From a bacterium (lineage in GTDB: Bacteria > UBA4055), in NCBI GenBank assembly GCA_029559475.1, contig JAKQBN010000061.1, forward strand, positions 6,020 to 70,019: a DNA stretch of 64,000 bases, written 5' to 3'. This document shows, one piece after another, positions 1 through 64,000 of the stretch. Under the pieces are notes generated by a model. It was given only the letters and a program-made list of their open reading frames with translations, was not told the origin of the DNA and did no database searches. The translations under genes and the position numbers were made by a program. Positions within the stretch are counted from its first letter, which is position 1; each line of letters opens with the position of its first letter.

Positions 1-3000
1 AGCTGTCCGCTTACGTTGTAAACGCGCAGGTTTACATCTCCGGCTTCCTGTATTGCGAACCTGATCTGGGTAACAGGATTGAACGGGTTCGGATAGTTCT
101 GGTAAAGTACCGCCGTTTCTGGAATCAGATCATCATTGCTGTTAATTCCTGTTGTAGATATTCCGGTAGCAAGGACATTGTCGATCCATACACAGTTGCT
201 TCCGAATCCCATGCTTGCGTCTCTTGAAAAGATCCATTTGAACTCATGCGCTCCTTCAACAACCCCGTATTCAACCTTCGTCCAGTCTGAATTCCCGCTC
301 CATGATTTTATCAGGCTGCCGTCGATATAGAATGAAAGTTTATCGTAGCCGGTTTCTGATGAAATTTTTCTATAGAAAGCCAGATTTCCGTCTACAATAA
401 AAGTAAGCGTTAGTGATAGCTCGGAGCTCTGCCCGTCCCCGACCGGCCCTGAACACGCACTATAGCTTCCTTCATAGACTACAGTACTGTCGGCTATCCA
501 GTTCACATCGCCGGACAGCGCCCATCCGTTCTTTGTAAAATCCCCGCTTTCGAATCCGTCCGTGAGACCGACAACAACATCATAATCGTATTCAAGTTTT
601 TGTCCCGAACCGGATACGGCCGTCATTTTATATCTGATAAAAGATGAATTCGGGATATTATCGCTGTAATAACACTCGAGCTGCACATCCGAGAATGACC
701 CTGCCTCAATGCTGTCTATTTTCACCGGATCTGTTATTGTAACATCGAATCCGGTCAGCTGATCAATTGAAACGTTCAGATCGTAAACAGGCGCGTGTCC
801 TTTATTCTCTATCCTGAAGATCACCGGCTGAGTCTGCCCCTGAAGAGCTGACTGCTGATTAAAGGAGTGGGATGAAGATAGAACAGGCGAACAGGCTCTC
901 AGATAAATATCCGAACCGTAAGATCTTTTCGAATAAGTATCGGTCATCTCTATATGCAACTTTATGTTTTCCTGATCCGGCACAAGAGGGTCAATGCTGA
1001 ATGATATTTCATTGTTTAACCATGAACCGTCTGATAGAATCGTCAAATCCGAATACGAGCAGCTGTCATTTATAAAAGAAATGTATGGGCTTTCGCAAAT
1101 TGCTTTTAATGTAATTCCCGAACTGCTTTCAAGACCTATGTTCTTTATATTCAGGTTCATTACCGATTCGGTTCCGTAATAAGCCGAGCTGAACGAATAG
1201 CTGTTCACTTTCAGGTAAGGTCCTTCCGGCGGATGCACATTAACAGCTGTCTGTTTCGTCTCAAGATTGAATCCTGTTACGGTGATTATCACTTCTCCGT
1301 CCGGGATCGAATGATAAATAGTCGCATCACCGTTCGCGTCTGTAACTGCAGAAAAATTCACTCCGTTCTGTGAAAGCGTAACCCTAGCGCCGGCAACAGG
1401 CGAACCTCCCGATAATATTCTTGTAGAATAAGCTTCCGGAAATACTGCGTTATTCGTATTTTCTATTAGCTCCGGAGTATCTGTTCTGACTTGAAGCGAC
1501 GCATCTCCGAATACCGTCCATGTTTGAATAGTTTCCTGCGCATCTTTGTCGCTGTAGCCTTCAGCCAACATAAGAACGCATCCGTTGAGAGCTACGGAAC
1601 CGAACGTTGTCCTCTGATCTGATTTAGTAGTATTAGTTCCGTTTCCGGGATTTGCTGAATAATCATATCCGCCTGTCAGAATATCGTTCATATAGTCCTG
1701 ACCTTTCATCGGCGGAACCCATGCCTGATTGATAGTCGACATAAGAGTAGCTGCCGCTCCTCCGCCGGATTTTCTGAGCCATGCCTCTGCAAAACAGGTT
1801 CCAGAATGGAATGCGCCGTTCACGCAGGCGACTGAGAAAATGACCGGAAGTTTTAATCCGTTTGTCGAGTTGTTAACATTTGTCGAACTGTAGGAACTTG
1901 TTACCCAGAATGTTTCGGCACCGTGACCGCAGTAATTGATTATTCCGAGCCCCGAGTTGACGAAATTCGCCACCTGCGAAGCGGAAGCTGAAGTTCCGTA
2001 CTGTTCATTCACAGTCGAATATGTAGTCGGAAGAAGTTTATTTTCCTTTATTATATCGATATGATCATAATCTATCTCTCCATCGTCTCCGATCCCGCTT
2101 CCTTCGTTCGATCCTATTCCCAAACCGTACTTATACCAAGTTGCGGTCAGATCAGGATCTCTTTCGTAGGCTATAGTTTTATTAACCATTGTAGTTACGT
2201 CGGAATTCGAACCGGCGGAAAATCTTCCGATAATGATCTCGGGATATATATCGGTCCCGGCAACGCATCCCAGCATCGGATCCATAGGCGCGTTCTGCTC
2301 GGTTCCGAGATCGCTCTTTATATCCGACCAGTCTCCGACAAGCTGTACATAAAGTATTTCCGGATTCGAGACGTAAGCACCGGCTATTAAAGACTTTACA
2401 TTCGTAAGAGCTGCGACGACAGACTTCGTCACTTTGAAACCACGCTGTCTTTTCCAGTCTATGTAAGGCTGGATCACGGAACTGTCTCTCGGGGTGCAGA
2501 TAACTAGAATATCGCCCTCTTCCCCGATCTGATGAGCAAATTTCGGTTCTTTATAATTAATGAATAGAGATCTGTATATGCCCGACATCGTACGGGTTAA
2601 GTTTTGCGGTTTAATTGTAAGAGGATTTGATGATGCCCCTTTATTTTCTGAATAATTAATTTTTATGCTTTTATATACTCTGAGAATTCTCTTTTCTGAA
2701 TTATATGCGAAAGGGTATGCAGAAACATTAACGCCCCTTATATCTCTGAATATATAAGGATCGGAATGATCGTAAATGTATGAAGGATACATTTCATCTT
2801 TTACTGATGCCGGGTCGGTTTCGTAAGGTATTCTGTCCGGATCCTGATCTCTGTATATTACGCCTCTGGAAGGCAGGAGCGGATGATCAAGCTTTAATTC
2901 TGTATAATCCCCGTATTCCGCAGATAAAACCGCGTCATTCTTATCTCCGATTTGAACAGCCGCGCTTATCCTGGGGATCTCCGCGAAACCTTTTTTATTT

Positions 3001-3212
3001 AATACTGAGCTGCCGTCAAAAACGATCCTTGAAAAATACTGCCCGTTTTTAAAAACTGTTTCCGTTTTGAAATCATTTACGATAAATAATATTTCGCCGG
3101 CATTTATAGAATTCTGTTTGTGCGACACTGAAAAATCTGCCGATAACAGAAACTCTGCAGAACCGGACATCAGTATCGTGGCCATTATGATCGTTCTTGT
3201 TAAAATATTCAT
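1..3212 (-). CDS. C25 (gingipain-like) secreted cysteine peptidase, 3' end outside window
   Basis: The reading frame is open from an ATG at 3212 to the window edge (about 1,070 codons), so the C-terminus is missing. I translated it by hand. It starts with a hydrophobic signal peptide. The catalytic pair is visible as NYCGHGAE (His about residue 430) and FSVACVNGAFH (Cys about 463); the 33-residue spacing fits the C25 gingipain fold. A carboxypeptidase-regulatory-like or Ig-like domain follows (SGGSPVAGARVTLSQNG), then beta-rich domains, and near position 100 the sorting tail YQNYPNPFNPVTQIRFAI. It probably acts as an exported or surface protease. The RBS is CGGAG, seven bases before ATG. Specificity cannot be judged. 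Confidence 0.88.
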   Translation of the reverse strand, partial: MNILTRTIIMATILMSGSAEFLLSADFSVSHKQNSINAGEILFIVNDFKTETVFKNGQYFSRIVFDGSSVLNKKGFAEIPRISAAVQIGDKNDAVLSAEYGDYTELKLDHPLLPSRGVIYRDQDPDRIPYETDPASVKDEMYPSYIYDHSDPYIFRDIRGVNVSAYPFAYNSEKRILRVYKSIKINYSENKGASSNPLTIKPQNLTRTMSGIYRSLFINYKEPKFAHQIGEEGDILVICTPRDSSVIQPYIDWKRQRGFKVTKSVVAALTNVKSLIAGAYVSNPEILYVQLVGDWSDIKSDLGTEQNAPMDPMLGCVAGTDIYPEIIIGRFSAGSNSDVTTMVNKTIAYERDPDLTATWYKYGLGIGSNEGSGIGDDGEIDYDHIDIIKENKLLPTTYSTVNEQYGTSASASQVANFVNSGLGIINYCGHGAETFWVTSSYSSTNVNNSTNGLKLPVIFSVACVNGAFHSGTCFAEAWLRKSGGGAAATLMSTINQAWVPPMKGQDYMNDILTGGYDYSANPGNGTNTTKSDQRTTFGSVALNGCVLMLAEGYSDKDAQETIQTWTVFGDASLQVRTDTPELIENTNNAVFPEAYSTRILSGGSPVAGARVTLSQNGVNFSAVTDANGDATIYHSIPDGEVIITVTGFNLETKQTAVNVHPPEGPYLKVNSYSFSSAYYGTESVMNLNIKNIGLESSSGITLKAICESPYISFINDSCSYSDLTILSDGSWLNNEISFSIDPLVPDQENIKLHIEMTDTYSKRSYGSDIYLRACSPVLSSSHSFNQQSALQGQTQPVIFRIENKGHAPVYDLNVSIDQLTGFDVTITDPVKIDSIEAGSFSDVQLECYYSDNIPNSSFIRYKMTAVSGSGQKLEYDYDVVVGLTDGFESGDFTKNGWALSGDVNWIADSTVVYEGSYSACSGPVGDGQSSELSLTLTFIVDGNLAFYRKISSETGYDKLSFYIDGSLIKSWSGNSDWTKVEYGVVEGAHEFKWIFSRDASMGFGSNCVWIDNVLATGISTTGINSNDDLIPETAVLYQNYPNPFNPVTQIRFAIQEAGDVNLRVYNVSGQ

Positions 3213-3236
3213 CTTTGACTCCGAAAATTTGGCATA

Positions 3237-3265
3237 AAAGTAATTCATAAGCATTTAAAAATCAA
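3237..3265 (-). promoter_or_regulatory. Candidate sigma70-type promoter for the C25 peptidase
   Basis: On the minus strand TTGATT (3265-3260), a 17-base spacer and TACTTT (3242-3237) lie about 25 bases before the start codon. The -10 box is weak. Confidence 0.45.
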
Positions 3266-3323
3266 TGCTGAATATCATCTTTGCTATATACTTTTAACCG
3301 GTAGAATATAAAGGATAAATTTC

Positions 3324-3352
3324 TTGACTTCAAAAAACTCAAAGTTTATATT
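3324..3352 (+). promoter_or_regulatory. Promoter of acpP
   Basis: TTGACT (3324-3329), a 17-base spacer and TATATT (3347-3352). The same form recurs before thrS and rpsF, which supports it as the house-keeping consensus. Confidence 0.8.
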
Positions 3353-3393
3353 TCCGGTCTACTGATAATTAACAAAAACCAAAGGAGATAGAA

Positions 3394-3630
3394 ATGTCAG
3401 TTGAACAGAAAGTCAAAGAAATCATAATGGACGAACTCGGTGTAGATGAAGCTGCGGTAGTTCCTGAAGCATCTTTTATAAATGATCTCGGCGCAGATTC
3501 GCTCGCTACTGTTGAACTCGTTATGAAATTCGAAGACGAATTTGACATAAAGATCGAAGAAGAAGAAGCAGAAAAGATCACTACTGTTGGTTCAGCGATC
3601 GATTTCATAAAAAAACAGCTCGGTGAGTAA
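3394..3630 (+). CDS. acpP: Acyl carrier protein
   Basis: A 78-residue acidic protein that carries growing acyl chains on a 4'-phosphopantetheine arm in type II fatty acid synthesis. The attachment motif [11 protein letters not shown] places the modified serine at residue 36, the usual position. It is followed by the acidic helix II and III ([15 protein letters not shown]). The RBS AAAGGAGA stands seven bases before ATG. Its partner fabF lies directly downstream, but a terminator hairpin between them suggests abundant separate acpP message with reduced read-through into fabF. Confidence 0.97.
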
Positions 3631-3657
3631 ATCACGTCTGATTGAATAAATATAAGG

Positions 3658-3687
3658 AATAAGGGAAAGTATTTTCCCTTATTTTTT
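3658..3687 (+). terminator. Intrinsic terminator after acpP
   Basis: An 11-bp stem (3658-3668 with 3673-3683), loop GTAT, and a T-rich tail. It probably attenuates transcription between acpP and fabF. Confidence 0.8.
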
Positions 3688-3736
3688 ATAGAATAATACT
3701 GGCGAATTAAAAAATACAAAAAAAAGTTGGATTATT

Positions 3737-4978
3737 ATGAAAAGAAGGGTTGTAGTTACCGGAATGGGTGTCTTCACGGCACTCGGAACAGAAGTTGAAG
3801 AATTTTATAATAATCTCCTCAACGGAGTATCGGGGATCAGTACGATCGAACGGTTCGACACTTCAGAACTGACAGTGAAGATCGCGGGCGAGATAAAAAA
3901 TTACGATCCGGAAAAATATTTCGAGAGGAACGAGGCTAAAAGACTGGACAGGTTCACCCAGTACGCCCTTATTGCTGCAGAGAGCGCGATGAAAGATTCC
4001 GGACTTGACCTGAACACAGTGGACAGGGACAAATTCGCTGTGATTACTGCTTCAGGTATAGGCGGAATGGAGACATGGCAGGCGAACTACAAGATCATGA
4101 TGGAAAAAGGAACACGCAGGGTAAGCCCCCTTTTTATTCCGATGATGATCTCCGATATCGCTGCCGGGAGAATTTCAATTAAATGGGATCTTAAAGGCCC
4201 GAACTATTCTCTTACTTCAGCCTGCGCATCATCCGGCCACGCGATAGGAACTGCTTACAGAACTATTCAGTACGGAGATGCTGATTTCGCGATATGCGGC
4301 GGGGCCGAAGCTGTTATTACCGACCTTGCGATAGCGGGTTTCGCGAACATGAAAGCGCTTTCAACAAGAAATGACGATCCCAAAACCGCCAGCAGACCTT
4401 TCGACAGGGACAGGGACGGTTTTGTTATGGGCGAAGGCTCCGGGATGCTGATCCTTGAAGAATATGAGCACGCGGTAAAAAGAGGAGCAAGAATTTACGG
4501 AGAGATCGCCGGTATAGGTTTCTCGGGCGACGCGAAAGACATCGTAGCTCCCGATCCTGAAGGCAACGGCGCAAAAAGAGCTATGCTTTCTGCGATAAGC
4601 GACGCGGGAATAAAGCCGGAAGATATAGATCATATAAATACCCACGGCACCGCCACTCCTCCGGGAGATCTTGCAGAAACCATGGGTATTAAAGCGGCTT
4701 TCGGAGCTCACGCTTATAATATAGCGGTAAATTCCACTAAGTCGATGACGGGACATCTTCTTGGAGCTGCCGGAGCGATAGAACTCATAGGCACGATCAA
4801 AGCCGTTCAGACGGATACTGTGCATCCTACGATTAACCAGTTCAACCCCGATCCCGCATGCGATCTGAATTACACTCCGAATAAATCTATAACTAGAAAA
4901 GTCAGATATGCTATAAGCAATACTTTCGGATTCGGCGGGCATAACGCTTCGATACTTGTGAAAAAATTCGAAGGCTAA
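3737..4978 (+). CDS. fabF: 3-oxoacyl-ACP synthase II (KAS II)
   Basis: A 413-residue condensing enzyme that extends acyl-ACP with malonyl-ACP in fatty acid elongation. The catalytic triad is complete at Cys163 (TSACASSGHAIG), His303 (NTHGTATPPGD) and His340 (STKSMTGHLLGAAG), the same numbers as in E. coli FabF. Length and the C-terminal NTFGFGGHNAS motif are standard. It lies between acpP and rnc; rnc starts two bases after its stop, so the two are almost certainly on one message. No promoter of its own was seen after the acpP terminator. Confidence 0.97.
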   Translation: MKRRVVVTGMGVFTALGTEVEEFYNNLLNGVSGISTIERFDTSELTVKIAGEIKNYDPEKYFERNEAKRLDRFTQYALIAAESAMKDSGLDLNTVDRDKFAVITASGIGGMETWQANYKIMMEKGTRRVSPLFIPMMISDIAAGRISIKWDLKGPNYSLTSACASSGHAIGTAYRTIQYGDADFAICGGAEAVITDLAIAGFANMKALSTRNDDPKTASRPFDRDRDGFVMGEGSGMLILEEYEHAVKRGARIYGEIAGIGFSGDAKDIVAPDPEGNGAKRAMLSAISDAGIKPEDIDHINTHGTATPPGDLAETMGIKAAFGAHAYNIAVNSTKSMTGHLLGAAGAIELIGTIKAVQTDTVHPTINQFNPDPACDLNYTPNKSITRKVRYAISNTFGFGGHNASILVKKFEG

Positions 4979-4980
4979 TT

Positions 4981-5745
4981 TTGTTCGGAAAACTTCTTTC
5001 ATTTTTAAATTTTTCAAAGAAAAATAATACTCTTGAGCTCCCCGTAAATATCGGGGAGCTTGAATTTATACTCGGTCATAAATTCAAGAACAAAGAACTT
5101 CTTATCCGCGCTCTGACCCACAGATCATATTCTGCCCAGGATAACGGGAACGGAGAATCGAACGAAAGGCTCGAATTCCTCGGCGACTCTGTGTTAAGTT
5201 TTATCGTAGCTGAATATTTATTCATTAATTATAAAGATAAACCCGAGGGCGATTTAAGCAAGATGCGATCTATTCTCGTATCGGGTGAAAATCTCTGCCG
5301 GGTAGCGAGAGATATCAGCCTAGGTAAATTCATTCTTGTGAGTGAATTCGAGGAAAGATCCGGCGGAAGAGATAAGGATTCTCTGCTTGAAGACTGCATG
5401 GAATCAGTGATCGGCGCGGTTTATTCCGACAGCGGAATAGAAAAAGCCCGCGAATTGATAAACAGGATAATTCTGGATAACTGCGGATCGGTGATCGCCG
5501 AAAAAAAGAATACAAATTATAAATCAGAGCTTCTGGAGCTTGTTCAGTCGTTCGGAATAGACCCGCCGAGATACGAGATAATCAGAGAGGAAGGACCTGA
5601 GCACGATAAAACTTTTACCGTAAGCGTGATCGTGAAGGGAGAAACATTAGCCGAAGGGAAAGCGAATTCGAAAAAGAAAGCGGAACAGATCGCCAGCTCG
5701 AATGCGCTTGACAGGATCAACGGCAATCCTGACATACTGAAATAA
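4981..5745 (+). CDS. rnc: Ribonuclease III
   Basis: A 254-residue double-strand-specific endoribonuclease for rRNA and mRNA processing. The signature NERLEFLGDSVLSF (residues 61-74) and the second acidic site LLEDCMESVIGA (around 135-146, Glu141) form the metal-binding catalytic centre. A C-terminal dsRNA-binding domain covers about residues 172-247 (NYKSELLELVQSFG ... KKKAEQIASSNAL). The start is TTG, two bases after the fabF stop, so translation is probably coupled. The acpP-fabF-rnc order is common in bacteria. Its terminator has been split by the IS element (see 5744-5767). Confidence 0.95.
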   Translation: MFGKLLSFLNFSKKNNTLELPVNIGELEFILGHKFKNKELLIRALTHRSYSAQDNGNGESNERLEFLGDSVLSFIVAEYLFINYKDKPEGDLSKMRSILVSGENLCRVARDISLGKFILVSEFEERSGGRDKDSLLEDCMESVIGAVYSDSGIEKARELINRIILDNCGSVIAEKKNTNYKSELLELVQSFGIDPPRYEIIREEGPEHDKTFTVSVIVKGETLAEGKANSKKKAEQIASSNALDRINGNPDILK

Positions 5746-5767
5746 AAAAAGGCGGTTTTAAACCGCC
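5744..5767. terminator. Left half of a split bidirectional terminator (17-bp target copy)
   Basis: A-tract 5744-5750 followed by the near-perfect palindrome GGCGGTTTTAAACCGCC (5751-5767). The identical 17-mer recurs at 7496-7512, followed by T7. Between them lies the IS. In this left copy a U-tract is available only for minus-strand transcripts; rnc transcripts meet the stem but no U-tract. Confidence 0.75.
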
Positions 5768-5881
5768 TCAGACTGTCGAAAAAGTTCTTGAGAAATCAGG
5801 GACTTTTTTTTTACATTTGAATTATACACGCACGCATACATTACATATAATGAAATAGATGCAAAATACACAATATTTTTC

Positions 5882-5910
5882 TTGCGTTAGGATTGTTTTA
5901 TGCTTATATT
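5882..5910 (+). promoter_or_regulatory. Promoter of the transposase
   Basis: TTGCGT (5882-5887), 17-base spacer, TATATT (5905-5910), inside the IS and upstream of the preferred start at 5938. Confidence 0.6.
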
Positions 5911-5937
5911 TCTTGTATAACTGATTTCGGAGAAATT

Positions 5938-7428
5938 ATGCTTAAAAAACAAGAAACAAAACAGTCAGAAATAGAGATGGTGATCTTGGAAGACCTTATT
6001 CCGGAAAATCATCTCTTGAGAAAAATCTCAAAGCATATTGACTTCAGCTTCGTCAGAGACAAGCTCAGTCCATTTTACTGCGACGACAACGGCAGACCTC
6101 CGGTAGATCCGGTAGTATTGTTCAAGATTTATTTTCTGGGATTTTTATACGGGATAAGGTCTGAAAGGCAACTTATGCGTGAGATAGAAGTTAATCTTGC
6201 CTACCGCTGGTTTTTAGGATATAAGATCAATGATCCGGTACCCCACCACTCCACTCTAAGTTTTAACAGGCTACACCGTTTTCAAGACAGCGATGTTTTT
6301 AGAGAACTTTTTGATGAGGTTGTTTTTTTAGCTATCCGGAAAAAACTTGTTACAGGCGAAGTATTATATACGGACTCGACCCACTTGAAAGCTAACGCCA
6401 ACAAGAAGAAGTTCGAAAAGAGGGATGTAGAAGGCACGGCGAAGCATTATCTGGATGAGCTTGAAGAAGATGTAAACAAGGATCGTCTTCGGCACGGAAA
6501 GAAAGAGCTGAATGATAAGCCTAAAGAGTCTGAAGTAAAAGAAGTACGAGTAAGCACTACCGATCCGGACAGCGGATATATGTGCAGGGACTTTAAGGAG
6601 GAAGGGTTCGCTTATCTTGACCACAGAACAGTTGACGGTAAGCACAATATAATAACTGATGTTCATGTTACGCCGGGCAATGTTCACGACAGCATACCGT
6701 ATATAGAGAGACTTGATCATCAGATAAACAGGTTCGGGTTTGATGTTCAAGCAGTAGGTCTTGATGCAGGCTATAATACGGTCGCAGTATGTCACGGATT
6801 AAAGCAGCGCAACATTTATGGAGTACTTGCCTACAAAGCACCGAGCTCAGATAAAGATCACATTAGGAAGAAATTTTTTACATATGATAAAGAACAAGAT
6901 ATTTATATATGTCCGGAAGGATGCCGCCTTAAATATCAAAACACAGGCAGGGATGGTTATCAGCAATTTGTGTCTGACCCTGAGATATGCTCAAAATGTC
7001 CGAGGCTTGCAGAATGTACAAAGGAGAGGAATCACAGAAAGCTTATAGCTCGGCATGTATGGGAGGATGACAAGACAGAGATGGACAAGAACAGGCTTAC
7101 TGAATACGGGAAAGAAATATACAAACGGCGGAAGGAAACGGTTGAACGAAGCTTTGCTGATGCTAAACAGCTTCATGGCTACAGATACGCACGATACCGA
7201 GGCATCTTAAGCGTCACTTTCCAATGCATCATGACCGCTATCTGCCAGAACATTAAAAAGATAGCTAACTTACTGGATAAAAGACCGGAGACAATAGTGC
7301 CTGTGTTATCGTCTAAATTATCAGCCTTAATTTTAGCCTCATATATGCTTATAAACGTACTTTTTGACCAAATTGAAAGTGCCACCAATATTTTTAAGAA
7401 AAATAAGCGTTGCTTAAAAAGCGGCTAA
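5938..7428 (+). CDS. IS1182-family DDE transposase
   Basis: A 496-residue transposase. The N-terminal part (EDLIPENHLLRKI ... YGIRSERQLMREI) matches the DUF772/InsH-type helical domain; the RNase H-fold catalytic core has Asp146 (YTDSTHLKAN), Asp276 (VGLDAGYN) and Glu403 (ETVERSFADAKQLHG). A cysteine cluster (CPEGCRLKY, CSKCPRLAEC) lies before the glutamate. I choose ATG 5938, five bases after GGAG; an upstream ATG at 5893 in the same frame lies in the promoter. The frame is intact, so the copy may be active. Confidence 0.93.
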   Translation: MLKKQETKQSEIEMVILEDLIPENHLLRKISKHIDFSFVRDKLSPFYCDDNGRPPVDPVVLFKIYFLGFLYGIRSERQLMREIEVNLAYRWFLGYKINDPVPHHSTLSFNRLHRFQDSDVFRELFDEVVFLAIRKKLVTGEVLYTDSTHLKANANKKKFEKRDVEGTAKHYLDELEEDVNKDRLRHGKKELNDKPKESEVKEVRVSTTDPDSGYMCRDFKEEGFAYLDHRTVDGKHNIITDVHVTPGNVHDSIPYIERLDHQINRFGFDVQAVGLDAGYNTVAVCHGLKQRNIYGVLAYKAPSSDKDHIRKKFFTYDKEQDIYICPEGCRLKYQNTGRDGYQQFVSDPEICSKCPRLAECTKERNHRKLIARHVWEDDKTEMDKNRLTEYGKEIYKRRKETVERSFADAKQLHGYRYARYRGILSVTFQCIMTAICQNIKKIANLLDKRPETIVPVLSSKLSALILASYMLINVLFDQIESATNIFKKNKRCLKSG

Positions 7429-7460
7429 TCAAATCAAAAAATGTTATCTCAAAAAGAAAA

Positions 7461-7479
7461 CCCCCGAGAAAATCGGGGG
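7461..7479. other. GC-rich hairpin inside the right end of the IS
   Basis: CCCCCGA (7461-7467), loop GAAAA, TCGGGGG (7473-7479), 33 bases after the transposase stop. It may end the transposase message weakly or protect the element from outside transcription. The following T-run is poor. Confidence 0.5.
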
Positions 7480-7495
7480 TTGTTCTACAATCTGA

Positions 7496-7519
7496 GGCGG
7501 TTTTAAACCGCCTTTTTTT
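7496..7519. terminator. Right half of the split bidirectional terminator (17-bp target copy)
   Basis: Palindrome 7496-7512 followed by T7. It can terminate plus-strand transcripts leaving the IS. Transcripts of rplT (minus) meet the stem but no U-tract behind it, because that tract now lies at 5744-5750 beyond the IS. Confidence 0.75.
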
Positions 7520-7862
7520 ATCTAACGCTGTCAACGAGCTTTTTGAATCCGGCCGGATCCTCGACTGCCATTCCGGCGAGCACTTTACGGTCCAGCTCAA
7601 TATTCTTAACTGAAAGCTTGTGCATGAATTCAGAATACGACATGCCGTTCTCCCTTGCGGCGGCATTGATCCTGATTATCCACAGCTCTCTGAATTTTCT
7701 TTTCTTTACTTTTCTGTCTCTGTAGGCGTACTGACCCGCCCTCTTCGACGCGTCGTATGCTGCTTCCAGCAGTTTACCGCGTCTTCCCCAATAACCTTTA
7801 ACGGCCTTTAAGACCTTTTTTCTGCGGTTACGGGAGGCTACTCTTGTGTTAGCTCTTGGCAT
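7518..7862 (-). CDS. rplT: 50S ribosomal protein L20
   Basis: A 114-residue very basic protein that binds 23S rRNA early in large-subunit assembly. It opens with the typical [19 protein letters not shown], and [24 protein letters not shown] is the conserved core. Last gene of thrS-infC-rpmI-rplT, a standard bacterial operon in which L20 often represses translation of rpmI. The RBS AAAGGAG is a few bases before ATG. Its natural terminator has been interrupted by the IS1182-like element. Confidence 0.97.
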
Positions 7863-7891
7863 TTTTTCTCCTTTTTTTTACGATTTCTGTC

Positions 7892-8089
7892 TTACACTCC
7901 TGTTAAAAGTGTCCTTACTCTTACGGAATCAACTTCAGACAGAATGTCGCCTCTTCTTGATTTTCTTTTTCTTTTCTGGGACCTGTTCGAAAGCAGATGG
8001 CTTGTGAATGCGGAACCTATCTTTACTTTTCCGCTCGCTGTAAGCCTCATTCTCTTTCTGGCTGCCCTGTGCGATTTGATCTTTGGCAT
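7892..8089 (-). CDS. rpmI: 50S ribosomal protein L35
   Basis: A 65-residue basic protein of the large subunit, MPKIKSHRAARKRMRLTASG at the N-terminus. The KIK.H.AA.KR opening is diagnostic. It lies between infC and rplT at close spacing (29 bases to rplT, 31 bases from infC), as in most bacteria. No separate promoter was seen. Confidence 0.96.
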   Translation of the reverse strand: MPKIKSHRAARKRMRLTASGKVKIGSAFTSHLLSNRSQKRKRKSRRGDILSEVDSVRVRTLLTGV

Positions 8090-8120
8090 TTCCTGTACTC
8101 CTGTACTCGTTTTTTCAGCG

Positions 8121-8663
8121 TTATTTTTTAGTTAATATCATAGATATTCTTCTAATTCCCTCCTGCTCGATCTCCTTATCCATCTTCGCGATATCCTCAA
8201 CGAATGAATAAAAAGTCTTTAAGAGTTCCATTCCCATATCTTTGTGAGCTATCTCCCTTCCCCTGTACTGAAGAAAAACTTTTACCTTGTTGCCTTCTTC
8301 CAGAAACTCCCTTGCCTTTTTGGATTTTATCTCCATGTCGTGATTGTCAATGTTAACCGACATTATCCTGATTGTCTTCAATGAGACCGTATGCTGTTTT
8401 TTCTTTGTTTCCTTTTCTTTCCTTGCCAGTTCATAACGGTATTTTCCGTAATCAACTATCTTGCATACGGGAGGATTCGCGTTCGGTGCTATTTCAACCA
8501 GATCCAGGCTTTTTGAAGCTGCTATATCATTAGCCTCTTTTGAACTTACTATTCCGAGCTGTTCTCCGCTCTCGCTGATCAACCTTACTTTTTCGTAAGT
8601 GATCATTTCGTTGATCGGGAGTTCGTTCTCGTCTTTTTTCTTGGGAGTGAAGGTTTTTTTAAT
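8121..8663 (-). CDS. infC: Translation initiation factor IF-3, AUU start
   Basis: IF-3 keeps 30S subunits free and checks start-codon pairing. From the first ATG (8606) the protein would be 161 residues and lack the conserved N-terminal INE segment. Upstream in frame, 19 sense codons follow an ATT at 8663, giving KKTFTPKKKDENELPINEMI, with an in-frame TGA two codons earlier and no ATG, GTG or TTG between. GAGGTGA lies six bases before ATT. AUU is the known autoregulated start of infC in E. coli. I therefore annotate 180 residues from ATT. The gene starts 20 bases after thrS. Confidence 0.9.
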   Translation of the reverse strand: MKKTFTPKKKDENELPINEMITYEKVRLISESGEQLGIVSSKEANDIAASKSLDLVEIAPNANPPVCKIVDYGKYRYELARKEKETKKKQHTVSLKTIRIMSVNIDNHDMEIKSKKAREFLEEGNKVKVFLQYRGREIAHKDMGMELLKTFYSFVEDIAKMDKEIEQEGIRRISMILTKK

Positions 8664-8683
8664 ATCTCACCTCGTAATTTATT

Positions 8684-10615
8684 TTACAGTTCCAGCTTAT
8701 ATCCCTCGGGAAGAGCTCTGTTATCTCTCTCGAGTCTGATCTTTTCGATGAATGAATCCAGGGTGAATTCGCCGATATTGCCTTTTTTATGCTGTCTTAT
8801 AGTGAACATTCCCGTATCTCTTTCTTTTTCGCCGATAACGAGCATGTAAGGTATTCTTTTCACGCCTTCCGCTTCTCTTATTTTATAACCTATCTTCTCG
8901 GATCTTTCATCAAAATCCACTCTGAAAGCGGCAGCTGTTAATTTAGAGAGTACTTCTTTTGCGAAATCATTGAATTTGTCGCTTACGGGCATAACAGACA
9001 CCTGTACCGGTGCAAGCCATAACGGGAAGAATCCGCCGAAATGTTCGAGAATTATACCGAGGAACCTTTCGAGAGAGCCGTAAAGCGCTCTGTGGATCAT
9101 TATGACCCTTTTCTTATCTGAATTTTCATCTACATAGGTAAGGTCGAAACGCTCAGGAAGATTCATATCGAGCTGTACGGTCCCGCACTGCCATGCCTTG
9201 CCGAGAGCATTCTTTACATAAATATCTATTTTAGGTCCGTAGAATGCGGCATCGCCTTCGTTGACCACATAATCCTGACCGTATTCGTCAAGAGCGGCCT
9301 TAAGCCCGGCGGTCGCGAGTTCCCAGTTCTCAAGCGTGCCAATATATTTCTCGCCCCTTGTTGAAAGAGCCAGCGAATATTCAAGTCCGAATGTTTTATA
9401 TATTCTGTCAGTCAGTCTGATCACTCCTAAGATCTCATCCTTGATCTGATCGGGCCGCATATAAATATGCGCGTCATCCTGAGTAAAGGCTATCACTCTG
9501 AACAATCCTGAGAGAGCCCCGCTGAACTCTTTTCTGTGGACGTGTCCCAGTTCCGAAATTCTCATCGGAAGTTCGCGGTATGAATGCAGTCCGGCCTTGT
9601 ACCAGAGCATTCCGCCCGGGCAGTTCATAGGTTTTACAGCATTTTCAACGCCTTCCATTTCTGTCACGAACATATTGTCTTTATAATTCATCCAGTGACC
9701 GGAAGTCTCCCAGAGCGATTTTGTCATAAGCTGCGGGGTCTGGATCTCTTTATAATTGTCTTTATTATGTTCGTATCTCCAATAATCTATGAGAAGCTGT
9801 TTAACTATTACTCCGTTGTGGTGATAGAAAGGAATGCCCGGAGCTTCCTGATGGAAGCTGAAAAGGTCTAATTCTCTTCCGAGTTTTCTGTGATCCCTTT
9901 TCTCGGCTTCCTCTCTTATCTTTAAGAACATTTCAAGTTCTTCAGATGACGGAAAGCTTATCCCGTAGATCCTCTGGAGCATCGCATTCTTTGAATCGCC
10001 GCGCCAGTACGCTCCGGAAGTTGCGAGCGTCTTGAATTTTTTAATGGTGCCGGTACTTAATATATGAGGACCTCTGCACAGGTCGGTAAATTCGCCGTTA
10101 GTGTACATTGATATCACAGCATCTTCAGGCAGAGCTTCGATGAGTTCGACCTTGTATATTTCGTTTTTCGACCTGAAAAATTCAAGAGCTTCTTTTCTAG
10201 AAACTTCTTTTCTTTCGAATTTCTGGTTCTCTTTTATGATCTTATTGACTTCAGTTTCGATCTTTAAAAGGTCTTCATCCGTGAATGGTTCGTGCTCGAA
10301 ATCATAATAGAATCCCTGCTCGATAGCCGGGCCGATCGCGACTCTTGTTCCCGGGAACAGCCTTATTACAGCCTGAGCCATTATATGTGATGTCGAATGC
10401 CAGTACAGTTCCTGCCCTTCAGGATCAGAGAACTTGAAGAATTTTATTTTTGCGTCTGCTTCTATCTTTGCGCTCAGATCGCACATCCTTCCGTCAACGT
10501 TCATGCATAGAACTTCTTTTGCAAGGCCGGGACTTATGCTTTTCGCTATCTCGATCCCGGAAATGCTTTCCGGATATTCTTTTGTTTTCCCGTCGGGAAA
10601 AGTGATCTTTACCAT
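8684..10615 (-). CDS. thrS: Threonyl-tRNA synthetase
   Basis: A 643-residue class II synthetase. The N-terminal TGS domain (MVKITFPDGKTKEYPESISG), editing domain with HSTSHIMAQAV and CRGPHI, then catalytic core with the zinc ligands in MNCPGGMLWY and the histidine in FTQDDAHIYM, motif 3 around ALYGSLERFLGIILEHFGG, and a C-terminal anticodon-binding domain. First gene of the thrS-infC-rpmI-rplT operon, with its own promoter. The 5' leader is short (about 40 bases), so no T-box fits. Confidence 0.97.
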   Translation of the reverse strand: MVKITFPDGKTKEYPESISGIEIAKSISPGLAKEVLCMNVDGRMCDLSAKIEADAKIKFFKFSDPEGQELYWHSTSHIMAQAVIRLFPGTRVAIGPAIEQGFYYDFEHEPFTDEDLLKIETEVNKIIKENQKFERKEVSRKEALEFFRSKNEIYKVELIEALPEDAVISMYTNGEFTDLCRGPHILSTGTIKKFKTLATSGAYWRGDSKNAMLQRIYGISFPSSEELEMFLKIREEAEKRDHRKLGRELDLFSFHQEAPGIPFYHHNGVIVKQLLIDYWRYEHNKDNYKEIQTPQLMTKSLWETSGHWMNYKDNMFVTEMEGVENAVKPMNCPGGMLWYKAGLHSYRELPMRISELGHVHRKEFSGALSGLFRVIAFTQDDAHIYMRPDQIKDEILGVIRLTDRIYKTFGLEYSLALSTRGEKYIGTLENWELATAGLKAALDEYGQDYVVNEGDAAFYGPKIDIYVKNALGKAWQCGTVQLDMNLPERFDLTYVDENSDKKRVIMIHRALYGSLERFLGIILEHFGGFFPLWLAPVQVSVMPVSDKFNDFAKEVLSKLTAAAFRVDFDERSEKIGYKIREAEGVKRIPYMLVIGEKERDTGMFTIRQHKKGNIGEFTLDSFIEKIRLERDNRALPEGYKLEL

Positions 10616-10663
10616 GATCTTCTTCTTTTTTACATTATCCTACGCTTGCTGCGTAAGCGCGTT

Positions 10664-10692
10664 AATATATAATAATTTACCTTTCAAGTCAA
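10664..10692 (-). promoter_or_regulatory. Promoter of the thrS operon
   Basis: Minus strand: TTGACT (10692-10687), 17-base spacer, TATATT (10669-10664). The leader that follows can form a small hairpin TACGC-AGCAA-GCGTA; I see no T-box and no clear tRNA-Thr mimic. Confidence 0.8.
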
Positions 10693-10703
10693 GTAAAAAC
10701 AGT

Positions 10704-11225
10704 TCATTCATTTTCTGTTTTTTTCTTATCTAGGAAAAGATATTGTACCGCTAAAAGGATCATCCCGACCGTAACGAATGAATCCGCGATATTGAATATC
10801 GGCCATCTTTCCATAATTATATCCGGAAAATCGCAGTCTATAAAATCGACGACTTTTCCGTAGAAAGCCCTGTCTATCATGTTGCCTATCGCTCCGCCCA
10901 GGATCATGCCGAAAGCCCACAGCTCGAGTTTTTTACTGATATTCGTTTTCAACATCAGGTAAACGATAAAAAGCGATGCTATGAACGATACCGATGTCAG
11001 AAAATACCTTCCCCCGAGATCAATGCTGAAAGCGATCCCGGTATTGTAAGCCAAAGTGAATCTCGCGAATTCCTCTCCGACAGCTTTTACGGAACAGCCG
11101 TCAGCGTTCAGAAGAAATTTCTCAAAGAATTTTTTTGACAGCTGATCGCAGATTATGATCAGACCCGAAAGCAGAAAGAACGGATATTTGTTCTTTAGAT
11201 CGTCTTTTGTTAGCCGCAGCTGCAA
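10704..11225 (-). CDS. lspA: Lipoprotein signal peptidase (signal peptidase II)
   Basis: A 173-residue inner-membrane aspartyl protease that removes signal peptides from prolipoproteins. Four membrane segments are visible. The catalytic aspartates lie in GNMIDRAFYGKVVDFID and FNIADSFVTVGM, and NTGIAFSI is the conserved family block. It starts one base before the stop boundary of the DksA-like gene, so the two are probably translated together. The 3' end runs toward the thrS promoter. Confidence 0.95.
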   Translation of the reverse strand: MQLRLTKDDLKNKYPFFLLSGLIIICDQLSKKFFEKFLLNADGCSVKAVGEEFARFTLAYNTGIAFSIDLGGRYFLTSVSFIASLFIVYLMLKTNISKKLELWAFGMILGGAIGNMIDRAFYGKVVDFIDCDFPDIIMERWPIFNIADSFVTVGMILLAVQYLFLDKKKTENE

Positions 11226-11600
11226 TTAATCCTTTCTCTCTTTATTTGCCTTGCATTCGAAGCAGAGAGTTGCGTGAGGAACTATCTTCAGCCTTTTCTT
11301 GTCAATAAGCGCTCCGCACGTCCTGCAGACACCGTAAGTACCGTTGTCGATCCTTTTCAGTGCTGCATCGAGGTTCGCTATGAATTTACCCTCTCTCTGA
11401 GCCATATAGAAGTCCATTTCTCTGGCCTGGTGCTCAGTTCCCAGCTCTTCCGTGTGGGTTTCTCCTGTCTGCTCGACTATTGATTCAGAATTAGTTTCGA
11501 TGCTGTGGTCGATTATTTCCTTCGTTTCCTCGATCTGTTCAAGTATGATCTTTCTGAAGGCTTCTAGCTCTGTTTTGCTGTATTTTTTCTTTTCGGCCAT
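11226..11600 (-). CDS. DksA/TraR-family zinc-finger protein
   Basis: A 124-residue protein: a coiled-coil N-terminal half (residues about 5-85) and a C4 zinc finger CRTCGALIDKKRLKIVPHA ... CFEC (about 93-117). Members bind the secondary channel of RNA polymerase or are used as general regulators (DksA/YocK type). The tip acidic pair of true DksA (DxxDxA) is not clear: the segment near the tip reads TEELGTEHQAREMD, so I name only the family. It lies between ileS and lspA, an arrangement seen in many bacteria. Confidence 0.88.
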   Translation of the reverse strand: MAEKKKYSKTELEAFRKIILEQIEETKEIIDHSIETNSESIVEQTGETHTEELGTEHQAREMDFYMAQREGKFIANLDAALKRIDNGTYGVCRTCGALIDKKRLKIVPHATLCFECKANKERKD

Positions 11601-11621
11601 TTGCGCTCCTTTGTTTATGAT

Positions 11622-14600
11622 TTAATTAATTCTTTCGATCTTTAATATGCATTCGTGTCCGTTTATATCCAAAACCTCGCCCTGAACTTTATCACCGCAT
11701 TTTAATATTTCGACTGCCAGGGTTTCGGAGGATATATATTCTTTCTGCTTATCTATCGCTGAAGACAGTTCGTCATCGGCTGTATATTTTACTTTTATCC
11801 TATCTGCAATGTCGAAACCGCTGTCTTTTCTTAAGTTCTGGATACGGTTGATCAGCTCTCTCGCATGGCATTCGATCAGAAGTTCGGGAGTGACCGTAGT
11901 ATCTAATGATACCGTTATGTCTTTTTCAGAAACCGAGAATATTCCCGGTTTGGATTCATGCTGAACCGTCATATCCTCAAGGGTTATCGTTTCGCCTTCG
12001 ATCGTTATTCCGCTGCCTGTTTCAAGCTGTCTTATTTCCGCAAGGGTCAGCTGAGATATCGCGGCTGATATAACTTTCACTTTCTGTCCGTATTTTTTTC
12101 CGAGTACCCTAAAATTCGGTTTAGCTGTTATTTTTGCAAGCTCTTCCTCGTTCTCTATTACGATCACGTCTTTAATGTTCAGCTCTTCTTTTATCAGATC
12201 GCTGTATTCCGTTACCGCTTTCTGAGTAACTTCTTTATTGGCAACGACAGTGAAAGATGAAAGCGGCTGTCTTATCTTTATGTTCTTCTCGTTCCTGAGT
12301 ATCCTTCCGAGTTTTACGGCAGTCTCTACGAAAGACATCTTTTCTTCGAGCTCGAGATCGATGAATCTTTCGTCAACTTCAGGATAATCCCTTAAATGGA
12401 CTGAATCTGCAGACTTCGGAAATACGGACAGCTCAAGATTCTGGTAGAGTTCTTCCGCCACGAACGGCATGACCGGAGCGATCAGCTTTGTAAGTATTGA
12501 AAGCACTTCGTAAAGCGTTTCGTATGCGTGTTTTTTGTCCTGATCGTTCTCGCTTTTCCAGAATCTTCTTCTCGACCTTCTTATGTACCAGTTCGTGAGC
12601 TTATCTATGAAATCGACCATGGCCGGCAGCACATTATAAAGCTTGTATGCCGACATCTGATCATTAACTTCTTTGGTTAAACTCTGAAGGTAAGACATGA
12701 TCCATCTGTCGAGGTCGTTCGTCAGATCTTCGGGCTTGAAATATTCGGGTTGCGGTTGCCAGTTGTCTATTCTGGCGTATGTTACAAGAAAGCTGTAACT
12801 GTTCCATAAAGGCAGCATAACTTTTTTTATTACTTCCATTATCCCTGCTTCAGAAAATCTGAGATTTTCGGCTCTCACTGCGGGAGAATTTATAAGATAC
12901 ATTCTCATCGCGTCAGCACCGTACTTATCGAGAATTTCCGTTACCGGAGGATAATTTCTCTTCGATTTGCTCATCTTGCTTCCGTCTTCAGCCAGAACCG
13001 TGCCGTTTACGATCACGTTCTTGAAAGCGGGTTTGTTGAAAAGTGTCGTTGAAAGAACGTGAAGCTTGTTGAACCAGCCTCGTGTCTGATCTATTCCTTC
13101 CGCTATGAAATCGCACGGAAAATTTTCTTCGAACCTTTCCTTGTTCTCAAAAGGATAGTGATTCTGGGCATAGGGCATTGAGCCCGACTCGAACCAGCAG
13201 TCCAATACTTCGGGAGTGCGTTTCATTTCTCCGCCGCAGGAGCATTTAAAGGTCATTTTATCGACGAAATGTTTGTGGATATCGGTTATTTCGGAAAGTC
13301 CTGTTCTCTCCTTAAGCTCCTGAACCGATCCCACGCACTCGGTGTTTCCGCATTTTTCGCATACCCATATCGGCAGCGGAGAACCCCAGTATCTGTTTCT
13401 TGAAAGATGCCATTCTGGCATTTGTTCCAGAAGATTACCGAACCTTCCGTATTTAATGTTTTCAGGTATCCAGTTTATGCTCTCGTTATTCGCTATAAGA
13501 TCTGACTTTACCGGTTCAATTTCCATCACCCAGCTGTCGGTCGCTTTCTGTATAAGCGGAGTATCGCATCTCCAGCAGTGAGGATAACTGTGCTGCACGG
13601 TATCGTGCTTTATCAGCTTGCCGGCGGCTTTCAGATCCTTTATTATGTGCTTGTCCGCGGCCTTTATGTTCTGGCCTTCGTAATCGGGAACTTCAGAATT
13701 GAACCTGCCCATATCATCAACAGGATTCAGTACAGGTATATTATATTTCTTCCCGGCCTCAAAGTCCTCCTGTCCAAAAGCGGGCGCTTGATGAACTATA
13801 CCCGTTCCGTCCTCTGTTGAAACGTAATCAGCCTCGATCACTGTGTGTATGAACTCATTCATGTCTTTATAATAATCGAACAGCGGTACGTATTTTAAGC
13901 CTACTAGTTCAGAACCTTTCACGGTCTTTATTATCTCGAATTCGCCTTCTTTGAAGATATGATGTATCCTGTCAACAGCAAGTATAAGTGTCCTGTTGTT
14001 CGCTATGTCTTTTACATAAGCGTACTCTATGCTGTTCTTTACAGCGAGAGCCGCATTCGACGGAAGTGTCCACGGTGTTGTCGTCCATGCTGTCAGATAC
14101 AGATTCTCTTCGCCTTTGACCTTGAATATAACAGTAACGGACGGGTCCTGAACATCTTTGTAGCAGTCGGTTCCGGCCTCATGCTTGGACAGAGGCGTCG
14201 AACATCTCGTGCAGAAAGGATTTACCCTGTAGCCTCTTTTTATAAGCCCTTTGTCCCAGATGGATTTGAAAACCCACCATACGCTTTCCATATAGCCGAT
14301 GTCCATCGTCTTATAATCATTCTCAAAATCAACCCACCTGCCCGATCGCTCCACGATCTTTTCCCATTCGTCAACGTATTTCAGAACGATACCCCTGCAT
14401 GATTCGTTGAATTTATCTATTCCGAAAGCTTCAATGTCTTTTTTAGATTCGAACTTCAGTTCTTTTTCTACTTCGTATTCAACAGGAAGACCGTGACAGT
14501 CCCAGCCGAACCTTCTCGAAACATATTTTCCCTTCATCGTCCAGTATCTCGGGATAACATCCTTTAAAGTCCCGCCGACTAAGTGACCGTAATGCGGCAG

Positions 14601-14759
14601 TCCTGTCGCGAAAGGGGGGCCGTCGTAAAAAACGTATTCCTTTTTACCCTTTCTCTGATCGAGCGATTTTTTAAACGTATCGTTATCCTTCCAGAACCTT
14701 AATACTTTTGCTTCAAGTCCGGGAAAATTCACCTTTGCATCAACTTCTTTAAACATCAT
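11622..14759 (-). CDS. ileS: Isoleucyl-tRNA synthetase, eukaryote-like (IleS2-type)
   Basis: A 1,045-residue class I synthetase. The HIGH box reads GLPHYGHLVGGTLKD, followed by RRFGWDCHGLPVEYEVEKEL; the KMSKS box is DGSKMSKSKRNYPP. This HYGH form, the RRFGWDCHGLPVE block and the length match the IleS2 subgroup (which contains mupirocin-tolerant enzymes) rather than E. coli IleS. Cysteine pairs VCEKCGNTEC and CSCGG suggest a zinc site in the insertion. ATG 14759 and ATG 14756 are adjacent; AGAGG is better spaced for 14756. It is six bases downstream of the exported protein gene. Confidence 0.95.
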   Translation of the reverse strand: MMFKEVDAKVNFPGLEAKVLRFWKDNDTFKKSLDQRKGKKEYVFYDGPPFATGLPHYGHLVGGTLKDVIPRYWTMKGKYVSRRFGWDCHGLPVEYEVEKELKFESKKDIEAFGIDKFNESCRGIVLKYVDEWEKIVERSGRWVDFENDYKTMDIGYMESVWWVFKSIWDKGLIKRGYRVNPFCTRCSTPLSKHEAGTDCYKDVQDPSVTVIFKVKGEENLYLTAWTTTPWTLPSNAALAVKNSIEYAYVKDIANNRTLILAVDRIHHIFKEGEFEIIKTVKGSELVGLKYVPLFDYYKDMNEFIHTVIEADYVSTEDGTGIVHQAPAFGQEDFEAGKKYNIPVLNPVDDMGRFNSEVPDYEGQNIKAADKHIIKDLKAAGKLIKHDTVQHSYPHCWRCDTPLIQKATDSWVMEIEPVKSDLIANNESINWIPENIKYGRFGNLLEQMPEWHLSRNRYWGSPLPIWVCEKCGNTECVGSVQELKERTGLSEITDIHKHFVDKMTFKCSCGGEMKRTPEVLDCWFESGSMPYAQNHYPFENKERFEENFPCDFIAEGIDQTRGWFNKLHVLSTTLFNKPAFKNVIVNGTVLAEDGSKMSKSKRNYPPVTEILDKYGADAMRMYLINSPAVRAENLRFSEAGIMEVIKKVMLPLWNSYSFLVTYARIDNWQPQPEYFKPEDLTNDLDRWIMSYLQSLTKEVNDQMSAYKLYNVLPAMVDFIDKLTNWYIRRSRRRFWKSENDQDKKHAYETLYEVLSILTKLIAPVMPFVAEELYQNLELSVFPKSADSVHLRDYPEVDERFIDLELEEKMSFVETAVKLGRILRNEKNIKIRQPLSSFTVVANKEVTQKAVTEYSDLIKEELNIKDVIVIENEEELAKITAKPNFRVLGKKYGQKVKVISAAISQLTLAEIRQLETGSGITIEGETITLEDMTVQHESKPGIFSVSEKDITVSLDTTVTPELLIECHARELINRIQNLRKDSGFDIADRIKVKYTADDELSSAIDKQKEYISSETLAVEILKCGDKVQGEVLDINGHECILKIERIN

Positions 14760-14765
14760 TTTCCT

Positions 14766-15428
14766 CTACTGCTTCATTTCCGTATAGCCTTCCGGCCTCT
14801 TAGTGTATTTTTCATCTATTTTATCAATTATCTTCATGGCTGTGATCTCTTTTTCAGATACGACAGTACCGCCTATCCTGGCCACTTCTCTGACCACGAT
14901 GCCGCCCGTAGCCTTGATCTTGTCCATCATGTTCTTAATGTTCTTCGAATCCTTCTGCATCTTTTCCTGCTGCCTGATCATCAGGTCCGCCGGGAATCCT
15001 GTATCTTTCGCGACATACATATCGAGATCCATCGCCATATCCATAACTTTCGCGTTCCCGAGATACTTTTCCGTATTCCACGGTCCTATCTTCTTTTTTT
15101 CGCCTGTCGTTTTCATTTCGAAATCTTTAAGCTGGGAGTCTGTCGAATACATAATATCAGTAAGCTCTTTGAACGTCTTTTTGTAGAAAGTCTTATTCGT
15201 AGTATTGTAGAATTCATAAGCTTTATCGTCGATGTAAGTAATGCTGAATTCATCTGCGATAATTATCAGATCGTCAGATATAAAAGTCTCCTGCGTCAGC
15301 GTATCCATTCTTCCGTCAGCCTGAGCCGAAGCGATAAGGATCTGCTTAACGTAATAGTTTTTTGAAAATGCCGGAAACACCGTGATCAAAACGGCTGCGA
15401 GTAATAAATATTTTTTCAGGTTTTTCAC
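14766..15428 (-). CDS. Exported protein of unknown function (DUF4412-like architecture)
   Basis: A 220-residue protein with a clear signal peptide (MKNLKKYLLLAAVLITVFPAFS). The rest is rich in beta-type segments around FSITYIDDKAYEFYNTTNKT and in a Met/Lys-rich helix (IRQQEKMQKDSKNIKNMMDKIK). The pattern of a stored substrate-sensing beta sheet resembles DUF4412/LolA-like periplasmic proteins, but I cannot assign it firmly. Start is GTG at 15428 with AAAGGAGG four bases upstream. It heads the operon with ileS, dksA-like and lspA. Confidence 0.7.
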   Translation of the reverse strand: MKNLKKYLLLAAVLITVFPAFSKNYYVKQILIASAQADGRMDTLTQETFISDDLIIIADEFSITYIDDKAYEFYNTTNKTFYKKTFKELTDIMYSTDSQLKDFEMKTTGEKKKIGPWNTEKYLGNAKVMDMAMDLDMYVAKDTGFPADLMIRQQEKMQKDSKNIKNMMDKIKATGGIVVREVARIGGTVVSEKEITAMKIIDKIDEKYTKRPEGYTEMKQ

Positions 15429-15477
15429 CAGTCCTCCTTTACCTAATTAACAGCTACGCTGTAAAATAAAGTCAGAG

Positions 15478-15506
15478 AATATATTAAAATATTATAATAA
15501 TATCAA
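15478..15506 (-). promoter_or_regulatory. Promoter of the exported protein-ileS-lspA operon
   Basis: Minus strand TTGATA (15506-15501), 17-base spacer, TATATT (15483-15478). Confidence 0.7.
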
Positions 15507-15606
15507 GAGAGAAAAAGTAATTTACTTTAAGAGATAACGCATTTTGTAATAAAGACTTTAGTGTTTGTGACAAACGATGGCGATGGGAGTTTTTTGACGA
15601 TTTATT

Positions 15607-16797
15607 TTAAATTGATTTCAACGCGCTGTCCAGACTTATACATTTGAGCGGGATTTCCGGATAAGCATTTGTAAAAGCTCTGTATTTCGATTCTGAAAAA
15701 GCAGACTTATCATATTTTACTTCGTAGGCATATAATTTACCTTTGTCGTTTTGCACTACAAAGTCAACTTCATTCTTATCATTTGTGCGCCAGAATTTAG
15801 TGTTTTCGGGTCCGTACTTATCTTTCAGCATAAGGTAAACATAATTTTCAAGCAATTCGCCTTTATCCTGCCTCAATCCTATCGGGCTGTAATTATTGAT
15901 AAGCGCATTCCTTAATCCGAGATCCGCAAAGTACAGCTTAGGCATTTTTCTTAGTTCGGAAGACATATTATTGTAATACGGCCGCATCAGATGAATATGA
16001 AATGATTTGCGCATAACCCATATATATTGCGAAACGGTTTTATTATCCATAGCTATATCTGAAGTCAGACTGTTAACGTTAAGAAGTTCGCCGATCCTTG
16101 AAGCGAATAATTTCATAAGATTAAGATATTTTTCCTGAAAGCCGAGATTGCTTTCCGCCGCATCTTTTTTTGCGTAAGAATCCGCTATTTCATTAAGTAC
16201 CGATTTCTTTGCCTTCTCACTACCGCTCAGCACGACTTCCGGATAACCGCCCCATATAAGATAATCATATAAATACTCTTTTATTCTGTCTGAATATAAA
16301 AGCGGGATATCAGACGTATTCAGTACTTCTGCAAGCTCATTTTCGCCTTTAAATATAAGTGTTTCTTTTAGTGACATTGTCGGCAGTTCGTATATTCTTT
16401 TTCTTCCCGCCAGCGAATCTTTAAATTTACTGTCGATATAAAAACTTGATGACCCCGTTACGATAAATTTTATACCTTCGAGATAAGTGTCGTAATGGTA
16501 TTTTAAAAAATTGGACGGATCTTTCAGATACTGTATCTCGTCAATTAAAACATATCTTCTTTCCTTACCTTCCGGTTTTGCTATAAGCTGCAGAAGATTT
16601 TTTGGATTTGCATCGAGGAGATTAAGTATTTCCCTGTCTTCAAGCGTAAAATAAAAAACTGACCGCTTGTTTTTTTTAAGGAATTCTGATGTTTGTTTTA
16701 AAAGAGTTGTTTTTCCTGTTTGCCTTGCACCGATGATCAGAGATATGTGTTTTTCAGGAATGTCTTTTTTTATGTCGTTTAGTAGCTGTCTTTCCAA
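15607..16797 (-). CDS. AAA_14/DUF4143 ATPase
   Basis: About 396 residues from the preferred start. An N-terminal AAA domain has Walker A IIGARQTGKTTLL and Walker B RYVLIDEIQYL; sensor-like VTGSSSFYI follows. The C-terminal DUF4143 part ends in a PD-(D/E)xK-like block (FWRTNDKNEVDFVVQ ... YAYEVKYDKS). These proteins are common, often mobile, and of unknown substrate. The longest frame starts at TTG 16830, but AAAGGG lies eight bases before TTG 16797, which I prefer. It appears to be a single-gene unit and its base composition is AT-richer than its neighbours. Confidence 0.85.
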   Translation of the reverse strand: MERQLLNDIKKDIPEKHISLIIGARQTGKTTLLKQTSEFLKKNKRSVFYFTLEDREILNLLDANPKNLLQLIAKPEGKERRYVLIDEIQYLKDPSNFLKYHYDTYLEGIKFIVTGSSSFYIDSKFKDSLAGRKRIYELPTMSLKETLIFKGENELAEVLNTSDIPLLYSDRIKEYLYDYLIWGGYPEVVLSGSEKAKKSVLNEIADSYAKKDAAESNLGFQEKYLNLMKLFASRIGELLNVNSLTSDIAMDNKTVSQYIWVMRKSFHIHLMRPYYNNMSSELRKMPKLYFADLGLRNALINNYSPIGLRQDKGELLENYVYLMLKDKYGPENTKFWRTNDKNEVDFVVQNDKGKLYAYEVKYDKSAFSESKYRAFTNAYPEIPLKCISLDSALKSI

Positions 16798-16883
16798 AAT
16801 TATTGCCCTTTTTCTATGTTTGCATTCCAATATTCTTGGGATAATTTAATACTTTCATTCCAAAAAAACAAGAACTAAATGCT

Positions 16884-18272
16884 TTACAGTTTATTGAACC
16901 AGCTTTTTTTATCCTTTCTGACTTCAGATGAAGCGTAAACTTTATAATCGGTAAAAATGGTTGTCTGTCCGTCATAGACTGTTATGACCGAAGTGTTGTA
17001 TGAAAGTTTGTCCTTGTTCGCGCCTGTGATTAGCTCGACTGATCTTTTCTTGTTCGGTTCGGTCAGCCCTTCAGCGATAAATGCTTTTAATTTTTCCGTG
17101 CAGACGCCGATGTCGCCCGTTATCTCTATTACTGATTCGGTATCGTTTTTGGATATCTCGCCGTTGCTGAACATGAAATCAGTCCCGGTCAGCCTTATAA
17201 TTTTAATTTTTTCTTTGTTCTGAAAAACTGCTTTGATAAGTTCGCTGACATTTAATGTCCTGTTGACAGGAATTGATTCTCCTTTATCGTTCTTTTCATA
17301 GAAAACCGCGTCGAGTGAGAAGTCCGCAGCCTCTATTCTAGCGCTTCCGCAGTCAAACTCAGGTTCTTCCTGTTTGATAGGTTTAACCGGCTCAGAGATT
17401 TTTTCTTTCTTAACTTCAGAATTTATTTTTTGATCAGCCTTCTTTTCAGACTTTATAACCTCTGCAATGATCTCTTTTTTCTCTTCGCTCTTAACTATAA
17501 TTTCAGGTTTCTTTTCAGGTTCTTTTTTTACAGTCTCCTGCTTAACTGTTTCCTGTTTCTTTTCTTCTTTTACTAACGGCTCAGTTTTTATTTCGGCTGT
17601 AACAGGTACCACCGTGACAGGAGGATAATTTTCAAGAGTGAAAAACCAGCTTTTTGGATCTCTGAACGGATCGCTGCCTATGTAGAAACGGTAATCAGGA
17701 TATAATGAAAAATGATCGTCGAAAAAAGTCAGTTTGGATGAAAAATAAGCGTCGTTGTCGTGGCTTTTCCCCCATATCCATTCGAGAGAGCTTTTCTGAT
17801 TTGAAGTTAGGGCTGTATTCTCGATCAGCTCCCTGATCTTATCCTTTGATCTGTACGCAGGTTCTTTTTCCAAGTCTTTGAACGAATTGTCGGCCAGTGA
17901 TATTTTTTTCCCGTTTCCGTTGTCTATATCGAGCTTGTTTATCCTTAATATCTTCGCATTTGCTATCACATTCGATAAAGAATCAAGTATTTCCGAGATC
18001 GTCATGTCCGTTCTGTAATCAAACTCATACTTAAATTTATTTCTTTTATAGACATCAACTCCGAACGGCCGGAATATCTTTTTAGATGATGATAATTTTT
18101 CAAGCAGAGATCTAAGTTCATCCCCTGCATAACGCGATCTGACAGAATCAAGCACGGAGCTTATCTTTAGCGAATCTGATGTTATTTCGTTGCTTTTCTT
18201 TAAATAATCGCCGTCCGACGCAAAAAGCCCGGCCAGCAAAAATAATATTATAGAAACAAGCGCTTTATTCAT
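16884..18272 (-). CDS. Exported protein with charged linker, function unknown
   Basis: A 462-residue protein. Residues 1-18 form a signal peptide (MNKALVSIILFLLAGLFA). The N-terminal half has no recognised domain (RSRYAGDELRSLLEKLSSS ... LRINKLDID). Residues about 205-285 are a low-complexity Lys/Glu/Pro linker resembling repeats of EKKxE. The C-terminal part (FDCGSARIEAADFSLDAVFYE ... ITVYDGQTTIFTDYK) looks like a beta domain. It may span the periplasm, but that is only an inference from the linker. I do not recognise the family. Confidence 0.65.
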   Translation of the reverse strand: MNKALVSIILFLLAGLFASDGDYLKKSNEITSDSLKISSVLDSVRSRYAGDELRSLLEKLSSSKKIFRPFGVDVYKRNKFKYEFDYRTDMTISEILDSLSNVIANAKILRINKLDIDNGNGKKISLADNSFKDLEKEPAYRSKDKIRELIENTALTSNQKSSLEWIWGKSHDNDAYFSSKLTFFDDHFSLYPDYRFYIGSDPFRDPKSWFFTLENYPPVTVVPVTAEIKTEPLVKEEKKQETVKQETVKKEPEKKPEIIVKSEEKKEIIAEVIKSEKKADQKINSEVKKEKISEPVKPIKQEEPEFDCGSARIEAADFSLDAVFYEKNDKGESIPVNRTLNVSELIKAVFQNKEKIKIIRLTGTDFMFSNGEISKNDTESVIEITGDIGVCTEKLKAFIAEGLTEPNKKRSVELITGANKDKLSYNTSVITVYDGQTTIFTDYKVYASSEVRKDKKSWFNKL

Positions 18273-18331
18273 AATGACAGGTAAGTTAATCCGTAAATAT
18301 AAAAAAGAAAATCAAAATATCGTTGAAACAT

Positions 18332-18354
18332 AAAAAAAGCGGGATAGACCCGCT
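18332..18354 (-). terminator. Terminator after the HesB-like selenoprotein gene
   Basis: Minus strand: AGCGGG (18354-18349), loop TCTAT, CCCGCT (18343-18338), then T7. Its placement right after the 18359 stop supports the long, read-through reading of the selenoprotein gene. Confidence 0.85.
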
Positions 18355-18358
18355 AATT

Positions 18359-18667
18359 TTATGAGCACTCGTTCACATCTTTCAGCTTGAGTGAAAAGCC
18401 CGATCCATAAAACCTTTTTTCGTTATAATCGAGAGTAGCACCGCCGTATCTTTTTAAAAACTCCACGCTTCTCGGATCTACCAAAAATTCGATTTCTGAA
18501 ATCTTAAGCACGTTATCTTCCGCGCCTTTGTTATCCAAAGCTATACCTAGCCTCGGTCCGCCTCATCCGATACCGTCAAAATAAACTCTTACGAACTGGT
18601 TTTTATTTTCCGGTTTCTCCAGAACTTCTTTCACTTTTACCGCCGCAGTATCTGTTACTATAAGCAT
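18359..18667 (-). CDS. HesB/IscA-like selenoprotein (in-frame UGA = Sec35)
   Basis: ATG at 18667 with GAGG five bases upstream. Codon 35 is TGA (18565-18563) inside VYFDGIG-U-GGPRLGIALDN, exactly where HesB/IscA-like proteins carry the conserved Cys of GCGGPxLG. Conserved sequence continues after it (ISEIEFLVDPRSVEFLKRYGGATLDY) to a TAA at 18359, 102 residues. Downstream of UGA the message can fold CTTTG-GATAA-CAAAG; the loop starts 27 bases after UGA with a G, as the bacterial SECIS model asks. HesB-like selenoproteins are a known anaerobe family. Likely a thiol or Fe-S related redox protein; sequencing error or pseudogene is less likely. No sel genes lie in this window. Confidence 0.88.
18523..18540 (-). 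promoter_or_regulatory. Candidate bacterial SECIS hairpin
   Basis: CTTTG-GATAA-CAAAG, a 5-bp stem with a five-base loop beginning with G, 24-27 bases 3' of the UGA codon on the minus strand; a bulged G and an outer GC pair may extend it. Distance and loop G fit the published bacterial SECIS pattern. Position range is approximate to a few bases. Confidence 0.65.
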
Positions 18668-18736
18668 TTCCACCTCAGGGATTTTTTAATTTTACTAAAT
18701 ATAGTATCTTCTATATATCATAGTTGATGATTTTAA

Positions 18737-20011
18737 TCAGATTTTTTCAAATATTTCAACGGGATTTTCTACTAGAAGCACTTTGTATCCTGTTTTTTCG
18801 CTCAGATCATCGGGAGTGATATCGTCTAAGAACTTTCCGTCGTAATTCAATATTGTTGAAGGGATGAGAAGCAGATCATCTCCGGATTTTGCTTTCCCCA
18901 CAGATTTTATAATATCTTTCCCTCCCAAAAGCCCCGCTACAGTAACGCTACGACCGAAAAGCATATTCTCAGCTTTGATAAGTCTGACACTCAGATTTTT
19001 TACTTTTTTTAATTCAGGCATAACTATTCTATTCATTATTTCATAAAACAGCTCTCCTGTTACGATCGTAACAGATGCCTTTTTATTGATCTTCTCAGGG
19101 ATCGCATCGACCGATTCAAGAAATCTTTCTATAAAATTCCTTGCCGGTCCCACTCCGTCCTCGTACTGAAGATAATCCTCGTAAAACTCCTCTTCAGGAA
19201 GTTCAATTCCTGATGTTATAAAAAATTCATCCGCCGGGAACACGAAGCCGGTACCGGTTTCTTTTTTATACTTCTTATTAAGTTTGAAGATAAGCTTTAC
19301 CGTTTCTGCTGCTATCTCCTTTGTTACAGGCTCTATTTTTGGAAGGTTCTTTCTAAAAGACGTGAGGCCTACCGGAACAACGGCCACCGATCTGACCATC
19401 GGATAAAACCCGCGCATTACCCGAATTGTATCTTCAAGTATCTTTCCGTCATTATATCCGGGACACATAACGATCTGGGTATGAAGTTCTATACCGTTAT
19501 CCGTCAGATACTTCATTTTTTCTAAAAGTTTATCGTCTTTCTTTATGCCGAGAAGTTTTTTTCTGACGTCGTCGTTCACTGAATGTACCGAAATATATAA
19601 AGGACTCAGCTTCATTTTAACAATTCTGTCGAGCTCTTTCGGCGTAATAGTTGTCAGCGTGAAATAATTACCGTAAAGGAATGAGAATCTATAGTCCTCA
19701 TCTTTAACATAAATTGTTTTGCGCATTCCTTTCGGGTTCTGACTTATGAAACAGAAAATGCAGTTGTTACCACAATGCCTGATCTTTAGATCTTCTACTT
19801 CTATACCGTTGTTGCCGGCGGTTTCGAAAGCTGCTTTATAAGCCCCCGCCTTTCCCTCAACAACAAATGACAGTGGTTCGTCCGCACAGTAATAATTAAA
19901 ATCAATGGCGTCTTCGATCTGTTTGCCGTTAACAGATATCAGGCTGTCGCCTTTTCTGATACCCGCCTTATAGGAAGGCGAGTTTTTTTCGACCGATACG
20001 ATTTTTACCAT
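18737..20011 (-). CDS. PDZ-radical SAM protein (DUF512 family)
   Basis: A 424-residue protein. Residues about 1-65 form a PDZ-like domain (SPSYKAGIRKGDSLISVNGKQI). The radical SAM cysteines are Cys80, Cys84 and Cys87 (CGNNCIFCF), with a family-type spacing of CxxxCxxC. The C-terminal DUF512 segment includes VVPVGLTSFRKNLPKIEP and the NFIERFLES region. Reaction unknown; these are conserved in anaerobes and clostridia. It starts two codons after purL ends, so the two may share a message, and lies 70 bases upstream of the HesB-like selenoprotein. Confidence 0.87.
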   Translation of the reverse strand: MVKIVSVEKNSPSYKAGIRKGDSLISVNGKQIEDAIDFNYYCADEPLSFVVEGKAGAYKAAFETAGNNGIEVEDLKIRHCGNNCIFCFISQNPKGMRKTIYVKDEDYRFSFLYGNYFTLTTITPKELDRIVKMKLSPLYISVHSVNDDVRKKLLGIKKDDKLLEKMKYLTDNGIELHTQIVMCPGYNDGKILEDTIRVMRGFYPMVRSVAVVPVGLTSFRKNLPKIEPVTKEIAAETVKLIFKLNKKYKKETGTGFVFPADEFFITSGIELPEEEFYEDYLQYEDGVGPARNFIERFLESVDAIPEKINKKASVTIVTGELFYEIMNRIVMPELKKVKNLSVRLIKAENMLFGRSVTVAGLLGGKDIIKSVGKAKSGDDLLLIPSTILNYDGKFLDDITPDDLSEKTGYKVLLVENPVEIFEKI

Positions 20012-20017
20012 TAAACC

Positions 20018-22852
20018 CTACTTGAAATATTTCGTAAAGGGTGTTTTCCAGCAGTTCTCGATCTGGACCATGTCGATATCAATTATCTTTCCTTTGAAAT
20101 CATAGACTACTGCCGAGTATTTGGAAGTTGTAGTACCTATCTGTACGGCAAGTCCGGTTTCTACAAGCTCTTCGGCAGATTCGAGATCTTTCATTTCGAC
20201 AACGAAAGCTGCAGGTACTTCCGCGAACAGGGTCTTAACCTTATCGTTCACGTGAATATTGAAACCTTTTTTCCCTCCGATCGCCATTTCAGCCAGAGTT
20301 ATAAGAGCTCCCCCTTCGCTAACGTCCGAAGCGGAAAGAATACTGCCGTTCTGTATGTTATTGTACATGAGTTCATAAACATCTTTCGCTGTCTGCATTT
20401 TTATTTCGGGAACCCGGGTTCCGAGTTGTCCCAGCCTGTCGAAGAATATCGATCCTCCGAGATGTGCTGCACTGTAATCGCCGATAAGGAGGATAGGAGA
20501 ACCTGATCTTTTGAGATCGGGCGAAACAGTCTTTCTCCAGTCATCAGTGACCGCTCTTGCAGAAACGCATACAACCGGCGGAATTTCTATAGTAACATCT
20601 TTCGATTTGTAGGTTGATGAAAGCGAATCTTTACCTGAAATGATAGGAGTTCCAAAGAATTTGCAGGCCTCACTCAATGCTACGGCCGTCTGGTACAGGT
20701 CGGCAAGATTCGTTTCTGTCGGTTTCGGCCAGATGTGATTCTCTATCAAAAATATTCTTTTCGGGTCTCCGCCTAATGCTATCACGTTGCTCATAGCTTC
20801 ATAATATGCCCAAAGAGTTCCTTTATACGGATCGATCCTATTCAGGACGGGATTTAACCCGTGCCCGAAAATAAGAGCCGCGTCAGAATTCTTTAAAGGT
20901 TTCAGGATGCAACCGCCGGTCGGACCGTCGTTCTTCTTTCCGCATAAAGGACCTTCCACGCATGTTCCCTGCACTCCGTGGTCGTACTGTCGGATCACGG
21001 GCTCTTTTGAACAGACATTGAGATGGGAAATTATATCTTTAAAAGCTTCTGTATAATTTATCTCTTCTTCATAATATTCGCCGTCTTCAAGCCCTGTCTT
21101 CGGCTTTGTTGTAGCGGTAATTGTCTCAAGAGGCTGGCCGTCGTGCAGGAACTCCATGTCGAGATCACAGACGAGTTCGCCGCCGTCGTAAATGGTCAGC
21201 TTTTTTGTGTTCGTCGCCTCGCCGAGCACGAAGAATCCCACGTTATATTTTGCGCACACTTTTTTGATCATGTCAAGCTTTTCTTTCGGAACGGCGGCTA
21301 CCATTCTTTCTTGCGATTCTGATATCCACTTTTCGAATGATGAAAGTCCGGGATATTTTAACGGGATATTGTCCAGATGAACAACTGCGCCTGTCTTCTC
21401 TCCCATTTCTCCGACCGCTGATGAATATCCGCCCGCGCCGCAGTCTGTGAGCGCGGTGAATACATCCATATCGCGGAGTTCTAAAAGGCAGTCGAACATC
21501 CTTTTTTCTTCTATCGGATTACCGATCTGAACCGCACCGCTGTTCAGTGACGATGTCTTTTCCGTCATTTCGGCTGACGAGAAAGTCGCGCCGTGAATAC
21601 CGTCCTTGCCTGTTTTTCCTCCGAAGGAAACAAAAAGGTCGCCTTTTCCACATTTACCCTTTTTGGCATACTTTATCGGAATTATTCCGTCCGCGCCTAC
21701 AAGCACTGTCGGTTTAGGTCCGAAATCCTTGTGAAAATGGAATGAACCGTTGTTCGTCGGTATCCCCATCCTGTTCCCGTAATCCCTGACGCCTTCTATG
21801 ACGCCTGTGAGGATCCTTCTCGGGTGAAGACAACCCGGGAACACCTCTTCCTGCTTCATGTCCGGATCGCCCAGACAGAATACGTCTATTGAAGAAATGT
21901 TTTTCGCTCCCTTGCCAGTACCGGCTATGTCCCTTAATACCCCGCCCGTTCCTGTCATTGCTCCGCCGTAAGGATCGAGCCCTGAAGGAGAATTATGGGT
22001 CTCGGCCTTGATACAGATGCCGTATTCCACCCCATCCGCTTCGGCAAATCTGAAAACGCCGGAATTATCCTCGAATTTCGAGACCACATCAGGATGCGCG
22101 ATCGCTTTTTCGGTATCTTTCACAAGCCCTATGATCGATCTTTTTTCCGCGCCGTCTAATATCACTTTCGCCTTGAAGGTCTTATGCCCGCAATGCTCCG
22201 ACCATGTCTGGGCTATAGTTTCCAGCTCGACGTCGTATGCGTCCCTTCCGAGTTTTTTATAATAATTCTGAATAGTTTTCATCTCTTTAAGATTAAGGAA
22301 AAGCTTATAATCCGAAGCCTCCATCAGCTCTCTATCGGTCATTGTCCTTATAGGGATCATCTCCGTCTTTCTCGGTTTAAGGCTGACAGTAAGATCATCG
22401 GGCTTTTTTAATAGCTGCATCTGTATCTGGGCGTTCATTAATGACCTGTCCCTGATCGTCTCAAGCTGAGCAGCACTTAGATCATCTTTAAAGTAATAAG
22501 TATATGATATCATCACCGCTTCATGAGCTATCTTTTTATCTTTAAGCTCCTCCGATATTGTTTCCGCTTCGGGATTCATGACCCCCGGCTGGAACGATAT
22601 TTCGATCTTCTTCGGATATTCGCTGTAGAATTCTCCGTTCACGATATATTTTTCCGTTATCGGACATGCAAGTATCTCCGACGCTATCCTTCCGGCATCT
22701 TCGGCCGGGATCCCCTGAACGTAAAAGTTCTTGACTATCTTCATGTCTTTGATCTTTATATTGAGAAATTCCCTGATCTGATGCGATATGTGCTTTTCTT
22801 TAGGATCGCTTACAGCAGGGATCACCGAGATTTTCTGAATGTTTGCCGACAT
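20018..22852 (-). CDS. purL: Phosphoribosylformylglycinamidine synthase (PurS-PurL type)
   Basis: About 944 residues; converts FGAR to FGAM with ATP and ammonia in purine synthesis. The N-terminal 170 residues carry PurS-like repeats (VKNFYVQGIPAEDAG ... AVMISYTYYF). The two AIR-synthase-like halves follow, with WSEHCGHKTFKAKV, AETHNSPSGLDPYGGA, GRMGIPTNNGS, CGAGGYSSAVGEMGE and SDVSEGGALI. No glutaminase domain is present, so PurQ must come from elsewhere. The longest frame begins at 22909, but GAGGT lies four bases before ATG 22852, and that start removes an unlikely Arg-rich leader. Confidence 0.93.
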   Translation of the reverse strand: MSANIQKISVIPAVSDPKEKHISHQIREFLNIKIKDMKIVKNFYVQGIPAEDAGRIASEILACPITEKYIVNGEFYSEYPKKIEISFQPGVMNPEAETISEELKDKKIAHEAVMISYTYYFKDDLSAAQLETIRDRSLMNAQIQMQLLKKPDDLTVSLKPRKTEMIPIRTMTDRELMEASDYKLFLNLKEMKTIQNYYKKLGRDAYDVELETIAQTWSEHCGHKTFKAKVILDGAEKRSIIGLVKDTEKAIAHPDVVSKFEDNSGVFRFAEADGVEYGICIKAETHNSPSGLDPYGGAMTGTGGVLRDIAGTGKGAKNISSIDVFCLGDPDMKQEEVFPGCLHPRRILTGVIEGVRDYGNRMGIPTNNGSFHFHKDFGPKPTVLVGADGIIPIKYAKKGKCGKGDLFVSFGGKTGKDGIHGATFSSAEMTEKTSSLNSGAVQIGNPIEEKRMFDCLLELRDMDVFTALTDCGAGGYSSAVGEMGEKTGAVVHLDNIPLKYPGLSSFEKWISESQERMVAAVPKEKLDMIKKVCAKYNVGFFVLGEATNTKKLTIYDGGELVCDLDMEFLHDGQPLETITATTKPKTGLEDGEYYEEEINYTEAFKDIISHLNVCSKEPVIRQYDHGVQGTCVEGPLCGKKNDGPTGGCILKPLKNSDAALIFGHGLNPVLNRIDPYKGTLWAYYEAMSNVIALGGDPKRIFLIENHIWPKPTETNLADLYQTAVALSEACKFFGTPIISGKDSLSSTYKSKDVTIEIPPVVCVSARAVTDDWRKTVSPDLKRSGSPILLIGDYSAAHLGGSIFFDRLGQLGTRVPEIKMQTAKDVYELMYNNIQNGSILSASDVSEGGALITLAEMAIGGKKGFNIHVNDKVKTLFAEVPAAFVVEMKDLESAEELVETGLAVQIGTTTSKYSAVVYDFKGKIIDIDMVQIENCWKTPFTKYFK

Positions 22853-22958
22853 TATGACCTCACATAAAAAATAAGCCCTAAATATACTGTTTTGCCGGAT
22901 TCTTTGCAAGTTTATAAATAATTAAAAAATACCTTATTATTAATTATAATAATTTCTG

Positions 22959-22987
22959 TTGACACGGATTTTAACATACTTTATATT
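22959..22987 (+). promoter_or_regulatory. Promoter of the carbamate kinase gene
   Basis: TTGACA (22959-22964), 17-base spacer, TATATT (22982-22987), the cleanest promoter on the plus strand outside the island. Confidence 0.85.
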
Positions 22988-23021
22988 TTCTTCCTGTTTA
23001 ATTAAATCTGCAGGGATGCAA

Positions 23022-23969
23022 ATGTACAACAAAAGGGTCGTGATCGCGATCGGGGGCAACTCACTCACTCCGACGGACAATTCCAACTGGATAGGTTCCC
23101 AGTTCAAGAACACAAGAACAAGCATTGAATCGCTTATTCCGCTTGTAGAAAAAGGATATTCTGTAACCATTACTCACGGGAACGGACCGCAGGTCGGCGT
23201 AGCTTTAAGAAGGGTCGAAGAGACCAGGGATAAACTTCCCGATATCCCTCTGGGCGTTCTTGTAGCGGATACTGAGGGAAGCATGGGCTATATGATCGAA
23301 CAGTCGCTTCAGAATAAATTATTCGATAAAGGGCTGAAGATCCCTGTTGCTACGATACTGACCCAGGTTCTCGTGGACCAGAACGATCCGGCGCTCACCA
23401 ATCCTACTAAATATATCGGCAGCTTCTATACGGAAGAGGAAGCTAAAAAACTTGCCGCTGTGAACGGCTGGATCGTAAAACAGGACGCTGACAGAGGCTG
23501 GAGAAGGGTCGTAGGCTCTCCGAAACCTATAGACATTGTAAACAAAAATATAATAAAACAGCTGCTGGATCAGAAAAATATTGTTATAGCTGCAGGCGGA
23601 GGCGGAATACCTGTATATCTTGACGAGAAAAAGCATTTTGAAGGCGTGGATGCGGTTATCGACAAAGATATGGCGAGCGCTCTACTCGCAAATGAGATCG
23701 GAGCTGACGAACTTTTTATTATGACGGCTGTAAGCAAGGTTTCTCTCAATTTTAAGAAACCGGACCAGGTCGATCTTGATGTAATGACACTGTCCGAAGC
23801 TGATAAATATCTGAACGAGGGACATTTCCCCTATGGAAGCATGGGTCCGAAAATGAAGTCGGCCATTATGTTTTTAAGGAACGGCGGAAAAAGAGTGATC
23901 ATTACCGCTATCGATAATCTTATGGACGCTATTGAAGGTAAAGACGGCACAAGCATTGTGCAGGATTAA
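23022..23969 (+). CDS. arcC: Carbamate kinase
   Basis: 315 residues from ATG 23022; transfers phosphate between carbamoyl phosphate and ADP, giving ATP in arginine, citrulline or purine degradation. Motifs: VIAIGGNSL at the N-terminus, THGNGPQVG, and AAGGGGIPV and FEGVDAVIDKDMASALLANEIGADE in the amino acid kinase fold. The frame is open further upstream (22959), but that codon is inside the -35 box; AGGG lies six bases before 23022. No other arginine deiminase genes are in the window. Confidence 0.95.
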   Translation: MYNKRVVIAIGGNSLTPTDNSNWIGSQFKNTRTSIESLIPLVEKGYSVTITHGNGPQVGVALRRVEETRDKLPDIPLGVLVADTEGSMGYMIEQSLQNKLFDKGLKIPVATILTQVLVDQNDPALTNPTKYIGSFYTEEEAKKLAAVNGWIVKQDADRGWRRVVGSPKPIDIVNKNIIKQLLDQKNIVIAAGGGGIPVYLDEKKHFEGVDAVIDKDMASALLANEIGADELFIMTAVSKVSLNFKKPDQVDLDVMTLSEADKYLNEGHFPYGSMGPKMKSAIMFLRNGGKRVIITAIDNLMDAIEGKDGTSIVQD

Positions 23970-23998
23970 CATAAATAAAACTCAGGATGGAAATCACA

Positions 23999-24274
23999 AT
24001 GAGTGAAAAAATCAATATCCCGGATCACTACAGAAGATGGGAAGCCGATATAAAGATCGGTAAAAAAGACGACCATGTTACGATCGGCTACTGGAGAGAC
24101 GGCTGTAAAGGTTGTGGAATATGCGTAGACGTATGCCCCAAAAAAGTTTGGGAAATAATCGAAGCGAAAGACAAGTGGAACGGACAGGTGGTTCAGGTGA
24201 CTGACGCATCCAAATGCATCAAATGCATGCTTTGCGAGATACACTGCCCGGATTTCTGCATAAAGATCTATTAA
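23999..24274 (+). CDS. korD: 2-oxoacid:ferredoxin oxidoreductase, delta (ferredoxin) subunit
   Basis: 91 residues with two [4Fe-4S] motifs, CKGCGICVDVCP and CIKCMLCEIHCP. It carries electrons from the TPP centre to external ferredoxin. ATG 23999 is preferred to 23987 because GGATGG precedes it at good distance. First gene of the D-A-B-C cluster; the order and the separate small delta subunit point to a 2-oxoglutarate-type enzyme (Kor), though substrate is inferred only. Confidence 0.9.
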   Translation: MSEKINIPDHYRRWEADIKIGKKDDHVTIGYWRDGCKGCGICVDVCPKKVWEIIEAKDKWNGQVVQVTDASKCIKCMLCEIHCPDFCIKIY

Positions 24275-24295
24275 AAAATTAAAAGAGGTATAACC

Positions 24296-25429
24296 TTGAA
24301 GAAATCAGTACGATTCTACTCCGGAGCGGAACTTGTGGCGATAGCGGCTGTTGATGCCGGCTGCAGGTTTTTCGGAGGTTATCCTATTACTCCTTCCTCA
24401 GAGATAGCTGAAACCATGTCTCTAATGCTGCCTAAGGTCGGAGGAACATACATACAAATGGAGGACGAAATAGCCGCTATGGGTTCGATTATCGGAGCTT
24501 CTCTAGCCGGCGAAAAGGTCCTGACTGCTACCAGCGGTCCCGGATTTTCTCTTAAGCAGGAAAATATCGGATATGCCTATATGGCTGAAGTTCCATGCGT
24601 AATTTGCAATGTTATGCGCGGAGGCCCGTCAACTGGTCTTCCTACAGCTTTGGCTCAGGCTGACATTATGCAGGCTAAATGGGGAACCCACGGAGATCAT
24701 CCCGTAATAGCTTTAACTCCCGCCTATCTTGAAGAAATTTATGAGCTCACTATTAAGGCTTTCAACTTTGCTGAAATTTACAGAATGCCTATAATGCTGC
24801 TTCTCGATGAAGTAATTGCTCACCTGAGTGCTGCGATTGAGCTTCCGGACAAAGAGCGTCTTGTTATCAAGAACAGAAGAAGACCGACCGTGCCTCCGGA
24901 AAAATATTATCCCTACGATACTGCCTACGGAGATGTACCCCCGATGGCTAATTTCTTTGAAGGTTACAGATTTCATGTAACAGGTTTAAGCCACGATAAG
25001 ACAGGATTCCCTACTACCGACCCTGAAATTGTACAGGCTGACCAGGAAAGGCACTTGAGAAAGGTGAACAGCAAAAAAAGCGAGATCGTTGATTATGAGT
25101 ATTATAAAATGAAAGATGCTGACATAGTGATCTTCGCCTATGGCTCGACGGCCAGAGCCGCAAGAGTAGCTGTTGACAATGCCCGCAGTCTCGGAATTAA
25201 TGTCGGAATGATGAGACTCAGAGTTATATGGCCTCTCCCTGATGCCGAAATATTAAAACTTTGCAGTAAATCAAAAGCCATAATCATTCCAGAAATGAAC
25301 ATGGGACAATTAAGCGAAGTTATCGAAAGATATGCTGCTGACAGAACTAAAATAATGAGAATAAATCATGTAGGCGGGGTTCCGATCCACCCGACAGATA
25401 TACTCAATGTAATAAAGGAGGCGTTATAA
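24296..25429 (+). CDS. korA: 2-oxoacid:ferredoxin oxidoreductase, alpha subunit
   Basis: 377 residues. The N-terminal gamma-type domain begins FYSGAELVAIAAVDAGCRFFGGYPITPSSEI, and TSGPGFSLKQENIGYA is the alpha-subunit block. The C-terminal half carries VIFAYGSTARAARVAV and PEMNMGQLSEVIER, matching the Kor alpha subunit. The start is TTG with AGAGG eight bases before it. It pairs with korB, whose ATG overlaps the korA stop by one base. Confidence 0.92.
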   Translation: MKKSVRFYSGAELVAIAAVDAGCRFFGGYPITPSSEIAETMSLMLPKVGGTYIQMEDEIAAMGSIIGASLAGEKVLTATSGPGFSLKQENIGYAYMAEVPCVICNVMRGGPSTGLPTALAQADIMQAKWGTHGDHPVIALTPAYLEEIYELTIKAFNFAEIYRMPIMLLLDEVIAHLSAAIELPDKERLVIKNRRRPTVPPEKYYPYDTAYGDVPPMANFFEGYRFHVTGLSHDKTGFPTTDPEIVQADQERHLRKVNSKKSEIVDYEYYKMKDADIVIFAYGSTARAARVAVDNARSLGINVGMMRLRVIWPLPDAEILKLCSKSKAIIIPEMNMGQLSEVIERYAADRTKIMRINHVGGVPIHPTDILNVIKEAL

Positions 25430-26283
25430 TGGCTTTCGAATATGAAAAATATCTTAGAATGGATAAAATACCTCACCTCTGGTGCCCTGGATGCGGGATC
25501 GGAGTGGTACTGAAAGCGATGCTGAGAGCCGTTGAGAATATGGGGTGGAACAAGGATGATGTAGCTTTCGTTTCAGGCATTGGATGTACAAGTAGAGCGC
25601 CCGGATACATTGACTGTAACACTCTCCATACTACACACGGAAGAGCTCTTGCTTTCGCAACGGGTATAAAGCTTGCAAGACCGGCAAAACATGTCGTCAT
25701 ATTCTCAGGCGACGGCGATGCGACAGCTATCGGCGGAAACCACTTTATTCACGCCTGCAGACGAAATATTAATATGACGCTCGTCGTCGTTAACAACAAC
25801 ACCTATGGTATGACCGGCGGACAGCATTCCCCGACAACTCCGATAGGCTATAAGACCAGCACTACCGTTTACGGAAATATCGACCCTACATTCGATATCT
25901 GTATGCTGGCGAGAGGAGCCGGAGCATCTTATGTGGCGAGAGCTACTGTGAACAAAGGCAAACAGCTTGAAAAATATATTACAAAAGGTTTCGAACATAA
26001 CGGATTTTCTGTTATCGTCGCAACCGCAAACTGCCATACCCAGTTCGGCAGAAAGAACAAGATGGGAGATCCGATCTCCGCAAGAAAATGGATAGCCGAC
26101 AGAGAAATCCCGCTGGAAAAAGCGAGAGAAATGAAGGCTGAAGAGCTCAAAGACAGGGTAATTACCGGCGAGTTCATTACAGAAGAACCTGAAAAAACAA
26201 GATGGGACAACTACAACCACCCCGTACATGAATACACCGAAGCTTATCAAACGATCCGGGATAAAGCTCAGGAAAAAAAATAA
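25429..26283 (+). CDS. korB: 2-oxoacid:ferredoxin oxidoreductase, beta subunit (TPP-binding)
   Basis: 284 residues with the thiamine-diphosphate site: HLWCPGCGIGVVLKA at the start, then FSGDGDATAIGGNHFIHACRRN and NNNTYGMTGGQ. It performs oxidative decarboxylation of a 2-oxoacid to the acyl-CoA with the alpha subunit. RBS AGGAGG is upstream; its start overlaps the korA stop (TAATG). The long beta subunit and the cluster order support 2-oxoglutarate or a related substrate. Confidence 0.93.
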   Translation: MAFEYEKYLRMDKIPHLWCPGCGIGVVLKAMLRAVENMGWNKDDVAFVSGIGCTSRAPGYIDCNTLHTTHGRALAFATGIKLARPAKHVVIFSGDGDATAIGGNHFIHACRRNINMTLVVVNNNTYGMTGGQHSPTTPIGYKTSTTVYGNIDPTFDICMLARGAGASYVARATVNKGKQLEKYITKGFEHNGFSVIVATANCHTQFGRKNKMGDPISARKWIADREIPLEKAREMKAEELKDRVITGEFITEEPEKTRWDNYNHPVHEYTEAYQTIRDKAQEKK

Positions 26284-26301
26284 CAACGACGGAGACATAA
26301 T

Positions 26302-26907
26302 ATGAAAACAGAACATTATGAAGCCCGGTTTGCGGGAGTTGGAGGACAGGGCGTTATCCTTGCGGGAAAAATACTGGCTTACGGTATGGTAAGTTTTGAG
26401 GAATGCAAGGCTATTGAAACACCTACATATACCGCTCAAGTAAGAGGCGGAGCCACGAAAGTTGATGTCGTAATCGATAAAAAGCATATTGAATATCCCA
26501 GATCAGAAAATCTCGATTTTTTTCTCTCGCTCCATCAGAAATCCTTCAATATATATTATAAGGAAATAAAAAAGGATGCGATAGTCGTCGTAGATCCGAA
26601 CCTTACGCCTAAAGTTCCATCAGAAATACCGCAGAAGCTTGTCGTCGTGGATCTTGTTGAGATAGCTAAGAAGACAATGGGTAAAACCCTTTACTCTGCA
26701 GTCATCGCTGTAGGACTTTTCGCGGGAATGACCGGGATAATATCTGACAGCCATATACAGCAGGCAGTTCTTGATAATGCGCCGAAAGGGACCGAGATAG
26801 ATAACCTGAAGGCTGTCAAGATCGGTCTTGAGCTCGGGAAAAAAGCACTTGCATCGAAAGAGCATGTCGTCAGGCTCACGATAGAAGACGCGAAAATCAC
26901 GGAATAA
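26302..26907 (+). CDS. korC: 2-oxoacid:ferredoxin oxidoreductase, gamma subunit
   Basis: 201 residues with FAGVGGQGVILAGKILAYGM at the N-terminus and YTAQVRGGATKVDVVI, both typical of the gamma subunit that completes the heterotetramer. It follows korB by 18 bases and is followed by a strong terminator, so korDABC is one operon. The operon begins 17 bases after carbamate kinase with no visible promoter, so arcC and kor may be read from the promoter at 22959. Confidence 0.92.
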   Translation: MKTEHYEARFAGVGGQGVILAGKILAYGMVSFEECKAIETPTYTAQVRGGATKVDVVIDKKHIEYPRSENLDFFLSLHQKSFNIYYKEIKKDAIVVVDPNLTPKVPSEIPQKLVVVDLVEIAKKTMGKTLYSAVIAVGLFAGMTGIISDSHIQQAVLDNAPKGTEIDNLKAVKIGLELGKKALASKEHVVRLTIEDAKITE

Positions 26908-26916
26908 AATTAATTT

Positions 26917-26943
26917 AAAGCCGCTTTATGCGGCTTTTTTTAA
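26917..26943 (+). terminator. Terminator after korC
   Basis: AAAGCCGC (26917-26924), loop TTTAT, GCGGCTTT (26930-26937) and a T-run. It ends the arcC-korDABC unit. Confidence 0.9.
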
Positions 26944-26954
26944 CGGAGGATCTT

Positions 26955-27392
26955 ATGCTCGAACAAAGCCTTCTTATGGTAAAACCCCATGCTTTTACCG
27001 CAAAAAAGACTGGGACAATTATCTCTATGCTTGAAGAAAATAATTTTCAGATCGTCGGTATAAAATCCATCAAGCTGACTCCCGAACTGGCGAGAAGATT
27101 CTACTTCGTTCATCAGGGGAAAGAGTTCTTTGAAAGGCTGATAAATTATATGAGCACAGGAACAGTCGCCGCTATCTGCGTAGAAAAAGAGAACTGCGTA
27201 GCTGACTTAAGAAAATTTATCGGCGCTACCGACCCCTCAAAAGCTGCCGAGGGCACGATCAGAAAAGCTGTCGGCGTAACTGTGGAGCAGAACGGCGTTC
27301 ATGCGTCCGATTCCGTCGATAACGCAAAAAAAGAGATCAGATTTTTCTTCTCGGACATCGAACTTTATTCTTACAGATACCTGCAGTATTAG
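26955..27392 (+). CDS. ndk: Nucleoside diphosphate kinase
   Basis: 145 residues from ATG 26955 (GGAGG six bases upstream; an earlier ATG at 26928 lies inside the terminator stem). It exchanges the gamma phosphate between NTPs and NDPs. LLMVKPHAF opens the fold, GATDPSKAAEGTIRKAVGVT is the family block, and the phospho-accepting histidine sits in NGVHASDSVDNAKKEI. It is followed by the 21-codon ORF and WYL gene, probably co-transcribed. The C-terminal tail is slightly longer than usual. Confidence 0.94.
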   Translation: MLEQSLLMVKPHAFTAKKTGTIISMLEENNFQIVGIKSIKLTPELARRFYFVHQGKEFFERLINYMSTGTVAAICVEKENCVADLRKFIGATDPSKAAEGTIRKAVGVTVEQNGVHASDSVDNAKKEIRFFFSDIELYSYRYLQY

Positions 27393-27401
27393 AGGATAAT
27401 T

Positions 27402-27467
27402 ATGTCGCAGTTCCACAGGCTGATTTATATTGACAAAATGATAAATAAAGGGTCGTTACAGCTATGA
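27402..27467 (+). CDS. 21-codon ORF before the WYL regulator (leader or remnant)
   Basis: MSQFHRLIYIDKMINKGSLQ(L), stop TGA overlapping the ATG of the WYL gene (ATGA at 27464-27467). AGAGG is well placed upstream. The peptide resembles the start of a WYL regulator: compare IERIVYIDRTIKQKGSITKK from the next gene. It can be a decayed duplicate whose stop codon now couples translation into the full copy. Function as a peptide is doubtful. Confidence 0.55.
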   Translation: MSQFHRLIYIDKMINKGSLQL

Positions 27468-28432
27468 GAGAAAAAAGCAAGATCGAGAGAATAGTCTATA
27501 TCGACAGAACTATTAAGCAGAAAGGTTCAATAACAAAAAAGCAGATAATGGACTGGTCCGGTGCCTGCGAATCATCAGTTAAGAACGATATAGATTTTTT
27601 AAAAAATGAACTGAACGCACCCATTTATTATTCCGGCAAGAAAAAAGGCTACGCATACAAAGAAGATGTTCCATTCGAACTCTTAACATTTTTAAGCGAA
27701 AATATGGTGATCCTTTACGCTCTTTTGAAGGAATTCTTCTCGAACAGGAATTTTATGCCTGTAATAACTGACAAGATACTAAAAGGTCTGAAGGATGAAC
27801 TGCCTTCAGAATATAAAAACATTGATGGCAAGATAAGCTTCAGACTTTCTGAAGCTGAGAATCCTGAGATGGATAAATTCGAGATCATTTTCAACTCGAT
27901 ACTAAACGAGACCTGCCTTGAAATTCATTATTCTGACGCTAAAGGCGTGAGTAGTGAGAGGAGTATCGAACCGCTTCACATTTACCACTATCAGGGGAAA
28001 TGGTCTGTTTTTTCTTATTGCAAGAAAGCAAGGGATTACAGGGTATTCAACCTTTCGAGAATCACTAAACTTGAAACAACTAGTAATAAATTCAGGATTG
28101 CTAATCACCCGCAGAACGTAATTGAAAATCACCTTAACGAAGCTTTCGGAGTAGCCAGAGGAAAAGAGATCGAACAGGCCGTGATATGGTTCTATGAGCC
28201 GACAAGCCATCATGTAACCGATCAGAAGTGGCATCCTGATCAGATAACAGATCATATCACAAGAAAAGGCAAAAACATCCTGCAGTTTACGCTTCCAGTA
28301 GCTAAATACGAGGAGCTTGTCGGAAGAGTTCTGAGGTATGCGCCTGATGCTGAAGTCAGATCGCCAATAGATATGCGTAATATGTGGCTAGACAAAATTA
28401 AGTCCCTTTCTGAAAAGTATCTGAAAAAATAA
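27464..28432 (+). CDS. WYL-domain transcriptional regulator
   Basis: 322 residues. The N-terminal winged helix covers about residues 5-60 (IDRTIKQKGSITKKQIMDWSG ... SVKNDIDFLKNEL). The WYL fold is in the middle (IHYSDAKGVSSERSIEPLHIYHYQGKWSVFSYCKKARDYRVFNLSRI); the signature WYL is WSV here. A C-terminal WCX-type extension follows (VGRVLRYAPDAEVRSP). Such regulators sense nucleic-acid-derived ligands and often control phage defence genes. Here it stands at the edge of the 28.4-39.1 kb accessory island and could act on the repeated motif at 28469-28607. Confidence 0.88.
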   Translation: MREKSKIERIVYIDRTIKQKGSITKKQIMDWSGACESSVKNDIDFLKNELNAPIYYSGKKKGYAYKEDVPFELLTFLSENMVILYALLKEFFSNRNFMPVITDKILKGLKDELPSEYKNIDGKISFRLSEAENPEMDKFEIIFNSILNETCLEIHYSDAKGVSSERSIEPLHIYHYQGKWSVFSYCKKARDYRVFNLSRITKLETTSNKFRIANHPQNVIENHLNEAFGVARGKEIEQAVIWFYEPTSHHVTDQKWHPDQITDHITRKGKNILQFTLPVAKYEELVGRVLRYAPDAEVRSPIDMRNMWLDKIKSLSEKYLKK

Positions 28433-28468
28433 AGCCTAACTTAATATTTACATAATAAGTCATTATTC

Positions 28469-28496
28469 TTGACCCGGTGCACCTGTATATTATTAT
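28469..28496 (+). promoter_or_regulatory. Island promoter 1 with embedded repeat
   Basis: TTGACC (28469-28474), 16-base spacer, TATTAT (28491-28496). The spacer contains the palindrome GGTGCACC followed by TGTAT. The same core recurs at the second promoter. Confidence 0.6.
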
Positions 28497-28578
28497 TTAT
28501 AGTATCTGTATAGAAAAAATAAAAATTAAGATATGAATGAACCATATACTTTTAATTTTCACAGATCAGGACAGTTTT

Positions 28579-28607
28579 TTTACCAGGTTGCATCTGTATC
28601 TTGTATT
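28579..28607 (+). promoter_or_regulatory. Island promoter 2 with a copy of the same repeat
   Basis: TTTACC (28579-28584), 17-base spacer, TGTATT (28602-28607). The spacer, AGGTTGCATCTGTAT, parallels CGGTGCACCTGTAT in promoter 1, so a regulator could bind between the two boxes of each. Candidate operators for the WYL protein. Confidence 0.5.
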
Positions 28608-28633
28608 TATGTAATCCGGTATGAGGTGTAATT

Positions 28634-28867
28634 ATGGAAAAGATCAACTGTAAGAAATGCAGCGCAACAATAGCTACTCCCGGCTATGCGAGTAGGACTT
28701 TTGCAGGAACTTATATGACCTGCTCCCAATGCGGTACTGAACTCAAAAAAGTTTCATATATTCTAAAGTTAAGTGAAGTTCAGGTCGCATTCGTATGTAA
28801 GAAATGCATCGCCATAATCAAAAAAAGGACCGGGCTCAAATGTCCGATATGCGGCACTATAAATTGA
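28634..28867 (+). CDS. Small double zinc-ribbon protein
   Basis: 77 residues with four CxxC pairs: CKKC (6-9), CSQC (35-38), CKKC and CPIC. Two zinc ribbons are therefore likely. RBS GAGGTG stands well before ATG. The next gene begins 24 bases later. It heads a set of three small genes with a terminator at 29353. I do not recognise a specific family; such ribbons may bind nucleic acid or a partner protein. Confidence 0.68.
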   Translation: MEKINCKKCSATIATPGYASRTFAGTYMTCSQCGTELKKVSYILKLSEVQVAFVCKKCIAIIKKRTGLKCPICGTIN

Positions 28868-28891
28868 TATAAAGAAAATAAGGAGGTGAAA

Positions 28892-29119
28892 ATGCAGAAT
28901 GAAAAAGAAGCGGCTTACTGGAAAGCTGTTCAGAAATGGGCGGAAAAAGCGCAGACGCTTGTGCAGTATCAGCAGAAAAACATGAAATGGTTCCTTTCGC
29001 CCGAGATAGTTCAGTGGTGCACGCCGAGCTACGAAAGTGAAGTGTCACAGCTTGAAAGAGAGGTCGAAAGACTCGAAAAAGAAGCTGACAGACTGGAAGT
29101 AGAAGCAGGATTAAACTAA
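28892..29119 (+). CDS. Small coiled-coil protein, function unknown
   Basis: 75 residues from ATG 28892, five bases after AGGAGG (a GTG at 28886 sits in the RBS and is rejected). The N-terminal part is helical and aromatic (YWKAVQKWAEKA, MKWFLSPEIVQWC). Residues about 50-72 are a strong leucine-zipper pattern (SQLEREVERLEKEADRLEVEA). No family recognised. Close spacing with neighbours suggests one operon. Confidence 0.62.
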   Translation: MQNEKEAAYWKAVQKWAEKAQTLVQYQQKNMKWFLSPEIVQWCTPSYESEVSQLEREVERLEKEADRLEVEAGLN

Positions 29120-29136
29120 ACAAAAAGAGGTGAAAA

Positions 29137-29352
29137 ATGAGCTTAGGGAAAGCTTTGCTTATCGGAGCTGCGGGGCTCGCGGCGGGATTATTAATAGCCG
29201 CATGGGCGGAAACAATGGACAGTGACTCATCAGATACTGATACGGATCTCGATCTTGACGATACCGGAGATTACACATATATCGGTGATTCGGATGAAAC
29301 AATCGAAAGTGAGACTGATGAAACTTTGACAGACCAGATTCCGCAGGTATGA
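29137..29352 (+). CDS. Small membrane protein with acidic tail
   Basis: 71 residues. Residues 4-24 form one hydrophobic helix (GKALLIGAAGLAAGLLIAAWA). The remainder is very acidic (SDSSDTDTDLDLDDTGDY) and Thr/Ser-rich, likely facing the cytoplasm or the periplasm. RBS AGAGGTG. It ends the first small-gene group. Function unknown. Confidence 0.6.
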   Translation: MSLGKALLIGAAGLAAGLLIAAWAETMDSDSSDTDTDLDLDDTGDYTYIGDSDETIESETDETLTDQIPQV

Positions 29353-29377
29353 AAAAGGCGGGTAATTCCGCCTTTTA
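29353..29377 (+). terminator. Terminator after the first island gene group
   Basis: AAAAGGCGG (29353-29361), loop, CCGCCTTTT (29368-29376). The stem is strong; the T-run is inside the stem and short. Confidence 0.7.
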
Positions 29378-29417
29378 TCCATGCGATTCTAGCAGACGTT
29401 ATTATGATTCATGGATA
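29376..29417. other. Short inverted repeat before the first TPR/UDG cassette
   Basis: TATCCATG (29376-29383) and CATGGATA (29410-29417) enclose 26 bases. It lies 60 bases upstream of the 29477 gene and may be an operator or a transcript hairpin. No convincing -35/-10 pair is visible here. Confidence 0.4.
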
Positions 29418-29476
29418 TACAATGGTATCATTGGAACTTAGAATCTCAAACTTAAATTAAAAGAAAGGAAATATTT

Positions 29477-30013
29477 ATGAAAAACGAAATCTATGACAAA
29501 ACCAGGCTGCAAAGTGCCTTTGACAATCTTGACACTATACTCACGGAGTTAGATGTTAAAGATGAGTGTAGTAAGTTGTATAGCTTTATCGAATTTAAAG
29601 ACTATGAAAAAGCCCTCGAAAGAGCCGAACTGATTATCATGAAACTACTGCCTAAATTCTGTACTAAGGAAGGCGAATTCTGCGAAGTTGATCAGTTTGT
29701 TATACTTGATTTTACTTATGCTATGTATGGCAAAGGATATTCTCTGTTCAAGCTCGGTAAATATTCTCAGGCTTATTTATACTTTAAAGATGTTTTTGAC
29801 ACTCTTCAGGAAAACTGCATTAGGCCTACCGGCGATCTGTTCTATTATATGGCTAAATCAAAACAGCTTTCAGATGATTTTGGTAAAGCATCGGCATTTT
29901 CATCAGGAAAGTTCTCAGGCTTCATGAAGCTTTTAGGACCCGAATTCCCTACCATTCCTGGAAATATGCGTGAACCAATTAAAAAACTAAAAAAGAAAGG
30001 TGATAAAAAATGA
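29477..30013 (+). CDS. TPR-like helical protein, cassette copy A1
   Basis: 178 residues, all helical. Repeating hairpins such as FIEFKDYEKALERAELIIMKL (about 50-70) and YGKGYSLFKLGKYSQAYLYFKDVF (about 100-123) look like tetratricopeptide units. It is paralogous to 37632-38069: compare DYEKALERAELII with HYRKALTRAEIIL. In both places it sits upstream of a UDG-fold gene; here the next ATG overlaps its stop (ATGA at 30010). Probably a scaffold or partner protein; function unknown. Confidence 0.7.
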   Translation: MKNEIYDKTRLQSAFDNLDTILTELDVKDECSKLYSFIEFKDYEKALERAELIIMKLLPKFCTKEGEFCEVDQFVILDFTYAMYGKGYSLFKLGKYSQAYLYFKDVFDTLQENCIRPTGDLFYYMAKSKQLSDDFGKASAFSSGKFSGFMKLLGPEFPTIPGNMREPIKKLKKKGDKK

Positions 30014-30519
30014 TCATTCACGACTATTGCAAAAACTGTCCGTATTATCTAATAAATATGGCCGATAAGGGCTCACTGTCAAAAGAGGATAACGGTTCGG
30101 ACACTATACTTGTTTTTCAGTCACCCGGCCGAAAAGAATGGGTAAATAAAAAGCCTTTAAGCTCAGACTCTCCCCGTTCATGTAACGGGATCGTGTCGCG
30201 TTCCTGGGAAAGAACAGGAAGAAAGCGCGAAGAATTCGATATAACCAATGCGGTTCAATGCTATCCCGGTCAGGATCAGAAAACCAAACGCGATCTCCCG
30301 CCCGATCCCAAAGCCGTAGAACAATGCCTGTACTGCCTAGAGAAAGAAATTCTGTCTAAAAAGTATAAGATCGTTATTGCCTTCGGGAAAACTGCCGAAA
30401 AATCAGTGAACAGGATCGTTGAAAAACATAATCTTGATACTATCGTGATCAATTCTAAGCATCCTGTGGCAGGCGTAATAAAAAGAGATATTGATAATTT
30501 ATGGACAAAGAAACAATAA
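30010..30519 (+). CDS. Family 4/5-like uracil-DNA glycosylase with 4Fe-4S cysteines, cassette copy B1
   Basis: 169 residues. Motifs match family 4 UDG: FQSPGRKEW (for GEAPGxxE, Glu43), DITNAVQCYPGQ (for ITNVVKCRPP), PPDPKAVEQCLYCLEKEI ... KIVIAFGKTA, and HPV (His151). Cysteines 7, 10, 84 and 106 or 109 fit the four ligands of the 4Fe-4S cluster. It may excise uracil or a related base, or bind it without cutting, since the Phe-Gln before SPG differs from GEAPG. Start overlaps A1 by four bases; the next gene starts 12 bases after its stop. Confidence 0.8.
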   Translation: MIIHDYCKNCPYYLINMADKGSLSKEDNGSDTILVFQSPGRKEWVNKKPLSSDSPRSCNGIVSRSWERTGRKREEFDITNAVQCYPGQDQKTKRDLPPDPKAVEQCLYCLEKEILSKKYKIVIAFGKTAEKSVNRIVEKHNLDTIVINSKHPVAGVIKRDIDNLWTKKQ

Positions 30520-30530
30520 AAGGGGAATTT

Positions 30531-31253
30531 ATGGATACTCTCTTAAGCGGTATTGATACAATAGACAGCGGACTGGAAGGATTTTCATTAGGAGAAATGG
30601 TTATCTCCGCTTCCAGGCCCGGGCATGGCAATATCTACCTTCTGTTGTCGATCGTGAGGGGAATTTATTACGACTTCATTGATAGGTACAAATGCCTGGT
30701 TTTCTCGAACTCTGAAAAAAGCAGGCTAAAACCTTTACAGCCCGGAGATGAAGATATATTTATTTACTATAAGTTCCAGAGCGATTCATTAACGGGTTTT
30801 TTCTCCGAACTTGAAGATCAGATTAAACTAAACGATACGAAGATCTTGATTATCGACTACAATGAAACCAGTTTTCAGAAGAATAAGAACTTCTTCATCG
30901 GTCTTAAAAATATAGCAGTTAGAAAAAATATTCTTATCTTCATTAAATCGTATTTGACGCGGCAGTCCGCACGAAAATCGTGGTTCAATCCTCAGATAGC
31001 AGATATTGAGGGAGCACCAGTAGTTGAAAAGATCGCGGATAAGTATATAATCATGCACCGTCTTGATGTTCTCGGTATCAAGGATGCTTCCGGGCGTGAT
31101 CAGACAAATATCGTCGATATCAGGCTCTGTGCAAGAGATCTGTGCCATACAGGCTCTAAGTACATTTATTTCAACAGCGACAAGAATATTTTCGAAAATT
31201 TCACTCCGCTTCATAACAGATACGGGTACTACTATCTTTACAGTGAAAACTAA
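30531..31253 (+). CDS. DnaB-like RecA-fold protein with degenerate Walker A
   Basis: 240 residues from ATG 30531 (AAAGGGG before it; ATG 30501 overlaps the previous gene). Fold cues: LLSGIDTIDSGLEGFSLGEMVISASRPGHGN matches DnaB C-terminal domains (TGFTDLD...IVAARPSMGKT), ILIIDYNETS is the Walker B strand, and ADIEGAPVVEKIADKYIIMHRLD matches DnaB motif [21 protein letters not shown]. The Walker lysine and threonine are replaced (GHGNI), so ATP hydrolysis is doubtful. No N-terminal helicase domain. Probably a structural or DNA-binding homologue working with the UDG. Confidence 0.72.
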   Translation: MDTLLSGIDTIDSGLEGFSLGEMVISASRPGHGNIYLLLSIVRGIYYDFIDRYKCLVFSNSEKSRLKPLQPGDEDIFIYYKFQSDSLTGFFSELEDQIKLNDTKILIIDYNETSFQKNKNFFIGLKNIAVRKNILIFIKSYLTRQSARKSWFNPQIADIEGAPVVEKIADKYIIMHRLDVLGIKDASGRDQTNIVDIRLCARDLCHTGSKYIYFNSDKNIFENFTPLHNRYGYYYLYSEN

Positions 31254-31285
31254 GACAGCAAAATAAATAATTTAAGGGAGAATTT

Positions 31286-31633
31286 ATGACTATCCATTAT
31301 TCAAAGCAAATTTACAGCGAATTAGCCACTATCAAAGCTGAATTTGACAGGATTGCTGAAAATTTATACAAAATAAAAAAGAAGTATTATGCAATAAATT
31401 TCGACATCTCTGAGAATGAAAAGCTCGAAGAGGAGATATTCAAAAACGAGTGCGCCCTGGAAGCTCTCGAAGACACCGATGAAGAAATTTTATCAAAGAT
31501 CCGTAATAAGATCGCAGGATTACAGAAAAGAATAGAAGATAATAAAAACCAAGATACGATACTGAAAAGCATTGATGATATTTTCTTGGATATTGATCAG
31601 AAAATTCAGATTCTGGATCACCAGATCGATTGA
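31286..31633 (+). CDS. Coiled-coil protein, function unknown
   Basis: 115 residues, nearly all helical and acidic, for example DISENEKLEEEIFKNECALEALEDTDEE. Heptad-like spacing covers most of it, with a C-terminal hydrophobic helix (IFLDIDQKIQILDHQI). RBS AGGGAG before ATG. It lies in series with the UDG and DnaB-like genes. No family recognised. Confidence 0.6.
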   Translation: MTIHYSKQIYSELATIKAEFDRIAENLYKIKKKYYAINFDISENEKLEEEIFKNECALEALEDTDEEILSKIRNKIAGLQKRIEDNKNQDTILKSIDDIFLDIDQKIQILDHQID

Positions 31634-31707
31634 GCATGACCCGTTCATTGAAATAGAATCAGACCTTTTACTGAAAACTCACTAAATTTTAATTAAACGG
31701 AGTAATT

Positions 31708-31923
31708 ATGAAAAACAACCATAAAATCAGCTTCATAAAGCCTGTACCTTATGCAGTGCCTGACTTAAGATTCTGCAATATATATTGCTTTAAAGAAATT
31801 ATCATGCCTGATGACCGGATTGGCAATATCGGTGATTCATGGACATATTGTGTAATCGATTCGCAGGAAATATTTTATAATCCTTTATGTAAATCAAACG
31901 GAGACTATAGCTATGAATGCTGA
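31708..31923 (+). CDS. Short protein, function unknown
   Basis: 71 residues, no recognised motif; a Cys-containing core FCNIYCFKEIIMPDDRIGNIGDSW. RBS CGGAG. Its end overlaps the start of the membrane protein (31913) by 11 bases, which supports it as a translated gene. Partner or small effector function is possible but not shown. Confidence 0.5.
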   Translation: MKNNHKISFIKPVPYAVPDLRFCNIYCFKEIIMPDDRIGNIGDSWTYCVIDSQEIFYNPLCKSNGDYSYEC

Positions 31924-32329
31924 AAAAGAAATTACAGATAAGATTTTTTTTAAAAATCCCAGAACCGGAGAAACTCAGACTGTAGGCAGTAACTTAAACA
32001 TCATATTTGGAGTGTTTTCCGTAATGTGCGGAATACCATTATTTATCAGAAGGCTTAACTCATGGGGATATGTTATGCTAGCTTTACAAAGCGTGTATAT
32101 GCTCCTATACCCTCAGTTCAGAGAAGGCGATTATTGCTCGATCTTTTTTTTACTTTTCGTTGAAATCATAATCAGCTTATATTTAGGCATCAAAGGTAAC
32201 AGGCTCCTTACGATCTATTACTTTGAGAACGGGTGGATTATGGAAAATCCTCATAATGAAATGGTCCGGAACACATTCAAAAAATGGAAACTTGAACCTG
32301 AAGTAATCCCTCGCAAGGGAGTCAAATGA
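31913..32329 (+). CDS. Small multi-pass membrane protein
   Basis: 138 residues with three hydrophobic segments: LNIIFGVFSVMCGIPLFI, WGYVMLALQSVYMLLYP and CSIFFLLFVEIIISLYLGI. Cytoplasmic basic flanks. The start lies inside the previous ORF. The next ATG (32326) overlaps its stop, so it was translated together with the Nudix gene now decayed. Function unknown. Confidence 0.6.
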   Translation: MNAEKEITDKIFFKNPRTGETQTVGSNLNIIFGVFSVMCGIPLFIRRLNSWGYVMLALQSVYMLLYPQFREGDYCSIFFLLFVEIIISLYLGIKGNRLLTIYYFENGWIMENPHNEMVRNTFKKWKLEPEVIPRKGVK

Positions 32330-32746
32330 AAAACAGAAAAGAACAAATTTCTATGCTACAAATGTAATGGCAACGAAACAAGGCTACACAACCTGCGATC
32401 TGTCGGTATCGGAGGTCATACCGACAGGCAGGACTGTGTGAATTGCGATAATTACACAACTATTCTCAACTGCGCAGAGCGCGAATTATTCGAAGAGATC
32501 TCACTCAGAATCGATAAGAACAGACTCAAATTCATCGGGATCATCAACGACGATAAAACCGAAGTAGGCTCAGTACACTTCGGAGCCGTTTTCTTATACA
32601 AACTCGATGATATTGAAAAAATAAAAAACACTACCGAAATCGAATCATACCAATGGCTGAGCATGAAAGAGATTGACGGTACAGATAATCTTGAAGAATG
32701 GAGCAGAATAGCTATGATCCTGTATAAAGATTTTTTCCTAAAATGA
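32326..32746 (+). pseudogene. Decayed Nudix hydrolase gene
   Basis: ATG 32326 (AAGGGAG before it, ATGA overlap with the membrane protein) gives MKNRKEQI, then a wrong-frame stop. The other frame, from about 32339, reads FLCYKCNGNETRLHNLRSVGIGGHTDRQD and AERELFEEISLR, which is a Nudix box, and continues to 32746 without stops. Relatives have about 60 residues between the two pieces, so an internal deletion with frameshift is the best reading. A shortened protein from GTG 32438 is open but lacks the fold's first half. Substrate cannot be stated. Confidence 0.68.
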
Positions 32747-32758
32747 AAATTATTCAGC

Positions 32759-32788
32759 TTGACTTTACCTCCCGGAAAATTGCATATT
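32759..32788 (+). promoter_or_regulatory. Candidate promoter of the 32817 gene
   Basis: TTGACT (32759-32764), 18-base spacer, CATATT (32783-32788), just after the Nudix remnant. Confidence 0.5.
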
Positions 32789-32816
32789 TACACAACCTGA
32801 ATCGAGAGGTAAAAGG

Positions 32817-33746
32817 ATGGCGATTGTTAATGTTGAATATTGTGGTAATGTAATAATTCCTTCTTTGGATATCGAAATTACCAACCAGCACATCATAAAT
32901 GCAACGGAGTTTAATTTAAATATTTTTAAACGACAAGGCATTACTTTTACTGGAACTGGGCAAAATATTTCACAAGTTGATATTGATTTTGATCCGAGTA
33001 AAAATGCCGTTCCAGATGTATGGAGGTATACAATAAAAATTGATAAAAAAAGATGTTTATCACTCGTAAAATCAAAAGTAGGTTACAGAACATGCCACGT
33101 TGAAGCATGTAAGAACTTCCTCAATAACAAAAATTTTCCTCAAGATGTAGATATTGCAAAATGCATTTCAAATGCAAAATGCAAATTTTATAAAAAATAC
33201 CCAGTTATCCTTCTCCTTCTCGAATCTCCTCATAAAAATGAGTATACTAATGCTTTCATTCAAATCGCACCAGCGCAAAAAAGTACAGGAAAATGCATAG
33301 AGAGTAATATAATAAGTCTAATAGAAGAAATAAATAAGCGCATAAATCCTCAATTACCCATAAATACAAACTACAAGCTGATAATAGCAAATCCTATACC
33401 GTTTCAAACTTCATTACACATTTTAAAAAATAAAGATTCAGGATTTGATGATAACCAAAGAAAGTTAAGAGATAGAATTTGGAAATCACTCTGGCATCAA
33501 AATAGCTTAAGATACAATTTTCTAAATCGTCTGAACAACGATTACAAGCCCGATCTTGTTATAAATGCCTGTACAGAAAATCTGCAACCTTTGGTTTCCT
33601 GTTGCATAATTTGCGGAACTTGCTATCCTTTAGTTGAAACCAAACACCCAGCTAATCATTGGAATAAATATACAAAAAATAATAAAAGCAAATTCACTCC
33701 TGCGGAAATTCTGAAACTTAGATTTGGAATAGAAGTGATCAGATAA
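32817..33746 (+). CDS. UDG-fold protein of the restriction-neighbour type
   Basis: 309 residues. Motif order parallels the uracil-DNA glycosylase fold: LLLLESPHKNEY (about 132-143, like GEAPGxxE), YKLIIANPIPFQ (186-197, like ITNVVKC), PDLVINACTENL (245-256, like VIVALGRTA) and KHPANHW (276-282, catalytic-site His-Pro). The N-terminal 125 residues are extra and Cys-rich (CHVEACKN, CISNAKCKF). The tryptophan and histidine pattern differs from known UDGs; it may recognise or cut a modified base. RBS GAGAGG. AT-rich like the next two genes. Confidence 0.65.
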   Translation: MAIVNVEYCGNVIIPSLDIEITNQHIINATEFNLNIFKRQGITFTGTGQNISQVDIDFDPSKNAVPDVWRYTIKIDKKRCLSLVKSKVGYRTCHVEACKNFLNNKNFPQDVDIAKCISNAKCKFYKKYPVILLLLESPHKNEYTNAFIQIAPAQKSTGKCIESNIISLIEEINKRINPQLPINTNYKLIIANPIPFQTSLHILKNKDSGFDDNQRKLRDRIWKSLWHQNSLRYNFLNRLNNDYKPDLVINACTENLQPLVSCCIICGTCYPLVETKHPANHWNKYTKNNKSKFTPAEILKLRFGIEVIR

Positions 33747-33778
33747 TTCATTTCTCTATCATAACTCCTAATTTTTCT

Positions 33779-33807
33779 TTGACTTAAACCCTCATTCTTT
33801 GTAAATT
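33779..33807 (+). promoter_or_regulatory. Promoter of the nuclease/methyltransferase gene
   Basis: TTGACT (33779-33784), 17-base spacer, TAAATT (33802-33807), 33 bases before the start codon. Confidence 0.75.
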
Positions 33808-33839
33808 CAGGTTATATTTTATAAAGGATCAACCCACAG

Positions 33840-36245
33840 ATGAGTTTATATGAAAAATTACAAAAAGCTACAAGCGAAGAAGATGTTAAAGACGCATATA
33901 TCAAAGCTCTGGGATTAAAAAACTACTCGAAAAATCTGATTGACCTGCAAACAAAAGAAATCTGGTTTGAAGCAAAAGATACGAAAAGAAATTCAACGTA
34001 CGCTATGTTCACACAATTGATGCATTATGTTCAGGCCGCTTTGAACAAAGGCGAATATATTCCGCCATTTTTGGCAGTAATTGATACCGAAAAAGCAGCG
34101 ATAATGAAAAGCTCGGATGTTATACCTTTCTTAGCAAAGAAAACAATAAAATGGGGTAAATCTGCGAGCCAGTACACACAAGAAGCGCTTGATGAAATCT
34201 CAACACATATCGGTACTCATTTTGTTTCGTTTAAAATATCTACGCATGAAGAAGAATTTATTAGCACTGTAAAAGAAGCTATAAAATCAGGCGATATAAT
34301 CAGGACTAATATCACTCCTGATAACCTCAAGCAGGTATTTGATAAATGGGTATCTATGATAGGCAGGGAAATAAAAGAAGTCGATGAGAAAGATTATGCT
34401 TTGCTATTCTACGCGGATATTATGCACGATGGGGTAATGGCAACTCATAGTAATTTAACTGCTCAACTGCTACATAAAAACGACGCCCCGGTATTTAGCT
34501 TAAATGGGCACTTATACGAGCTTGGAAACAAGGAAGGTTACCGTCAGTTTTGGGCAATTTACCAAAAGCCACCTAAAGAGGAATACCGGAATTATTTACT
34601 TGAGAGGCGCGATAGTTTGATTCCTCTTGACGAGAGAGTATATAAAGGCGGCTATTACACACCTTTGAATGTCGTAGATAAGGCTTACGATAAACTTACT
34701 GAAACATTAGGCAAGAACTGGCAGAAAGATTACATAGTTTGGGATATGTGTTGCGGGGTAGGAAATTTAGAGGTTAAGCATAGTAATCATCGAAATATTT
34801 TTATGTCAACATTGGATATGGCCGATGTTGATATTATGCAAGCTACAAAAACCTGCGTGGCAGCCCAGCGTTTTCAATATGATTATTTAAACGACGATAT
34901 CACAGATAATGGACAAATTGATTATACCCTCACAAATAAAGTACCTTCAAGTTTACTGAAAGCTATAAAGGAAGAAAAAAAGATTTTAGTGTTGATTAAT
35001 CCTCCCTATGCTGAATCAACAAGTTCAGATAATATTAATACAGGAGGGGCTTCAGACTCAAGTAAGACTGGCATTGCAAAAACAAAGCTAGCACAATCAG
35101 CTATGAGTGAGTATGGTAAAGCAAGTAATGAACTCTTTACTCAGTTTGTTGTCAGAATAGCTAAAGAAATGCCTAATGCAACTTTAGCTATGTTTAGCAC
35201 TATGAAGTATGTCAATTCTCAAACATTAGAAATATTTCGTTCTGTTTGGAATGCAAAATATTTGGATGGTTTCGTTGTACATAGCAAAACCTTTGATGGG
35301 TTGAAAGGCGATTTTCCAATTGGATTCTTAATATGGAAAACGGATCAAAAATCAAAAACCAAACAACCCATAGTAGAAATATCCACTGAAGTGTTAGACA
35401 GACATGTCAATCCCATTGGTGAAAAATGCTTTTACAATATTTCTAACGATTTACTTCTAACTAATTGGATAAAACGTCCCAAAACAAATGAAACAGAAGT
35501 TATCCCATTAAAAAATGCAATTACTCCTGCAACCGCGAATAAAGATTTAAGAGGAACTAAGTGGTCTAAAGATGCTCTTGCGTTTTGTTGGTGTAATGGT
35601 AATGATGTACAACAAGCTTCACGAACCGCATTATTCTCTTCTGGTTTCAATGGTGGTCATGGATTATTTGTTAATCCTGAAAATCTCTGGCAAGTCGCAA
35701 TAATGTTTTCAGTTCGTCAATTAGTTAAACACACATGGGTTAATCATAATGACCAGTTTTTAATACCAACAGAGCCATTATCTTATGAGTTTAAAACCGA
35801 TTGTTTAATTTTCATGTTGTTTCATGGTAAAAATCTTTCAGCAAGTGCAAATGATCTAAAATGGAATGATAAAAAGTGGTCAATAGTAAATCATTTCATC
35901 CCCTTTACTGAAGTAGAAGTAAATTCGCCAGGCCGTTTTGAATCGGACTTTATGGTTCAGTACCTGGCTGATAAAGAGCTTTCTCCTGAAGCTAAAACAG
36001 TTTTAGATGGGGGAAGAAAATTATGGCAAAGCTATTTTTCTGAGACTGATGTTAGATCTGTACGAGATAAATACTGTCTTAACAGAACTGATGTCGGCTG
36101 GTATCAGGTTCGTAAAGCACTTGAAGAGAGAAATGCCAGCGGAGATTTCATTCCGGTTAGTTTCAAACCCTTAGAAGAAGCATATAAGAACTTAACCGAT
36201 AAGCTGAACCCGCAAGTTTATGAGCTTGGGTTCTTGCGTAAATAA
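33840..36245 (+). CDS. Putative fused restriction nuclease/N6-adenine methyltransferase (type IIG-like)
   Basis: 801 residues. The N-terminal domain shows a PD-(D/E)xK pattern, Asp35 with Glu44 and Lys46 (LIDLQTKEIWFEAKDTK), and a further beta core (PPFLAVIDTEKAAIM). The methyltransferase half has motif I WDMCCGVGNLE (about 301-311) and motif IV NPPY (387-390), the signature of gamma-class N6-adenine methylation. The C-terminal part lacks a typical specificity domain by eye. The fusion makes it a possible complete restriction-modification enzyme, though a methyltransferase-only role cannot be excluded. The recognition site is not predictable here. Confidence 0.75.
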   Translation: MSLYEKLQKATSEEDVKDAYIKALGLKNYSKNLIDLQTKEIWFEAKDTKRNSTYAMFTQLMHYVQAALNKGEYIPPFLAVIDTEKAAIMKSSDVIPFLAKKTIKWGKSASQYTQEALDEISTHIGTHFVSFKISTHEEEFISTVKEAIKSGDIIRTNITPDNLKQVFDKWVSMIGREIKEVDEKDYALLFYADIMHDGVMATHSNLTAQLLHKNDAPVFSLNGHLYELGNKEGYRQFWAIYQKPPKEEYRNYLLERRDSLIPLDERVYKGGYYTPLNVVDKAYDKLTETLGKNWQKDYIVWDMCCGVGNLEVKHSNHRNIFMSTLDMADVDIMQATKTCVAAQRFQYDYLNDDITDNGQIDYTLTNKVPSSLLKAIKEEKKILVLINPPYAESTSSDNINTGGASDSSKTGIAKTKLAQSAMSEYGKASNELFTQFVVRIAKEMPNATLAMFSTMKYVNSQTLEIFRSVWNAKYLDGFVVHSKTFDGLKGDFPIGFLIWKTDQKSKTKQPIVEISTEVLDRHVNPIGEKCFYNISNDLLLTNWIKRPKTNETEVIPLKNAITPATANKDLRGTKWSKDALAFCWCNGNDVQQASRTALFSSGFNGGHGLFVNPENLWQVAIMFSVRQLVKHTWVNHNDQFLIPTEPLSYEFKTDCLIFMLFHGKNLSASANDLKWNDKKWSIVNHFIPFTEVEVNSPGRFESDFMVQYLADKELSPEAKTVLDGGRKLWQSYFSETDVRSVRDKYCLNRTDVGWYQVRKALEERNASGDFIPVSFKPLEEAYKNLTDKLNPQVYELGFLRK

Positions 36246-36272
36246 ATATAAATCTTTCTCTGGAGGATGTTA

Positions 36273-37307
36273 ATGTCTGATAACAATATACCTGAAAACA
36301 ATAATAATAGTTTGGAAAATATTGCCAAAGATTACACTGAAAAAATGCTTTCTAAATCGATAAGTAATATTAATTTAGACTCTTTGAAAGGTAATTCCGA
36401 TAAGATAAAAGAAATTAAAGATAAAATATCATTTCATTCAATACATAGCGAACCGGTTCTTATCACAGGTGCAAGTGGTACAGGTAAAAGGCTCGTGGCT
36501 CATCTGATTCATAGCAACAGTATCTATAAAGAAAAGCCATACAAAGAAATAAACTGTCTGCTTTTTTCTAACGATAGGTTTAATTTTGACGAACTTATAG
36601 ATCTTCCTAATGGTGGCACTATCTATATTAGTAATACTCATCAACTGCCTTTGCAAGCTCAATTAAATATAATATATCTACTTTACGACGACTTTAAGAA
36701 TGAAAAGCCCTCGATACCTAAAGTACGGTTTATCTTTAGTGCAGAGAGTAATCTCATTGAATATGTAGATAAAGGCAGCCTCCAGAAAAGCTTCTTTGAT
36801 CTTATAAGTAACTTTGAAATTAAAACACCAAGTTTATACGAGATCAAAGACGATATTAAGATATTAGCTGAAAGCTTAGTTGACAAACTAAACCAAAAGT
36901 ATTTAAAGCAAATTGTGTTACGTTCTGATGCCTATGCTGTTCTAAAAAATCAATTATACATGAATAATGTACATGACTTAAAGAATGTTTTGATAAAATC
37001 TTTTATTCACGCTATGTACGAAGATAATGAAATAATCATGGCTGGGGATATAAAGAAGCATTTTGAACCTTACATAATCAAATGCATAGACGAAATACTC
37101 GTACCGATACCAATGCCTGAAAATAAGTCTCTTTCATCATACCTTGAAGAGATTAAGATCAAAATTTATGAATCTGCTTTGAACCATACTTCAAAGACTT
37201 TAGGCAAAAAGAGCCAGAAAAAAGCTAGTGAGTTTCTAAATGAAGATCAATCAACAATATCCAGGTTAGAAAATAAAAGAAAAACCAAATTTCTTAAATC
37301 ACTATAA
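36273..37307 (+). CDS. AAA+ protein derived from sigma54 activators, without GAFTGA
   Basis: 344 residues from ATG 36273, six bases after GGAGG. Walker A is LITGASGTGKRLVAHLIH, and INCLLFSNDRFNFDELIDLPNGGTIYISNTHQLPLQAQ aligns with the sigma54-activator core. The GAFTGA loop region between is absent, and the usual Walker B acidic pair DE is Ser-Asn (YISNTHQL), so it should neither contact sigma54 nor hydrolyse ATP normally. The C-terminal helix-turn-helix (QKKASEFLNEDQSTISRLENKRK) looks like a DNA-binding Fis-type end. Next to the methyltransferase it may serve as a regulator or partner. Confidence 0.7.
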   Translation: MSDNNIPENNNNSLENIAKDYTEKMLSKSISNINLDSLKGNSDKIKEIKDKISFHSIHSEPVLITGASGTGKRLVAHLIHSNSIYKEKPYKEINCLLFSNDRFNFDELIDLPNGGTIYISNTHQLPLQAQLNIIYLLYDDFKNEKPSIPKVRFIFSAESNLIEYVDKGSLQKSFFDLISNFEIKTPSLYEIKDDIKILAESLVDKLNQKYLKQIVLRSDAYAVLKNQLYMNNVHDLKNVLIKSFIHAMYEDNEIIMAGDIKKHFEPYIIKCIDEILVPIPMPENKSLSSYLEEIKIKIYESALNHTSKTLGKKSQKKASEFLNEDQSTISRLENKRKTKFLKSL

Positions 37308-37333
37308 TAATTTTTCACTTACATCAATTATAT

Positions 37334-37359
37334 ATTATTAATATATATATATTAATAAT
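37334..37359. repeat. Perfect 26-bp AT palindrome
   Basis: ATTATTAATATAT at 37334-37346 is followed by its exact reverse complement (37347-37359). It could form a cruciform or be a regulator site. Being only A/T it is a weak terminator candidate. Confidence 0.6.
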
Positions 37360-37570
37360 TGAAGAACTATATCGTCTTCATTCCATTGCAAACTTATGAA
37401 TATTTAAAGTACTGCCCATTACAGAATCAAAAAAATGTTTATCTATTACTTAGGCACAATTAAGTATTATATCAATTCGTATATTATTTTTTAATTATTA
37501 CTTACAGCATTATTTCATATTCGAATATTTATAGCTATTATACATAAATTTTCATAATCGATTTTTTTAC

Positions 37571-37599
37571 TTGACAAAGGTTTTTTTTTATTTTATAAT
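37571..37599 (+). promoter_or_regulatory. Fully consensus promoter of the second cassette
   Basis: TTGACA (37571-37576), 17-base spacer with a T-tract, TATAAT (37594-37599): the only exact sigma70 consensus in the window. Confidence 0.9.
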
Positions 37600-37631
37600 T
37601 CGGGAGAAGTTAAAATAAAAAAAGGATCAGG

Positions 37632-38069
37632 ATGACTTGTAAAAACAACGAAATAGACACCGAAATGGTGCAAGACGCAGAACTTGAAGCACAAAAGGAA
37701 ATAGAGTATGCGATAGCCGATAAAGCTGTAAGCGAACTCTTCAAATCAATAGCTAAGAAACACTACAGAAAAGCTCTTACAAGAGCAGAAATAATTTTAA
37801 GCACCCTAAATGATTCCGTAACTCCCAGAGTTTTCACGGATAAAGAAGAATTTTATGTTAGATACTCAACTTATATCAGGGCATATTGCCACCTGATGGT
37901 TCACAATTATAAAATGGCCTTAACGGGTTATAATGATTTACTAAGATTTAATGAAAGCACTAATGCTGTAACACCAGATTTTGTAATCACTGAGCTCAAA
38001 GAAGCTCAGAATAAATCAGAAAAGATGGTCCAACCGAGACAGAAGCAACAATTAAAAAACCAGAGGTAA
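37632..38069 (+). CDS. TPR-like helical protein, cassette copy A2
   Basis: 145 residues, paralogue of the 29477 product. Matching blocks: KKHYRKALTRAEIILSTL versus FKDYEKALERAELIIMKL, and STYIRAYCHLMVHNYKMALTGYNDL versus TYAMYGKGYSLFKLGKYSQAYLYF. It is shorter at the C-terminus and ends in a basic tail (QPRQKQQLKNQR). RBS AAAGGATCAGG near ATG. It opens the second group and is followed by a small gene within four bases. Confidence 0.7.
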   Translation: MTCKNNEIDTEMVQDAELEAQKEIEYAIADKAVSELFKSIAKKHYRKALTRAEIILSTLNDSVTPRVFTDKEEFYVRYSTYIRAYCHLMVHNYKMALTGYNDLLRFNESTNAVTPDFVITELKEAQNKSEKMVQPRQKQQLKNQR

Positions 38070-38072
38070 AAA

Positions 38073-38312
38073 ATGAGAAGGCGAAAGAATAATAAACAGC
38101 ATCTTTATTACAATGGTGTATGTAATTCTCAAAAGAAGAATCCTTATGAATTCGAATACAATTTCACATATAATAAAGATAGAACAGCTGTGAAAAGGTA
38201 CGCATTTAATTCTGGGAACAAGGTGGTTAACGAAACGTTCCAGGAATGTATGGGGTGGTTGAATCTTGCGAAAGAGGGAATAGATGTTGTGTTTTGCTTG
38301 TTAGGAGGATAG
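38073..38312 (+). CDS. Small basic protein, cassette copy C1
   Basis: 79 residues. Arg/Lys-rich start (MRRRKNNK), then FEYNFTYNKDRTAVKRYAFNSGNKVVNETFQECMGWLNLAKEGID. It is paralogous to 38842-39039: shared F.YNF, VKR, SGN, F.E and LN..KE.ID. RBS CAGAGG. No family recognised. The hydrophobic C-terminus (DVVFCLLGG) may dock to a partner or membrane. Confidence 0.6.
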   Translation: MRRRKNNKQHLYYNGVCNSQKKNPYEFEYNFTYNKDRTAVKRYAFNSGNKVVNETFQECMGWLNLAKEGIDVVFCLLGG

Positions 38313-38384
38313 CTTTGACTTATAACCTGATATCTAATTCTAACTAAACTTAAAAGCCCAAAAATAAAAATATAAGGAGCAATT

Positions 38385-38849
38385 ATGAAACAGAAAGATC
38401 TTTACGGACAACCAATAACATGTGAAAACAATAGTAGTGATACGCTTATAATGCTTGATATGCCTGATAAAAAGTCTCGTACTTCTCATAATTTAATCAG
38501 TATGCTTGAAAAATCCTGGGTGCGGGCAGCCTTAAGCATGAAGGATTTCGATCTCTTCTTTGCTTCAAACTGCAGTCATCAGGAAGACGAAATCAATATT
38601 GGGTTGCCCATCGAAAAGTATGCTTACGATCATTATATTGAACTGCTTAAGAAGAACATCGTCAAAAAAGGGATTAAGTATAAACGGGTCATTGCACTGG
38701 GTGATTTCTCAGAGAAAGTCGCATGGGACATATCAGACGAAATTGCAGAAAAGGACTCAAAAATCGTTTTCCTACAGATACCATTAAATAATGTTTACGA
38801 TGAGGATCTGGATAGAATCTGGACCGAAGAGGAGGGCAAAAATGATTAG
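38385..38849 (+). CDS. Degenerate UDG-fold protein, cassette copy B2
   Basis: 154 residues, paralogue of the UDG-like protein at 30010. Aligned blocks: SDTLIMLDMPDKK for SDTILVFQSPGRK, KSWVRAALSMKDFDLFFASNC for RSWERTGRKREEFDITNAVQC, and KGIKYKRVIALGDFSEKVAWDI for KKYKIVIAFGKTAEKSVNRI. The active-site Pro-Gly/Glu motif, the His-Pro (here Ile-Pro-Leu) and most Fe-S cysteines are gone, so it is probably catalytically dead and kept as a binding or structural subunit. RBS AAGGAG. C2 overlaps its end. Confidence 0.72.
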   Translation: MKQKDLYGQPITCENNSSDTLIMLDMPDKKSRTSHNLISMLEKSWVRAALSMKDFDLFFASNCSHQEDEINIGLPIEKYAYDHYIELLKKNIVKKGIKYKRVIALGDFSEKVAWDISDEIAEKDSKIVFLQIPLNNVYDEDLDRIWTEEEGKND

Positions 38850-39039
38850 AAGAATTAAAAGAATAAGGAGATCGAAAAGATTCAAGTATAATTTTGAACT
38901 AGGAACGAACCCTATGGTAAAAAGAACATACCGTTATTCTTCAGGTAACGATACGGTCGATGATATCTTCCACGAGAGTGTAGCTTGTTTGAACACTGTC
39001 AAAGAAGTCATCGATATTTTTTTTGATTTCATTACGTAA
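38842..39039 (+). CDS. Small basic protein, cassette copy C2
   Basis: 65 residues from ATG 38842, with GAGGAGG shortly before (a longer frame from 38791 overlaps the UDG-like gene heavily and is rejected). Very basic start (MIRRIKRIRRSKRFKYNF), then SGNDTVDDIFHESVACLNTVKEVID and a hydrophobic end. Paralogue of C1. Overlap with B2 implies coupled synthesis. Function unknown; a charged N-terminus suggests DNA or phosphate contact. Confidence 0.6.
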   Translation: MIRRIKRIRRSKRFKYNFELGTNPMVKRTYRYSSGNDTVDDIFHESVACLNTVKEVIDIFFDFIT

Positions 39040-39087
39040 TCACAGTAATCTAACTACAAGGCGAACATGCCTGTAAATATTAACATT

Positions 39088-39117
39088 GGCCAGCAATATC
39101 AAAGCTGGCCTTTTTTT
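39088..39117 (+). terminator. Strong terminator at the island's end
   Basis: GGCCAGC (39088-39094), loop, GCTGGCC (39104-39110) and T7. It separates the island from the minus-strand oad genes. Confidence 0.9.
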
Positions 39118-39197
39118 ATCCTTTTCTTTTGATGTAGTCTAAGTTATTATTAAATTCGGCATAAAAACATTACAGATACAATACGGATATATTTGAT

Positions 39198-39347
39198 CTA
39201 TTTTTTAGGTTCTTCTTCGTGCGGAAGCAGTTTGTCTATAGCCACGATCAGAAAGAAAAAAATGAACATGAATAAAAATAATGCCGTCATTCCTTTGAAG
39301 GATATGTCAATGGCCTGTGAATAAACCGATACTATTTCATTTGTCAT
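39198..39347 (-). CDS. oadG: OadG-like gamma subunit of a sodium-pump decarboxylase
   Basis: 49 residues, too short for common ORF cut-offs: start ATG 39347, stop 39198. The N-terminal half is one membrane helix (GMTALFLFMFIFFFLIVAIDKLL), the end is charged (PHEEEPKK). This matches the OadG/GcdC type gamma subunit that assembles the membrane complex. AAGGAG is well placed. It follows oadB by ten bases. The biotin-bearing alpha subunit is not in the window. Confidence 0.7.
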   Translation of the reverse strand: MTNEIVSVYSQAIDISFKGMTALFLFMFIFFFLIVAIDKLLPHEEEPKK

Positions 39348-39357
39348 AATTTTCTCC

Positions 39358-40485
39358 TTAGTGTACCAACGCTAAGATTAGTCCGCCCGCAAGAACCGAT
39401 CCGATCTGGCCGGATACATTCGCACTGACTGCATGCATTAAAAGATAATTTGTGGGATCTTCTTTGAGACCCATCGTATGAATTACCCTGGACGACATCG
39501 GGAAAGCCGAAATTCCTGCCGCGCCTATCATAGGATTGACTTTCTTTTTTAAGAAGAAGTTTAGAAGCTTGGCAAAAAGTACGCCGCCCGCCGTATCGAA
39601 CATAAAAGCTATCAGTCCAAGACCGATTATAAAAAGTGTTGAGACCTGAAGAAATCTGTCCGCGGTCATCGTTGATGCTATAGTGATACCGAGAAGAAGA
39701 GTAACGAGGCTGGCAAGTTCATTCTGGGCAGCGAGTGAAAGTTTGTTGAGCACGCCGCATTCCCTTACGAGGTTTCCGAACATCAGAAATCCTATCAGCG
39801 CGACTGCAGTGGGAGCAAATAAACCGGTCAGAATTGTAACCAGTATCGGGAACAGAACGAGAGTAGCTCTCGATATTTTTCTATCGTTCCCTCCTCCGTC
39901 CATTCTCATCATCCGTTCTTCTTTTGTGGTGAGCATTTTAATAATAGGCGGCTGAATTATAGGTACTAACGCCATATATGAATAAGCCGCTACTGATATC
40001 GGGCCAAGAAGATTTGGGGCAAATCTTGTCGCTACATAGATCGAAGTCGGGCCGTCTGCTGAGCCGATCACCCCTATTGAAGCAGCTTCCTTTATATCGA
40101 ATCCGAGAAGTGTTGCAAGGATCATTGTGAAAAATATTCCGAACTGCGCAGCTGCGCCAAATAAAAGAAGCTTGGGATTTCTGAAAAGAGGGCTGAAATC
40201 TATCATAGCGCCTATTGCTACAAATATCAGCAGCGGGAATATCTCCGTTAAAATTCCGACCCTGAAAAATATCGAAAGTGCTCCTTCAACGACATGACCG
40301 CCTTCGACCTGATCAAGTACTGAAGTATATGGTATATTAGCGAGAATAGCTCCGAAACCTATTGGCAGAAGCAAAGTGGGCTCGTAATTTTTCTTAACGG
40401 CAAGAAAGATAAGTGTTCCGCCGATCATCATCATGACGAGCATCTGCCATGTCATTGATGTAAGCCCTACCATTAAACCTTCCAT
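39358..40485 (-). CDS. oadB: Sodium-ion-translocating decarboxylase, beta subunit
   Basis: 375 residues from ATG 40485, with GAGG five bases before it (the GTG at 40491 overlaps that RBS). About ten membrane segments. Family motif GVIGSADGPTSIYVATRFAP, with the functional aspartate in it, plus AAAQFGIFFTMIL and MIGAAGISAFPMSSRVI. It couples decarboxylation of oxaloacetate, methylmalonyl-CoA or glutaconyl-CoA to sodium export; the substrate is set by the alpha subunit, not visible here. tRNA-Leu lies 38 bases upstream with no terminator seen, so read-through from its promoter is possible. Confidence 0.92.
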   Translation of the reverse strand: MEGLMVGLTSMTWQMLVMMMIGGTLIFLAVKKNYEPTLLLPIGFGAILANIPYTSVLDQVEGGHVVEGALSIFFRVGILTEIFPLLIFVAIGAMIDFSPLFRNPKLLLFGAAAQFGIFFTMILATLLGFDIKEAASIGVIGSADGPTSIYVATRFAPNLLGPISVAAYSYMALVPIIQPPIIKMLTTKEERMMRMDGGGNDRKISRATLVLFPILVTILTGLFAPTAVALIGFLMFGNLVRECGVLNKLSLAAQNELASLVTLLLGITIASTMTADRFLQVSTLFIIGLGLIAFMFDTAGGVLFAKLLNFFLKKKVNPMIGAAGISAFPMSSRVIHTMGLKEDPTNYLLMHAVSANVSGQIGSVLAGGLILALVH

Positions 40486-40522
40486 GCACACCTCTATATT
40501 AAAAACGAACTTAAATTAAAAA

Positions 40523-40606
40523 TGCCCGGGACTGGGCTCGAACCAGCACAGCATTGCTGCCACCAGACCCTGAACCTGGCGTGTCTGCCAATTCCACCAC
40601 CCGGGC
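40523..40606 (-). tRNA. tRNA-Leu (CAG)
   Basis: 84 bases with the long variable arm of tRNA-Leu. Acceptor arm GCCCGGG/CCCGGGC, D-arm TGGTGGAATTGGCAGACACG, anticodon loop TTCAGGG giving CAG (reads CUG), T-arm GGTTCGAGCCC, discriminator A. CCA is not encoded. The promoter lies just upstream. Confidence 0.95.
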
Positions 40607-40623
40607 AATTCATACAGGCGGTA

Positions 40624-40652
40624 AATATATTATATTTTATTGCCGCGGTCAA
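40624..40652 (-). promoter_or_regulatory. Promoter of tRNA-Leu
   Basis: Minus strand TTGACC (40652-40647), 17-base spacer, TATATT (40629-40624). It may also serve oadB. Confidence 0.75.
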
Positions 40653-40669
40653 GTAATTTATACTGAAAA

Positions 40670-40812
40670 TGATATGGGACAGGGCATAACTTAATTCCGT
40701 ATCTCATCCTGCAACCATTAATCTCAATCACTTCTTTATTAAGTGTGTCGTACCGGCGAAAGAGAAGATGTAACGGATATCGATCCGTCTTGAATTATGA
40801 CCTGTCCTATCA
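40670..40812. mobile_element. MITE-like inverted-repeat element
   Basis: Left end TGATATGGGACAGGGCATAA (40670-40689) matches the reverse complement of the right end (about 40795-40812, TGATAGGACAGGTCATAA) in 18 of 20 aligned places. A perfect hairpin ACGGAT-ATCG-ATCCGT (40773-40788) lies inside. No gene. Could be a non-autonomous element or an RNA-structured repeat. Confidence 0.42.
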
Positions 40813-40854
40813 CCTTAATAGGTAATTATGATCTGATACAATTCGTATGTAGGC

Positions 40855-40914
40855 CGCTCCGTTTACACCTCTTTACCAGCCGGTATCTGACAGTTTTATA
40901 GAAGCGATTGAACG
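40855..40914 (-). repeat. Dispersed repeat, copy A
   Basis: Minus strand: ATCGCTTCTATAAAACTGTC followed by CCGGCTGGTAAAGAGGTGTAA and ACGGA. It shares ATCGCTT.TATA, GGTAAAGA.GTGTAA and ACGG with copy B at 44148-44234, and TACCGGC ... AAAGAG with copy C near 40751. Functional meaning unknown. Confidence 0.5.
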
Positions 40915-40976
40915 GATGGATCAGGAGTGGTCTGAATATGAAGTTGCATCAGATCGATGGGCAGTTGAAAGTGCTA

Positions 40977-43232
40977 CTAATCATCATCAGTCGAGGAAAT
41001 TAGGACATCGCGGGACTTGGAACCCTGATGCGGTCCGACGACACCGTCCCTTTCAAGCTGATCAATAAGCTTTCCCGCCCTCGCGTAGCCTACGGACAGA
41101 CCTCTCTGAAGCATCGAAACGGATGCCATCCCGGTTTTTATCACCATACGTTTAGCCTCTGCGTATTTGGGATCTTCAGATGCGGATCCTCCGAATTCAT
41201 CCTCATCGCCACCCATCGCAGCTATCATTGCTGATGACGGTTTTGCCTTGATAGAAATTTTATCGAAATCGTGCGGCTGTTTGGAAATATGATCTACGAC
41301 TTTGTTGATCTCTTTGGTCTCTACAAGCGCGTTCTGGATCCTGACAAGATCTGATTCGCCCGGCGGAATAAGAAGCATATCGCCTTTGCCGAGAAGAGAT
41401 TCCGCGCCTTTACCGTCAAGAATAGTGCGCGAATCGACCTGACTGATCACCCTGAAAGCGATACGGGTCGGGAAATTCGCCTTGATCGATCCTGTAACGA
41501 CTTTAACAGATGGTCTCTGGGTAGCCAGAACAAGATGGATCCCTATCGCCCTTGCCATCTGAGCGAGACGGCAGATCGGATCCTCTACAGCTTTACCGGA
41601 GGTCATCATGAGATCGCCGTATTCATCCATAATACAAACAATGTAAGGCAGCTTTTTAAACGGTTCGCTTGTAAACTCATTCAGCTTCAGCTCGCCGGAT
41701 TCGATCAGCGTGTTATACTCCTCGATATTCCTCGTACCGGACTGATTCAGAAGATCGTATCGTTTCTCCATTTCCGTAACGAGAGCTTCAAGCAGCCTCA
41801 CAGCATCTTCGGGGCTGGTTACAACGGCATCGTCAATGCCGTCTATCTGAAGAAGATGGTGCTTGAGAAGGCCGGAATATACAGATAGCTCGACTTTTTT
41901 CGGATCTATCATGCAGAACTGCACTTCTTCCGGCGTGGCTCTGTAAAGGATCGAAACGATAAGTCCGTTAATGCAGACCGATTTACCTGATCCTGTCGAA
42001 CCTGCTATTAAAAGATGAGGAGTTTTCGCGAGATCGAGAATATAGTTTTCGCCGTTGATCATCTTACCGAGTGCGATCGCGAGTTTCGATTTGTGCTTAG
42101 CGAATTTTTCGGATGAGATAATGGATTTTAAATATACGACCGAAGGATTCGAATTCGGTATCTCCACGCCTATTGTACCTTTACCTGGTATAGGAGCTAC
42201 GATCCTGATGCTTTTCGCCTTTAAGGCCATAGCAAGGTCATCCTCTAAAGAAGTGACCCTCGATACTTTAACTCCCTTCGCAAGTTCAATTTCATACTGA
42301 GTGATCACCGGCCCGGGATTGATCTTCACGACCTTGGCCTCGAGAGAAAATTCTCTGAGTTTCTCTTCTAGCTTTACGCCCGTGTCTCTGAGTATCTGAG
42401 TATCTTCTATAATATTTGCATTGCTTTTAGATTCGTTCAGAAGTTCGATATCCGGCGGAACATATTTATATTTCTTGTCTATCTTAGCCTTATATTCTAC
42501 CGATCTTTCTATGACAGCTTCTTCGATCTTAAAATTATTTCCGTGATCTTTCTTTTCTGCTGATGCTGGGATAACCTGCGCAGGGATTATTTCAGTTTCT
42601 TCACTCTTTTCTTCCGCGGCTTTACTTGCCTCTTCTTCCTTTAACCTCATTTCTTTTTCTAGCTTTCTTTTAGCAAAGTACTTTCTGACAGAATTATAGA
42701 TCCAATACAGAAACCTGAATGTTTTATCGAAAGGATAAATTATGAATCTTACTAGCTGAGTCAGCCTGAAGTTAGATATGAAGAGTACGATTATGAAAAA
42801 AAGTGCTAAAAGTGCGATGATGCTCCCGGAGTAACCGAGATATTCGATCATTTTTCTGCTGAATATAAACCCTAGCAGCCCTAATATATCTCCGTACTCA
42901 TACTGACTTGCGCTGAAAAATTCGCTGTCGGTGCCGTAATTCCAGACCCCGATGGCAGCCGATGCGGTCGAAGCAAGAACTATAAACGCAATAAAATTCT
43001 TTGCGTGCCTGAACGGTGATTCCATTTTTATGAAATGATAGCCTTCGACAAATAAAAATACCGGAATCAGGAAGCTGACTTTATCTCCGAATGTAAGAGA
43101 ATATAAGAACTGCACCATGCCGCTGAATTTGCCGAGAGAATCCTTCGATATCAGACCGAAGAGTATTAAAAGACCGATCGCAATGAATATCACGCCGAAT
43201 ATATCATGAAGCTTTTCCCGAGTTAGTTTCAT
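40977..43232 (-). CDS. ftsK: DNA translocase FtsK/SpoIIIE
   Basis: 751 residues. Four membrane helices cover residues about 12-175 (FIAIGLLILFGL, LIPVFLFVEGY, FIAFIVLAST, SIIALLALFFIIVLFI), followed by a short charged linker. The motor domain has Walker A LLIAGSTGSGKSVCI and Walker B YIVCIMDEYGDLMM; the C-terminal gamma winged helix (VSMLQRGLSVGYARAGKLIDQLERDGVVG) reads orienting sequences on DNA. It segregates chromosome ends at division together with XerCD; a XerC/D-like gene lies at 63131. It is downstream of the MEMO1-like gene with 18 bases spacing, one transcript. Confidence 0.96.
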   Translation of the reverse strand: MKLTREKLHDIFGVIFIAIGLLILFGLISKDSLGKFSGMVQFLYSLTFGDKVSFLIPVFLFVEGYHFIKMESPFRHAKNFIAFIVLASTASAAIGVWNYGTDSEFFSASQYEYGDILGLLGFIFSRKMIEYLGYSGSIIALLALFFIIVLFISNFRLTQLVRFIIYPFDKTFRFLYWIYNSVRKYFAKRKLEKEMRLKEEEASKAAEEKSEETEIIPAQVIPASAEKKDHGNNFKIEEAVIERSVEYKAKIDKKYKYVPPDIELLNESKSNANIIEDTQILRDTGVKLEEKLREFSLEAKVVKINPGPVITQYEIELAKGVKVSRVTSLEDDLAMALKAKSIRIVAPIPGKGTIGVEIPNSNPSVVYLKSIISSEKFAKHKSKLAIALGKMINGENYILDLAKTPHLLIAGSTGSGKSVCINGLIVSILYRATPEEVQFCMIDPKKVELSVYSGLLKHHLLQIDGIDDAVVTSPEDAVRLLEALVTEMEKRYDLLNQSGTRNIEEYNTLIESGELKLNEFTSEPFKKLPYIVCIMDEYGDLMMTSGKAVEDPICRLAQMARAIGIHLVLATQRPSVKVVTGSIKANFPTRIAFRVISQVDSRTILDGKGAESLLGKGDMLLIPPGESDLVRIQNALVETKEINKVVDHISKQPHDFDKISIKAKPSSAMIAAMGGDEDEFGGSASEDPKYAEAKRMVIKTGMASVSMLQRGLSVGYARAGKLIDQLERDGVVGPHQGSKSRDVLISSTDDD

Positions 43233-43250
43233 TTTGCCTCTAAATCTGAA

Positions 43251-44030
43251 TTAATAAAATACTGCCGACAGATAGCCTACAACTCCGGATCTGTCGCCTG
43301 ATATATCGCCTGAATTCCTGTAGTCGAGCACTTCAGATTTTAGTCCCAGGCTGACCGCGCATTTGATTAGCGCTTCTATTCCTGTCATTCCGCAAGCCTC
43401 TCCGTTTTCGATCATCGAAAGATCAAGGCCGTTTATGCCGATGACAATATTGCTGTCGATCTTCCTGCATTTTTCGTACGGATGGTAATGGCTGAGATCG
43501 GAGGATATTATAACAAGATCTTTGCCTTCTTCTATCACTGTATTAAGCACTTCGGAAAGTTTGTCGCTGCTGTAATCTCCGTAAACGAAAACGGAAATGC
43601 TTTCAGCATCAATGTATTTTTTTATGAACGGCAGCTGTATTTCCGCGCTGTGTTCGTAAAGATGCACTTGATCAATAGATGTCAGCATATGTTTTTTTAC
43701 GAGCGAATCTGTCAGTTCCCGGTTTACTTTAAAATTCTTGCCTACGAACTGGTATTCGTCGAAGCCGGCACCGCTCATTCCGGAAAACGCCACTCTGTGA
43801 GAAGGGGCGAAGATCACCGCCGATCTGTATTTATACCCTTCCGCAGCTTTGTATGCGTATGTCGCCGTCAACCCGGAATAATACAGTCCCGCGTGAGGTG
43901 CTATCAGCGCTTTAGGCTTACCGTTTTTTTTCTGCTTTACCTGCGATCCGAAAGCGGACATCATTTCGTCGAGTTCGGCTTCATCTGACGGATAGAACGC
44001 GCCTTCTACTGCCGGATACCGTATTTTCAT
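43251..44030 (-). CDS. MEMO1-family (AmmeMemoRadiSam B) protein
   Basis: 259 residues. Motifs: RYPAVEGAFYPSDE at the start, KALIAPHAGLYYSGLTATYAYK, FAPSHRVAFSGM and ISSDLSHYHPYEKC, with the histidines of the MEMO metal pocket (PHAG, PSHR, SHYH). Related to extradiol dioxygenase-like folds. In bacteria the family sits near radical SAM proteins, but none is adjacent here. RBS GGGAGG. It heads the transcript with ftsK. Confidence 0.92.
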   Translation of the reverse strand: MKIRYPAVEGAFYPSDEAELDEMMSAFGSQVKQKKNGKPKALIAPHAGLYYSGLTATYAYKAAEGYKYRSAVIFAPSHRVAFSGMSGAGFDEYQFVGKNFKVNRELTDSLVKKHMLTSIDQVHLYEHSAEIQLPFIKKYIDAESISVFVYGDYSSDKLSEVLNTVIEEGKDLVIISSDLSHYHPYEKCRKIDSNIVIGINGLDLSMIENGEACGMTGIEALIKCAVSLGLKSEVLDYRNSGDISGDRSGVVGYLSAVFY

Positions 44031-44074
44031 GATGTCCTCCCGATAATTGTTACTGCTTTGTTTAAGCCGAAAGA

Positions 44075-44103
44075 AATATATTAAAGTTTATAATGTTTTA
44101 CAA
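44075..44103 (-). promoter_or_regulatory. Promoter of the MEMO1-ftsK unit
   Basis: Minus strand TTGTAA (44103-44098), 17-base spacer, TATATT (44080-44075). Confidence 0.6.
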
Positions 44104-44147
44104 TCTATAATTTGAAATAATTAATATGCTCGACATAACTTCATCTC

Positions 44148-44234
44148 AAAACGGACCCTGCCTCATCAGTCTGATCGCTTGTATATGGCTGATTTCGAAC
44201 CTGCAGGTAAAGATGTGTAACGGGATCCGTTTTT
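44148..44234 (+). ncRNA. Possible structured RNA, repeat copy B
   Basis: AAAACGGACCC (44148-44158) pairs with GGGATCCGTTTT (44222-44233; one bulged A), closing a 63-base loop that contains the palindrome ACCTGCAGGT. A T-run follows, so the stem could act as a terminator. A competing small hairpin AACGG-GAT-CCGTT uses the same 3' strand. No promoter found before it; it may equally be a repeat with no RNA product. Confidence 0.38.
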
Positions 44235-44562
44235 ATATGAATTATGTTTCGCTGCATAAACCATGGAGGTTATAAGTCGAGTCATATATTTTGAGAAGCA
44301 GGAACGCACCCAAGCGTTGTCTTTTGAACGAGCCATATTTCCGGAGAAAAAATATCAAAGATCGTGCCGATACGTGATTTTTTCAAATTATTTCATAATT
44401 AATGCAGACATTTTTTTGGAGGATATCATGGCGAGTGATATAAATTTCCGATATATGACAAATGTTGTTTTTATTTACCGAAATATTTATTAGATTTTTA
44501 CGGAAAACTCTATTATATTGTAAAGTTTTCAAAATTGAAATAATAAATTAAAGGATAAAAAG

Positions 44563-47127
44563 ATGAAGATCAGGATCGCAATGCTAACGCTGTTATTCGC
44601 CGCGTCACTGTTCGGAGCTATGCTCAGGAACATACCTTTTTCAGTCACTCAGCCGGACGGAACAAAACTCGACTTGTTCAGTTCGGGAGATGAATACTTC
44701 AACAGGCTCCACGACCAAAACGATTACACGATAATACAGGGAGACGACGGCTGGTACTACTACGGGATAAATTCAGGAGATGAAGTAATCCCTTCAAAAC
44801 ACATCCTTGGAAAAATAAACCCTGCTCTTACCGGCATACCTTCAGGCGTAAAGATCTCTGAAAAATTATACAGGCAGAAAGTTGAAACAAAAAGATCGGT
44901 AAAGAACGGTCAGAAAGACGCGCCGACAACGGGGACAATAAACAATCTAGTTATCTTCATTAGATTCTCAGATGAAGGGTCAACGATATTCAACAGACAG
45001 CGCTCATACTACGATGCTTATTTCAACAAATCGGAGGGACCTTCGCTTCAGCACTACTATAAAGAAGTTTCGTATAACAGACTTGAAGTAAACACAATTT
45101 ATTACCCTCACGTAGATGACTTCTCAACTAACCTGTCTTATCAGGACACTCAGCCGAGAGGATATTTCCAGCCATATAATGCAACGACCAATCCTATCGG
45201 CTACCAGAACGACAGTCAGAGCACTACTAGAGAGCATGAACTTCTTGAAAGGGCGGTGAATGCCGTAGCAGCTGAAGTACCGACATCACTCGACATCGAT
45301 GCTGACGGTGACGGAAACGTGGATAACGTAATATTTCTTATAAGCGGCGCACCCGGAGAATGGGCATCTTTACTCTGGCCTCATATGTGGTACCTTTACA
45401 CAAAAAACGTTACAATAAACAGAAAAAGAGTCTGGAACTACAATTTCGATCTAACAGGAACCACGACATATTTTACTGTCGGTGTTATAGCCCATGAATT
45501 CTTTCACACACTCGGTGCACCGGATCTTTATCATTACTACAATGATACCGCACCTGATGCGGTAGGATCCTGGGATGTTATGAACGGCACATCAAATCCG
45601 CCTCAGTACATGGGAGCCTGGATGAAATACAAATACGGCCACTGGATAGATACTCTGCATGTCGCGGATTCACCCGGAACATATACTTTAAATCCGCTTC
45701 ATTCAGAAACGCGCAACATTTACAAGATCCCTTCCCCCGCCTCTTTAAACGAATTCTTTATACTCGAATACAGGAAACAGACCGGTCTTTATGAGCCGGG
45801 ACTTCCCGGAACTGCCAGCGGGATTTTGATCTACAGGATTAATTCAAATTACGACGGTAATGCTGACGGTCCGCCGGATGAAGTTTATTTGTTCAGGCCG
45901 AACGGAACGTTAACTGCGTCAGGACAGCTTTCCAGTGCTATCTTCAGCGCGGAAACCGGAAGAACCGATTTTAACTTTTCCACAAATCCTTACCCGTTCC
46001 TTTCGGACGGTTCCGACGGCGATATCAATATAACCAATATCACTTCGGCTGGCGAGACGATATCGTTCACTATCTCCTTGAACGTACTTCCGCCTAAAAA
46101 CCTTGTGTCTTCTCTCGGTTACGGGAGCGTAGAACTCAACTGGACTGAACCCGATCCTGTTGCGGGAGCATCGGTATCGAAATATTACGTTTACAGGGAC
46201 GGATTACTATTATCGGATGCTGTTACAGAAACTAGATATATTGACAATACCGTAACTGAAAGTTCGACTTATGTTTATTCAGTATCCGCTTATTATACAG
46301 GCGGATCGACAGGCGAATCAATGACCGTTTCTTCAGGATCTGTAACCTACAAAGCTCCTTTCGCAGCGCCCTATTCGACAGATTTCGCAGACGCGGCGGA
46401 CTGGTCTCAGGTATCGGAGAACTGCACTCCGAGATGGGAATCTTCTTCTACATCGAACGCTGGAGGTTCTTCTCCGGAAATGATCGCCGTACTTGAAAAT
46501 TTCAATCCGGCAGTTTCCAGACTACTAACGCCTCCTATCTCGACGACCGGTATAGACACTTTGAGAATATCATTTAAGCATTATTATGATGCCTACGAGG
46601 CCGGCGTTGATTATAAAGTTCAGATAAGTCAGAATAAATACGACTGGACTGACACTCCCTGGTCTTTTTCAGCTTCGGACGCAGACGTTGGACCCGAAAC
46701 GGTCGTTCTTGATATTGTATCTTTCCCCGACCCTGTTTATGTAGCATGGACACTGGACGGCAACCAATGGGCTTACGACGGCTGGTACATTGACGATGTC
46801 AGAGTTTCTGCAAAGAACCCGACATCTGTTAACGATGTCGCTGTTCCAAGTGAAATAAAACTTTACGGGAACTATCCCAATCCTTTCAATCCGGAGACAA
46901 CCATATCGTTCAGCATTCCTGAAAACTCTTACACCGAACTCAAGATCTTTGACATGAAAGGTTCTCTAGTAAGAACTCTTGTTTCAGGACAGCTCAAAGC
47001 CGGGCTTCACAAAATGAAATGGGACGGAAGAGACGATCGCGATAGTCAGCTTTCCAGCGGCGTGTATTACATTTCTCTGAACGTGAAGGGCGAAAGGCTG
47101 ATAAGCAGATCGCTGATGATAAAATAA
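44563..47127 (+). CDS. Secreted M6-family metallopeptidase with sorting tail
   Basis: 854 residues. Signal peptide MKIRIAMLTLLFAASLFGA. The zinc motif is HEFFHTLG (His311, Glu312, His315), with the third ligand near PDLYHYY, in the immune-inhibitor-A (M6) arrangement. A fibronectin type III domain follows (VPPKNLVSSLGYGSVELNWTEPD region), then a jelly-roll domain (SFKHYYDAYEAGVDYK) and the tail LYGNYPNPFNPETTISFSIP. RBS AAAGGA. Degrades extracellular protein; exact substrate is unknown. It starts a run of cargo peptidases. Confidence 0.9.
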   Translation: MKIRIAMLTLLFAASLFGAMLRNIPFSVTQPDGTKLDLFSSGDEYFNRLHDQNDYTIIQGDDGWYYYGINSGDEVIPSKHILGKINPALTGIPSGVKISEKLYRQKVETKRSVKNGQKDAPTTGTINNLVIFIRFSDEGSTIFNRQRSYYDAYFNKSEGPSLQHYYKEVSYNRLEVNTIYYPHVDDFSTNLSYQDTQPRGYFQPYNATTNPIGYQNDSQSTTREHELLERAVNAVAAEVPTSLDIDADGDGNVDNVIFLISGAPGEWASLLWPHMWYLYTKNVTINRKRVWNYNFDLTGTTTYFTVGVIAHEFFHTLGAPDLYHYYNDTAPDAVGSWDVMNGTSNPPQYMGAWMKYKYGHWIDTLHVADSPGTYTLNPLHSETRNIYKIPSPASLNEFFILEYRKQTGLYEPGLPGTASGILIYRINSNYDGNADGPPDEVYLFRPNGTLTASGQLSSAIFSAETGRTDFNFSTNPYPFLSDGSDGDINITNITSAGETISFTISLNVLPPKNLVSSLGYGSVELNWTEPDPVAGASVSKYYVYRDGLLLSDAVTETRYIDNTVTESSTYVYSVSAYYTGGSTGESMTVSSGSVTYKAPFAAPYSTDFADAADWSQVSENCTPRWESSSTSNAGGSSPEMIAVLENFNPAVSRLLTPPISTTGIDTLRISFKHYYDAYEAGVDYKVQISQNKYDWTDTPWSFSASDADVGPETVVLDIVSFPDPVYVAWTLDGNQWAYDGWYIDDVRVSAKNPTSVNDVAVPSEIKLYGNYPNPFNPETTISFSIPENSYTELKIFDMKGSLVRTLVSGQLKAGLHKMKWDGRDDRDSQLSSGVYYISLNVKGERLISRSLMIK

Positions 47128-47146
47128 ATCTATAACGGAGTAACCT

Positions 47147-49918
47147 ATGATCCGCCTCATATTTGCATTGATCCTGATTTTATCACTGACTACGGAATCA
47201 GCTGAACTTGTAAATTTGAATCCTGACCCGAAAGGCGAAAAATGGATCGCCGGAGGGTTTAAAGCACCTGACAACTTCGACAGGTCTAAGCTTGATTTTA
47301 TAGCTCCGCACGCAGTTAAGCACAGAGAACTTCCCTTTCGTGTAGACAATTCTCTTCATAAATATTTCAGACCTATATTCAATCAGGTCGGCGGAAGCTG
47401 TTCGCAGGCGGCGGGAGTCGGATATACCTATACTTATGAAATAGACAGGCTGAGAGACGTTCCTGCCAATTTACCTGAAAACCAGTATCCCACGCATTTT
47501 ACATATAATTTTCTTAACGACGGAAGCGGCGAGAACGGATCGTGGTGGGCTGACGGCTGGGATATTATCAGTTCTTCTGGGATAATGAATATCAAGGATT
47601 ACGGCGGATCGTTCGCGACAGGCGGGAACTCAAGATGGATCTCAGGCATTGCACCGTGGACTAATGGTCAGGTGAACAGGATAGCGTCATACACTTCGAT
47701 CGATGTGGGAACGCCCGAAGGATTGAATGTTCTGAAAGGCTGGCTTTACGATCATAATGAAAATTCCCCGTACGGCGGACTTGCTGTATTCGCGGCAGGA
47801 GCGACCGGATATTCAGAGAAACTTCTTCCCGCAGGAACGTACGAAGCAGGAAAAAAGGTTATAACGAAATGGGGGCCTGAGGTCAATCACGCCATGACCT
47901 ACGTAGGATACGACGACAGCGTCAGATTCGATTATAACGGTGACGGCAGATATACGAACGATGTCGATATTAACCGTGACCATGTAGTTGACATGCATGA
48001 CTGGGAAATCGGCGCGGTGATAGTCGCTAACAGCTGGGGTGATTCGTTCGGCGATTCCGGATTTATATATCAGATGTACAAACTTCTTGCAGATTCGTAT
48101 GAAAACGGCGGAATTTTCTATTCTTTTGTCGATGTAGTTACTCCACAGATCGTAGATCAGCCGCGATGGTCGGTCGAAGTAAAAATGAAACATGAACAGA
48201 GGAACACTTACAGGATAAGTTCAGGTGCTTCGCAGAATATATATTCTTCTTCACCATCAAACACTTACACTTACCCCTTTATGAAAAATCAGGGCGGAAC
48301 ATTTTATCCTCAGGGTATTAAGACCGAAGCGAACAAATATATTGAGTTCGCGATTGACATAACAGGAATAGTCGGGCATATCGATCCTTCAAGGCCGTTC
48401 AGATACTATTTCATGCTAGACGAGAACGATGTTTATAATAAATATGACGGAGAAATAATCGATGTCGCGGTAATTGATAATCTGACAGGGCGAAGATATT
48501 ATAACACATCGGGCAGCACTCCTGTAGTAAATCATGGAAAAACTACCATTTCGGTAATTATAGACGAAAATACATTCGTACCGGAATGTCTGACAGCATA
48601 TGCAGGCGACGGCATTGTAAAGCTGAACTGGTCGGCACCTGAATTAAGATCCACAGAATTCGAGAGTTTCAGCGTTTACCGTGACGGTTCTCTTTTAGAA
48701 TCGGGTCTGACAGAATGTTCATATATCGATCAGGATGTTACAAACGGAAATTTATATACATACAAAGTAGCCGCTGTATTCTCGGGAACTTTTACGGGAG
48801 AAATAATGTCGTTTCAGGTTCAGGCTATGCCGAATGATCCTTCAGCTCTTCCCTATTTTACCGACTTTGAAGAGGGTGCGGACGGATGGACATTTTCAAA
48901 TCTTCTTACTACAGGCTGGCTCATAGGAGACACTTCATTCGGTTCAGAATACTGTGATTATACAGGAAACGACACACAGTTCCTTCTTGCCAATCCGGAC
49001 GGTGCCGGGGACAAAACAGTTGTGATAGATCATGCGGTGTCTCCGTTATTAAATATTAGTTACTACAGCGGTCTGAGCCTCGAATTCGATTATATTCTTA
49101 ATAACGAATCAGACGAATTCTACTTCTGCGATATTTCTGTAATGTATAGAACCGGCCTTGATCAGGAATGGGTGCTTCTGGAACAGCTTTCAGACGCGGA
49201 CAGCTGGACACACAAAGCAATTAATATCCCTGTCGAAGCCTCGGCCTCGAACTGCACTCAGATATCTTTCTTTATCGATAACCATTATCAGTGGTCAATG
49301 GGCGGGGGAGGTATAGACAACGTTCAATTGAACGGAACTATGAACACCATTGCTCCGGTGATAACTGAATTCGCTCCGGAAAATCCTCAGATATCGCTCA
49401 GCACATACGAAAGCGTTCAGTTCTCGGTCACAGCAGAAGATCCTGATACAGGATCTTCCGGACTGCAGTATTTGTGGTACGTCGACGATATATTGGCTCA
49501 GTCGGGGAATTCATCGGGGTTCTTATCAGGATTTGAAAAGGCCGGCAGCTATGAAATAAAGGCTGTTGTTACTGACGGCTACAGTGAAGATTCCATGACC
49601 TGGACCGTAATGCAGACCGGAACTGATGAGAACGTTCCTCTTACCACCGAACTTTATCAGAACTATCCTAATCCGTTCAATCCCGATACTGTGATACGAT
49701 TCGATAATTCAAGAGCTTCATCAGTTAAGCTGGTAATATATAACTGCAGCGGACAGAACGTGAGGACGCTTGTTAAAGGAAATCTCGCAGCCGGTAAATA
49801 TTCTTTTATATGGGACGGAAAGGATTTTAAAGGCGCTTCTCTTTCATCCGGAGTCTATTATTACAGGATAGAAGCTGATTCTTATATAAAAAGCCATAAA
49901 ATGATGCTTTTTAAATGA
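47147..49918 (+). CDS. Secreted C1A (papain-like) cysteine peptidase with sorting tail
   Basis: 923 residues. Signal peptide MIRLIFALILILSLTTESA. The papain triad reads Cys85 (NQVGGSCSQAAGVG), His248 (VNHAMTYVGYDD) and Asn295 (VIVANSWGDSFGDSG). The region DFNGDGRYTNDVDINRDHVVD is a dockerin-like calcium loop pair. Two fibronectin/Ig modules and a jelly-roll domain follow, then the tail LYQNYPNPFNPDTVIRFD. RBS ACGGAG. Its last base overlaps deoC (ATGA). Confidence 0.87.
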   Translation: MIRLIFALILILSLTTESAELVNLNPDPKGEKWIAGGFKAPDNFDRSKLDFIAPHAVKHRELPFRVDNSLHKYFRPIFNQVGGSCSQAAGVGYTYTYEIDRLRDVPANLPENQYPTHFTYNFLNDGSGENGSWWADGWDIISSSGIMNIKDYGGSFATGGNSRWISGIAPWTNGQVNRIASYTSIDVGTPEGLNVLKGWLYDHNENSPYGGLAVFAAGATGYSEKLLPAGTYEAGKKVITKWGPEVNHAMTYVGYDDSVRFDYNGDGRYTNDVDINRDHVVDMHDWEIGAVIVANSWGDSFGDSGFIYQMYKLLADSYENGGIFYSFVDVVTPQIVDQPRWSVEVKMKHEQRNTYRISSGASQNIYSSSPSNTYTYPFMKNQGGTFYPQGIKTEANKYIEFAIDITGIVGHIDPSRPFRYYFMLDENDVYNKYDGEIIDVAVIDNLTGRRYYNTSGSTPVVNHGKTTISVIIDENTFVPECLTAYAGDGIVKLNWSAPELRSTEFESFSVYRDGSLLESGLTECSYIDQDVTNGNLYTYKVAAVFSGTFTGEIMSFQVQAMPNDPSALPYFTDFEEGADGWTFSNLLTTGWLIGDTSFGSEYCDYTGNDTQFLLANPDGAGDKTVVIDHAVSPLLNISYYSGLSLEFDYILNNESDEFYFCDISVMYRTGLDQEWVLLEQLSDADSWTHKAINIPVEASASNCTQISFFIDNHYQWSMGGGGIDNVQLNGTMNTIAPVITEFAPENPQISLSTYESVQFSVTAEDPDTGSSGLQYLWYVDDILAQSGNSSGFLSGFEKAGSYEIKAVVTDGYSEDSMTWTVMQTGTDENVPLTTELYQNYPNPFNPDTVIRFDNSRASSVKLVIYNCSGQNVRTLVKGNLAAGKYSFIWDGKDFKGASLSSGVYYYRIEADSYIKSHKMMLFK

Positions 49919-50559
49919 TAGAACTGAACAGATACATCGAACATACTGTGCTTAAACAAGGAATTACCGAATCCCTCATAAGGGATAATTTCGAGCTTTG
50001 CACCGGATATGGACTTCCTGTCTTCGTTATACCGCCGGCAATGGTAAAATTCGCTTCCTCGTTAAGGTTCGACAAAGCCGTATCTATCTGCACGGTCATT
50101 GGTTTCCCTCTCGGATATAATACGCACAAAACCAAAATGTACGAGATCTCGGACGCCATCGAGAAAGGCGCGGATCATATCGACCTTGTGATCAATAACA
50201 GCATTATTAAAGACGCCGCCTGGGACAGATTTGATGCCGAAATGGCTGAATACAGGAAAGCCTGCAGCGGTAAAATTCTAAAAATAATAGTCGAGACATC
50301 CATTATCACCAGAAACGAGCTTGACAGGATTGCTCAGACCCTTGTGAACAACGGGATCGATTATATTAAAACATCTACCGGAATGGTCGGCGACGGTGCG
50401 AAACTCGACGACATTAAATTCCTTAAAGAATATTACGGAAATAAGATAAAGATCAAAGCTTCAGGCGGAATTAAAACAAAGGAACAAGTATTAGAGTTCA
50501 TCGAAGCCGGAGCTGACAAAATAGGCACATCATCAGCAAAACAGATCCTGGAAAATTAA
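49915..50559 (+). CDS. deoC: Deoxyribose-phosphate aldolase
   Basis: 214 residues; cleaves deoxyribose-5-phosphate to acetaldehyde and glyceraldehyde-3-phosphate. The Schiff-base lysine is Lys152 (DYIKTSTG), with IKASGGIKT as the second conserved lysine block. ADHIDLVINNSI and AETSIITRNE-like positions fit the family. ATG overlaps the stop of the C1A peptidase (ATGA), so translation is coupled although the functions differ. No other nucleoside catabolic genes are near. Confidence 0.94.
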   Translation: MIELNRYIEHTVLKQGITESLIRDNFELCTGYGLPVFVIPPAMVKFASSLRFDKAVSICTVIGFPLGYNTHKTKMYEISDAIEKGADHIDLVINNSIIKDAAWDRFDAEMAEYRKACSGKILKIIVETSIITRNELDRIAQTLVNNGIDYIKTSTGMVGDGAKLDDIKFLKEYYGNKIKIKASGGIKTKEQVLEFIEAGADKIGTSSAKQILEN

Positions 50560-50664
50560 TAATTAGTTCATAGATTTACTTAAGTCTAACATACATCCAT
50601 TTTGAAAGATAAGAATTTATGTGATTTATTTATGCATAACAAACAGGTTCAAAATTCAATACAG

Positions 50665-50693
50665 TTGCGTCTGTAAAAAAAAATCATTATTAT
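50665..50693 (+). promoter_or_regulatory. Promoter of the C10 peptidase
   Basis: TTGCGT (50665-50670), 17-base spacer rich in A, TATTAT (50688-50693), 38 bases before the start. Confidence 0.65.
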
Positions 50694-50730
50694 TACTATT
50701 GTGTTTAATCTTACAAGAGGAAGGTAGAAT

Positions 50731-52170
50731 ATGAAAATTAAATTTATTACCGTATTAATGATGGTTTTTGCAGCGTTGTTGTATTCCGTCACCTCGCATG
50801 ATCTTTACAATACTGCCTGTAATTTTATTACAGTACACAAATTAAACATAAACGCCTCTCAAAATCATCATGAGCTAATAAATGGCGAAGTTTGCCTTGC
50901 TTACGCATATTCTTGCTACCCTACAGGTTTCGTGGTTGTCTGCGCTGATGATAAACTGCCGCCGGTGATCGCATACAGCGACAGGAACGACTTCGATCCT
51001 GCCTCTCCGCTCGCATCTCTATTGAAAGCCGACCTCTCGAAACGGCTCGAGAATTATGAGAAAATGGATAGCTCTGAAAAAGAAAAGATAAGTGAAAAAT
51101 GGGAGTTTTTATCAAATGATAAATCTACTCCTGAATATGAGCAGTGGCCGCCCGAGGGGACGACTTCGACAGGCGGATGGACCGAGACCAGATGGAATCA
51201 GGGTGCGCCTTATAATAAATTCTGCCCGATGGATCTTTCCTCCAATTCACGATCATATACAGGCTGTCCTGCTACCGCTATGTCCCAGCTTTTAAATTAT
51301 CATAAACAACTGAACGGAACACGTTTTCAGTACCGAAAAGACAGGTATTATCACAGTTATACCCAGAATTTTTGGATAGATGATGCCAGCGAGACTTACG
51401 GTTTTCTCGATTTTGATCAAACAAATATTTATCTGGACAGCATAGAATCAAAATGGGCTGAAGGCAGGACCATTAATACTGACGATATCGCCGCATTGAA
51501 CTGGGCCTGCGGTATCGCTACAAAATCGGTTTTTTCAGCATCAGGCTCCGGAACATTCGGCGTTGATCAGGCTTATGACGCTTATAAAAGATTCGGATTT
51601 ATGAACTGTGTTCTCATGGGCAGCGTATATTCAGATAAGGATATAAAAACTAAAATGGCCGATAACATAAAGGTCGGATTACCTGTGCATCTCGCTACAG
51701 TTGACGAAGCATGGTCATCAGGACACAACGTTGTTTGCGACGGATATAATACGGATGATTATTTCAGGCTGAATTTCGGATGGGGCGGCAGCGCTGACGG
51801 ATGGTACAGCCTGCCCGAGGGGTTCCCCTATTCCCTGACCGTATTTGAAGGGATTGTCGCCGATATAAACCTGCCTACTGGAATTGAAGAATATCCAGCC
51901 CTCGCGACCGGCTTTGATCTTTACCAGAACTACCCTAATCCGTTCAACCCGGCGACCGAAATAAAGTTCAGCCTTGCTGTAGACGCTAAAGTGAACCTCT
52001 CCGTTTACAACACCAACGGCCAGCTTGTACACACTCTCCTTGACGGTAAGACGGAAAAAGGTTATCATACAGTCAACTTCGATGCCTCAGAACTAAATTC
52101 AGGAATGTACCTGTACAGGCTCGATGTTAACGGAAATTTGCAGACAAGAAAAATGATAATGTTGAAATAA
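50731..52170 (+). CDS. Secreted C10 (streptopain-like) cysteine peptidase with sorting tail
   Basis: 479 residues. Signal peptide MKIKFITVLMMVFAALLYS. A pro-region is followed by the catalytic Cys179 (YTGCPATAMSQLLNYH) and His332 (SSGHNVVCDGY); NFGWGGSADGWYSL carries the C10 block. The tail LYQNYPNPFNPATEIKFSL is the sorting domain. RBS GAGGAAGG. It is a fourth clan of peptidase with the same tail in this window. Confidence 0.9.
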   Translation: MKIKFITVLMMVFAALLYSVTSHDLYNTACNFITVHKLNINASQNHHELINGEVCLAYAYSCYPTGFVVVCADDKLPPVIAYSDRNDFDPASPLASLLKADLSKRLENYEKMDSSEKEKISEKWEFLSNDKSTPEYEQWPPEGTTSTGGWTETRWNQGAPYNKFCPMDLSSNSRSYTGCPATAMSQLLNYHKQLNGTRFQYRKDRYYHSYTQNFWIDDASETYGFLDFDQTNIYLDSIESKWAEGRTINTDDIAALNWACGIATKSVFSASGSGTFGVDQAYDAYKRFGFMNCVLMGSVYSDKDIKTKMADNIKVGLPVHLATVDEAWSSGHNVVCDGYNTDDYFRLNFGWGGSADGWYSLPEGFPYSLTVFEGIVADINLPTGIEEYPALATGFDLYQNYPNPFNPATEIKFSLAVDAKVNLSVYNTNGQLVHTLLDGKTEKGYHTVNFDASELNSGMYLYRLDVNGNLQTRKMIMLK

Positions 52171-52195
52171 TATTTCAGTATTTTCTTAAAATTAC

Positions 52196-52224
52196 TTGAT
52201 TTTAATGCGTTCTGTGCCTATATT
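52196..52224 (+). promoter_or_regulatory. Promoter of the toxin-antitoxin pair
   Basis: TTGATT (52196-52201), 17-base spacer, TATATT (52219-52224). The palindrome GTATATAC follows right after, a likely site for antitoxin autoregulation. Confidence 0.7.
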
Positions 52225-52257
52225 GTATATACGTAAAATTTGAAATTAGGAGTAATT

Positions 52258-52485
52258 ATGATAAAAAAATTGGTTAAACACGGAAATAGTTCTGCACTAA
52301 TTATTGACAAACCTATTATCGAGATGCTGCATATTGACGAAAATACGAATCTTGAATTGTCAACAGACGGAGTCAATATAATTATTTCCCCGGTTAGCGG
52401 AATAAACAGAACGAATTTGCTGAAAAATTCCCTCCAGAAGATAAATGAAAAACATATCAATACACTTAAGAAACTTGCAAAATGA
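52258..52485 (+). CDS. AbrB/MazE-type antitoxin
   Basis: 75 residues from ATG 52258 (TAGGAG upstream). The SpoVT/AbrB swapped-hairpin fold is seen in MIKKLVKHGNSSALIIDKPIIEMLHI. The C-terminal part (NRTNLLKNSLQKINEKHINTLKKLAK) is the toxin-binding tail. It neutralises the Doc protein and likely represses its own promoter. The Doc ATG overlaps its stop. Confidence 0.82.
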   Translation: MIKKLVKHGNSSALIIDKPIIEMLHIDENTNLELSTDGVNIIISPVSGINRTNLLKNSLQKINEKHINTLKKLAK

Positions 52486-52877
52486 CCGATCAAGATATAC
52501 TTTTTCTGACCCTTGCCGAAATAATAGATATTCATCACAACCAGATAGAATTATACGGCGGGATCGAAGGTATCAGAGATATCTCTCTTTTAAGCTCAGC
52601 TATTTCTATACCGCAATCAACATTCGACGGATATTTCTTGCACGATGACCTTTTTGAAATGGCTTCAGCTTATATTTATCACCTATGTCAGAACCATCCT
52701 TTTGTTGACGGCAATAAAAGAGTTGCTCTGGTCGCCGGCCTTATATTTTTGGATTTCAACGGCATAAGATTAGATGATCCTGATGAAAAACTTTATCCAA
52801 TGATGATTAAAGTTGCATCTGGAAAAGGCGATAAAGAGTATATTAGTAGCGTTTTAAGAAAGCTGTATAATAGTTAA
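52482..52877 (+). CDS. doc: Doc-type Fic-fold toxin
   Basis: 131 residues. The Fic/Doc motif is HPFVDGNKRVALVAG (His at about residue 72). Doc phosphorylates EF-Tu and stops translation; here the antitoxin is AbrB-type rather than Phd. ATGA overlap ensures linked synthesis. It is flanked by core genes. Confidence 0.88.
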   Translation: MTDQDILFLTLAEIIDIHHNQIELYGGIEGIRDISLLSSAISIPQSTFDGYFLHDDLFEMASAYIYHLCQNHPFVDGNKRVALVAGLIFLDFNGIRLDDPDEKLYPMMIKVASGKGDKEYISSVLRKLYNS

Positions 52878-52879
52878 CA

Positions 52880-53674
52880 CTATCTGCTTCTCTGCCTCAA
52901 GGCTTCGTAGAGAATAATTGTGGCTGCCTGATTGACATTTAAAGAATCGGCTACGCCTTTCATGGGAATGCTGACTAAAATATCGGCATTCTTTTTCATG
53001 GATTCGGATAATCCGAATGCTTCCGATCCTACAACGATCGCTGTTTTCTTTGTAAAATCAGCATCTAAATAAACCGTTTCGCCGTAAGGATCGGCTGAAA
53101 CTATCTGAAATTTCTTCGATTTTAAATACGCTATCGTATCATCGGTCGATGCTTCGATGATCTTCTTTGAGAATATCGTTCCGGTCGATGCTCTGATGAC
53201 ATTCGGATTTCTGTAATCGGTGATCTTGTCAGCCAGAATTATCGTATCAATCCCAGCCCCGTCCGCCGTTCTGATGAGCGCGCCTAAGTTGCCGGGTTTC
53301 TCGACCGATTCGGCTATTAAAATGAATGAACATTCAGGATCAATGTCCTGTAAGTTCAAAGCCTGAAATTCGGCTTTTATGATAATTCCGAAAGGCTGGC
53401 TTTTATAAGCTATTTTCTCAAAAACAGCCTTGGTAAGATAAAAGATATTATCCGTTAATTTCGCGATCTCGTTTAAAATATCCTTTTCGTACCTTCCGAA
53501 AATCTCTTCGCAGATAAAAACATCTCTGAATTTTATCCCTGCGTCGATCGCCCTTACTATCTCTCTTTCGTCCTCGATAAGAATGTCACAGGCTGAAACT
53601 TTACCGTTCTTATCCCTGAATCTGACAAGCTCTTTTATCTTCGGATTCTGAAGGCTACTTATCATTTCTTTCAT
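52880..53674 (-). CDS. SpoU/TrmH-family rRNA 2'-O-methyltransferase
   Basis: 264 residues from ATG 53674. The N-terminal domain with SLQNPKIKELVRFRDK and the SPOUT knot with ALIRTADGAGIDTIIL, NVIRASTGTIF and IPMKGVADSLNVNQAATIILYEAL (motif 3) fit TrmH/RlmB. It methylates a ribose in 23S or tRNA; which site is unknown. Its ATG overlaps the mazG stop (ATGA), so an upstream extension to 53701 is rejected. Confidence 0.9.
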   Translation of the reverse strand: MKEMISSLQNPKIKELVRFRDKNGKVSACDILIEDEREIVRAIDAGIKFRDVFICEEIFGRYEKDILNEIAKLTDNIFYLTKAVFEKIAYKSQPFGIIIKAEFQALNLQDIDPECSFILIAESVEKPGNLGALIRTADGAGIDTIILADKITDYRNPNVIRASTGTIFSKKIIEASTDDTIAYLKSKKFQIVSADPYGETVYLDADFTKKTAIVVGSEAFGLSESMKKNADILVSIPMKGVADSLNVNQAATIILYEALRQRSR

Positions 53675-54441
53675 TTTACATGCCTCTTGCTTTCGTTCCA
53701 TATCGCGTCAAGCTCTTCAAGAGATCTGTCCTGTAATTTTCCGCCTGATCTTTCGACTTTTTCTTCAATATAATTAAATCTGCCTATGAATTTATTGTTC
53801 GCCTTCTGAAGTGCATCCTCCGGATTGACGTTCAGTTTTTTCGCAAGATTGACCATTACGAAAAGAATATCTCCGAGTTCTTCCTCGATATTCTCCGGAT
53901 CGTTCTTCTTTATACCCTCTTCAAGCTCTGTGATCTCTTCTTTTACTTTTTCTAAGATGTCAACCGAGTTCTGCCACTCGAAACCTACCGCTCCCGCCTT
54001 CTGCTGAAGCCTTAATGACCTTAAAAGCGCGTTGAACGATCTGGGAACTCCGTCAAGTATCCTTTTCTTGCCTTCCTTTTCCTTCTTTATTATCTCCCAG
54101 TTGTTCTTTACCTGATCGGGAGTTAAAGTTTTCTTTTCACCGAAGATGTGTGGATGACGCAGTTCAAGTTTATCAGAAATGCTTTTCGCCACATCTTCGA
54201 TATCGAATTCGCCTTTTTCTGAAGCTATCTGCGACTGAAATATTATCTGAAGAAGAAGATCGCCAAGTTCTTTTTTAAGTTCGGACTTATCTTTATCCTC
54301 AATAGCCTCAATGACTTCATAAGCCTCTTCAAGAATGTATTTTCTTAAACTTTCATGGGTTTGTTCGAGATCCCACGGACAGCCTTCTTTTTTATCCCTC
54401 AGCTTTTTCATAATATTTACAAGTCGCTGCATCTGTTCCAT
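53671..54441 (-). CDS. mazG: MazG nucleoside triphosphate pyrophosphohydrolase
   Basis: 256 residues with two MazG repeats. CPWDLEQTHESLRKYILEEAYEVIEAI with EExxE opens the first; EEELGDILFVMVNLAKKLNVNPEDAL is the second metal-binding block. Removes abnormal NTPs. The ORF continues into the methyltransferase gene. A divergent promoter for lolA lies upstream; its own -10/-35 is not clear. Confidence 0.94.
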   Translation of the reverse strand: MEQMQRLVNIMKKLRDKKEGCPWDLEQTHESLRKYILEEAYEVIEAIEDKDKSELKKELGDLLLQIIFQSQIASEKGEFDIEDVAKSISDKLELRHPHIFGEKKTLTPDQVKNNWEIIKKEKEGKKRILDGVPRSFNALLRSLRLQQKAGAVGFEWQNSVDILEKVKEEITELEEGIKKNDPENIEEELGDILFVMVNLAKKLNVNPEDALQKANNKFIGRFNYIEEKVERSGGKLQDRSLEELDAIWNESKRHVK

Positions 54442-54509
54442 ATCAACTCCGTTTAAAAGTTCAAATATACGAAATTGTTAAACAATTATCATTCAAATTC
54501 GTATAATAT

Positions 54510-54538
54510 TTGACACTAAAGGTAAAAAAGTGTATTTT
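54510..54538 (+). promoter_or_regulatory. Promoter of the lolA-ispE-spoVG unit
   Basis: TTGACA (54510-54515), 17-base spacer, TATTTT (54533-54538), 24 bases before the start. Confidence 0.75.
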
Positions 54539-54562
54539 ACATTTGAAATAAACGGGGAAACT

Positions 54563-55204
54563 ATGAAAAAACTGATTTCGTTCCTTATGATCTTTTCGAT
54601 CCTGTCCGCATCTTACGCTATCTCCGGACAGAAAATAATATCGAATATAAAGGACAATTATAAAAAGATGAAAACCTTCGAGAGCGACTTTACACAGATA
54701 CAGATGTGGGAGCTTGCATCGGAGGAAAGCAGGATCACCGGTAAAATTTATATGAATTCGGATGATTCGTTCAGGGTCGAGATGCCTGAAGGAGATTACA
54801 TAATTAGCAACGGAAAAACGGTATGGAGATATTCGACCGAGAACTCGCAGGTTCTTATCGAAGATGTCAAGAATAACGAGGAATCAATGATACCGGGAAA
54901 GCTTTTTTTTGATTTTACCGACAGATACAACCTCAAGGATTATTCCGAAAAGAAAGAGGACGGCAAAGTAATTTATATGCTCGATCTCGAAGCGCCTAAG
55001 GGCAAGGACAGATTCATTTACAGGCTTAAAGTAAAAGTGAACTCTGATTTTCTGCCGGTGGAAATAGAAAGCTTCGATCTTGACGAGAACAAGAACGTTT
55101 ACATTCTTGAAAACATTAAGATCAATACAGAGATCGCTAAAGACAAATTCACATACGTAAAAAAAGATGGAACTGAAGTGATAGATCTGAGAAAGAAAAA
55201 ATGA
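54563..55204 (+). CDS. lolA: LolA-like outer-membrane lipoprotein carrier
   Basis: 213 residues from ATG 54563 (GGGGAAA upstream; ATG 54530 is inside the promoter). Signal peptide MKKLISFLMIFSILSASYA. The LolA beta-barrel is recognised by MKTFESDFTQIQ, GKIYMNSDDSFRVEMPEGDYIISNGKTVWRYS and the C-terminal beta strands. It transports lipoproteins to the outer membrane, implying a Gram-negative type envelope. ispE starts four bases before its end (ATGA). Confidence 0.87.
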   Translation: MKKLISFLMIFSILSASYAISGQKIISNIKDNYKKMKTFESDFTQIQMWELASEESRITGKIYMNSDDSFRVEMPEGDYIISNGKTVWRYSTENSQVLIEDVKNNEESMIPGKLFFDFTDRYNLKDYSEKKEDGKVIYMLDLEAPKGKDRFIYRLKVKVNSDFLPVEIESFDLDENKNVYILENIKINTEIAKDKFTYVKKDGTEVIDLRKKK

Positions 55205-56043
55205 TAGTTCGTGCGAACTGCAAGCTCAACCTTCACCTGAAAGTAACAGGAAAACTGCCCGACGGATATCACTCTCTGGAGACGATCTTCCAGGAGATAC
55301 CCTTTTATGATGAGATCGATATAGTCTCGTCTGATAAAGACGTTATACAATTTACTTCTAAAGGAATAAACATACCCGGCAGCGGGAACAATATCTGCGT
55401 GAAAGCGGCGGAACTACTCAAAAATAATTTCAATATAAATAAAGGATGCAGGATCACTCTTAAAAAGAACGTTCCCATAGGAGCGGGCCTCGGAGGAGGT
55501 TCATCTGATGCCGCGGCTGTCCTTAAAGCACTTAATGTTCTCTGGGGCTTAAACCTTACTGATGAAGAACTTGAAAAACTTGGCCTGAAACTAGGCGCTG
55601 ATGTACCTTTTTTCATAAAAGGCGGATGCGCATGGGCGGAAGGAAAAGGTGAACTTTTAAAACGCATTGAACCGCTTCTTAAAAACGGGTCTATTTTACT
55701 TATATATCCTCACATACACATCAGTACGCCGGATGCATATAAAAAACTGAATTTAAACTTGACAAATTTATCGGGCAATGTTATATTTGCCGAAGTCTCA
55801 AAACCGGGTGTGTCCCTGAACGTCATTCGTGCGGGATTCATTAACGATTTTGAGAGTGTGGTGTTCAGAGAATACCCTGAAATAGGTCATATTAAGGAAT
55901 TATTGCTAAGCGAAGGAGCGGCACTTGCCGCGATGTCGGGCAGCGGATCGTCGGTTTTCGGATTTTTTACGGATGAAAAACGGCTGATCAGAGCTTCCGG
56001 GCTGATGGATAAGAACTACTTCGTTCATGCTGTAAAACTATAG
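55201..56043 (+). CDS. ispE: 4-diphosphocytidyl-2-C-methyl-D-erythritol kinase
   Basis: 280 residues of the GHMP kinase fold; phosphorylates CDP-ME in the non-mevalonate isoprenoid pathway. PIGAGLGGGSSDAAAVLKALN is the ATP-binding signature, GSGSSVFGFF the C-terminal one, and KLNLHLKVTGKLPDGYHSLETIF the substrate block. ATGA overlap with lolA. spoVG follows 11 bases later. Confidence 0.95.
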   Translation: MIVRANCKLNLHLKVTGKLPDGYHSLETIFQEIPFYDEIDIVSSDKDVIQFTSKGINIPGSGNNICVKAAELLKNNFNINKGCRITLKKNVPIGAGLGGGSSDAAAVLKALNVLWGLNLTDEELEKLGLKLGADVPFFIKGGCAWAEGKGELLKRIEPLLKNGSILLIYPHIHISTPDAYKKLNLNLTNLSGNVIFAEVSKPGVSLNVIRAGFINDFESVVFREYPEIGHIKELLLSEGAALAAMSGSGSSVFGFFTDEKRLIRASGLMDKNYFVHAVKL

Positions 56044-56054
56044 CGGAGGACACA

Positions 56055-56354
56055 TTGGAGATTACCGAAATCAGAGTAAATCTAAGGGACGAAGAGAAGC
56101 TCAAGGCATTTGTTCACGTAACTTTCGACAATGCTTTTATTATCAGAGGGCTGAAGATAATCCAGGGAAAGGACGGCCTTTTCGTATGTATGCCCAGCCG
56201 CAAGCTTCCGGATGGTACCTATAAGGACATCGCTCATCCGATAGTGGATGATTTTAGGATAAAGCTTGAAAAAGAGATCCTTGATAAGTACGCCGAAGAG
56301 CTTTCGAACAAAGTTGAGGGCAAAAGCTCCGGCAGTTCCGATCAGGACGAATAA
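56055..56354 (+). CDS. spoVG: SpoVG-family RNA-binding regulator
   Basis: 99 residues, TTG start with GGAGG five bases before. MEITEIRVNLRDEEKLKAFVHVTFDNAFIIRGLKII and VCMPSRKLPDGTYKDIAHPI are family blocks. SpoVG binds RNA and DNA in several phyla and is commonly next to ispE. The acidic C-terminal tail is natural. tRNA-Gln begins ten bases later, so the mRNA probably continues through it. Confidence 0.94.
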   Translation: MEITEIRVNLRDEEKLKAFVHVTFDNAFIIRGLKIIQGKDGLFVCMPSRKLPDGTYKDIAHPIVDDFRIKLEKEILDKYAEELSNKVEGKSSGSSDQDE

Positions 56355-56363
56355 TTTCATTGC

Positions 56364-56436
56364 TGGGGTATCGCCAAGTGGCTAAGGCTCCGGGTTCTGG
56401 TTCCGGCATTCGGGGGTTCGAATCCCTCTACCCCTG
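56364..56436 (+). tRNA. tRNA-Gln (CTG)
   Basis: 73 bases. Anticodon loop GTTCTGGT gives CTG (reads CAG). Acceptor TGGGGTA/TACCCCT: the 1-72 pair is T-T, as glutamine tRNAs often have an open end. T-arm GGTTCGAATCC. CCA is not encoded. Ten bases after spoVG, no own promoter seen. Confidence 0.92.
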
Positions 56437-56472
56437 CTCTTTAAAATATAAACCTTGATGATAAGCATGTAG

Positions 56473-56545
56473 AGGGGTATCGCCAAGTGGAAAGGCACCG
56501 GGTTTTGGTCCCGGCACTCCGGAGGTTCGAATCCTTCTACCCCTG
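56473..56545 (+). tRNA. tRNA-Gln (TTG)
   Basis: 73 bases. Anticodon loop TTTTGGT gives TTG (reads CAA and wobble CAG). Acceptor AGGGGTA/TACCCCT pairs fully, discriminator G. T-arm GGTTCGAATCC. It lies 36 bases after the first tRNA-Gln and 35 before rplY, so the pair is embedded in a protein operon. Confidence 0.93.
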
Positions 56546-56580
56546 CAAATTTAACAAACCAAGAAAAGAGGCAGCTTAAG

Positions 56581-57285
56581 ATGTCAGAAAAATTAGTAGC
56601 GCAATTAAAGAGCGTAGACAGCAAAAGGGTGATCAAAGCAAAAAGAAAAACAGGCCTGATACCCGTTAATCTCTACGGTCCCGGAATAGAGAACAGCCAT
56701 TCATATTATGTGAATGAGATCGATCTCAACCGCGCGATAAAATCCGGAAAGAAAATTCACGAGATCACATCCGAGATCGGCGATTTTAAAGTCGTTTTAA
56801 AAGAGGTTCAGAGACACCCCGTATCATGGAAACTTGTCCACGTCGATATGCTGTCTTTAGCACCCGGTAAAAAAGTCACCGTAAAGATACCTTTAAGGTT
56901 CGAAGGTATTCCTTTCGGCGTAAAGAACATGGGCGGCGTTCTGATCGAGAACTCAAGGGAGATAGAAGTTGAAGCTATGGCTGAATTCATTCCCAACGAG
57001 ATCAAGATCGACGTTTCACCTCTCAAGCTGAAAGACACTATTCACGCCAGAGATATCAAAATGGATAATATCAGGATCGCTTCTCCTGCCGATATGCTTC
57101 TCGCAAGAGTCGGAATTACCAGGGCTGCAGTTTCTGACGCCGGCGGATCCGCAGGCGCTGAGCTTGCCGCTCACGTTGAAGGCGCTCCGGCCGCTGCTGC
57201 AAAACCGGGTGAAAAAGCCGCCGCTCCTGCTGGTGCCGCAAAACCCGCAGAAAAAGCTGATGCAAAGCATCCTGAAAAAAAGTAG
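56581..57285 (+). CDS. rplY: 50S ribosomal protein L25 (CTC type)
   Basis: 234 residues, the long CTC form that binds 5S rRNA. N-terminal L25 beta barrel (RVIKAKRKTGLIPVNLYGPGIEN) and the TL5 C-domain (VHVDMLSLAPGKKVTVKIPLRFEG). The last 50 residues are an Ala/Pro/Lys tail (AAAKPGEKAAAPAGAAKPAEK). RBS AAGAGG. pth starts 38 bases later. Confidence 0.95.
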   Translation: MSEKLVAQLKSVDSKRVIKAKRKTGLIPVNLYGPGIENSHSYYVNEIDLNRAIKSGKKIHEITSEIGDFKVVLKEVQRHPVSWKLVHVDMLSLAPGKKVTVKIPLRFEGIPFGVKNMGGVLIENSREIEVEAMAEFIPNEIKIDVSPLKLKDTIHARDIKMDNIRIASPADMLLARVGITRAAVSDAGGSAGAELAAHVEGAPAAAAKPGEKAAAPAGAAKPAEKADAKHPEKK

Positions 57286-57323
57286 CTGAATTCAAACATC
57301 ATTGAAATAAAATAGAAGAAACC

Positions 57324-57950
57324 GTGCAGATAATAATCGGTCTGGGAAATCCGGGAAACAGGTACGCAGATACCTGGCATAACCTCGGATTTATATCGGT
57401 CGACCGTTTTGCAGAGAAGCATGGTCTGTTGTTTAAAGCCGGAAAAGGCAAGTTTTATGCCGCGTCCGGCTTTTTCAATTCTGAAAAGATCATTCTTGTA
57501 AAACCGACGACCTACATGAACCTCTCAGGTGAGGCGGTCTCGCAGATCATTAATTATTTTGAGGCGGAGACGGGAAGCATTCTGGTAGTCTATGACGATA
57601 TCAATCTCCCGCTGGGAACTGTCAGGCTGAGAAAATCCGGTTCTGCGGGCGGTCATAACGGATTAAGATCGATAATAGGAACGCTGGACACTCAGGATTT
57701 TGCGAGGCTCAGGATTGGATTCAGGACCGATCAGATAAATTCGATCCTTACCAACAATCCCGCTATCCTTCCTGATCTTGTTCTGGCGAAGATACCATCC
57801 GCACTTCATGCCGATGTTCTGGAAACGGTCGACAGAAGCGTGGAAGCGATAGAATCGGTTCTTGAGAACGGCATCGACAGAACGATGAACAGGTTCAACG
57901 AGAAGAATTCTGAGCAGGAAAAACCGGACAGCGCGGAAAAAGCCGATTAA
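57324..57950 (+). CDS. pth: Peptidyl-tRNA hydrolase
   Basis: 208 residues; releases peptides from stalled peptidyl-tRNA. GTG start (AGAAGAAACC before it). Active-site motifs: IIGLGNPGNRYADTWHNLGF with the catalytic His, KPTTYMNLSGEAV, and LRKSGSAGGHNGLRSII. A C-terminal tail (EQEKPDSAEKAD) is extra. pth directly after rplY is the usual bacterial order. Confidence 0.95.
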   Translation: MQIIIGLGNPGNRYADTWHNLGFISVDRFAEKHGLLFKAGKGKFYAASGFFNSEKIILVKPTTYMNLSGEAVSQIINYFEAETGSILVVYDDINLPLGTVRLRKSGSAGGHNGLRSIIGTLDTQDFARLRIGFRTDQINSILTNNPAILPDLVLAKIPSALHADVLETVDRSVEAIESVLENGIDRTMNRFNEKNSEQEKPDSAEKAD

Positions 57951-57955
57951 TTTGA

Positions 57956-57984
57956 TTGACTTGAAATAAAAAAAGATTTATATT
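57956..57984 (+). promoter_or_regulatory. Promoter of the rpsF-rpsR-rplI operon
   Basis: TTGACT (57956-57961), 17-base spacer, TATATT (57979-57984). Confidence 0.8.
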
Positions 57985-57998
57985 TGGCGCGTGAAAAA

Positions 57999-58023
57999 TT
58001 CTTGCCGGAATGCAATATTTTCG
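57999..58023 (+). promoter_or_regulatory. Possible S6:S18 leader hairpin
   Basis: The rpsF leader can form GCCG ... CGGC with CCG in the 5' strand, recalling the known S6:S18-binding RNA in this position. Sequence match is loose. Confidence 0.3.
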
Positions 58024-58049
58024 GCCAAAGACCAAAAGAAGGAGGAAAA

Positions 58050-58424
58050 ATGAACAGGTACGAAACGATGGTGATTATTGATCCGGCGCTCGATCAGGAA
58101 AAGATCGATTCCGTTATTTCCCGTTATACGGAAATGATAAAAACGGACGGAGAGATAATAACTGTTGACCAGTGGGGTAAAAAAAGGCTTGCATACCCTA
58201 TCAAAAAGAAGCCTACGGGTTACTATGTTCTTTACAAGTACACTGCCGGAAATAAAGTCCCGCAGAACCTTGTGAACGACATGAACATCAATTCTTCGAT
58301 CCTCCGCTACATGACCCTCGTAGTGGATAAAAAAGCCCTTAAGCAGGAACAGCTCGATATAGCCGGCGCTGGAAAGTTGCTGAAGGAAGCGGAAGAAAAA
58401 GAAAATGCAAAAGTTAACGAGTAA
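58050..58424 (+). CDS. rpsF: 30S ribosomal protein S6
   Basis: 124 residues from ATG 58050 (GGAGGAAAA before it). An upstream start at 57984 would begin inside the -10 region and is rejected. NRYETMVIIDPALDQEKID and DQWGKKRLAYPIKKKPTGYYVLYKY are the S6 core. The tail is charged. Operon rpsF-rpsR-rplI lacks ssb, a shortened version of the usual order. Confidence 0.95.
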   Translation: MNRYETMVIIDPALDQEKIDSVISRYTEMIKTDGEIITVDQWGKKRLAYPIKKKPTGYYVLYKYTAGNKVPQNLVNDMNINSSILRYMTLVVDKKALKQEQLDIAGAGKLLKEAEEKENAKVNE

Positions 58425-58439
58425 CCTGAGGTGATGAAA

Positions 58440-58666
58440 TGATAAAAGAAAAGAAAAAAAGAATCTGCAGATTTTGCGAAGAGAACATAGTTTACATCGA
58501 TTATAAAAACGATAAGCAGCTCGCAAAATTTACAACCGAACAGGGCAAGATAATTCCGAGAAGGACATCGGGCGTATGCGCCAAGCATCAGAGAATGCTG
58601 ACAAACGCCATCAAAAGAGCAAGAATAGTAGCCTTAATGCCGTTCGTCGACAACACAGCAAGATAA
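58440..58666 (+). CDS. rpsR: 30S ribosomal protein S18
   Basis: 75 residues, [25 protein letters not shown] and [30 protein letters not shown], both typical. The cysteine pair CRFC with CAKH makes this a zinc-binding (C+) S18. RBS GAGGTG. rplI follows 13 bases later. Confidence 0.95.
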
Positions 58667-58679
58667 AAAGGAGCCTAAA

Positions 58680-59126
58680 ATGTTTGTAATATTAAGACAG
58701 GATGTTGACAAGGTTGGTAAAGCCGGCGAGGTTATAAAGGTAAAAGACGGTTTCGGAAGAAACTTTCTCATACCCAGAAATTTTGCTTTCCCGGCGACCG
58801 ACGCCCATATGAACAGATATAAAGAAAGCACAAAATCAAAAGGATATAAAGAAGCTCAGCTTAAGAAATCAGATGTATATCTACAGAAAGCGCTTTCCGA
58901 CAAAACGGTCGTTATAAAAATGAAAGTCGGCGAAGAAGACAAACTCTTCGGATCCGTAACTTCTCAGAACATAGCAGACGAACTTAAAGCTATGGGCATA
59001 GAGATCGATAAAAGAAGAATTCAGCTCGAGGAGAACATCAAGCACCTCGGCGAATTCAAAGTACCGTATAAAGCTCATTCCGAAACAGAGATCAGCATCA
59101 GCGTAAACGTTATAGCCGAAGCCTGA
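58680..59126 (+). CDS. rplI: 50S ribosomal protein L9
   Basis: 148 residues: N-terminal domain FVILRQDVDKVGKAGEVIKVKDGFGRNFLIP, long central helix, C-terminal domain with LFGSVTSQNIADELKAMGIEID. RBS AAGGAG. Terminator directly after. Last gene of the operon. Confidence 0.96.
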   Translation: MFVILRQDVDKVGKAGEVIKVKDGFGRNFLIPRNFAFPATDAHMNRYKESTKSKGYKEAQLKKSDVYLQKALSDKTVVIKMKVGEEDKLFGSVTSQNIADELKAMGIEIDKRRIQLEENIKHLGEFKVPYKAHSETEISISVNVIAEA

Positions 59127-59147
59127 TAGAAGTATCTTAACCGATAT

Positions 59148-59175
59148 AAAAGCCGGACTGTTCCGGCTTTTTTTT
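59148..59175 (+). terminator. Terminator after rplI
   Basis: AAAAGCCGGA (59148-59157), loop CTGT, TCCGGCTTTT (59162-59171) and more T. Confidence 0.9.
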
Positions 59176-59191
59176 ATTTTTATAATTTTAT

Positions 59192-59220
59192 TTGAAAAAC
59201 ACAAAGTAATTTATTACACT
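59192..59220 (+). promoter_or_regulatory. Promoter of the response regulator/kinase
   Basis: TTGAAA (59192-59197), 17-base spacer, TACACT (59215-59220). Confidence 0.6.
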
Positions 59221-59248
59221 TCATTACTGTTAACCACCGGAGAAAGCT

Positions 59249-60442
59249 ATGTACAATATAAGCTTTGAAAGCGAGATCGAGGATGAAGAAAAAGCATCCA
59301 TTCTGATCGTTGACGATGAAGAACTCATACTTCAGTCGCTTCAGATGATACTCGAAAGATATTTTAATGTTATAAAACTTTCAGATCCGTTAAAAGTCTT
59401 CGATGTGCTGAAAAACAATACGATCGATATTCTGATAAGCGACGAGATGATGCCCGGAATGAGAGGCTGCGAACTTGCAGAAAAAGTCCATAACGAATAT
59501 CCGAATATCTGCAAGATCATACTTAGCGGTAATTCAGACAAAAAGGATATAGTAACCGCAATAAATAAAGGCCATATCTATTCGTTCCTTTTTAAGCCGG
59601 TAGACGTAAATCAGCTTCTTCAGGCGGTAAAGCAGGGTCTCGATAATAAACGGATGAAAGAGATGATCGAGGAGCAGAATAAAAATCTGGAGGAAAAGAA
59701 CAGAAAGCTGCTTGAAGAGGTTCTTAAGAAAAGCACAAAGATTATCGAGATGGAAAAATTCTACGAACTGGGTAAATTTTCGGCATCGATCGTTCACGAC
59801 CTTAACAGTCCTCTTCAGACACTGATCACGGGATATCAGCTGCTTGAGGACGAGATCCACAACAGCGGCAACAGCAATGATTCTTCCGAGAATATTCTTA
59901 AGCTGATCGACAGCAGCCTTACGACAATGGAGAACATGATAAAGAGCATCTCGAACAGGATAAACAACAATCTGTCGGAAAAACCTGTGGATTTCGACCT
60001 TAACGAACTAATACGCAAAAACATCAATTATATGCAGCTGAAGTATAACAATATCAGCTCCGTCGATGTAACTTTCATTCCGGGCGAAGAAGTTCCTAAA
60101 ATGAAAGGAATACCGCTTCACTTCGATCAGATCATAACCAACCTTTTTAAAAATTCATACGACGCGATGGAGAATTCTAACCAGAAAAAGATAGTTGTAA
60201 AAACATTTGTGAAAGCTGATAATATCTGCCTTTATCTTCTTGATACCGGCTGCGGAATTAAAGCCGAAGAACTTGATATGATCTTTAACGTCGGATTTTC
60301 GACCAAAGAGCACGGCAAAGGTACGGGTCTGGGTCTTGTGATCACAAAGCAGATGGTGAATTCTTATAAAGGCAAGATCAAAGTCGAATCCAAGTTCGGC
60401 GAAGGCACAAGCTTTTTAATCTGCTTCCCGATGAAAAAATAA
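59249..60442 (+). CDS. Response regulator-histidine kinase hybrid
   Basis: 397 residues. The N-terminal REC domain has acidic pocket Asp22/Asp23 (IVDDEELI), phosphoacceptor Asp65 (ILISDEMMPG) and Lys116. A coiled coil links to the kinase: H-box His183 (GKFSASIVHDLNSPLQTLITGY), N-box FKNSYDAMENSN, G1 LDTGCGI and G2 GKGTGLGLVI. REC comes before the kinase, unlike usual hybrids, so the REC may gate the kinase. No sensor domain or membrane helix; output partner unknown. The helicase gene begins two bases after its stop. Confidence 0.88.
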   Translation: MYNISFESEIEDEEKASILIVDDEELILQSLQMILERYFNVIKLSDPLKVFDVLKNNTIDILISDEMMPGMRGCELAEKVHNEYPNICKIILSGNSDKKDIVTAINKGHIYSFLFKPVDVNQLLQAVKQGLDNKRMKEMIEEQNKNLEEKNRKLLEEVLKKSTKIIEMEKFYELGKFSASIVHDLNSPLQTLITGYQLLEDEIHNSGNSNDSSENILKLIDSSLTTMENMIKSISNRINNNLSEKPVDFDLNELIRKNINYMQLKYNNISSVDVTFIPGEEVPKMKGIPLHFDQIITNLFKNSYDAMENSNQKKIVVKTFVKADNICLYLLDTGCGIKAEELDMIFNVGFSTKEHGKGTGLGLVITKQMVNSYKGKIKVESKFGEGTSFLICFPMKK

Positions 60443-60444
60443 AA

Positions 60445-62418
60445 ATGAAATACAACGACAGTCAGATACAGGCAATTGAGCATTTCAAGGGCCCGTGCCT
60501 CGTTCTCGCAGGGGCGGGCAGTGGAAAAACCCGAGTCATCGTAGGCAGGATCGAAAGGCTGATAAACGATCACAGGATCGATCCAAAGAATATCCTCGCA
60601 GTAACATTCACAAATAAAGCAGCTCAAGAAATGCGCGAAAGGCTTGCGGCATCTGTAAAAGGGCATGAACTTATGACATGCTCTACTTTTCACGCGCTCG
60701 GTGTAAGGCTTATAAAGGAGAATCTTGAGAATCTGGGATATTCGAAAGGATTTTCGATCTACGGATCGGCGGAACAGCACGCGGCCATAAAGAAAGCGAT
60801 GCATAACCTGAACATTTCAGACGAGATGTTCGATCCTAAGCTGATCAGTTATAAAATATCCTATTTTAAAAACAGGTTCATCAGCCTTGACAACGTTACG
60901 GCTATCGATCCGATAACAAGCGTCTCGAAGCGCATTATACCCGAGTACGACAGGATATTAAAAGCGAACAATGCTCTTGACTTTGACGACCTGCTGTTAA
61001 AGATGCTCGAACTTTTCAAAGACAAATCTCTGCTTGAAAAATATCAGAACAGGTACAGATTCATCCTGATAGACGAATTTCAGGACACCAATCCCGTTCA
61101 GAACAGAATAGTCTTAAAACTCGGTGAAAAGTACGGTAATGTGTTCGTAGTAGGCGATGACGATCAGTCAATTTACGGATTCAGAGGAGCGGATTTCAGA
61201 AACATACTCGACTTTGAGAAGCACTGGGACGACTGCAGGATTATTATACTCAACGTAAATTACCGCTCGACACCGACAATACTCAAAGCCGCATCGGCCG
61301 TGATCAACAATAACCTGGAAAGAAAAAATAAGCAGGTCGAGACACATTTTAAAGAACATCTCCCCATTGAATATTTTTCCGCGCTTAATGAAAAGCACGA
61401 AGCTGATCTTATCTGTGAAAAGATCAAAGAACTGGGGAAAAGATATTCCGATCACGCGGTTCTATTACGCACGAACTATCTTTCGAGAGTGATCGAGGAA
61501 GCTTTCAGAACGCACAGGATCCCTTATAAAATCGTCGGCGATTATAAATTCTACGAGCGTAAAGAGATCAGGGACATCCTCGCATATATGAGCATAGTAG
61601 TAAATCCGTCCGATGAAGTATCGGTACTGCGCATCATAAACACTCCTAAAAGAGGGATCGGCGAGGATACCGTATTCAAAATATCAAATTATGCCGAACA
61701 GAATAAGATCAACTTCTTTCAGGCTTTAAAGAGCTATAAAAAGATCGACACGATAGCATCTTCAAAACATCATAACATAGCGGAATTTTTAGACCTCGTC
61801 ACCGGGCTTGTAGAGACCGGCGAACAGAAGGATATATACGATACCTGTGTAAAGCTTGTCGATAAAACAGGCTATTTCGCCTTTCTTGAAAAGGAGAATG
61901 ACAAGAGTATAGAATCAAGAAAAGCGAACGTCGATGAGCTTTTAAATTCCGTAAAAGATTACGCGGCTGAGAACAAAAACGGCACTCTGAACGGATTTTT
62001 GGAGAAGATAGCGCTTATTCAGGAAGGAGATGACACCGACAGAGGCGAGCAGGTTATCGTACTTACCGTTCATTCATCGAAAGGGCTGGAATTCGAGAAC
62101 GTCTTTATAGCCGGATTTGAGGAAGGCATATTCCCGCACAAAAGATCACTGGACGAGGATAATATCGAAGAGGAAAGAAGGCTGTGTTACGTCGCTCTCA
62201 CAAGGGCTAAAAAAAGACTGTACATATCATCCTGCGTCTCGAGAGTGAAATACGGCGAGGAATCAAAATCTAAACCGTCCCGTTTTTTGAAAGAGATCCC
62301 CGATGAACTCTTCCTCTACCCTCCCGCTCAGGCAGGCGAAAAAAGCGCCGAGAACGCAAAATCGAAGATCAGGGAGATGATGGAGAGGCTGAAGGATAAA
62401 TATAAGAACGAGAAATAA
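60445..62418 (+). CDS. UvrD/PcrA/Rep-type DNA helicase
   Basis: 657 residues, superfamily 1A. Motif Ia-VI: LAGAGSGKTRVIVGRI (Walker A), FTNKAAQEM, FHALGVRLI, IDEFQDTNPVQ, GDDDQSIYGFRGAD, LNVNYRST, LTVHSSKGLEFENVFI and RRLCYVALTRAKKRLYI. It unwinds DNA in repair or replication restart. The C-terminus is shorter than PcrA (no Tudor). Close spacing to the kinase gene. Confidence 0.93.
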   Translation: MKYNDSQIQAIEHFKGPCLVLAGAGSGKTRVIVGRIERLINDHRIDPKNILAVTFTNKAAQEMRERLAASVKGHELMTCSTFHALGVRLIKENLENLGYSKGFSIYGSAEQHAAIKKAMHNLNISDEMFDPKLISYKISYFKNRFISLDNVTAIDPITSVSKRIIPEYDRILKANNALDFDDLLLKMLELFKDKSLLEKYQNRYRFILIDEFQDTNPVQNRIVLKLGEKYGNVFVVGDDDQSIYGFRGADFRNILDFEKHWDDCRIIILNVNYRSTPTILKAASAVINNNLERKNKQVETHFKEHLPIEYFSALNEKHEADLICEKIKELGKRYSDHAVLLRTNYLSRVIEEAFRTHRIPYKIVGDYKFYERKEIRDILAYMSIVVNPSDEVSVLRIINTPKRGIGEDTVFKISNYAEQNKINFFQALKSYKKIDTIASSKHHNIAEFLDLVTGLVETGEQKDIYDTCVKLVDKTGYFAFLEKENDKSIESRKANVDELLNSVKDYAAENKNGTLNGFLEKIALIQEGDDTDRGEQVIVLTVHSSKGLEFENVFIAGFEEGIFPHKRSLDEDNIEEERRLCYVALTRAKKRLYISSCVSRVKYGEESKSKPSRFLKEIPDELFLYPPAQAGEKSAENAKSKIREMMERLKDKYKNEK

Positions 62419-62429
62419 AAAGACAGAAT

Positions 62430-63065
62430 ATGAAAGTAATAGCCATAAATGGAAGCCCTAAAGCTGAAGGTAACACATATCACGCTCTGAACATGGTAGG
62501 CGCAGAATTACAAGCGGCAGGCATCGAATTCGAGATAATACATGTCGGACACGAAGCTGTCCACGGCTGCATGGCGTGCGGGAAATGCGCGGTCAACAAA
62601 GATGAAAAGTGCGTAATAACATCAGACTGCGTGAATGCGGTAATCCAGAAAGTCAAAAACGCAGACGGGATCATACTTGGCTCGCCTGTCTATTATTCCG
62701 GGATCGCCGGAACGATGAAAAGCTTTCTCGACAGAATGTTCTACGTATCAGGAGCGAACGGCGGGTTTTTCCGCCATAAAGCCGGGCTTTCGGTATGCGC
62801 CGTCCGCAGAAGCGGAGGATCATCGACCTTCGACAGCCTGAACCATTATCTGGCTTATTCCGAAATGATCCTCGCGACCGGCAATTACTGGAATATCATC
62901 CACGGCAGAGCTCCCGGTGAAGTTGAAAAGGACGATGAAGGAAAACAGACAATGCGGATGCTCGGTAAAAACATGGCATGGATATTAAAACTCATTGAGA
63001 ACGGAAAAGGACATGTCGAAGAGCCTGCGAAGGAACAGAAAGTCTTTACGCATTTCATAAGATAA
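62430..63065 (+). CDS. NADPH-dependent FMN reductase/iron-sulfur flavoprotein-like
   Basis: 211 residues. Flavodoxin-like opening AINGSPKAEGNTYHALNMV, then CMACGKCAVNKDEKC (three to four cysteines in Fe-S flavoprotein order) and SPVYYSGIAGTMKSFLDRMFY. It may move single electrons in anaerobic metabolism. RBS GACAG poor; start ATG after the helicase. C-terminal part family-typical. Confidence 0.87.
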   Translation: MKVIAINGSPKAEGNTYHALNMVGAELQAAGIEFEIIHVGHEAVHGCMACGKCAVNKDEKCVITSDCVNAVIQKVKNADGIILGSPVYYSGIAGTMKSFLDRMFYVSGANGGFFRHKAGLSVCAVRRSGGSSTFDSLNHYLAYSEMILATGNYWNIIHGRAPGEVEKDDEGKQTMRMLGKNMAWILKLIENGKGHVEEPAKEQKVFTHFIR

Positions 63066-63075
63066 TATTTTTCAA

Positions 63076-63104
63076 TTGACAAAGCGTTCCGGATAAATTA
63101 AATA
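63076..63104 (+). promoter_or_regulatory. Promoter of the recombinase gene
   Basis: TTGACA (63076-63081), 17-base spacer, TAAATA (63099-63104). Confidence 0.6.
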
Positions 63105-63130
63105 TCAGACATAAAATACCGGAATTATGA

Positions 63131-63967
63131 ATGTCAAACGAATTAATGGAATACAACCGTTTATTGAGGTTCAAGAACTACAGCCTGAGCACGATCAAAA
63201 CCTATACAAATTATTTTGAAATGTTCCTGGATCACTTCAAAGGAAAAGAAACAAATATACTTTCAAAAAACGAGATCATGGATTTTCTTCTTAAAGAAAG
63301 CGAAAAAGGTTTCTCAGCCGCATATCAGAATCAGCTCGTCAACTCGATAAAATTCTACTACGAAAAAGTCCTCGGCAGACAAAAAGAATTCTACAACCTC
63401 CCAAGAGCAAAAAAGCAATTCAAACTCCCCGTCGTCTTCAGCGAAGAGGAAATAGTTCAGCTGTTCGACCAGATTGATAATTTCAAGCACAAATGCATTC
63501 TCTATCTAATATACTCAGCCGGGCTCAGGATCATTGAAGCCGCCAACATGAAAATAGCGGACATCGACTCTACCCGGAATCTCATCGTAATAAAAGGTGC
63601 CAAGGGGAAAAAAGACAGAAACACTCTTTTATCTCAAACTCTTTTGGAAATGCTCCGTCATTATTATAAACTCTATCAGCCAAAAGAATATCTTTTTGAA
63701 GGCGAAACCGGAGGTCAGTATTCGGTCAAAAGCATACAGAACATTTTCAACAAAGCACTCGCTTCATCCGGGATCAAAAAAGAGGCGACGGTACACTCTC
63801 TACGGCACAGTTTCGCGACACATCTGCTCGAGCGGGGAACTGACTTAAGATACATTCAGGAACTGCTCGGTCACGAAAGTTCTAAAACGACCGAGATATA
63901 TACTCACATAACAAAAAAGGGAATGGATAAAATTGCCAGTCCGCTCGACAACCTCGATATACAGTAA
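63131..63967 (+). CDS. XerC/XerD-like tyrosine recombinase
   Basis: 278 residues: SAM-like N-domain (RLLRFKNYSLSTIKTYTNYFEMFLDHF) and catalytic residues Arg133 (YSAGLRIIEA), His222 and Arg225 (VHSLRHSFATHLL), His248 (LLGHESSKTTEIYTH) and Tyr257. It could be the chromosomal dimer resolution recombinase working with FtsK, or an integron/phage-like integrase. Short N-terminus fits the XerD/XerA group. No att site or partner visible in the window. Confidence 0.9.
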   Translation: MSNELMEYNRLLRFKNYSLSTIKTYTNYFEMFLDHFKGKETNILSKNEIMDFLLKESEKGFSAAYQNQLVNSIKFYYEKVLGRQKEFYNLPRAKKQFKLPVVFSEEEIVQLFDQIDNFKHKCILYLIYSAGLRIIEAANMKIADIDSTRNLIVIKGAKGKKDRNTLLSQTLLEMLRHYYKLYQPKEYLFEGETGGQYSVKSIQNIFNKALASSGIKKEATVHSLRHSFATHLLERGTDLRYIQELLGHESSKTTEIYTHITKKGMDKIASPLDNLDIQ

Positions 63968-63973
63968 AAAAAT

Positions 63974-63993
63974 ACGCCACAGAGGCGTTTATT
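63974..63993 (+). terminator. Weak terminator after the recombinase
   Basis: ACGCC (63974-63978), loop ACAGA, GGCGT (63984-63988), then TTATT. Confidence 0.5.
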
Positions 63994-64000
63994 CTCCAAA

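Follow-up and report, generated by a model that had tools for sequence, protein, structure and literature searches.

The window analyzed here, a 64,000-nucleotide stretch of contig JAKQBN010000061.1 from a bacterium of the UBA4055 lineage, almost certainly harbors the gene of a HesB-like selenoprotein in which an in-frame UGA at codon 35 is read as selenocysteine (Sec). The computed basis of this assignment comprises the full Sec machinery, other UGA-containing genes, the conservation of the UGA, selection on the sequence that follows it, and the predicted fold of the product; the actual insertion of Sec and the function of the hairpin behind the UGA are what we infer. In the mechanism we propose, SelB would bind the charged Sec-tRNA-Sec(UCA) together with the hairpin located just 3' of the UGA, and at codon 35 the ribosome would incorporate selenocysteine rather than terminate. 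The resulting product would fold as an A-type Fe-S protein (IscA/ErpA) in which Sec takes the place of the first Cys ligand of the cluster and the C-terminus has one Cys in place of CxC. The selenoprotein family has been known for two decades, and what is new here is another member from an uncultured bacterial lineage, which extends the range of lineages known to have HesB-like selenoproteins.

Table 1. Coordinates of the selenoprotein gene, its surroundings and associated genes (window positions, unless a contig of the host genome, G000, is given)
Feature	Location	Strand	Remarks
HesB-like selenoprotein gene	18359..18667	minus	102 codons + TAA, Sec at codon 35; translation, profile matches, IscA fold
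In-frame UGA, Sec codon 35	18563..18565	minus	aligns with the first, conserved Cys of IscA/ErpA
SECIS-like hairpin CCGAGGCUA-GGUA-UAGCUUUGG	18535..18556	minus	folding; starts 6 nt after the UGA
Shine-Dalgarno-like GAGGTGG	18670..18676	minus	read from the sequence, a few nt 5' of the ATG
Intrinsic terminator	18338..18354	minus	6-bp stem AGCGGG-TCTAT-CCCGCT followed by a T run, directly 3' of the stop codon
Upstream neighbor, PDZ / radical-SAM-like / DUF512 protein	18737..20011	minus	Pfam; adjoins the gene in 8 genomes
Downstream neighbor, no Pfam match	16884..18272	minus	conserved next to the gene in 8 genomes
tRNA-Sec	L001:1501-1596 = G000:C52:28910-29005	minus	Infernal
Two formate dehydrogenase alpha (FdhA) genes	G000:C17:7000-9009 and 13456-15462		one in-frame UGA each

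Translation from position 18667 down to 18359 yielded a product of 102 residues containing exactly one TGA, at codon 35 within DGIG-U-GGPRLGIALD, followed at the end by TAA (MLIVTDTAAVKVKEVLEKPENKNQFVRVYFDGIG-U-GGPRLGIALDNKG...GSGFSLKLKDVNECS, then TAA); the C-terminus reads DVNECS, with a single Cys. The preliminary description had reported this single UGA within GIG-U-GGPRLGIALD and left the strand unstated; the translation bears the observation out and places it on the minus strand, the plus-strand reading of 18359..18667 being ruled out by stops, with no gene there. The family-like sequence that it had noticed around the UGA corresponds to HesB/IscA similarity on both sides, and the good ribosome-binding site and the terminator right after the final stop were likewise located. 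Two terminator-like sites were found against 0.2 in shuffled sequences, and both represent one palindrome read on both strands. The suggestion of a selenoprotein gene missed by ORF callers also holds, as this is a real gene with an internal in-frame UGA. Its surroundings, consisting of the end of purL, the DUF512 radical-SAM/PDZ protein, the selenoprotein gene and the conserved unknown ORF, retained the same order in 8 of 10 genomes.

The family set included 13 genomes, ten of which carry the gene, and these ten are separate species-level genomes. The UGA at codon 35 was present in all ten, the nine relatives sharing 43–79% protein identity with the window protein, and no family genome was found with a Cys codon at this position, except in a separate tandem paralog in G006. 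Downstream of the UGA, dN/dS ranged from 0.04 to 0.16, with third positions accounting for most of the differences. At the local base composition, 67 codons would stay open behind a stop with a chance probability of about 0.014, so an open frame of this length proves little by itself; chance is excluded because the UGA, the frame and the protein are kept in ten family genomes, with purifying selection after the UGA. The preliminary description had proposed looking for a conserved UGA in relatives and had named a different codon with frame decay in close relatives as evidence to the contrary; it is the conserved UGA that was observed, with purifying selection behind it. In 3 of the 13 family genomes no HesB-like copy was detectable though sel genes were present, which reflects either incomplete assembly or loss.

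The host genome (2.28 Mb, 92% complete) yielded matches to selB (365 bits, cut-off 242), selA (532 bits) and selD (344 bits; G000:C53:11123-12043), the last itself with one in-frame UGA, together with a tRNA-Sec (UCA) scoring 54.8 bits against a gathering score of 47 and bearing the anticodon loop CUUCAAA, which was found by Infernal and not reported by ARAGORN. A search for selA, selB, selC and selD had been suggested at the outset, the absence of all of them being held to speak against a selenoprotein; all four are in the genome, and the earlier deduction that the host decodes UGA as Sec is upheld by the full sel set and by other UGA genes of known selenoprotein families. TGA also serves as the stop of 8 of the 46 long ORFs in the window. 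All this marks a standard Sec-decoding genome, in which translation of UGA as Trp or Cys is unlikely.

Some further features of these genes are recorded here as observations in their own right. Two selA matches (G000:C40:28-1383 and G000:C67:4-1149) both lie at contig starts, one of them partial, and represent either a genuine duplication or an artefact of assembly. The acceptor stem of the host tRNA-Sec is mismatched (GGGCUUGG vs ACUCGCCC, with U5xC and U6xU), as it is in G011, while the stem of G004 (GGGCUAGG/ACUAGCCC) has normal pairs at those positions; the loosening is lineage-specific. FlpD/MvhD genes (PF02662) with an in-frame UGA occur in G003, G007, G010, G011 and G012, with up to three per genome, and were absent from the genus of the window, the selenoproteome differing strongly within the family.

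Folding of the sequence after the UGA, another check advised in the preliminary description, recovered a SECIS-like hairpin with a z-score of -3.1, only 1 of 200 shuffled sequences being as stable. The hairpin with a G-first loop announced there is present, with the loop GGUA, but this loop starts 15 nt after the UGA (at the 16th nucleotide) and not 27. According to the bSECIS model (PMC13188914), a G is expected in the first two loop positions, with an upper stem of 4–16 bp, a loop of 3–9 nt, a spacing of 16–37 nt and a minimum free energy no higher than -7.5 kcal/mol. The window hairpin agrees with this model in its stem, loop, G and energy, whereas its spacing of 15 nt is borderline, at or just under the lower end of that range. 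The family selD genes carry a comparable G-first hairpin (AAGUCC-GGA-GGACUU in several of them) about 17 nt after their UGA.

Conservation of the hairpin was followed across the family. Both AGGCUAGGUNUAGC and the segment AGGCUA-GGUN-UAGC are kept in 8 of the 10 genomes, and retention of this segment requires that Leu codon 40 be CTA, which it is in the same proportion of genomes (8/10) even though CTA makes up only 3–13% of the Leu codons in the ten. Where Leu takes the place of Ile at residue 42, ATA gives way to CTA or TTA, and the paired UA is preserved throughout. These codon choices point to a constraint at the RNA level, although the genomes are related and not independent. The covariation test on the family genomes gave no compensatory changes at any hairpin pair. 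In G005 and G011, several of the pairs are broken, and by our own reading a different stem, GGGC-GUC-GCCC, would be needed.

In profile comparisons, the window protein matched IscA_HesB_Se (NF038090) with 52.3 bits (E 5e-14; curated cut-off 85) and HesB_rel_seleno (TIGR01911) with 51.9 bits (E 9e-14; curated cut-off 66.35), neither cut-off being reached, and the PF01521 match, at 24.1 bits, was also below its curated cut-off. A curated cut-off is an annotation threshold and not a biological feature; that of TIGR01911 was reached in none of 386 sampled genomes, though several hold UxGP/Sec copies, and the family model is therefore narrow. The product carries the motif UGGP, in agreement with the UxGP tabulated for the HesB-like family (PMC13188914), and a Desulfobacteraceae MAG, distantly related, also yielded a copy with UGGP. 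When 28 proteins were placed in a tree, a branch supported at 99/100 separated all IscA-type rows from all HesB-like rows, the window protein included; the resolution of the tree does not extend to the branching order on the HesB-like side, where branches are long, or to the number of Sec origins. The AlphaFold model adopts the IscA fold with a mean pLDDT of 90, and its best Foldseek matches in the PDB were HI1723 and the IscA of E. coli; SufA was another of the matches at E below 0.001. The gene belongs to the HesB-like (UxGP) selenoproteins (TIGR01911/NF038090) despite its sub-cut-off scores. That HesB-like proteins form an established selenoprotein family in anaerobes, as stated from the start, accords with the table of such selenoproteins in anaerobes published in 2006 (PMC1794560). 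Since the score of 52 bits lies below both family cut-offs, annotation relying on TIGR01911 or NF038090 would likely miss the gene, and more generally curated models miss such members through a sub-cut-off score and an internal stop.

Compared with the HesB-like family, the window protein shows the same UxGP, its Sec occupying the place of the first HesB-domain Cys, the same C-terminal Cys without CGCG, and the same setting, a Sec-decoding genome that also holds SelD and FdhA selenoproteins. With IscA/ErpA (E. coli IscA, 1r94/1s98; H. influenzae HI1723, 2apn), its predicted model shares the fold (Foldseek E 3e-6 to 2e-5), the first ligand position and, in the structural alignment to HI1723, 35% identity. 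The alignment of Sec with the first Cys of IscA/ErpA agrees with the earlier statement that Sec replaces the Cys of the same motif. In contrast to IscA/ErpA, the window protein has Sec and not Cys, continues with GGPR where those proteins have SGFQ or SGMS, is three residues longer (KRYGGA) before the TLDY strand, and has one Cys only, without the C-terminal CxC. The C-terminal CxC belongs to the cluster-ligand set of IscA; with this motif missing, cluster binding exactly as in IscA would probably not be possible, judging from that ligand set. The initial label of a HesB/IscA-like protein holds, with the correction that the C-terminal CxC of a true IscA is missing. The pair formed by Sec35 and Cys101 may have a redox role or one in metal or Fe-S handling. 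Among the named selenoproteins of this family, and compared here by family assignment, is the archaeal MMJJ_08070 of M. maripaludis, where the HesB-like selenoprotein was identified by 75Se labelling and mutagenesis and a disruption mutant retained nitrogen fixation (PMC11097638).

Against these findings, other readings of the UGA have to be weighed. That it is a real stop, either in a pseudogene or through a sequencing error in a gene with Cys (TGT/TGC), would suit a short gene that is interrupted just once in frame and comes from a draft genome, as well as profile scores under the curated cut-offs. Yet the identical UGA recurs in ten separate species-level genomes, purifying selection acts 3' of it, start, ribosome-binding site and terminator are all in place, and the family lacks a Cys codon at this position apart from the G006 paralog, which leaves such a reading a negligible likelihood. 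Decoding of the UGA as Cys by a selC*-like tRNA-Cys, or as Trp under code 4, is very improbable. The selC*-tRNA-Cys does resemble tRNA-Sec (PMC7609411), and the UGA is located at a Cys position; however, the selA/selB/selD set is complete, the tRNA, by our own reading, retains G73 and has a T stem of 5 bp that lacks the characteristic bulge of selC*, TGA terminates long ORFs in the window, and each UGA gene recovered from the own genome by the family search (HesB-like, SelD, FdhA) falls into a known selenoprotein family.

The remaining question concerns the kind of protein into which Sec would be inserted. A true A-type Fe-S carrier (IscA/ErpA/SufA), as opposed to a HesB-like member with another role, is unlikely but carries some weight, considering that the ErpA model PRK13623 scores almost as high as the best HesB-like model (51.2 vs 52.3 bits), that no other A-type (IscA/ErpA) protein was found in the 92%-complete genome, and that the predicted fold is that of IscA. 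The absence of the C-terminal CxC cluster ligands, the UxGP motif of HesB-like type and the 99/100 branch that parts all IscA rows from the window protein argue for HesB-like membership. We consider it a shade more doubtful that the selenoprotein is the only A-type protein of its lineage, with Sec35 and the single C-terminal Cys performing all delivery of Fe-S or other metals, a reading drawn solely from the lack of any further A-type hit in the 92%-complete genome; were this so, a selenolate-ligated carrier would replace the three-Cys kind.

Elsewhere in the window, the best-looking other candidate for read-through, at 31913-32740 on the plus strand, was rejected. Here, a membrane-protein-like ORF ends in TGA with a NUDIX domain in frame behind it, and as the two parts are separate in relatives, this UGA was taken as a true stop. 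The NUDIX part has no ATG, GTG or TTG before its motif, a GTG occurring only at 32438; judging from the relatives, this is probably a broken or unusual start and not a selenoprotein.

The ten family genomes with the shared UGA constitute a small comparative set for the function of the HesB-like family. In G006, tandem HesB-like genes (L024; G006:C70:26274-26933) carry one Cys and one Sec at the same position, and a similar Cys/Sec pair of HesB-like genes (L026) is present in G037, both pairs being useful for studying the division of labor between Cys and Sec.

Follow-up and report, generated by a model that had tools for sequence, protein, structure and literature searches.

The segment from 27400 to 39170 of the 64,000-nt window (the whole stretch of DNA that was analysed, whose positions serve as coordinates throughout) is a single insertion. 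It is very probably a composite, WYL-headed island of the defence/toxin-antitoxin type lying between two core genes; the insertion was observed directly and the setting is well supported. Within the island, a gene pair encoding a TPR-like protein (A1) and a protein of the UDG superfamily (B1) recurs as A2-B2. Tentatively, and with a probability of roughly one in three for the mechanism as a whole, B1 may be a base-excising effector directed against foreign DNA, with A1 as its TPR-like partner and the dead copy B2 as a regulator.

A composite island between two core genes

The island is flanked by ndk on one side and by a gene of the sodium-translocating decarboxylase beta-subunit type on the other. 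Comparison with a genome of the same genus (G001) revealed that homology ends at 27399 and picks up at 39171; because G001 has only 35 bp in between, 27400-39170 is a single insertion. The G+C content of the island is about 29-40%, compared to mostly 40-48% in its surroundings. These bounds correct those of the initial annotation (28634-39117). An integrase-type insertion was considered and rejected, since direct repeats are absent at the island ends. In the following list, G003, G007, G008 and G009 denote genomes of the same family.

27400..39170, no strand: whole accessory island (G001 comparison and G+C shift)
27402..27467, +: vestigial start of a further WYL gene, MSQFHRLIYIDKMINKGSLQL*, matching the WYL gene starts of G003 and G007
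27464..28432, +: WYL-WCX transcriptional regulator (PF13280, 54 bits; PF25583, 32 bits)
28634..28867, +: small protein of the lineage module with a zinc ribbon; of 12 genomes, only G007 and G008 have homologues
28886..29119, +: s2, small helical protein, lineage module; homologues in G007 and G008
29137..29352, +: s3, lineage module; conserved in G003, G007 and G008
29356..29373, +: intrinsic terminator separating s3 from A1 (AGGCGG-GTAATT-CCGCCT and a T-rich tail)
29477..30013, +: A1, helical protein of TPR-like character (TPR_1 E 9.5e-4, short of the cut-off; AF2)
30010..30519, +: B1, from a rare subfamily within the UDG superfamily (four Cys and Glu/Asn/His pocket positions)
30501..31253, +: DnaB-like protein, lineage module (PF03796, 36 bits; possible true start 30531)
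31286..31633, +: acidic protein of the lineage module with a coiled coil; G007 and G008 have relatives
31913..32329, +: m138, a membrane protein of the lineage module (49% identity in G009, 42% in G003)
32438..32746, +: NUDIX fragment without its N-terminus (the PF00293 match begins at model position 43)
32817..33746, +: U309, of a family without a name, bearing ESPHxxE, ANP and HP motifs and found alongside restriction-modification genes
33840..36245, +: 801-aa NPPY-type adenine methyltransferase with a D...ExK-like N-terminus
36267..37307, +: degenerate sigma-54-activator-type AAA protein (PF14532, 61 bits; motifs read from the translation)
37571..37599, +: predicted perfect sigma-70 promoter upstream of A2 (TTGACA-17-TATAAT, 12/12)
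37632..38069, +: A2, paralogue of A1 (shuffle-tested pairwise alignment)
38073..38312, +: C1, small basic protein, paralogue of C2, with no relative outside the island
38385..38849, +: B2, by sequence a catalytically dead B1 paralogue (pairwise alignment, residue loss, hhalign)
38791..39039, +: C2, paralogue of C1, overlapping the end of B2 (shuffle-tested pairwise alignment)
39088..39110, +: intrinsic terminator closing the island after C2 (GGCCAGC-AATATCAAA-GCTGGCC and T7)

The best reading of the island is that of a lineage-specific module combined with exchangeable cargo genes. The module frame consists of the WYL regulator, an ATPase-dead DnaB-like protein, m138, s3, s2, the zinc ribbon and the coiled coil, and parts of it recur in four further genera of the family. 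The s2 protein shows 63-74% identity in G007 and G008 and was found nowhere else in 145 genomes; s3 consists of one hydrophobic segment (AAWAETMD) and an acidic tail. The module or WYL-led loci of G003 and G006-G009 adjoin PIN toxin-antitoxin, HEPN/MNT, SoFic and AbiE genes, as well as MmeI-type and HaeIII-type restriction-modification genes and LeoBC-like dynamins, and these neighbours support well the defence-type setting that had been proposed.

The WYL regulator named initially stands at the island head, and is 72% identical to the G009 regulator that adjoins a DnaB-like gene. For WYL regulators of the BrxR family, co-location with defence systems is seen about half the time (PMC9122601). 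By sequence, the window regulator resembles the BrxR/CapW type in its WYL (PF13280) and WCX (PF25583) domains and in heading a defence-type locus with co-located defence genes, but differs in accompanying a DnaB-like protein without the ATPase lysine. The DnaB-like protein contains a DnaB_C domain above the Pfam cut-off, as in the replicative helicase, whereas it is about half the size, has no N-terminal domain and carries Asn in place of the Walker-A lysine. GHGN[I/F] replaces the GK[T/S] motif in all four members (window, G003, G007 and G009), which bears out its earlier description as a non-ATPase. It matched no PADLOC model, and neither a relative in viral contigs nor a phage or plasmid record with such a protein was found.

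Further genes of the island, beyond those described initially, are a restriction-type methyltransferase (33840), U309 (32817) and an AAA protein (36267). The methyltransferase, which is 69% identical to an ORF on a 9.8-kb Acinetobacter plasmid, is probably a restriction-modification fusion. U309 matched no Pfam family, and a relative of it sits after a type I restriction operon. The motif order of U309 was suggestive of a third UDG fold, but neither hhalign against UDGs (prob 4%, E 0.01, over the first motifs only) nor an AF2 model (pLDDT 33) gave proof, and the B1/U309 pairwise score equalled that of shuffles; this assignment was not adopted. The AAA protein departs from bEBP features, with no GAFTGA and a Walker B of GGTIYISN instead of GGTLFLDE, and a scan of the island for sigma-54 promoters (TGGYAY-N5-TTGC) returned zero sites. 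The NUDIX fragment and the relic WYL start are signs of decay.

B1 and B2 within the UDG superfamily

B1 scored 45.2 bits against the Pfam UDG family PF03167 (cut-off 24.3), which places it in the UDG superfamily, as had been claimed, and 35.8 bits against NCBIfam UDG_fam4, below the family-4 cut-off of 125.3 bits. It resembles family-4 UDGa (Thermus, 1UI0) in its UDG domain, in four 4Fe-4S-type cysteines (C7, C10, C84 and C106, aligned with the family-4 set) and in the equivalents of E47, N80 and H155 (E43, N80 and H151). It differs from the family-4 pocket set in the changes of E41 to Gln, G42 to Ser and F54 to Leu, and further in that of D48 to Trp, in the non-conserved N89 and in an additional RS insertion. 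The initial assignment of UDG-type active-site motifs thus stands for the Glu, Asn, His and four cysteines, but not for the E41, G42 and F54 positions. The E41Q change alone lowers the activity of Thermus UDGa by about three orders of magnitude (PMC5387724), and B1 might therefore be weak or dead on uracil. B1 lacks the KRRIH-type loop of UdgX, with its cross-linking His; two Caballeronia UdgX-like proteins (L014/L015) have a KRR.HK loop.

Two close relatives of B1 were found, in Azospirillum and in a Pseudomonadales MAG. Both keep the four cysteines, E43, N80 and H151, and have EW....PL.S...RS and TN.VQCYPG in common with B1; the Azospirillum protein carries Arg at the E41 position, and the MAG gene lies near a PD-(D/E)XK_4 nuclease. 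A and C are both absent from the two neighbourhoods, which indicates that B-type function does not require A. Searches of viral contigs with B1 and B alignments, and a scan of genome contigs with the B1/Azospirillum alignment, returned no relative. The DNA pattern TN.[VIM]QCYPG gave five matches in genome contigs, one of which is a true B1 relative, while its viral-contig matches were phage DNA polymerases that include a UDG-type domain and were rejected as B1 relatives.

Because a canonical family-4 UDG sits on another contig (C7) of the same genome, scoring 125 bits against 45 for B1, B1 is, judged from its sequence, not the housekeeping UDG. It is possible, if somewhat unlikely, that B1 is an accessory repair glycosylase for uracil or another lesion, present as a chance passenger, with A, C and B2 unrelated or decaying. 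The UDG domain exceeding the Pfam cut-off, the stand-alone occurrence of B1-type genes and the decay visible in the NUDIX and WYL remnants are consistent with such a passenger; however, the genome already possesses a canonical enzyme, the B1 pocket differs from it in a manner partly kept across the subfamily, and the duplicated A-B order would be left without explanation.

B2 no longer carries the pocket Glu, Asn and His, nor three of the four Fe-S cysteines, so that the loss of motifs described initially is correct except for the retained C84 equivalent. It belongs to the UDG superfamily only by homology, through its paralogy with B1 and through hhalign of a B2-first profile against UDGs (prob 100%). 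The residues support the earlier distinction between an active-looking B1 and an apparently inactive B2. Neither protein matched a PADLOC model.

The duplicated cassettes and their partners

The genes lie at the coordinates given initially. Pairwise scores were gauged against 500 shuffles, none of which ever reached the observed values. A1 and A2 share 28% identity over 81 aa (E 1e-4, z 8), B1 and B2 28% over 150 aa (E about 1e-14, z 22), and C1 and C2 35% over 51 aa (z 15), confirming both the recurrence of A1-B1 (29477, 30010) as A2-B2 (37632, 38385) and the paralogy of the C genes. The TPR_1 match of A1 reached 19.3 bits, under the Pfam cut-off of 27.8, and PADLOC models gave E 0.011 only. 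Its AF2 model (pLDDT 63) is helical, with three hairpins, and the best structural matches were TPR domains (Z 11-12; Foldseek E 0.025 at best).

Coupled synthesis had been proposed from gene overlaps: that of A1 and B1 (4 nt, ATGA) holds, whereas that of B1 and the DnaB-like gene hinges on start choice and is gone if the latter begins near codon 11, as its homologues do. Similarly, the terminators at 29356 and 39088 and the promoter before A2 are present as bracketing signals, but the totals of promoters and terminators in the sequence scan were not above chance.

No convincing relative of A or C was found elsewhere in 193 genomes, A had none in viral contigs or in any phage or plasmid record, and the A1-B1 pair is absent from every other genome searched. 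WYL and DnaB-like genes recur in relatives without A, B or C, which none of the 12 family genomes contains and which were rejected as parts of the module; the grouping of all five as one system was thus abandoned. Since homologues do not co-occur elsewhere, and B1 relatives lack A and C, an A-B-C system is unsupported.

The slot between s3 and the DnaB-like gene varies: in G003 it is filled by two pairs, one a PIN-domain toxin-antitoxin pair and the other HEPN/MNT, and in the window island by A1-B1. The two toxin-antitoxin pairs of G003, the small overlapping A1 and B1 genes and the modelled TPR-like scaffold of A, which is probably protein-binding, are in keeping with an unlikely alternative in which B1 would be genotoxic to its own DNA and neutralised by A1, with A2-B2 as a decoy or addiction remnant. 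The Azospirillum and Pseudomonadales relatives, which have no A-like neighbour, argue against it. To our knowledge, no toxin-antitoxin pair with a glycosylase has been described. That A-B-C are left over from the replication module of a phage or plasmid, with a glycosylase domain and a DnaB-like protein, is improbable: the UDG-type domains of phage DNA polymerase fusions also carry TN.[VI]QCYPG, the DnaB-like gene adjoins and the methyltransferase resembles a plasmid gene, but the DnaB-like protein is part of a lineage module that is chromosomal and includes no B, has lost its catalytic lysine and, like A, occurs in no phage or plasmid record, and B1 has no relative in viral contigs.

Proposed mechanism and significance

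In the preferred reading, that of a base-excising effector, A1-B1 would be an exchangeable cargo pair filling the s3/DnaB-like slot of the WYL-headed island. B1, derived from family-4 uracil-DNA glycosylases, would take a modified or damaged base out of foreign DNA and leave abasic sites, like Brig1 (PMC11078745) and Brig3 (PMC13160076), UDG-superfamily enzymes that serve in phage defence. Compared by description only, B1 shares with both the superfamily, a repair-enzyme origin and a location in accessory defence islands; the partner of Brig3 is a sugar hydrolase (BapA), whereas the candidate partner of B1 is the TPR-like A1. A1, co-translated with B1, may be an adaptor or restrainer, A2-C1-B2-C2 may be a derived unit that has a strong promoter to itself, and the dead B2 might be a DNA- or partner-binding regulator. 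The substrate of B1, the partner role of A1 and the defence activity are what we infer. It is rather doubtful that the two cassettes constitute an undescribed immune system, in which an Fe-S glycosylase would excise a phage base together with a TPR-like sensor and a dead-glycosylase regulator copy, housed in an undescribed lineage-specific frame of WYL and ATPase-dead DnaB-like proteins.

The use of UDG-derived enzymes in phage defence is a recent finding, and provides context for B1, a member of a rare UDG4-derived subfamily with an altered base pocket; uniquely here, its partner is duplicated and a dead copy of B1 itself is present. A1-B1 and A2-B2 would allow the retuning and restraint of a repair glycosylase to be tested directly, and the module of WYL and ATPase-dead DnaB-like proteins, found in several genera, is a tractable defence-island frame for changing toxin-antitoxin and restriction cargo.

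An insertion between ndk and a decarboxylase gene

Genome comparison revealed that ndk and a decarboxylase-beta-type gene are adjacent in G001, a genome of the same genus. Homology between G001 and the window ends at 27399 and restarts at 39171, with 35 bp of G001 DNA in between, thus defining an 11.8-kb island (27400-39170) whose first gene is that of the WYL regulator. All genes named in the initial annotation were found at their positions, but the island, originally drawn at 28634-39117, had to be extended to include the WYL gene. A search for direct repeats at the island ends found none.

Relic WYL start and frame of the island (window coordinates)
27402-27467: relic WYL start, 21 codons, MSQFHRLIYIDKMINKGSLQL*, just past ndk
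27464-28432: WYL
28634-28867: zinc ribbon
28886-29119: s2
29137-29352: s3
30501-31253: DnaB-like
31286-31633: coiled coil
31913-32329: m138, membrane protein

The relic closely resembles the starts of the WYL genes of two other family genomes, G003 and G007. The G003 gene follows ndk, on a contig separate from the rest of its module. The relic thus points to at least one probable refilling of the site, the mark of a hotspot. A tRNA-Leu(CAG) gene lies 1.4 kb from the island end (40522-40607), and another adjoins the module in G009 (L078 4196-4280). A DDE transposase (5893-7428) and a tyrosine recombinase (63131-63967) lie outside the island.

Four further genera of the family carry parts of this frame.

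Gene order at related loci
G009: antitoxin/PIN pair, WYL (72%), DnaB-like (52%), m138 (49%)
G007: WYL, SoFic, zinc ribbon, coiled coil, s2, s3, DnaB-like; AbiEi/AbiEii adjoining
G008: end of MmeI-type R-M enzyme, coiled coil, s2, s3, zinc ribbon
G003: m138, s3, RHH/PIN pair, HEPN/MNT pair, DnaB-like, ATPase, Fic

The neighbors of a related WYL gene in G006 are a HaeIII-type R-M system and two paired dynamins, of which one is a weak match to LeoBC. These PIN, SoFic, AbiE, HEPN/MNT, R-M and dynamin neighbors are good evidence that the frame sits in a defense/toxin-antitoxin-type island. The DnaB-like proteins, which accompany a WYL regulator within a single bacterial family (30501-31253 here; L053 12110-12853; L078 1705-2418; L079 3041-3796), all have Asn in place of the Walker-A lysine (GHGN, 4/4), and the loss is thus an old, retained trait. 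Family genomes also encode a separate, full-length DnaB. G003 has a second, internally deleted DnaB-like copy (L079 6564-6872), separated from the first by a Fic gene. A conserved, unnamed 124-132-aa protein (VYKVYxxGQLMKVGKAxDGLRKRFSDYYRGK), GIY-YIG-like by eye, occurs at the module edge in two genomes (L078 685-1083; L079 7082-7456); the G003 copy has no Pfam match.

A cargo slot and paralogous cassettes

Cassette genes (window, + strand)
29477-30013: A1, TPR-like helical
30010-30519: B1, UDG superfamily
37632-38069: A2
38073-38312: C1, small basic
38385-38849: B2, UDG superfamily
38791-39039: C2, small basic

A1-B1 lies between the terminator that follows s3 (29356) and the DnaB-like gene, a slot filled by an ORF of 111 aa in G007 and, in G003, by two toxin-antitoxin pairs; a perfect sigma-70 promoter precedes A2. 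The proposed paralogy was borne out (z of 22 for B1/B2, 15 for C1/C2, and 8 for A1/A2), with none of 500 shuffles scoring as high as any observed pair, and the island pairs were the only ones of their types genome-wide. The six-helix A1 model (AF2, pLDDT 63) forms hairpins and most closely matches TPR domains in the PDB (Z 11-12), although helical hairpins match easily. Searches for matches to the C proteins found none anywhere.

A, B and C were found in none of the 12 family genomes. The only B1-type proteins found (35-37% identical) are encoded by plasmid p1 of Azospirillum brasilense MTCC4039 and by a Pseudomonadales MAG, the latter with a PDDEXK_4 nuclease gene nearby on the same strand, and neither neighborhood contained A or C. 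The suggestion that A, B, C, DnaB-like and WYL form one system therefore did not hold: A-B-C is, so far, private cargo, and the DnaB-like and WYL genes are part of something else.

Other cargo
32817-33746: U309, unnamed family (ESPHxxE, ANP, HP; UDG-like motif order), also at L046 5860-6666 and in L018, L019 and L029
33840-36245: 801-aa methyltransferase (NPPY; D...ExK-like N-terminus), 69% identical to the product of a gene on a 9.8-kb Acinetobacter plasmid
36267-37307: sigma-54-activator-type AAA protein lacking GAFTGA and Walker B, HTH-like C-terminal end

U309 is a candidate R-M-associated gene, judged from its neighbors. It lies 5′ of the R-M-type methyltransferase gene, and on a viral contig its relative is gene 4, after HsdR, HsdM and HsdS (a complete type I operon), followed by a dynamin-like pair with a LeoBC-like protein. 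In G007 (L047), a recombinase similar to that of the window lies 5′ of a U309 relative.

UDG homology of B1 and a dead copy, B2

B1 belongs to the UDG superfamily by Pfam (45 bits) and is not accepted by the NCBIfam family-4 model. Alignment with family-4 and UdgX proteins confirmed all four Fe-S-type cysteines. Thermus UDGa residues E47, N80 and H155 are kept (B1 E43, N80 and H151), whereas E41, G42 and F54 are replaced by Q, S and L, and N89 is not kept. In Thermus UDGa, activity falls by roughly three orders of magnitude with H155S or E41Q and by roughly two with E47A (PMC5387724). The B1 pocket thus seems reshaped, with the key His retained and extra room at the F54 position, making altered specificity more likely than plain uracil excision. 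Phage DNA polymerases (~888 aa; L025, L026 and L027) with an N-terminal UDG-type domain have TN.[VI]QCYPG in common with B1.

B2 is homologous to UDGs (hhalign 100%; its profile contains B1 and one relative) and retains the core. The loss ascribed to it applies to Glu, Asn and His, and to three of the four cysteines rather than all, making B2 a pseudo-enzyme.

Rival and proposed roles

Three rivals are less likely but possible: a toxin-antitoxin pair, in a slot with two such pairs in G003; a carried repair enzyme, in a genome whose housekeeping UDG is encoded elsewhere (125 bits); and replication-module debris. The insertion, cargo slot, UDG homology and dead copy are firm, and the defense-type setting is well supported. 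In the proposed mechanism, B1 would excise a base from foreign DNA by analogy with Brig1 (PMC11078745) and Brig3 (PMC13160076), A1 would be its adaptor or restrainer, and A2-C1-B2-C2 would modulate B1.
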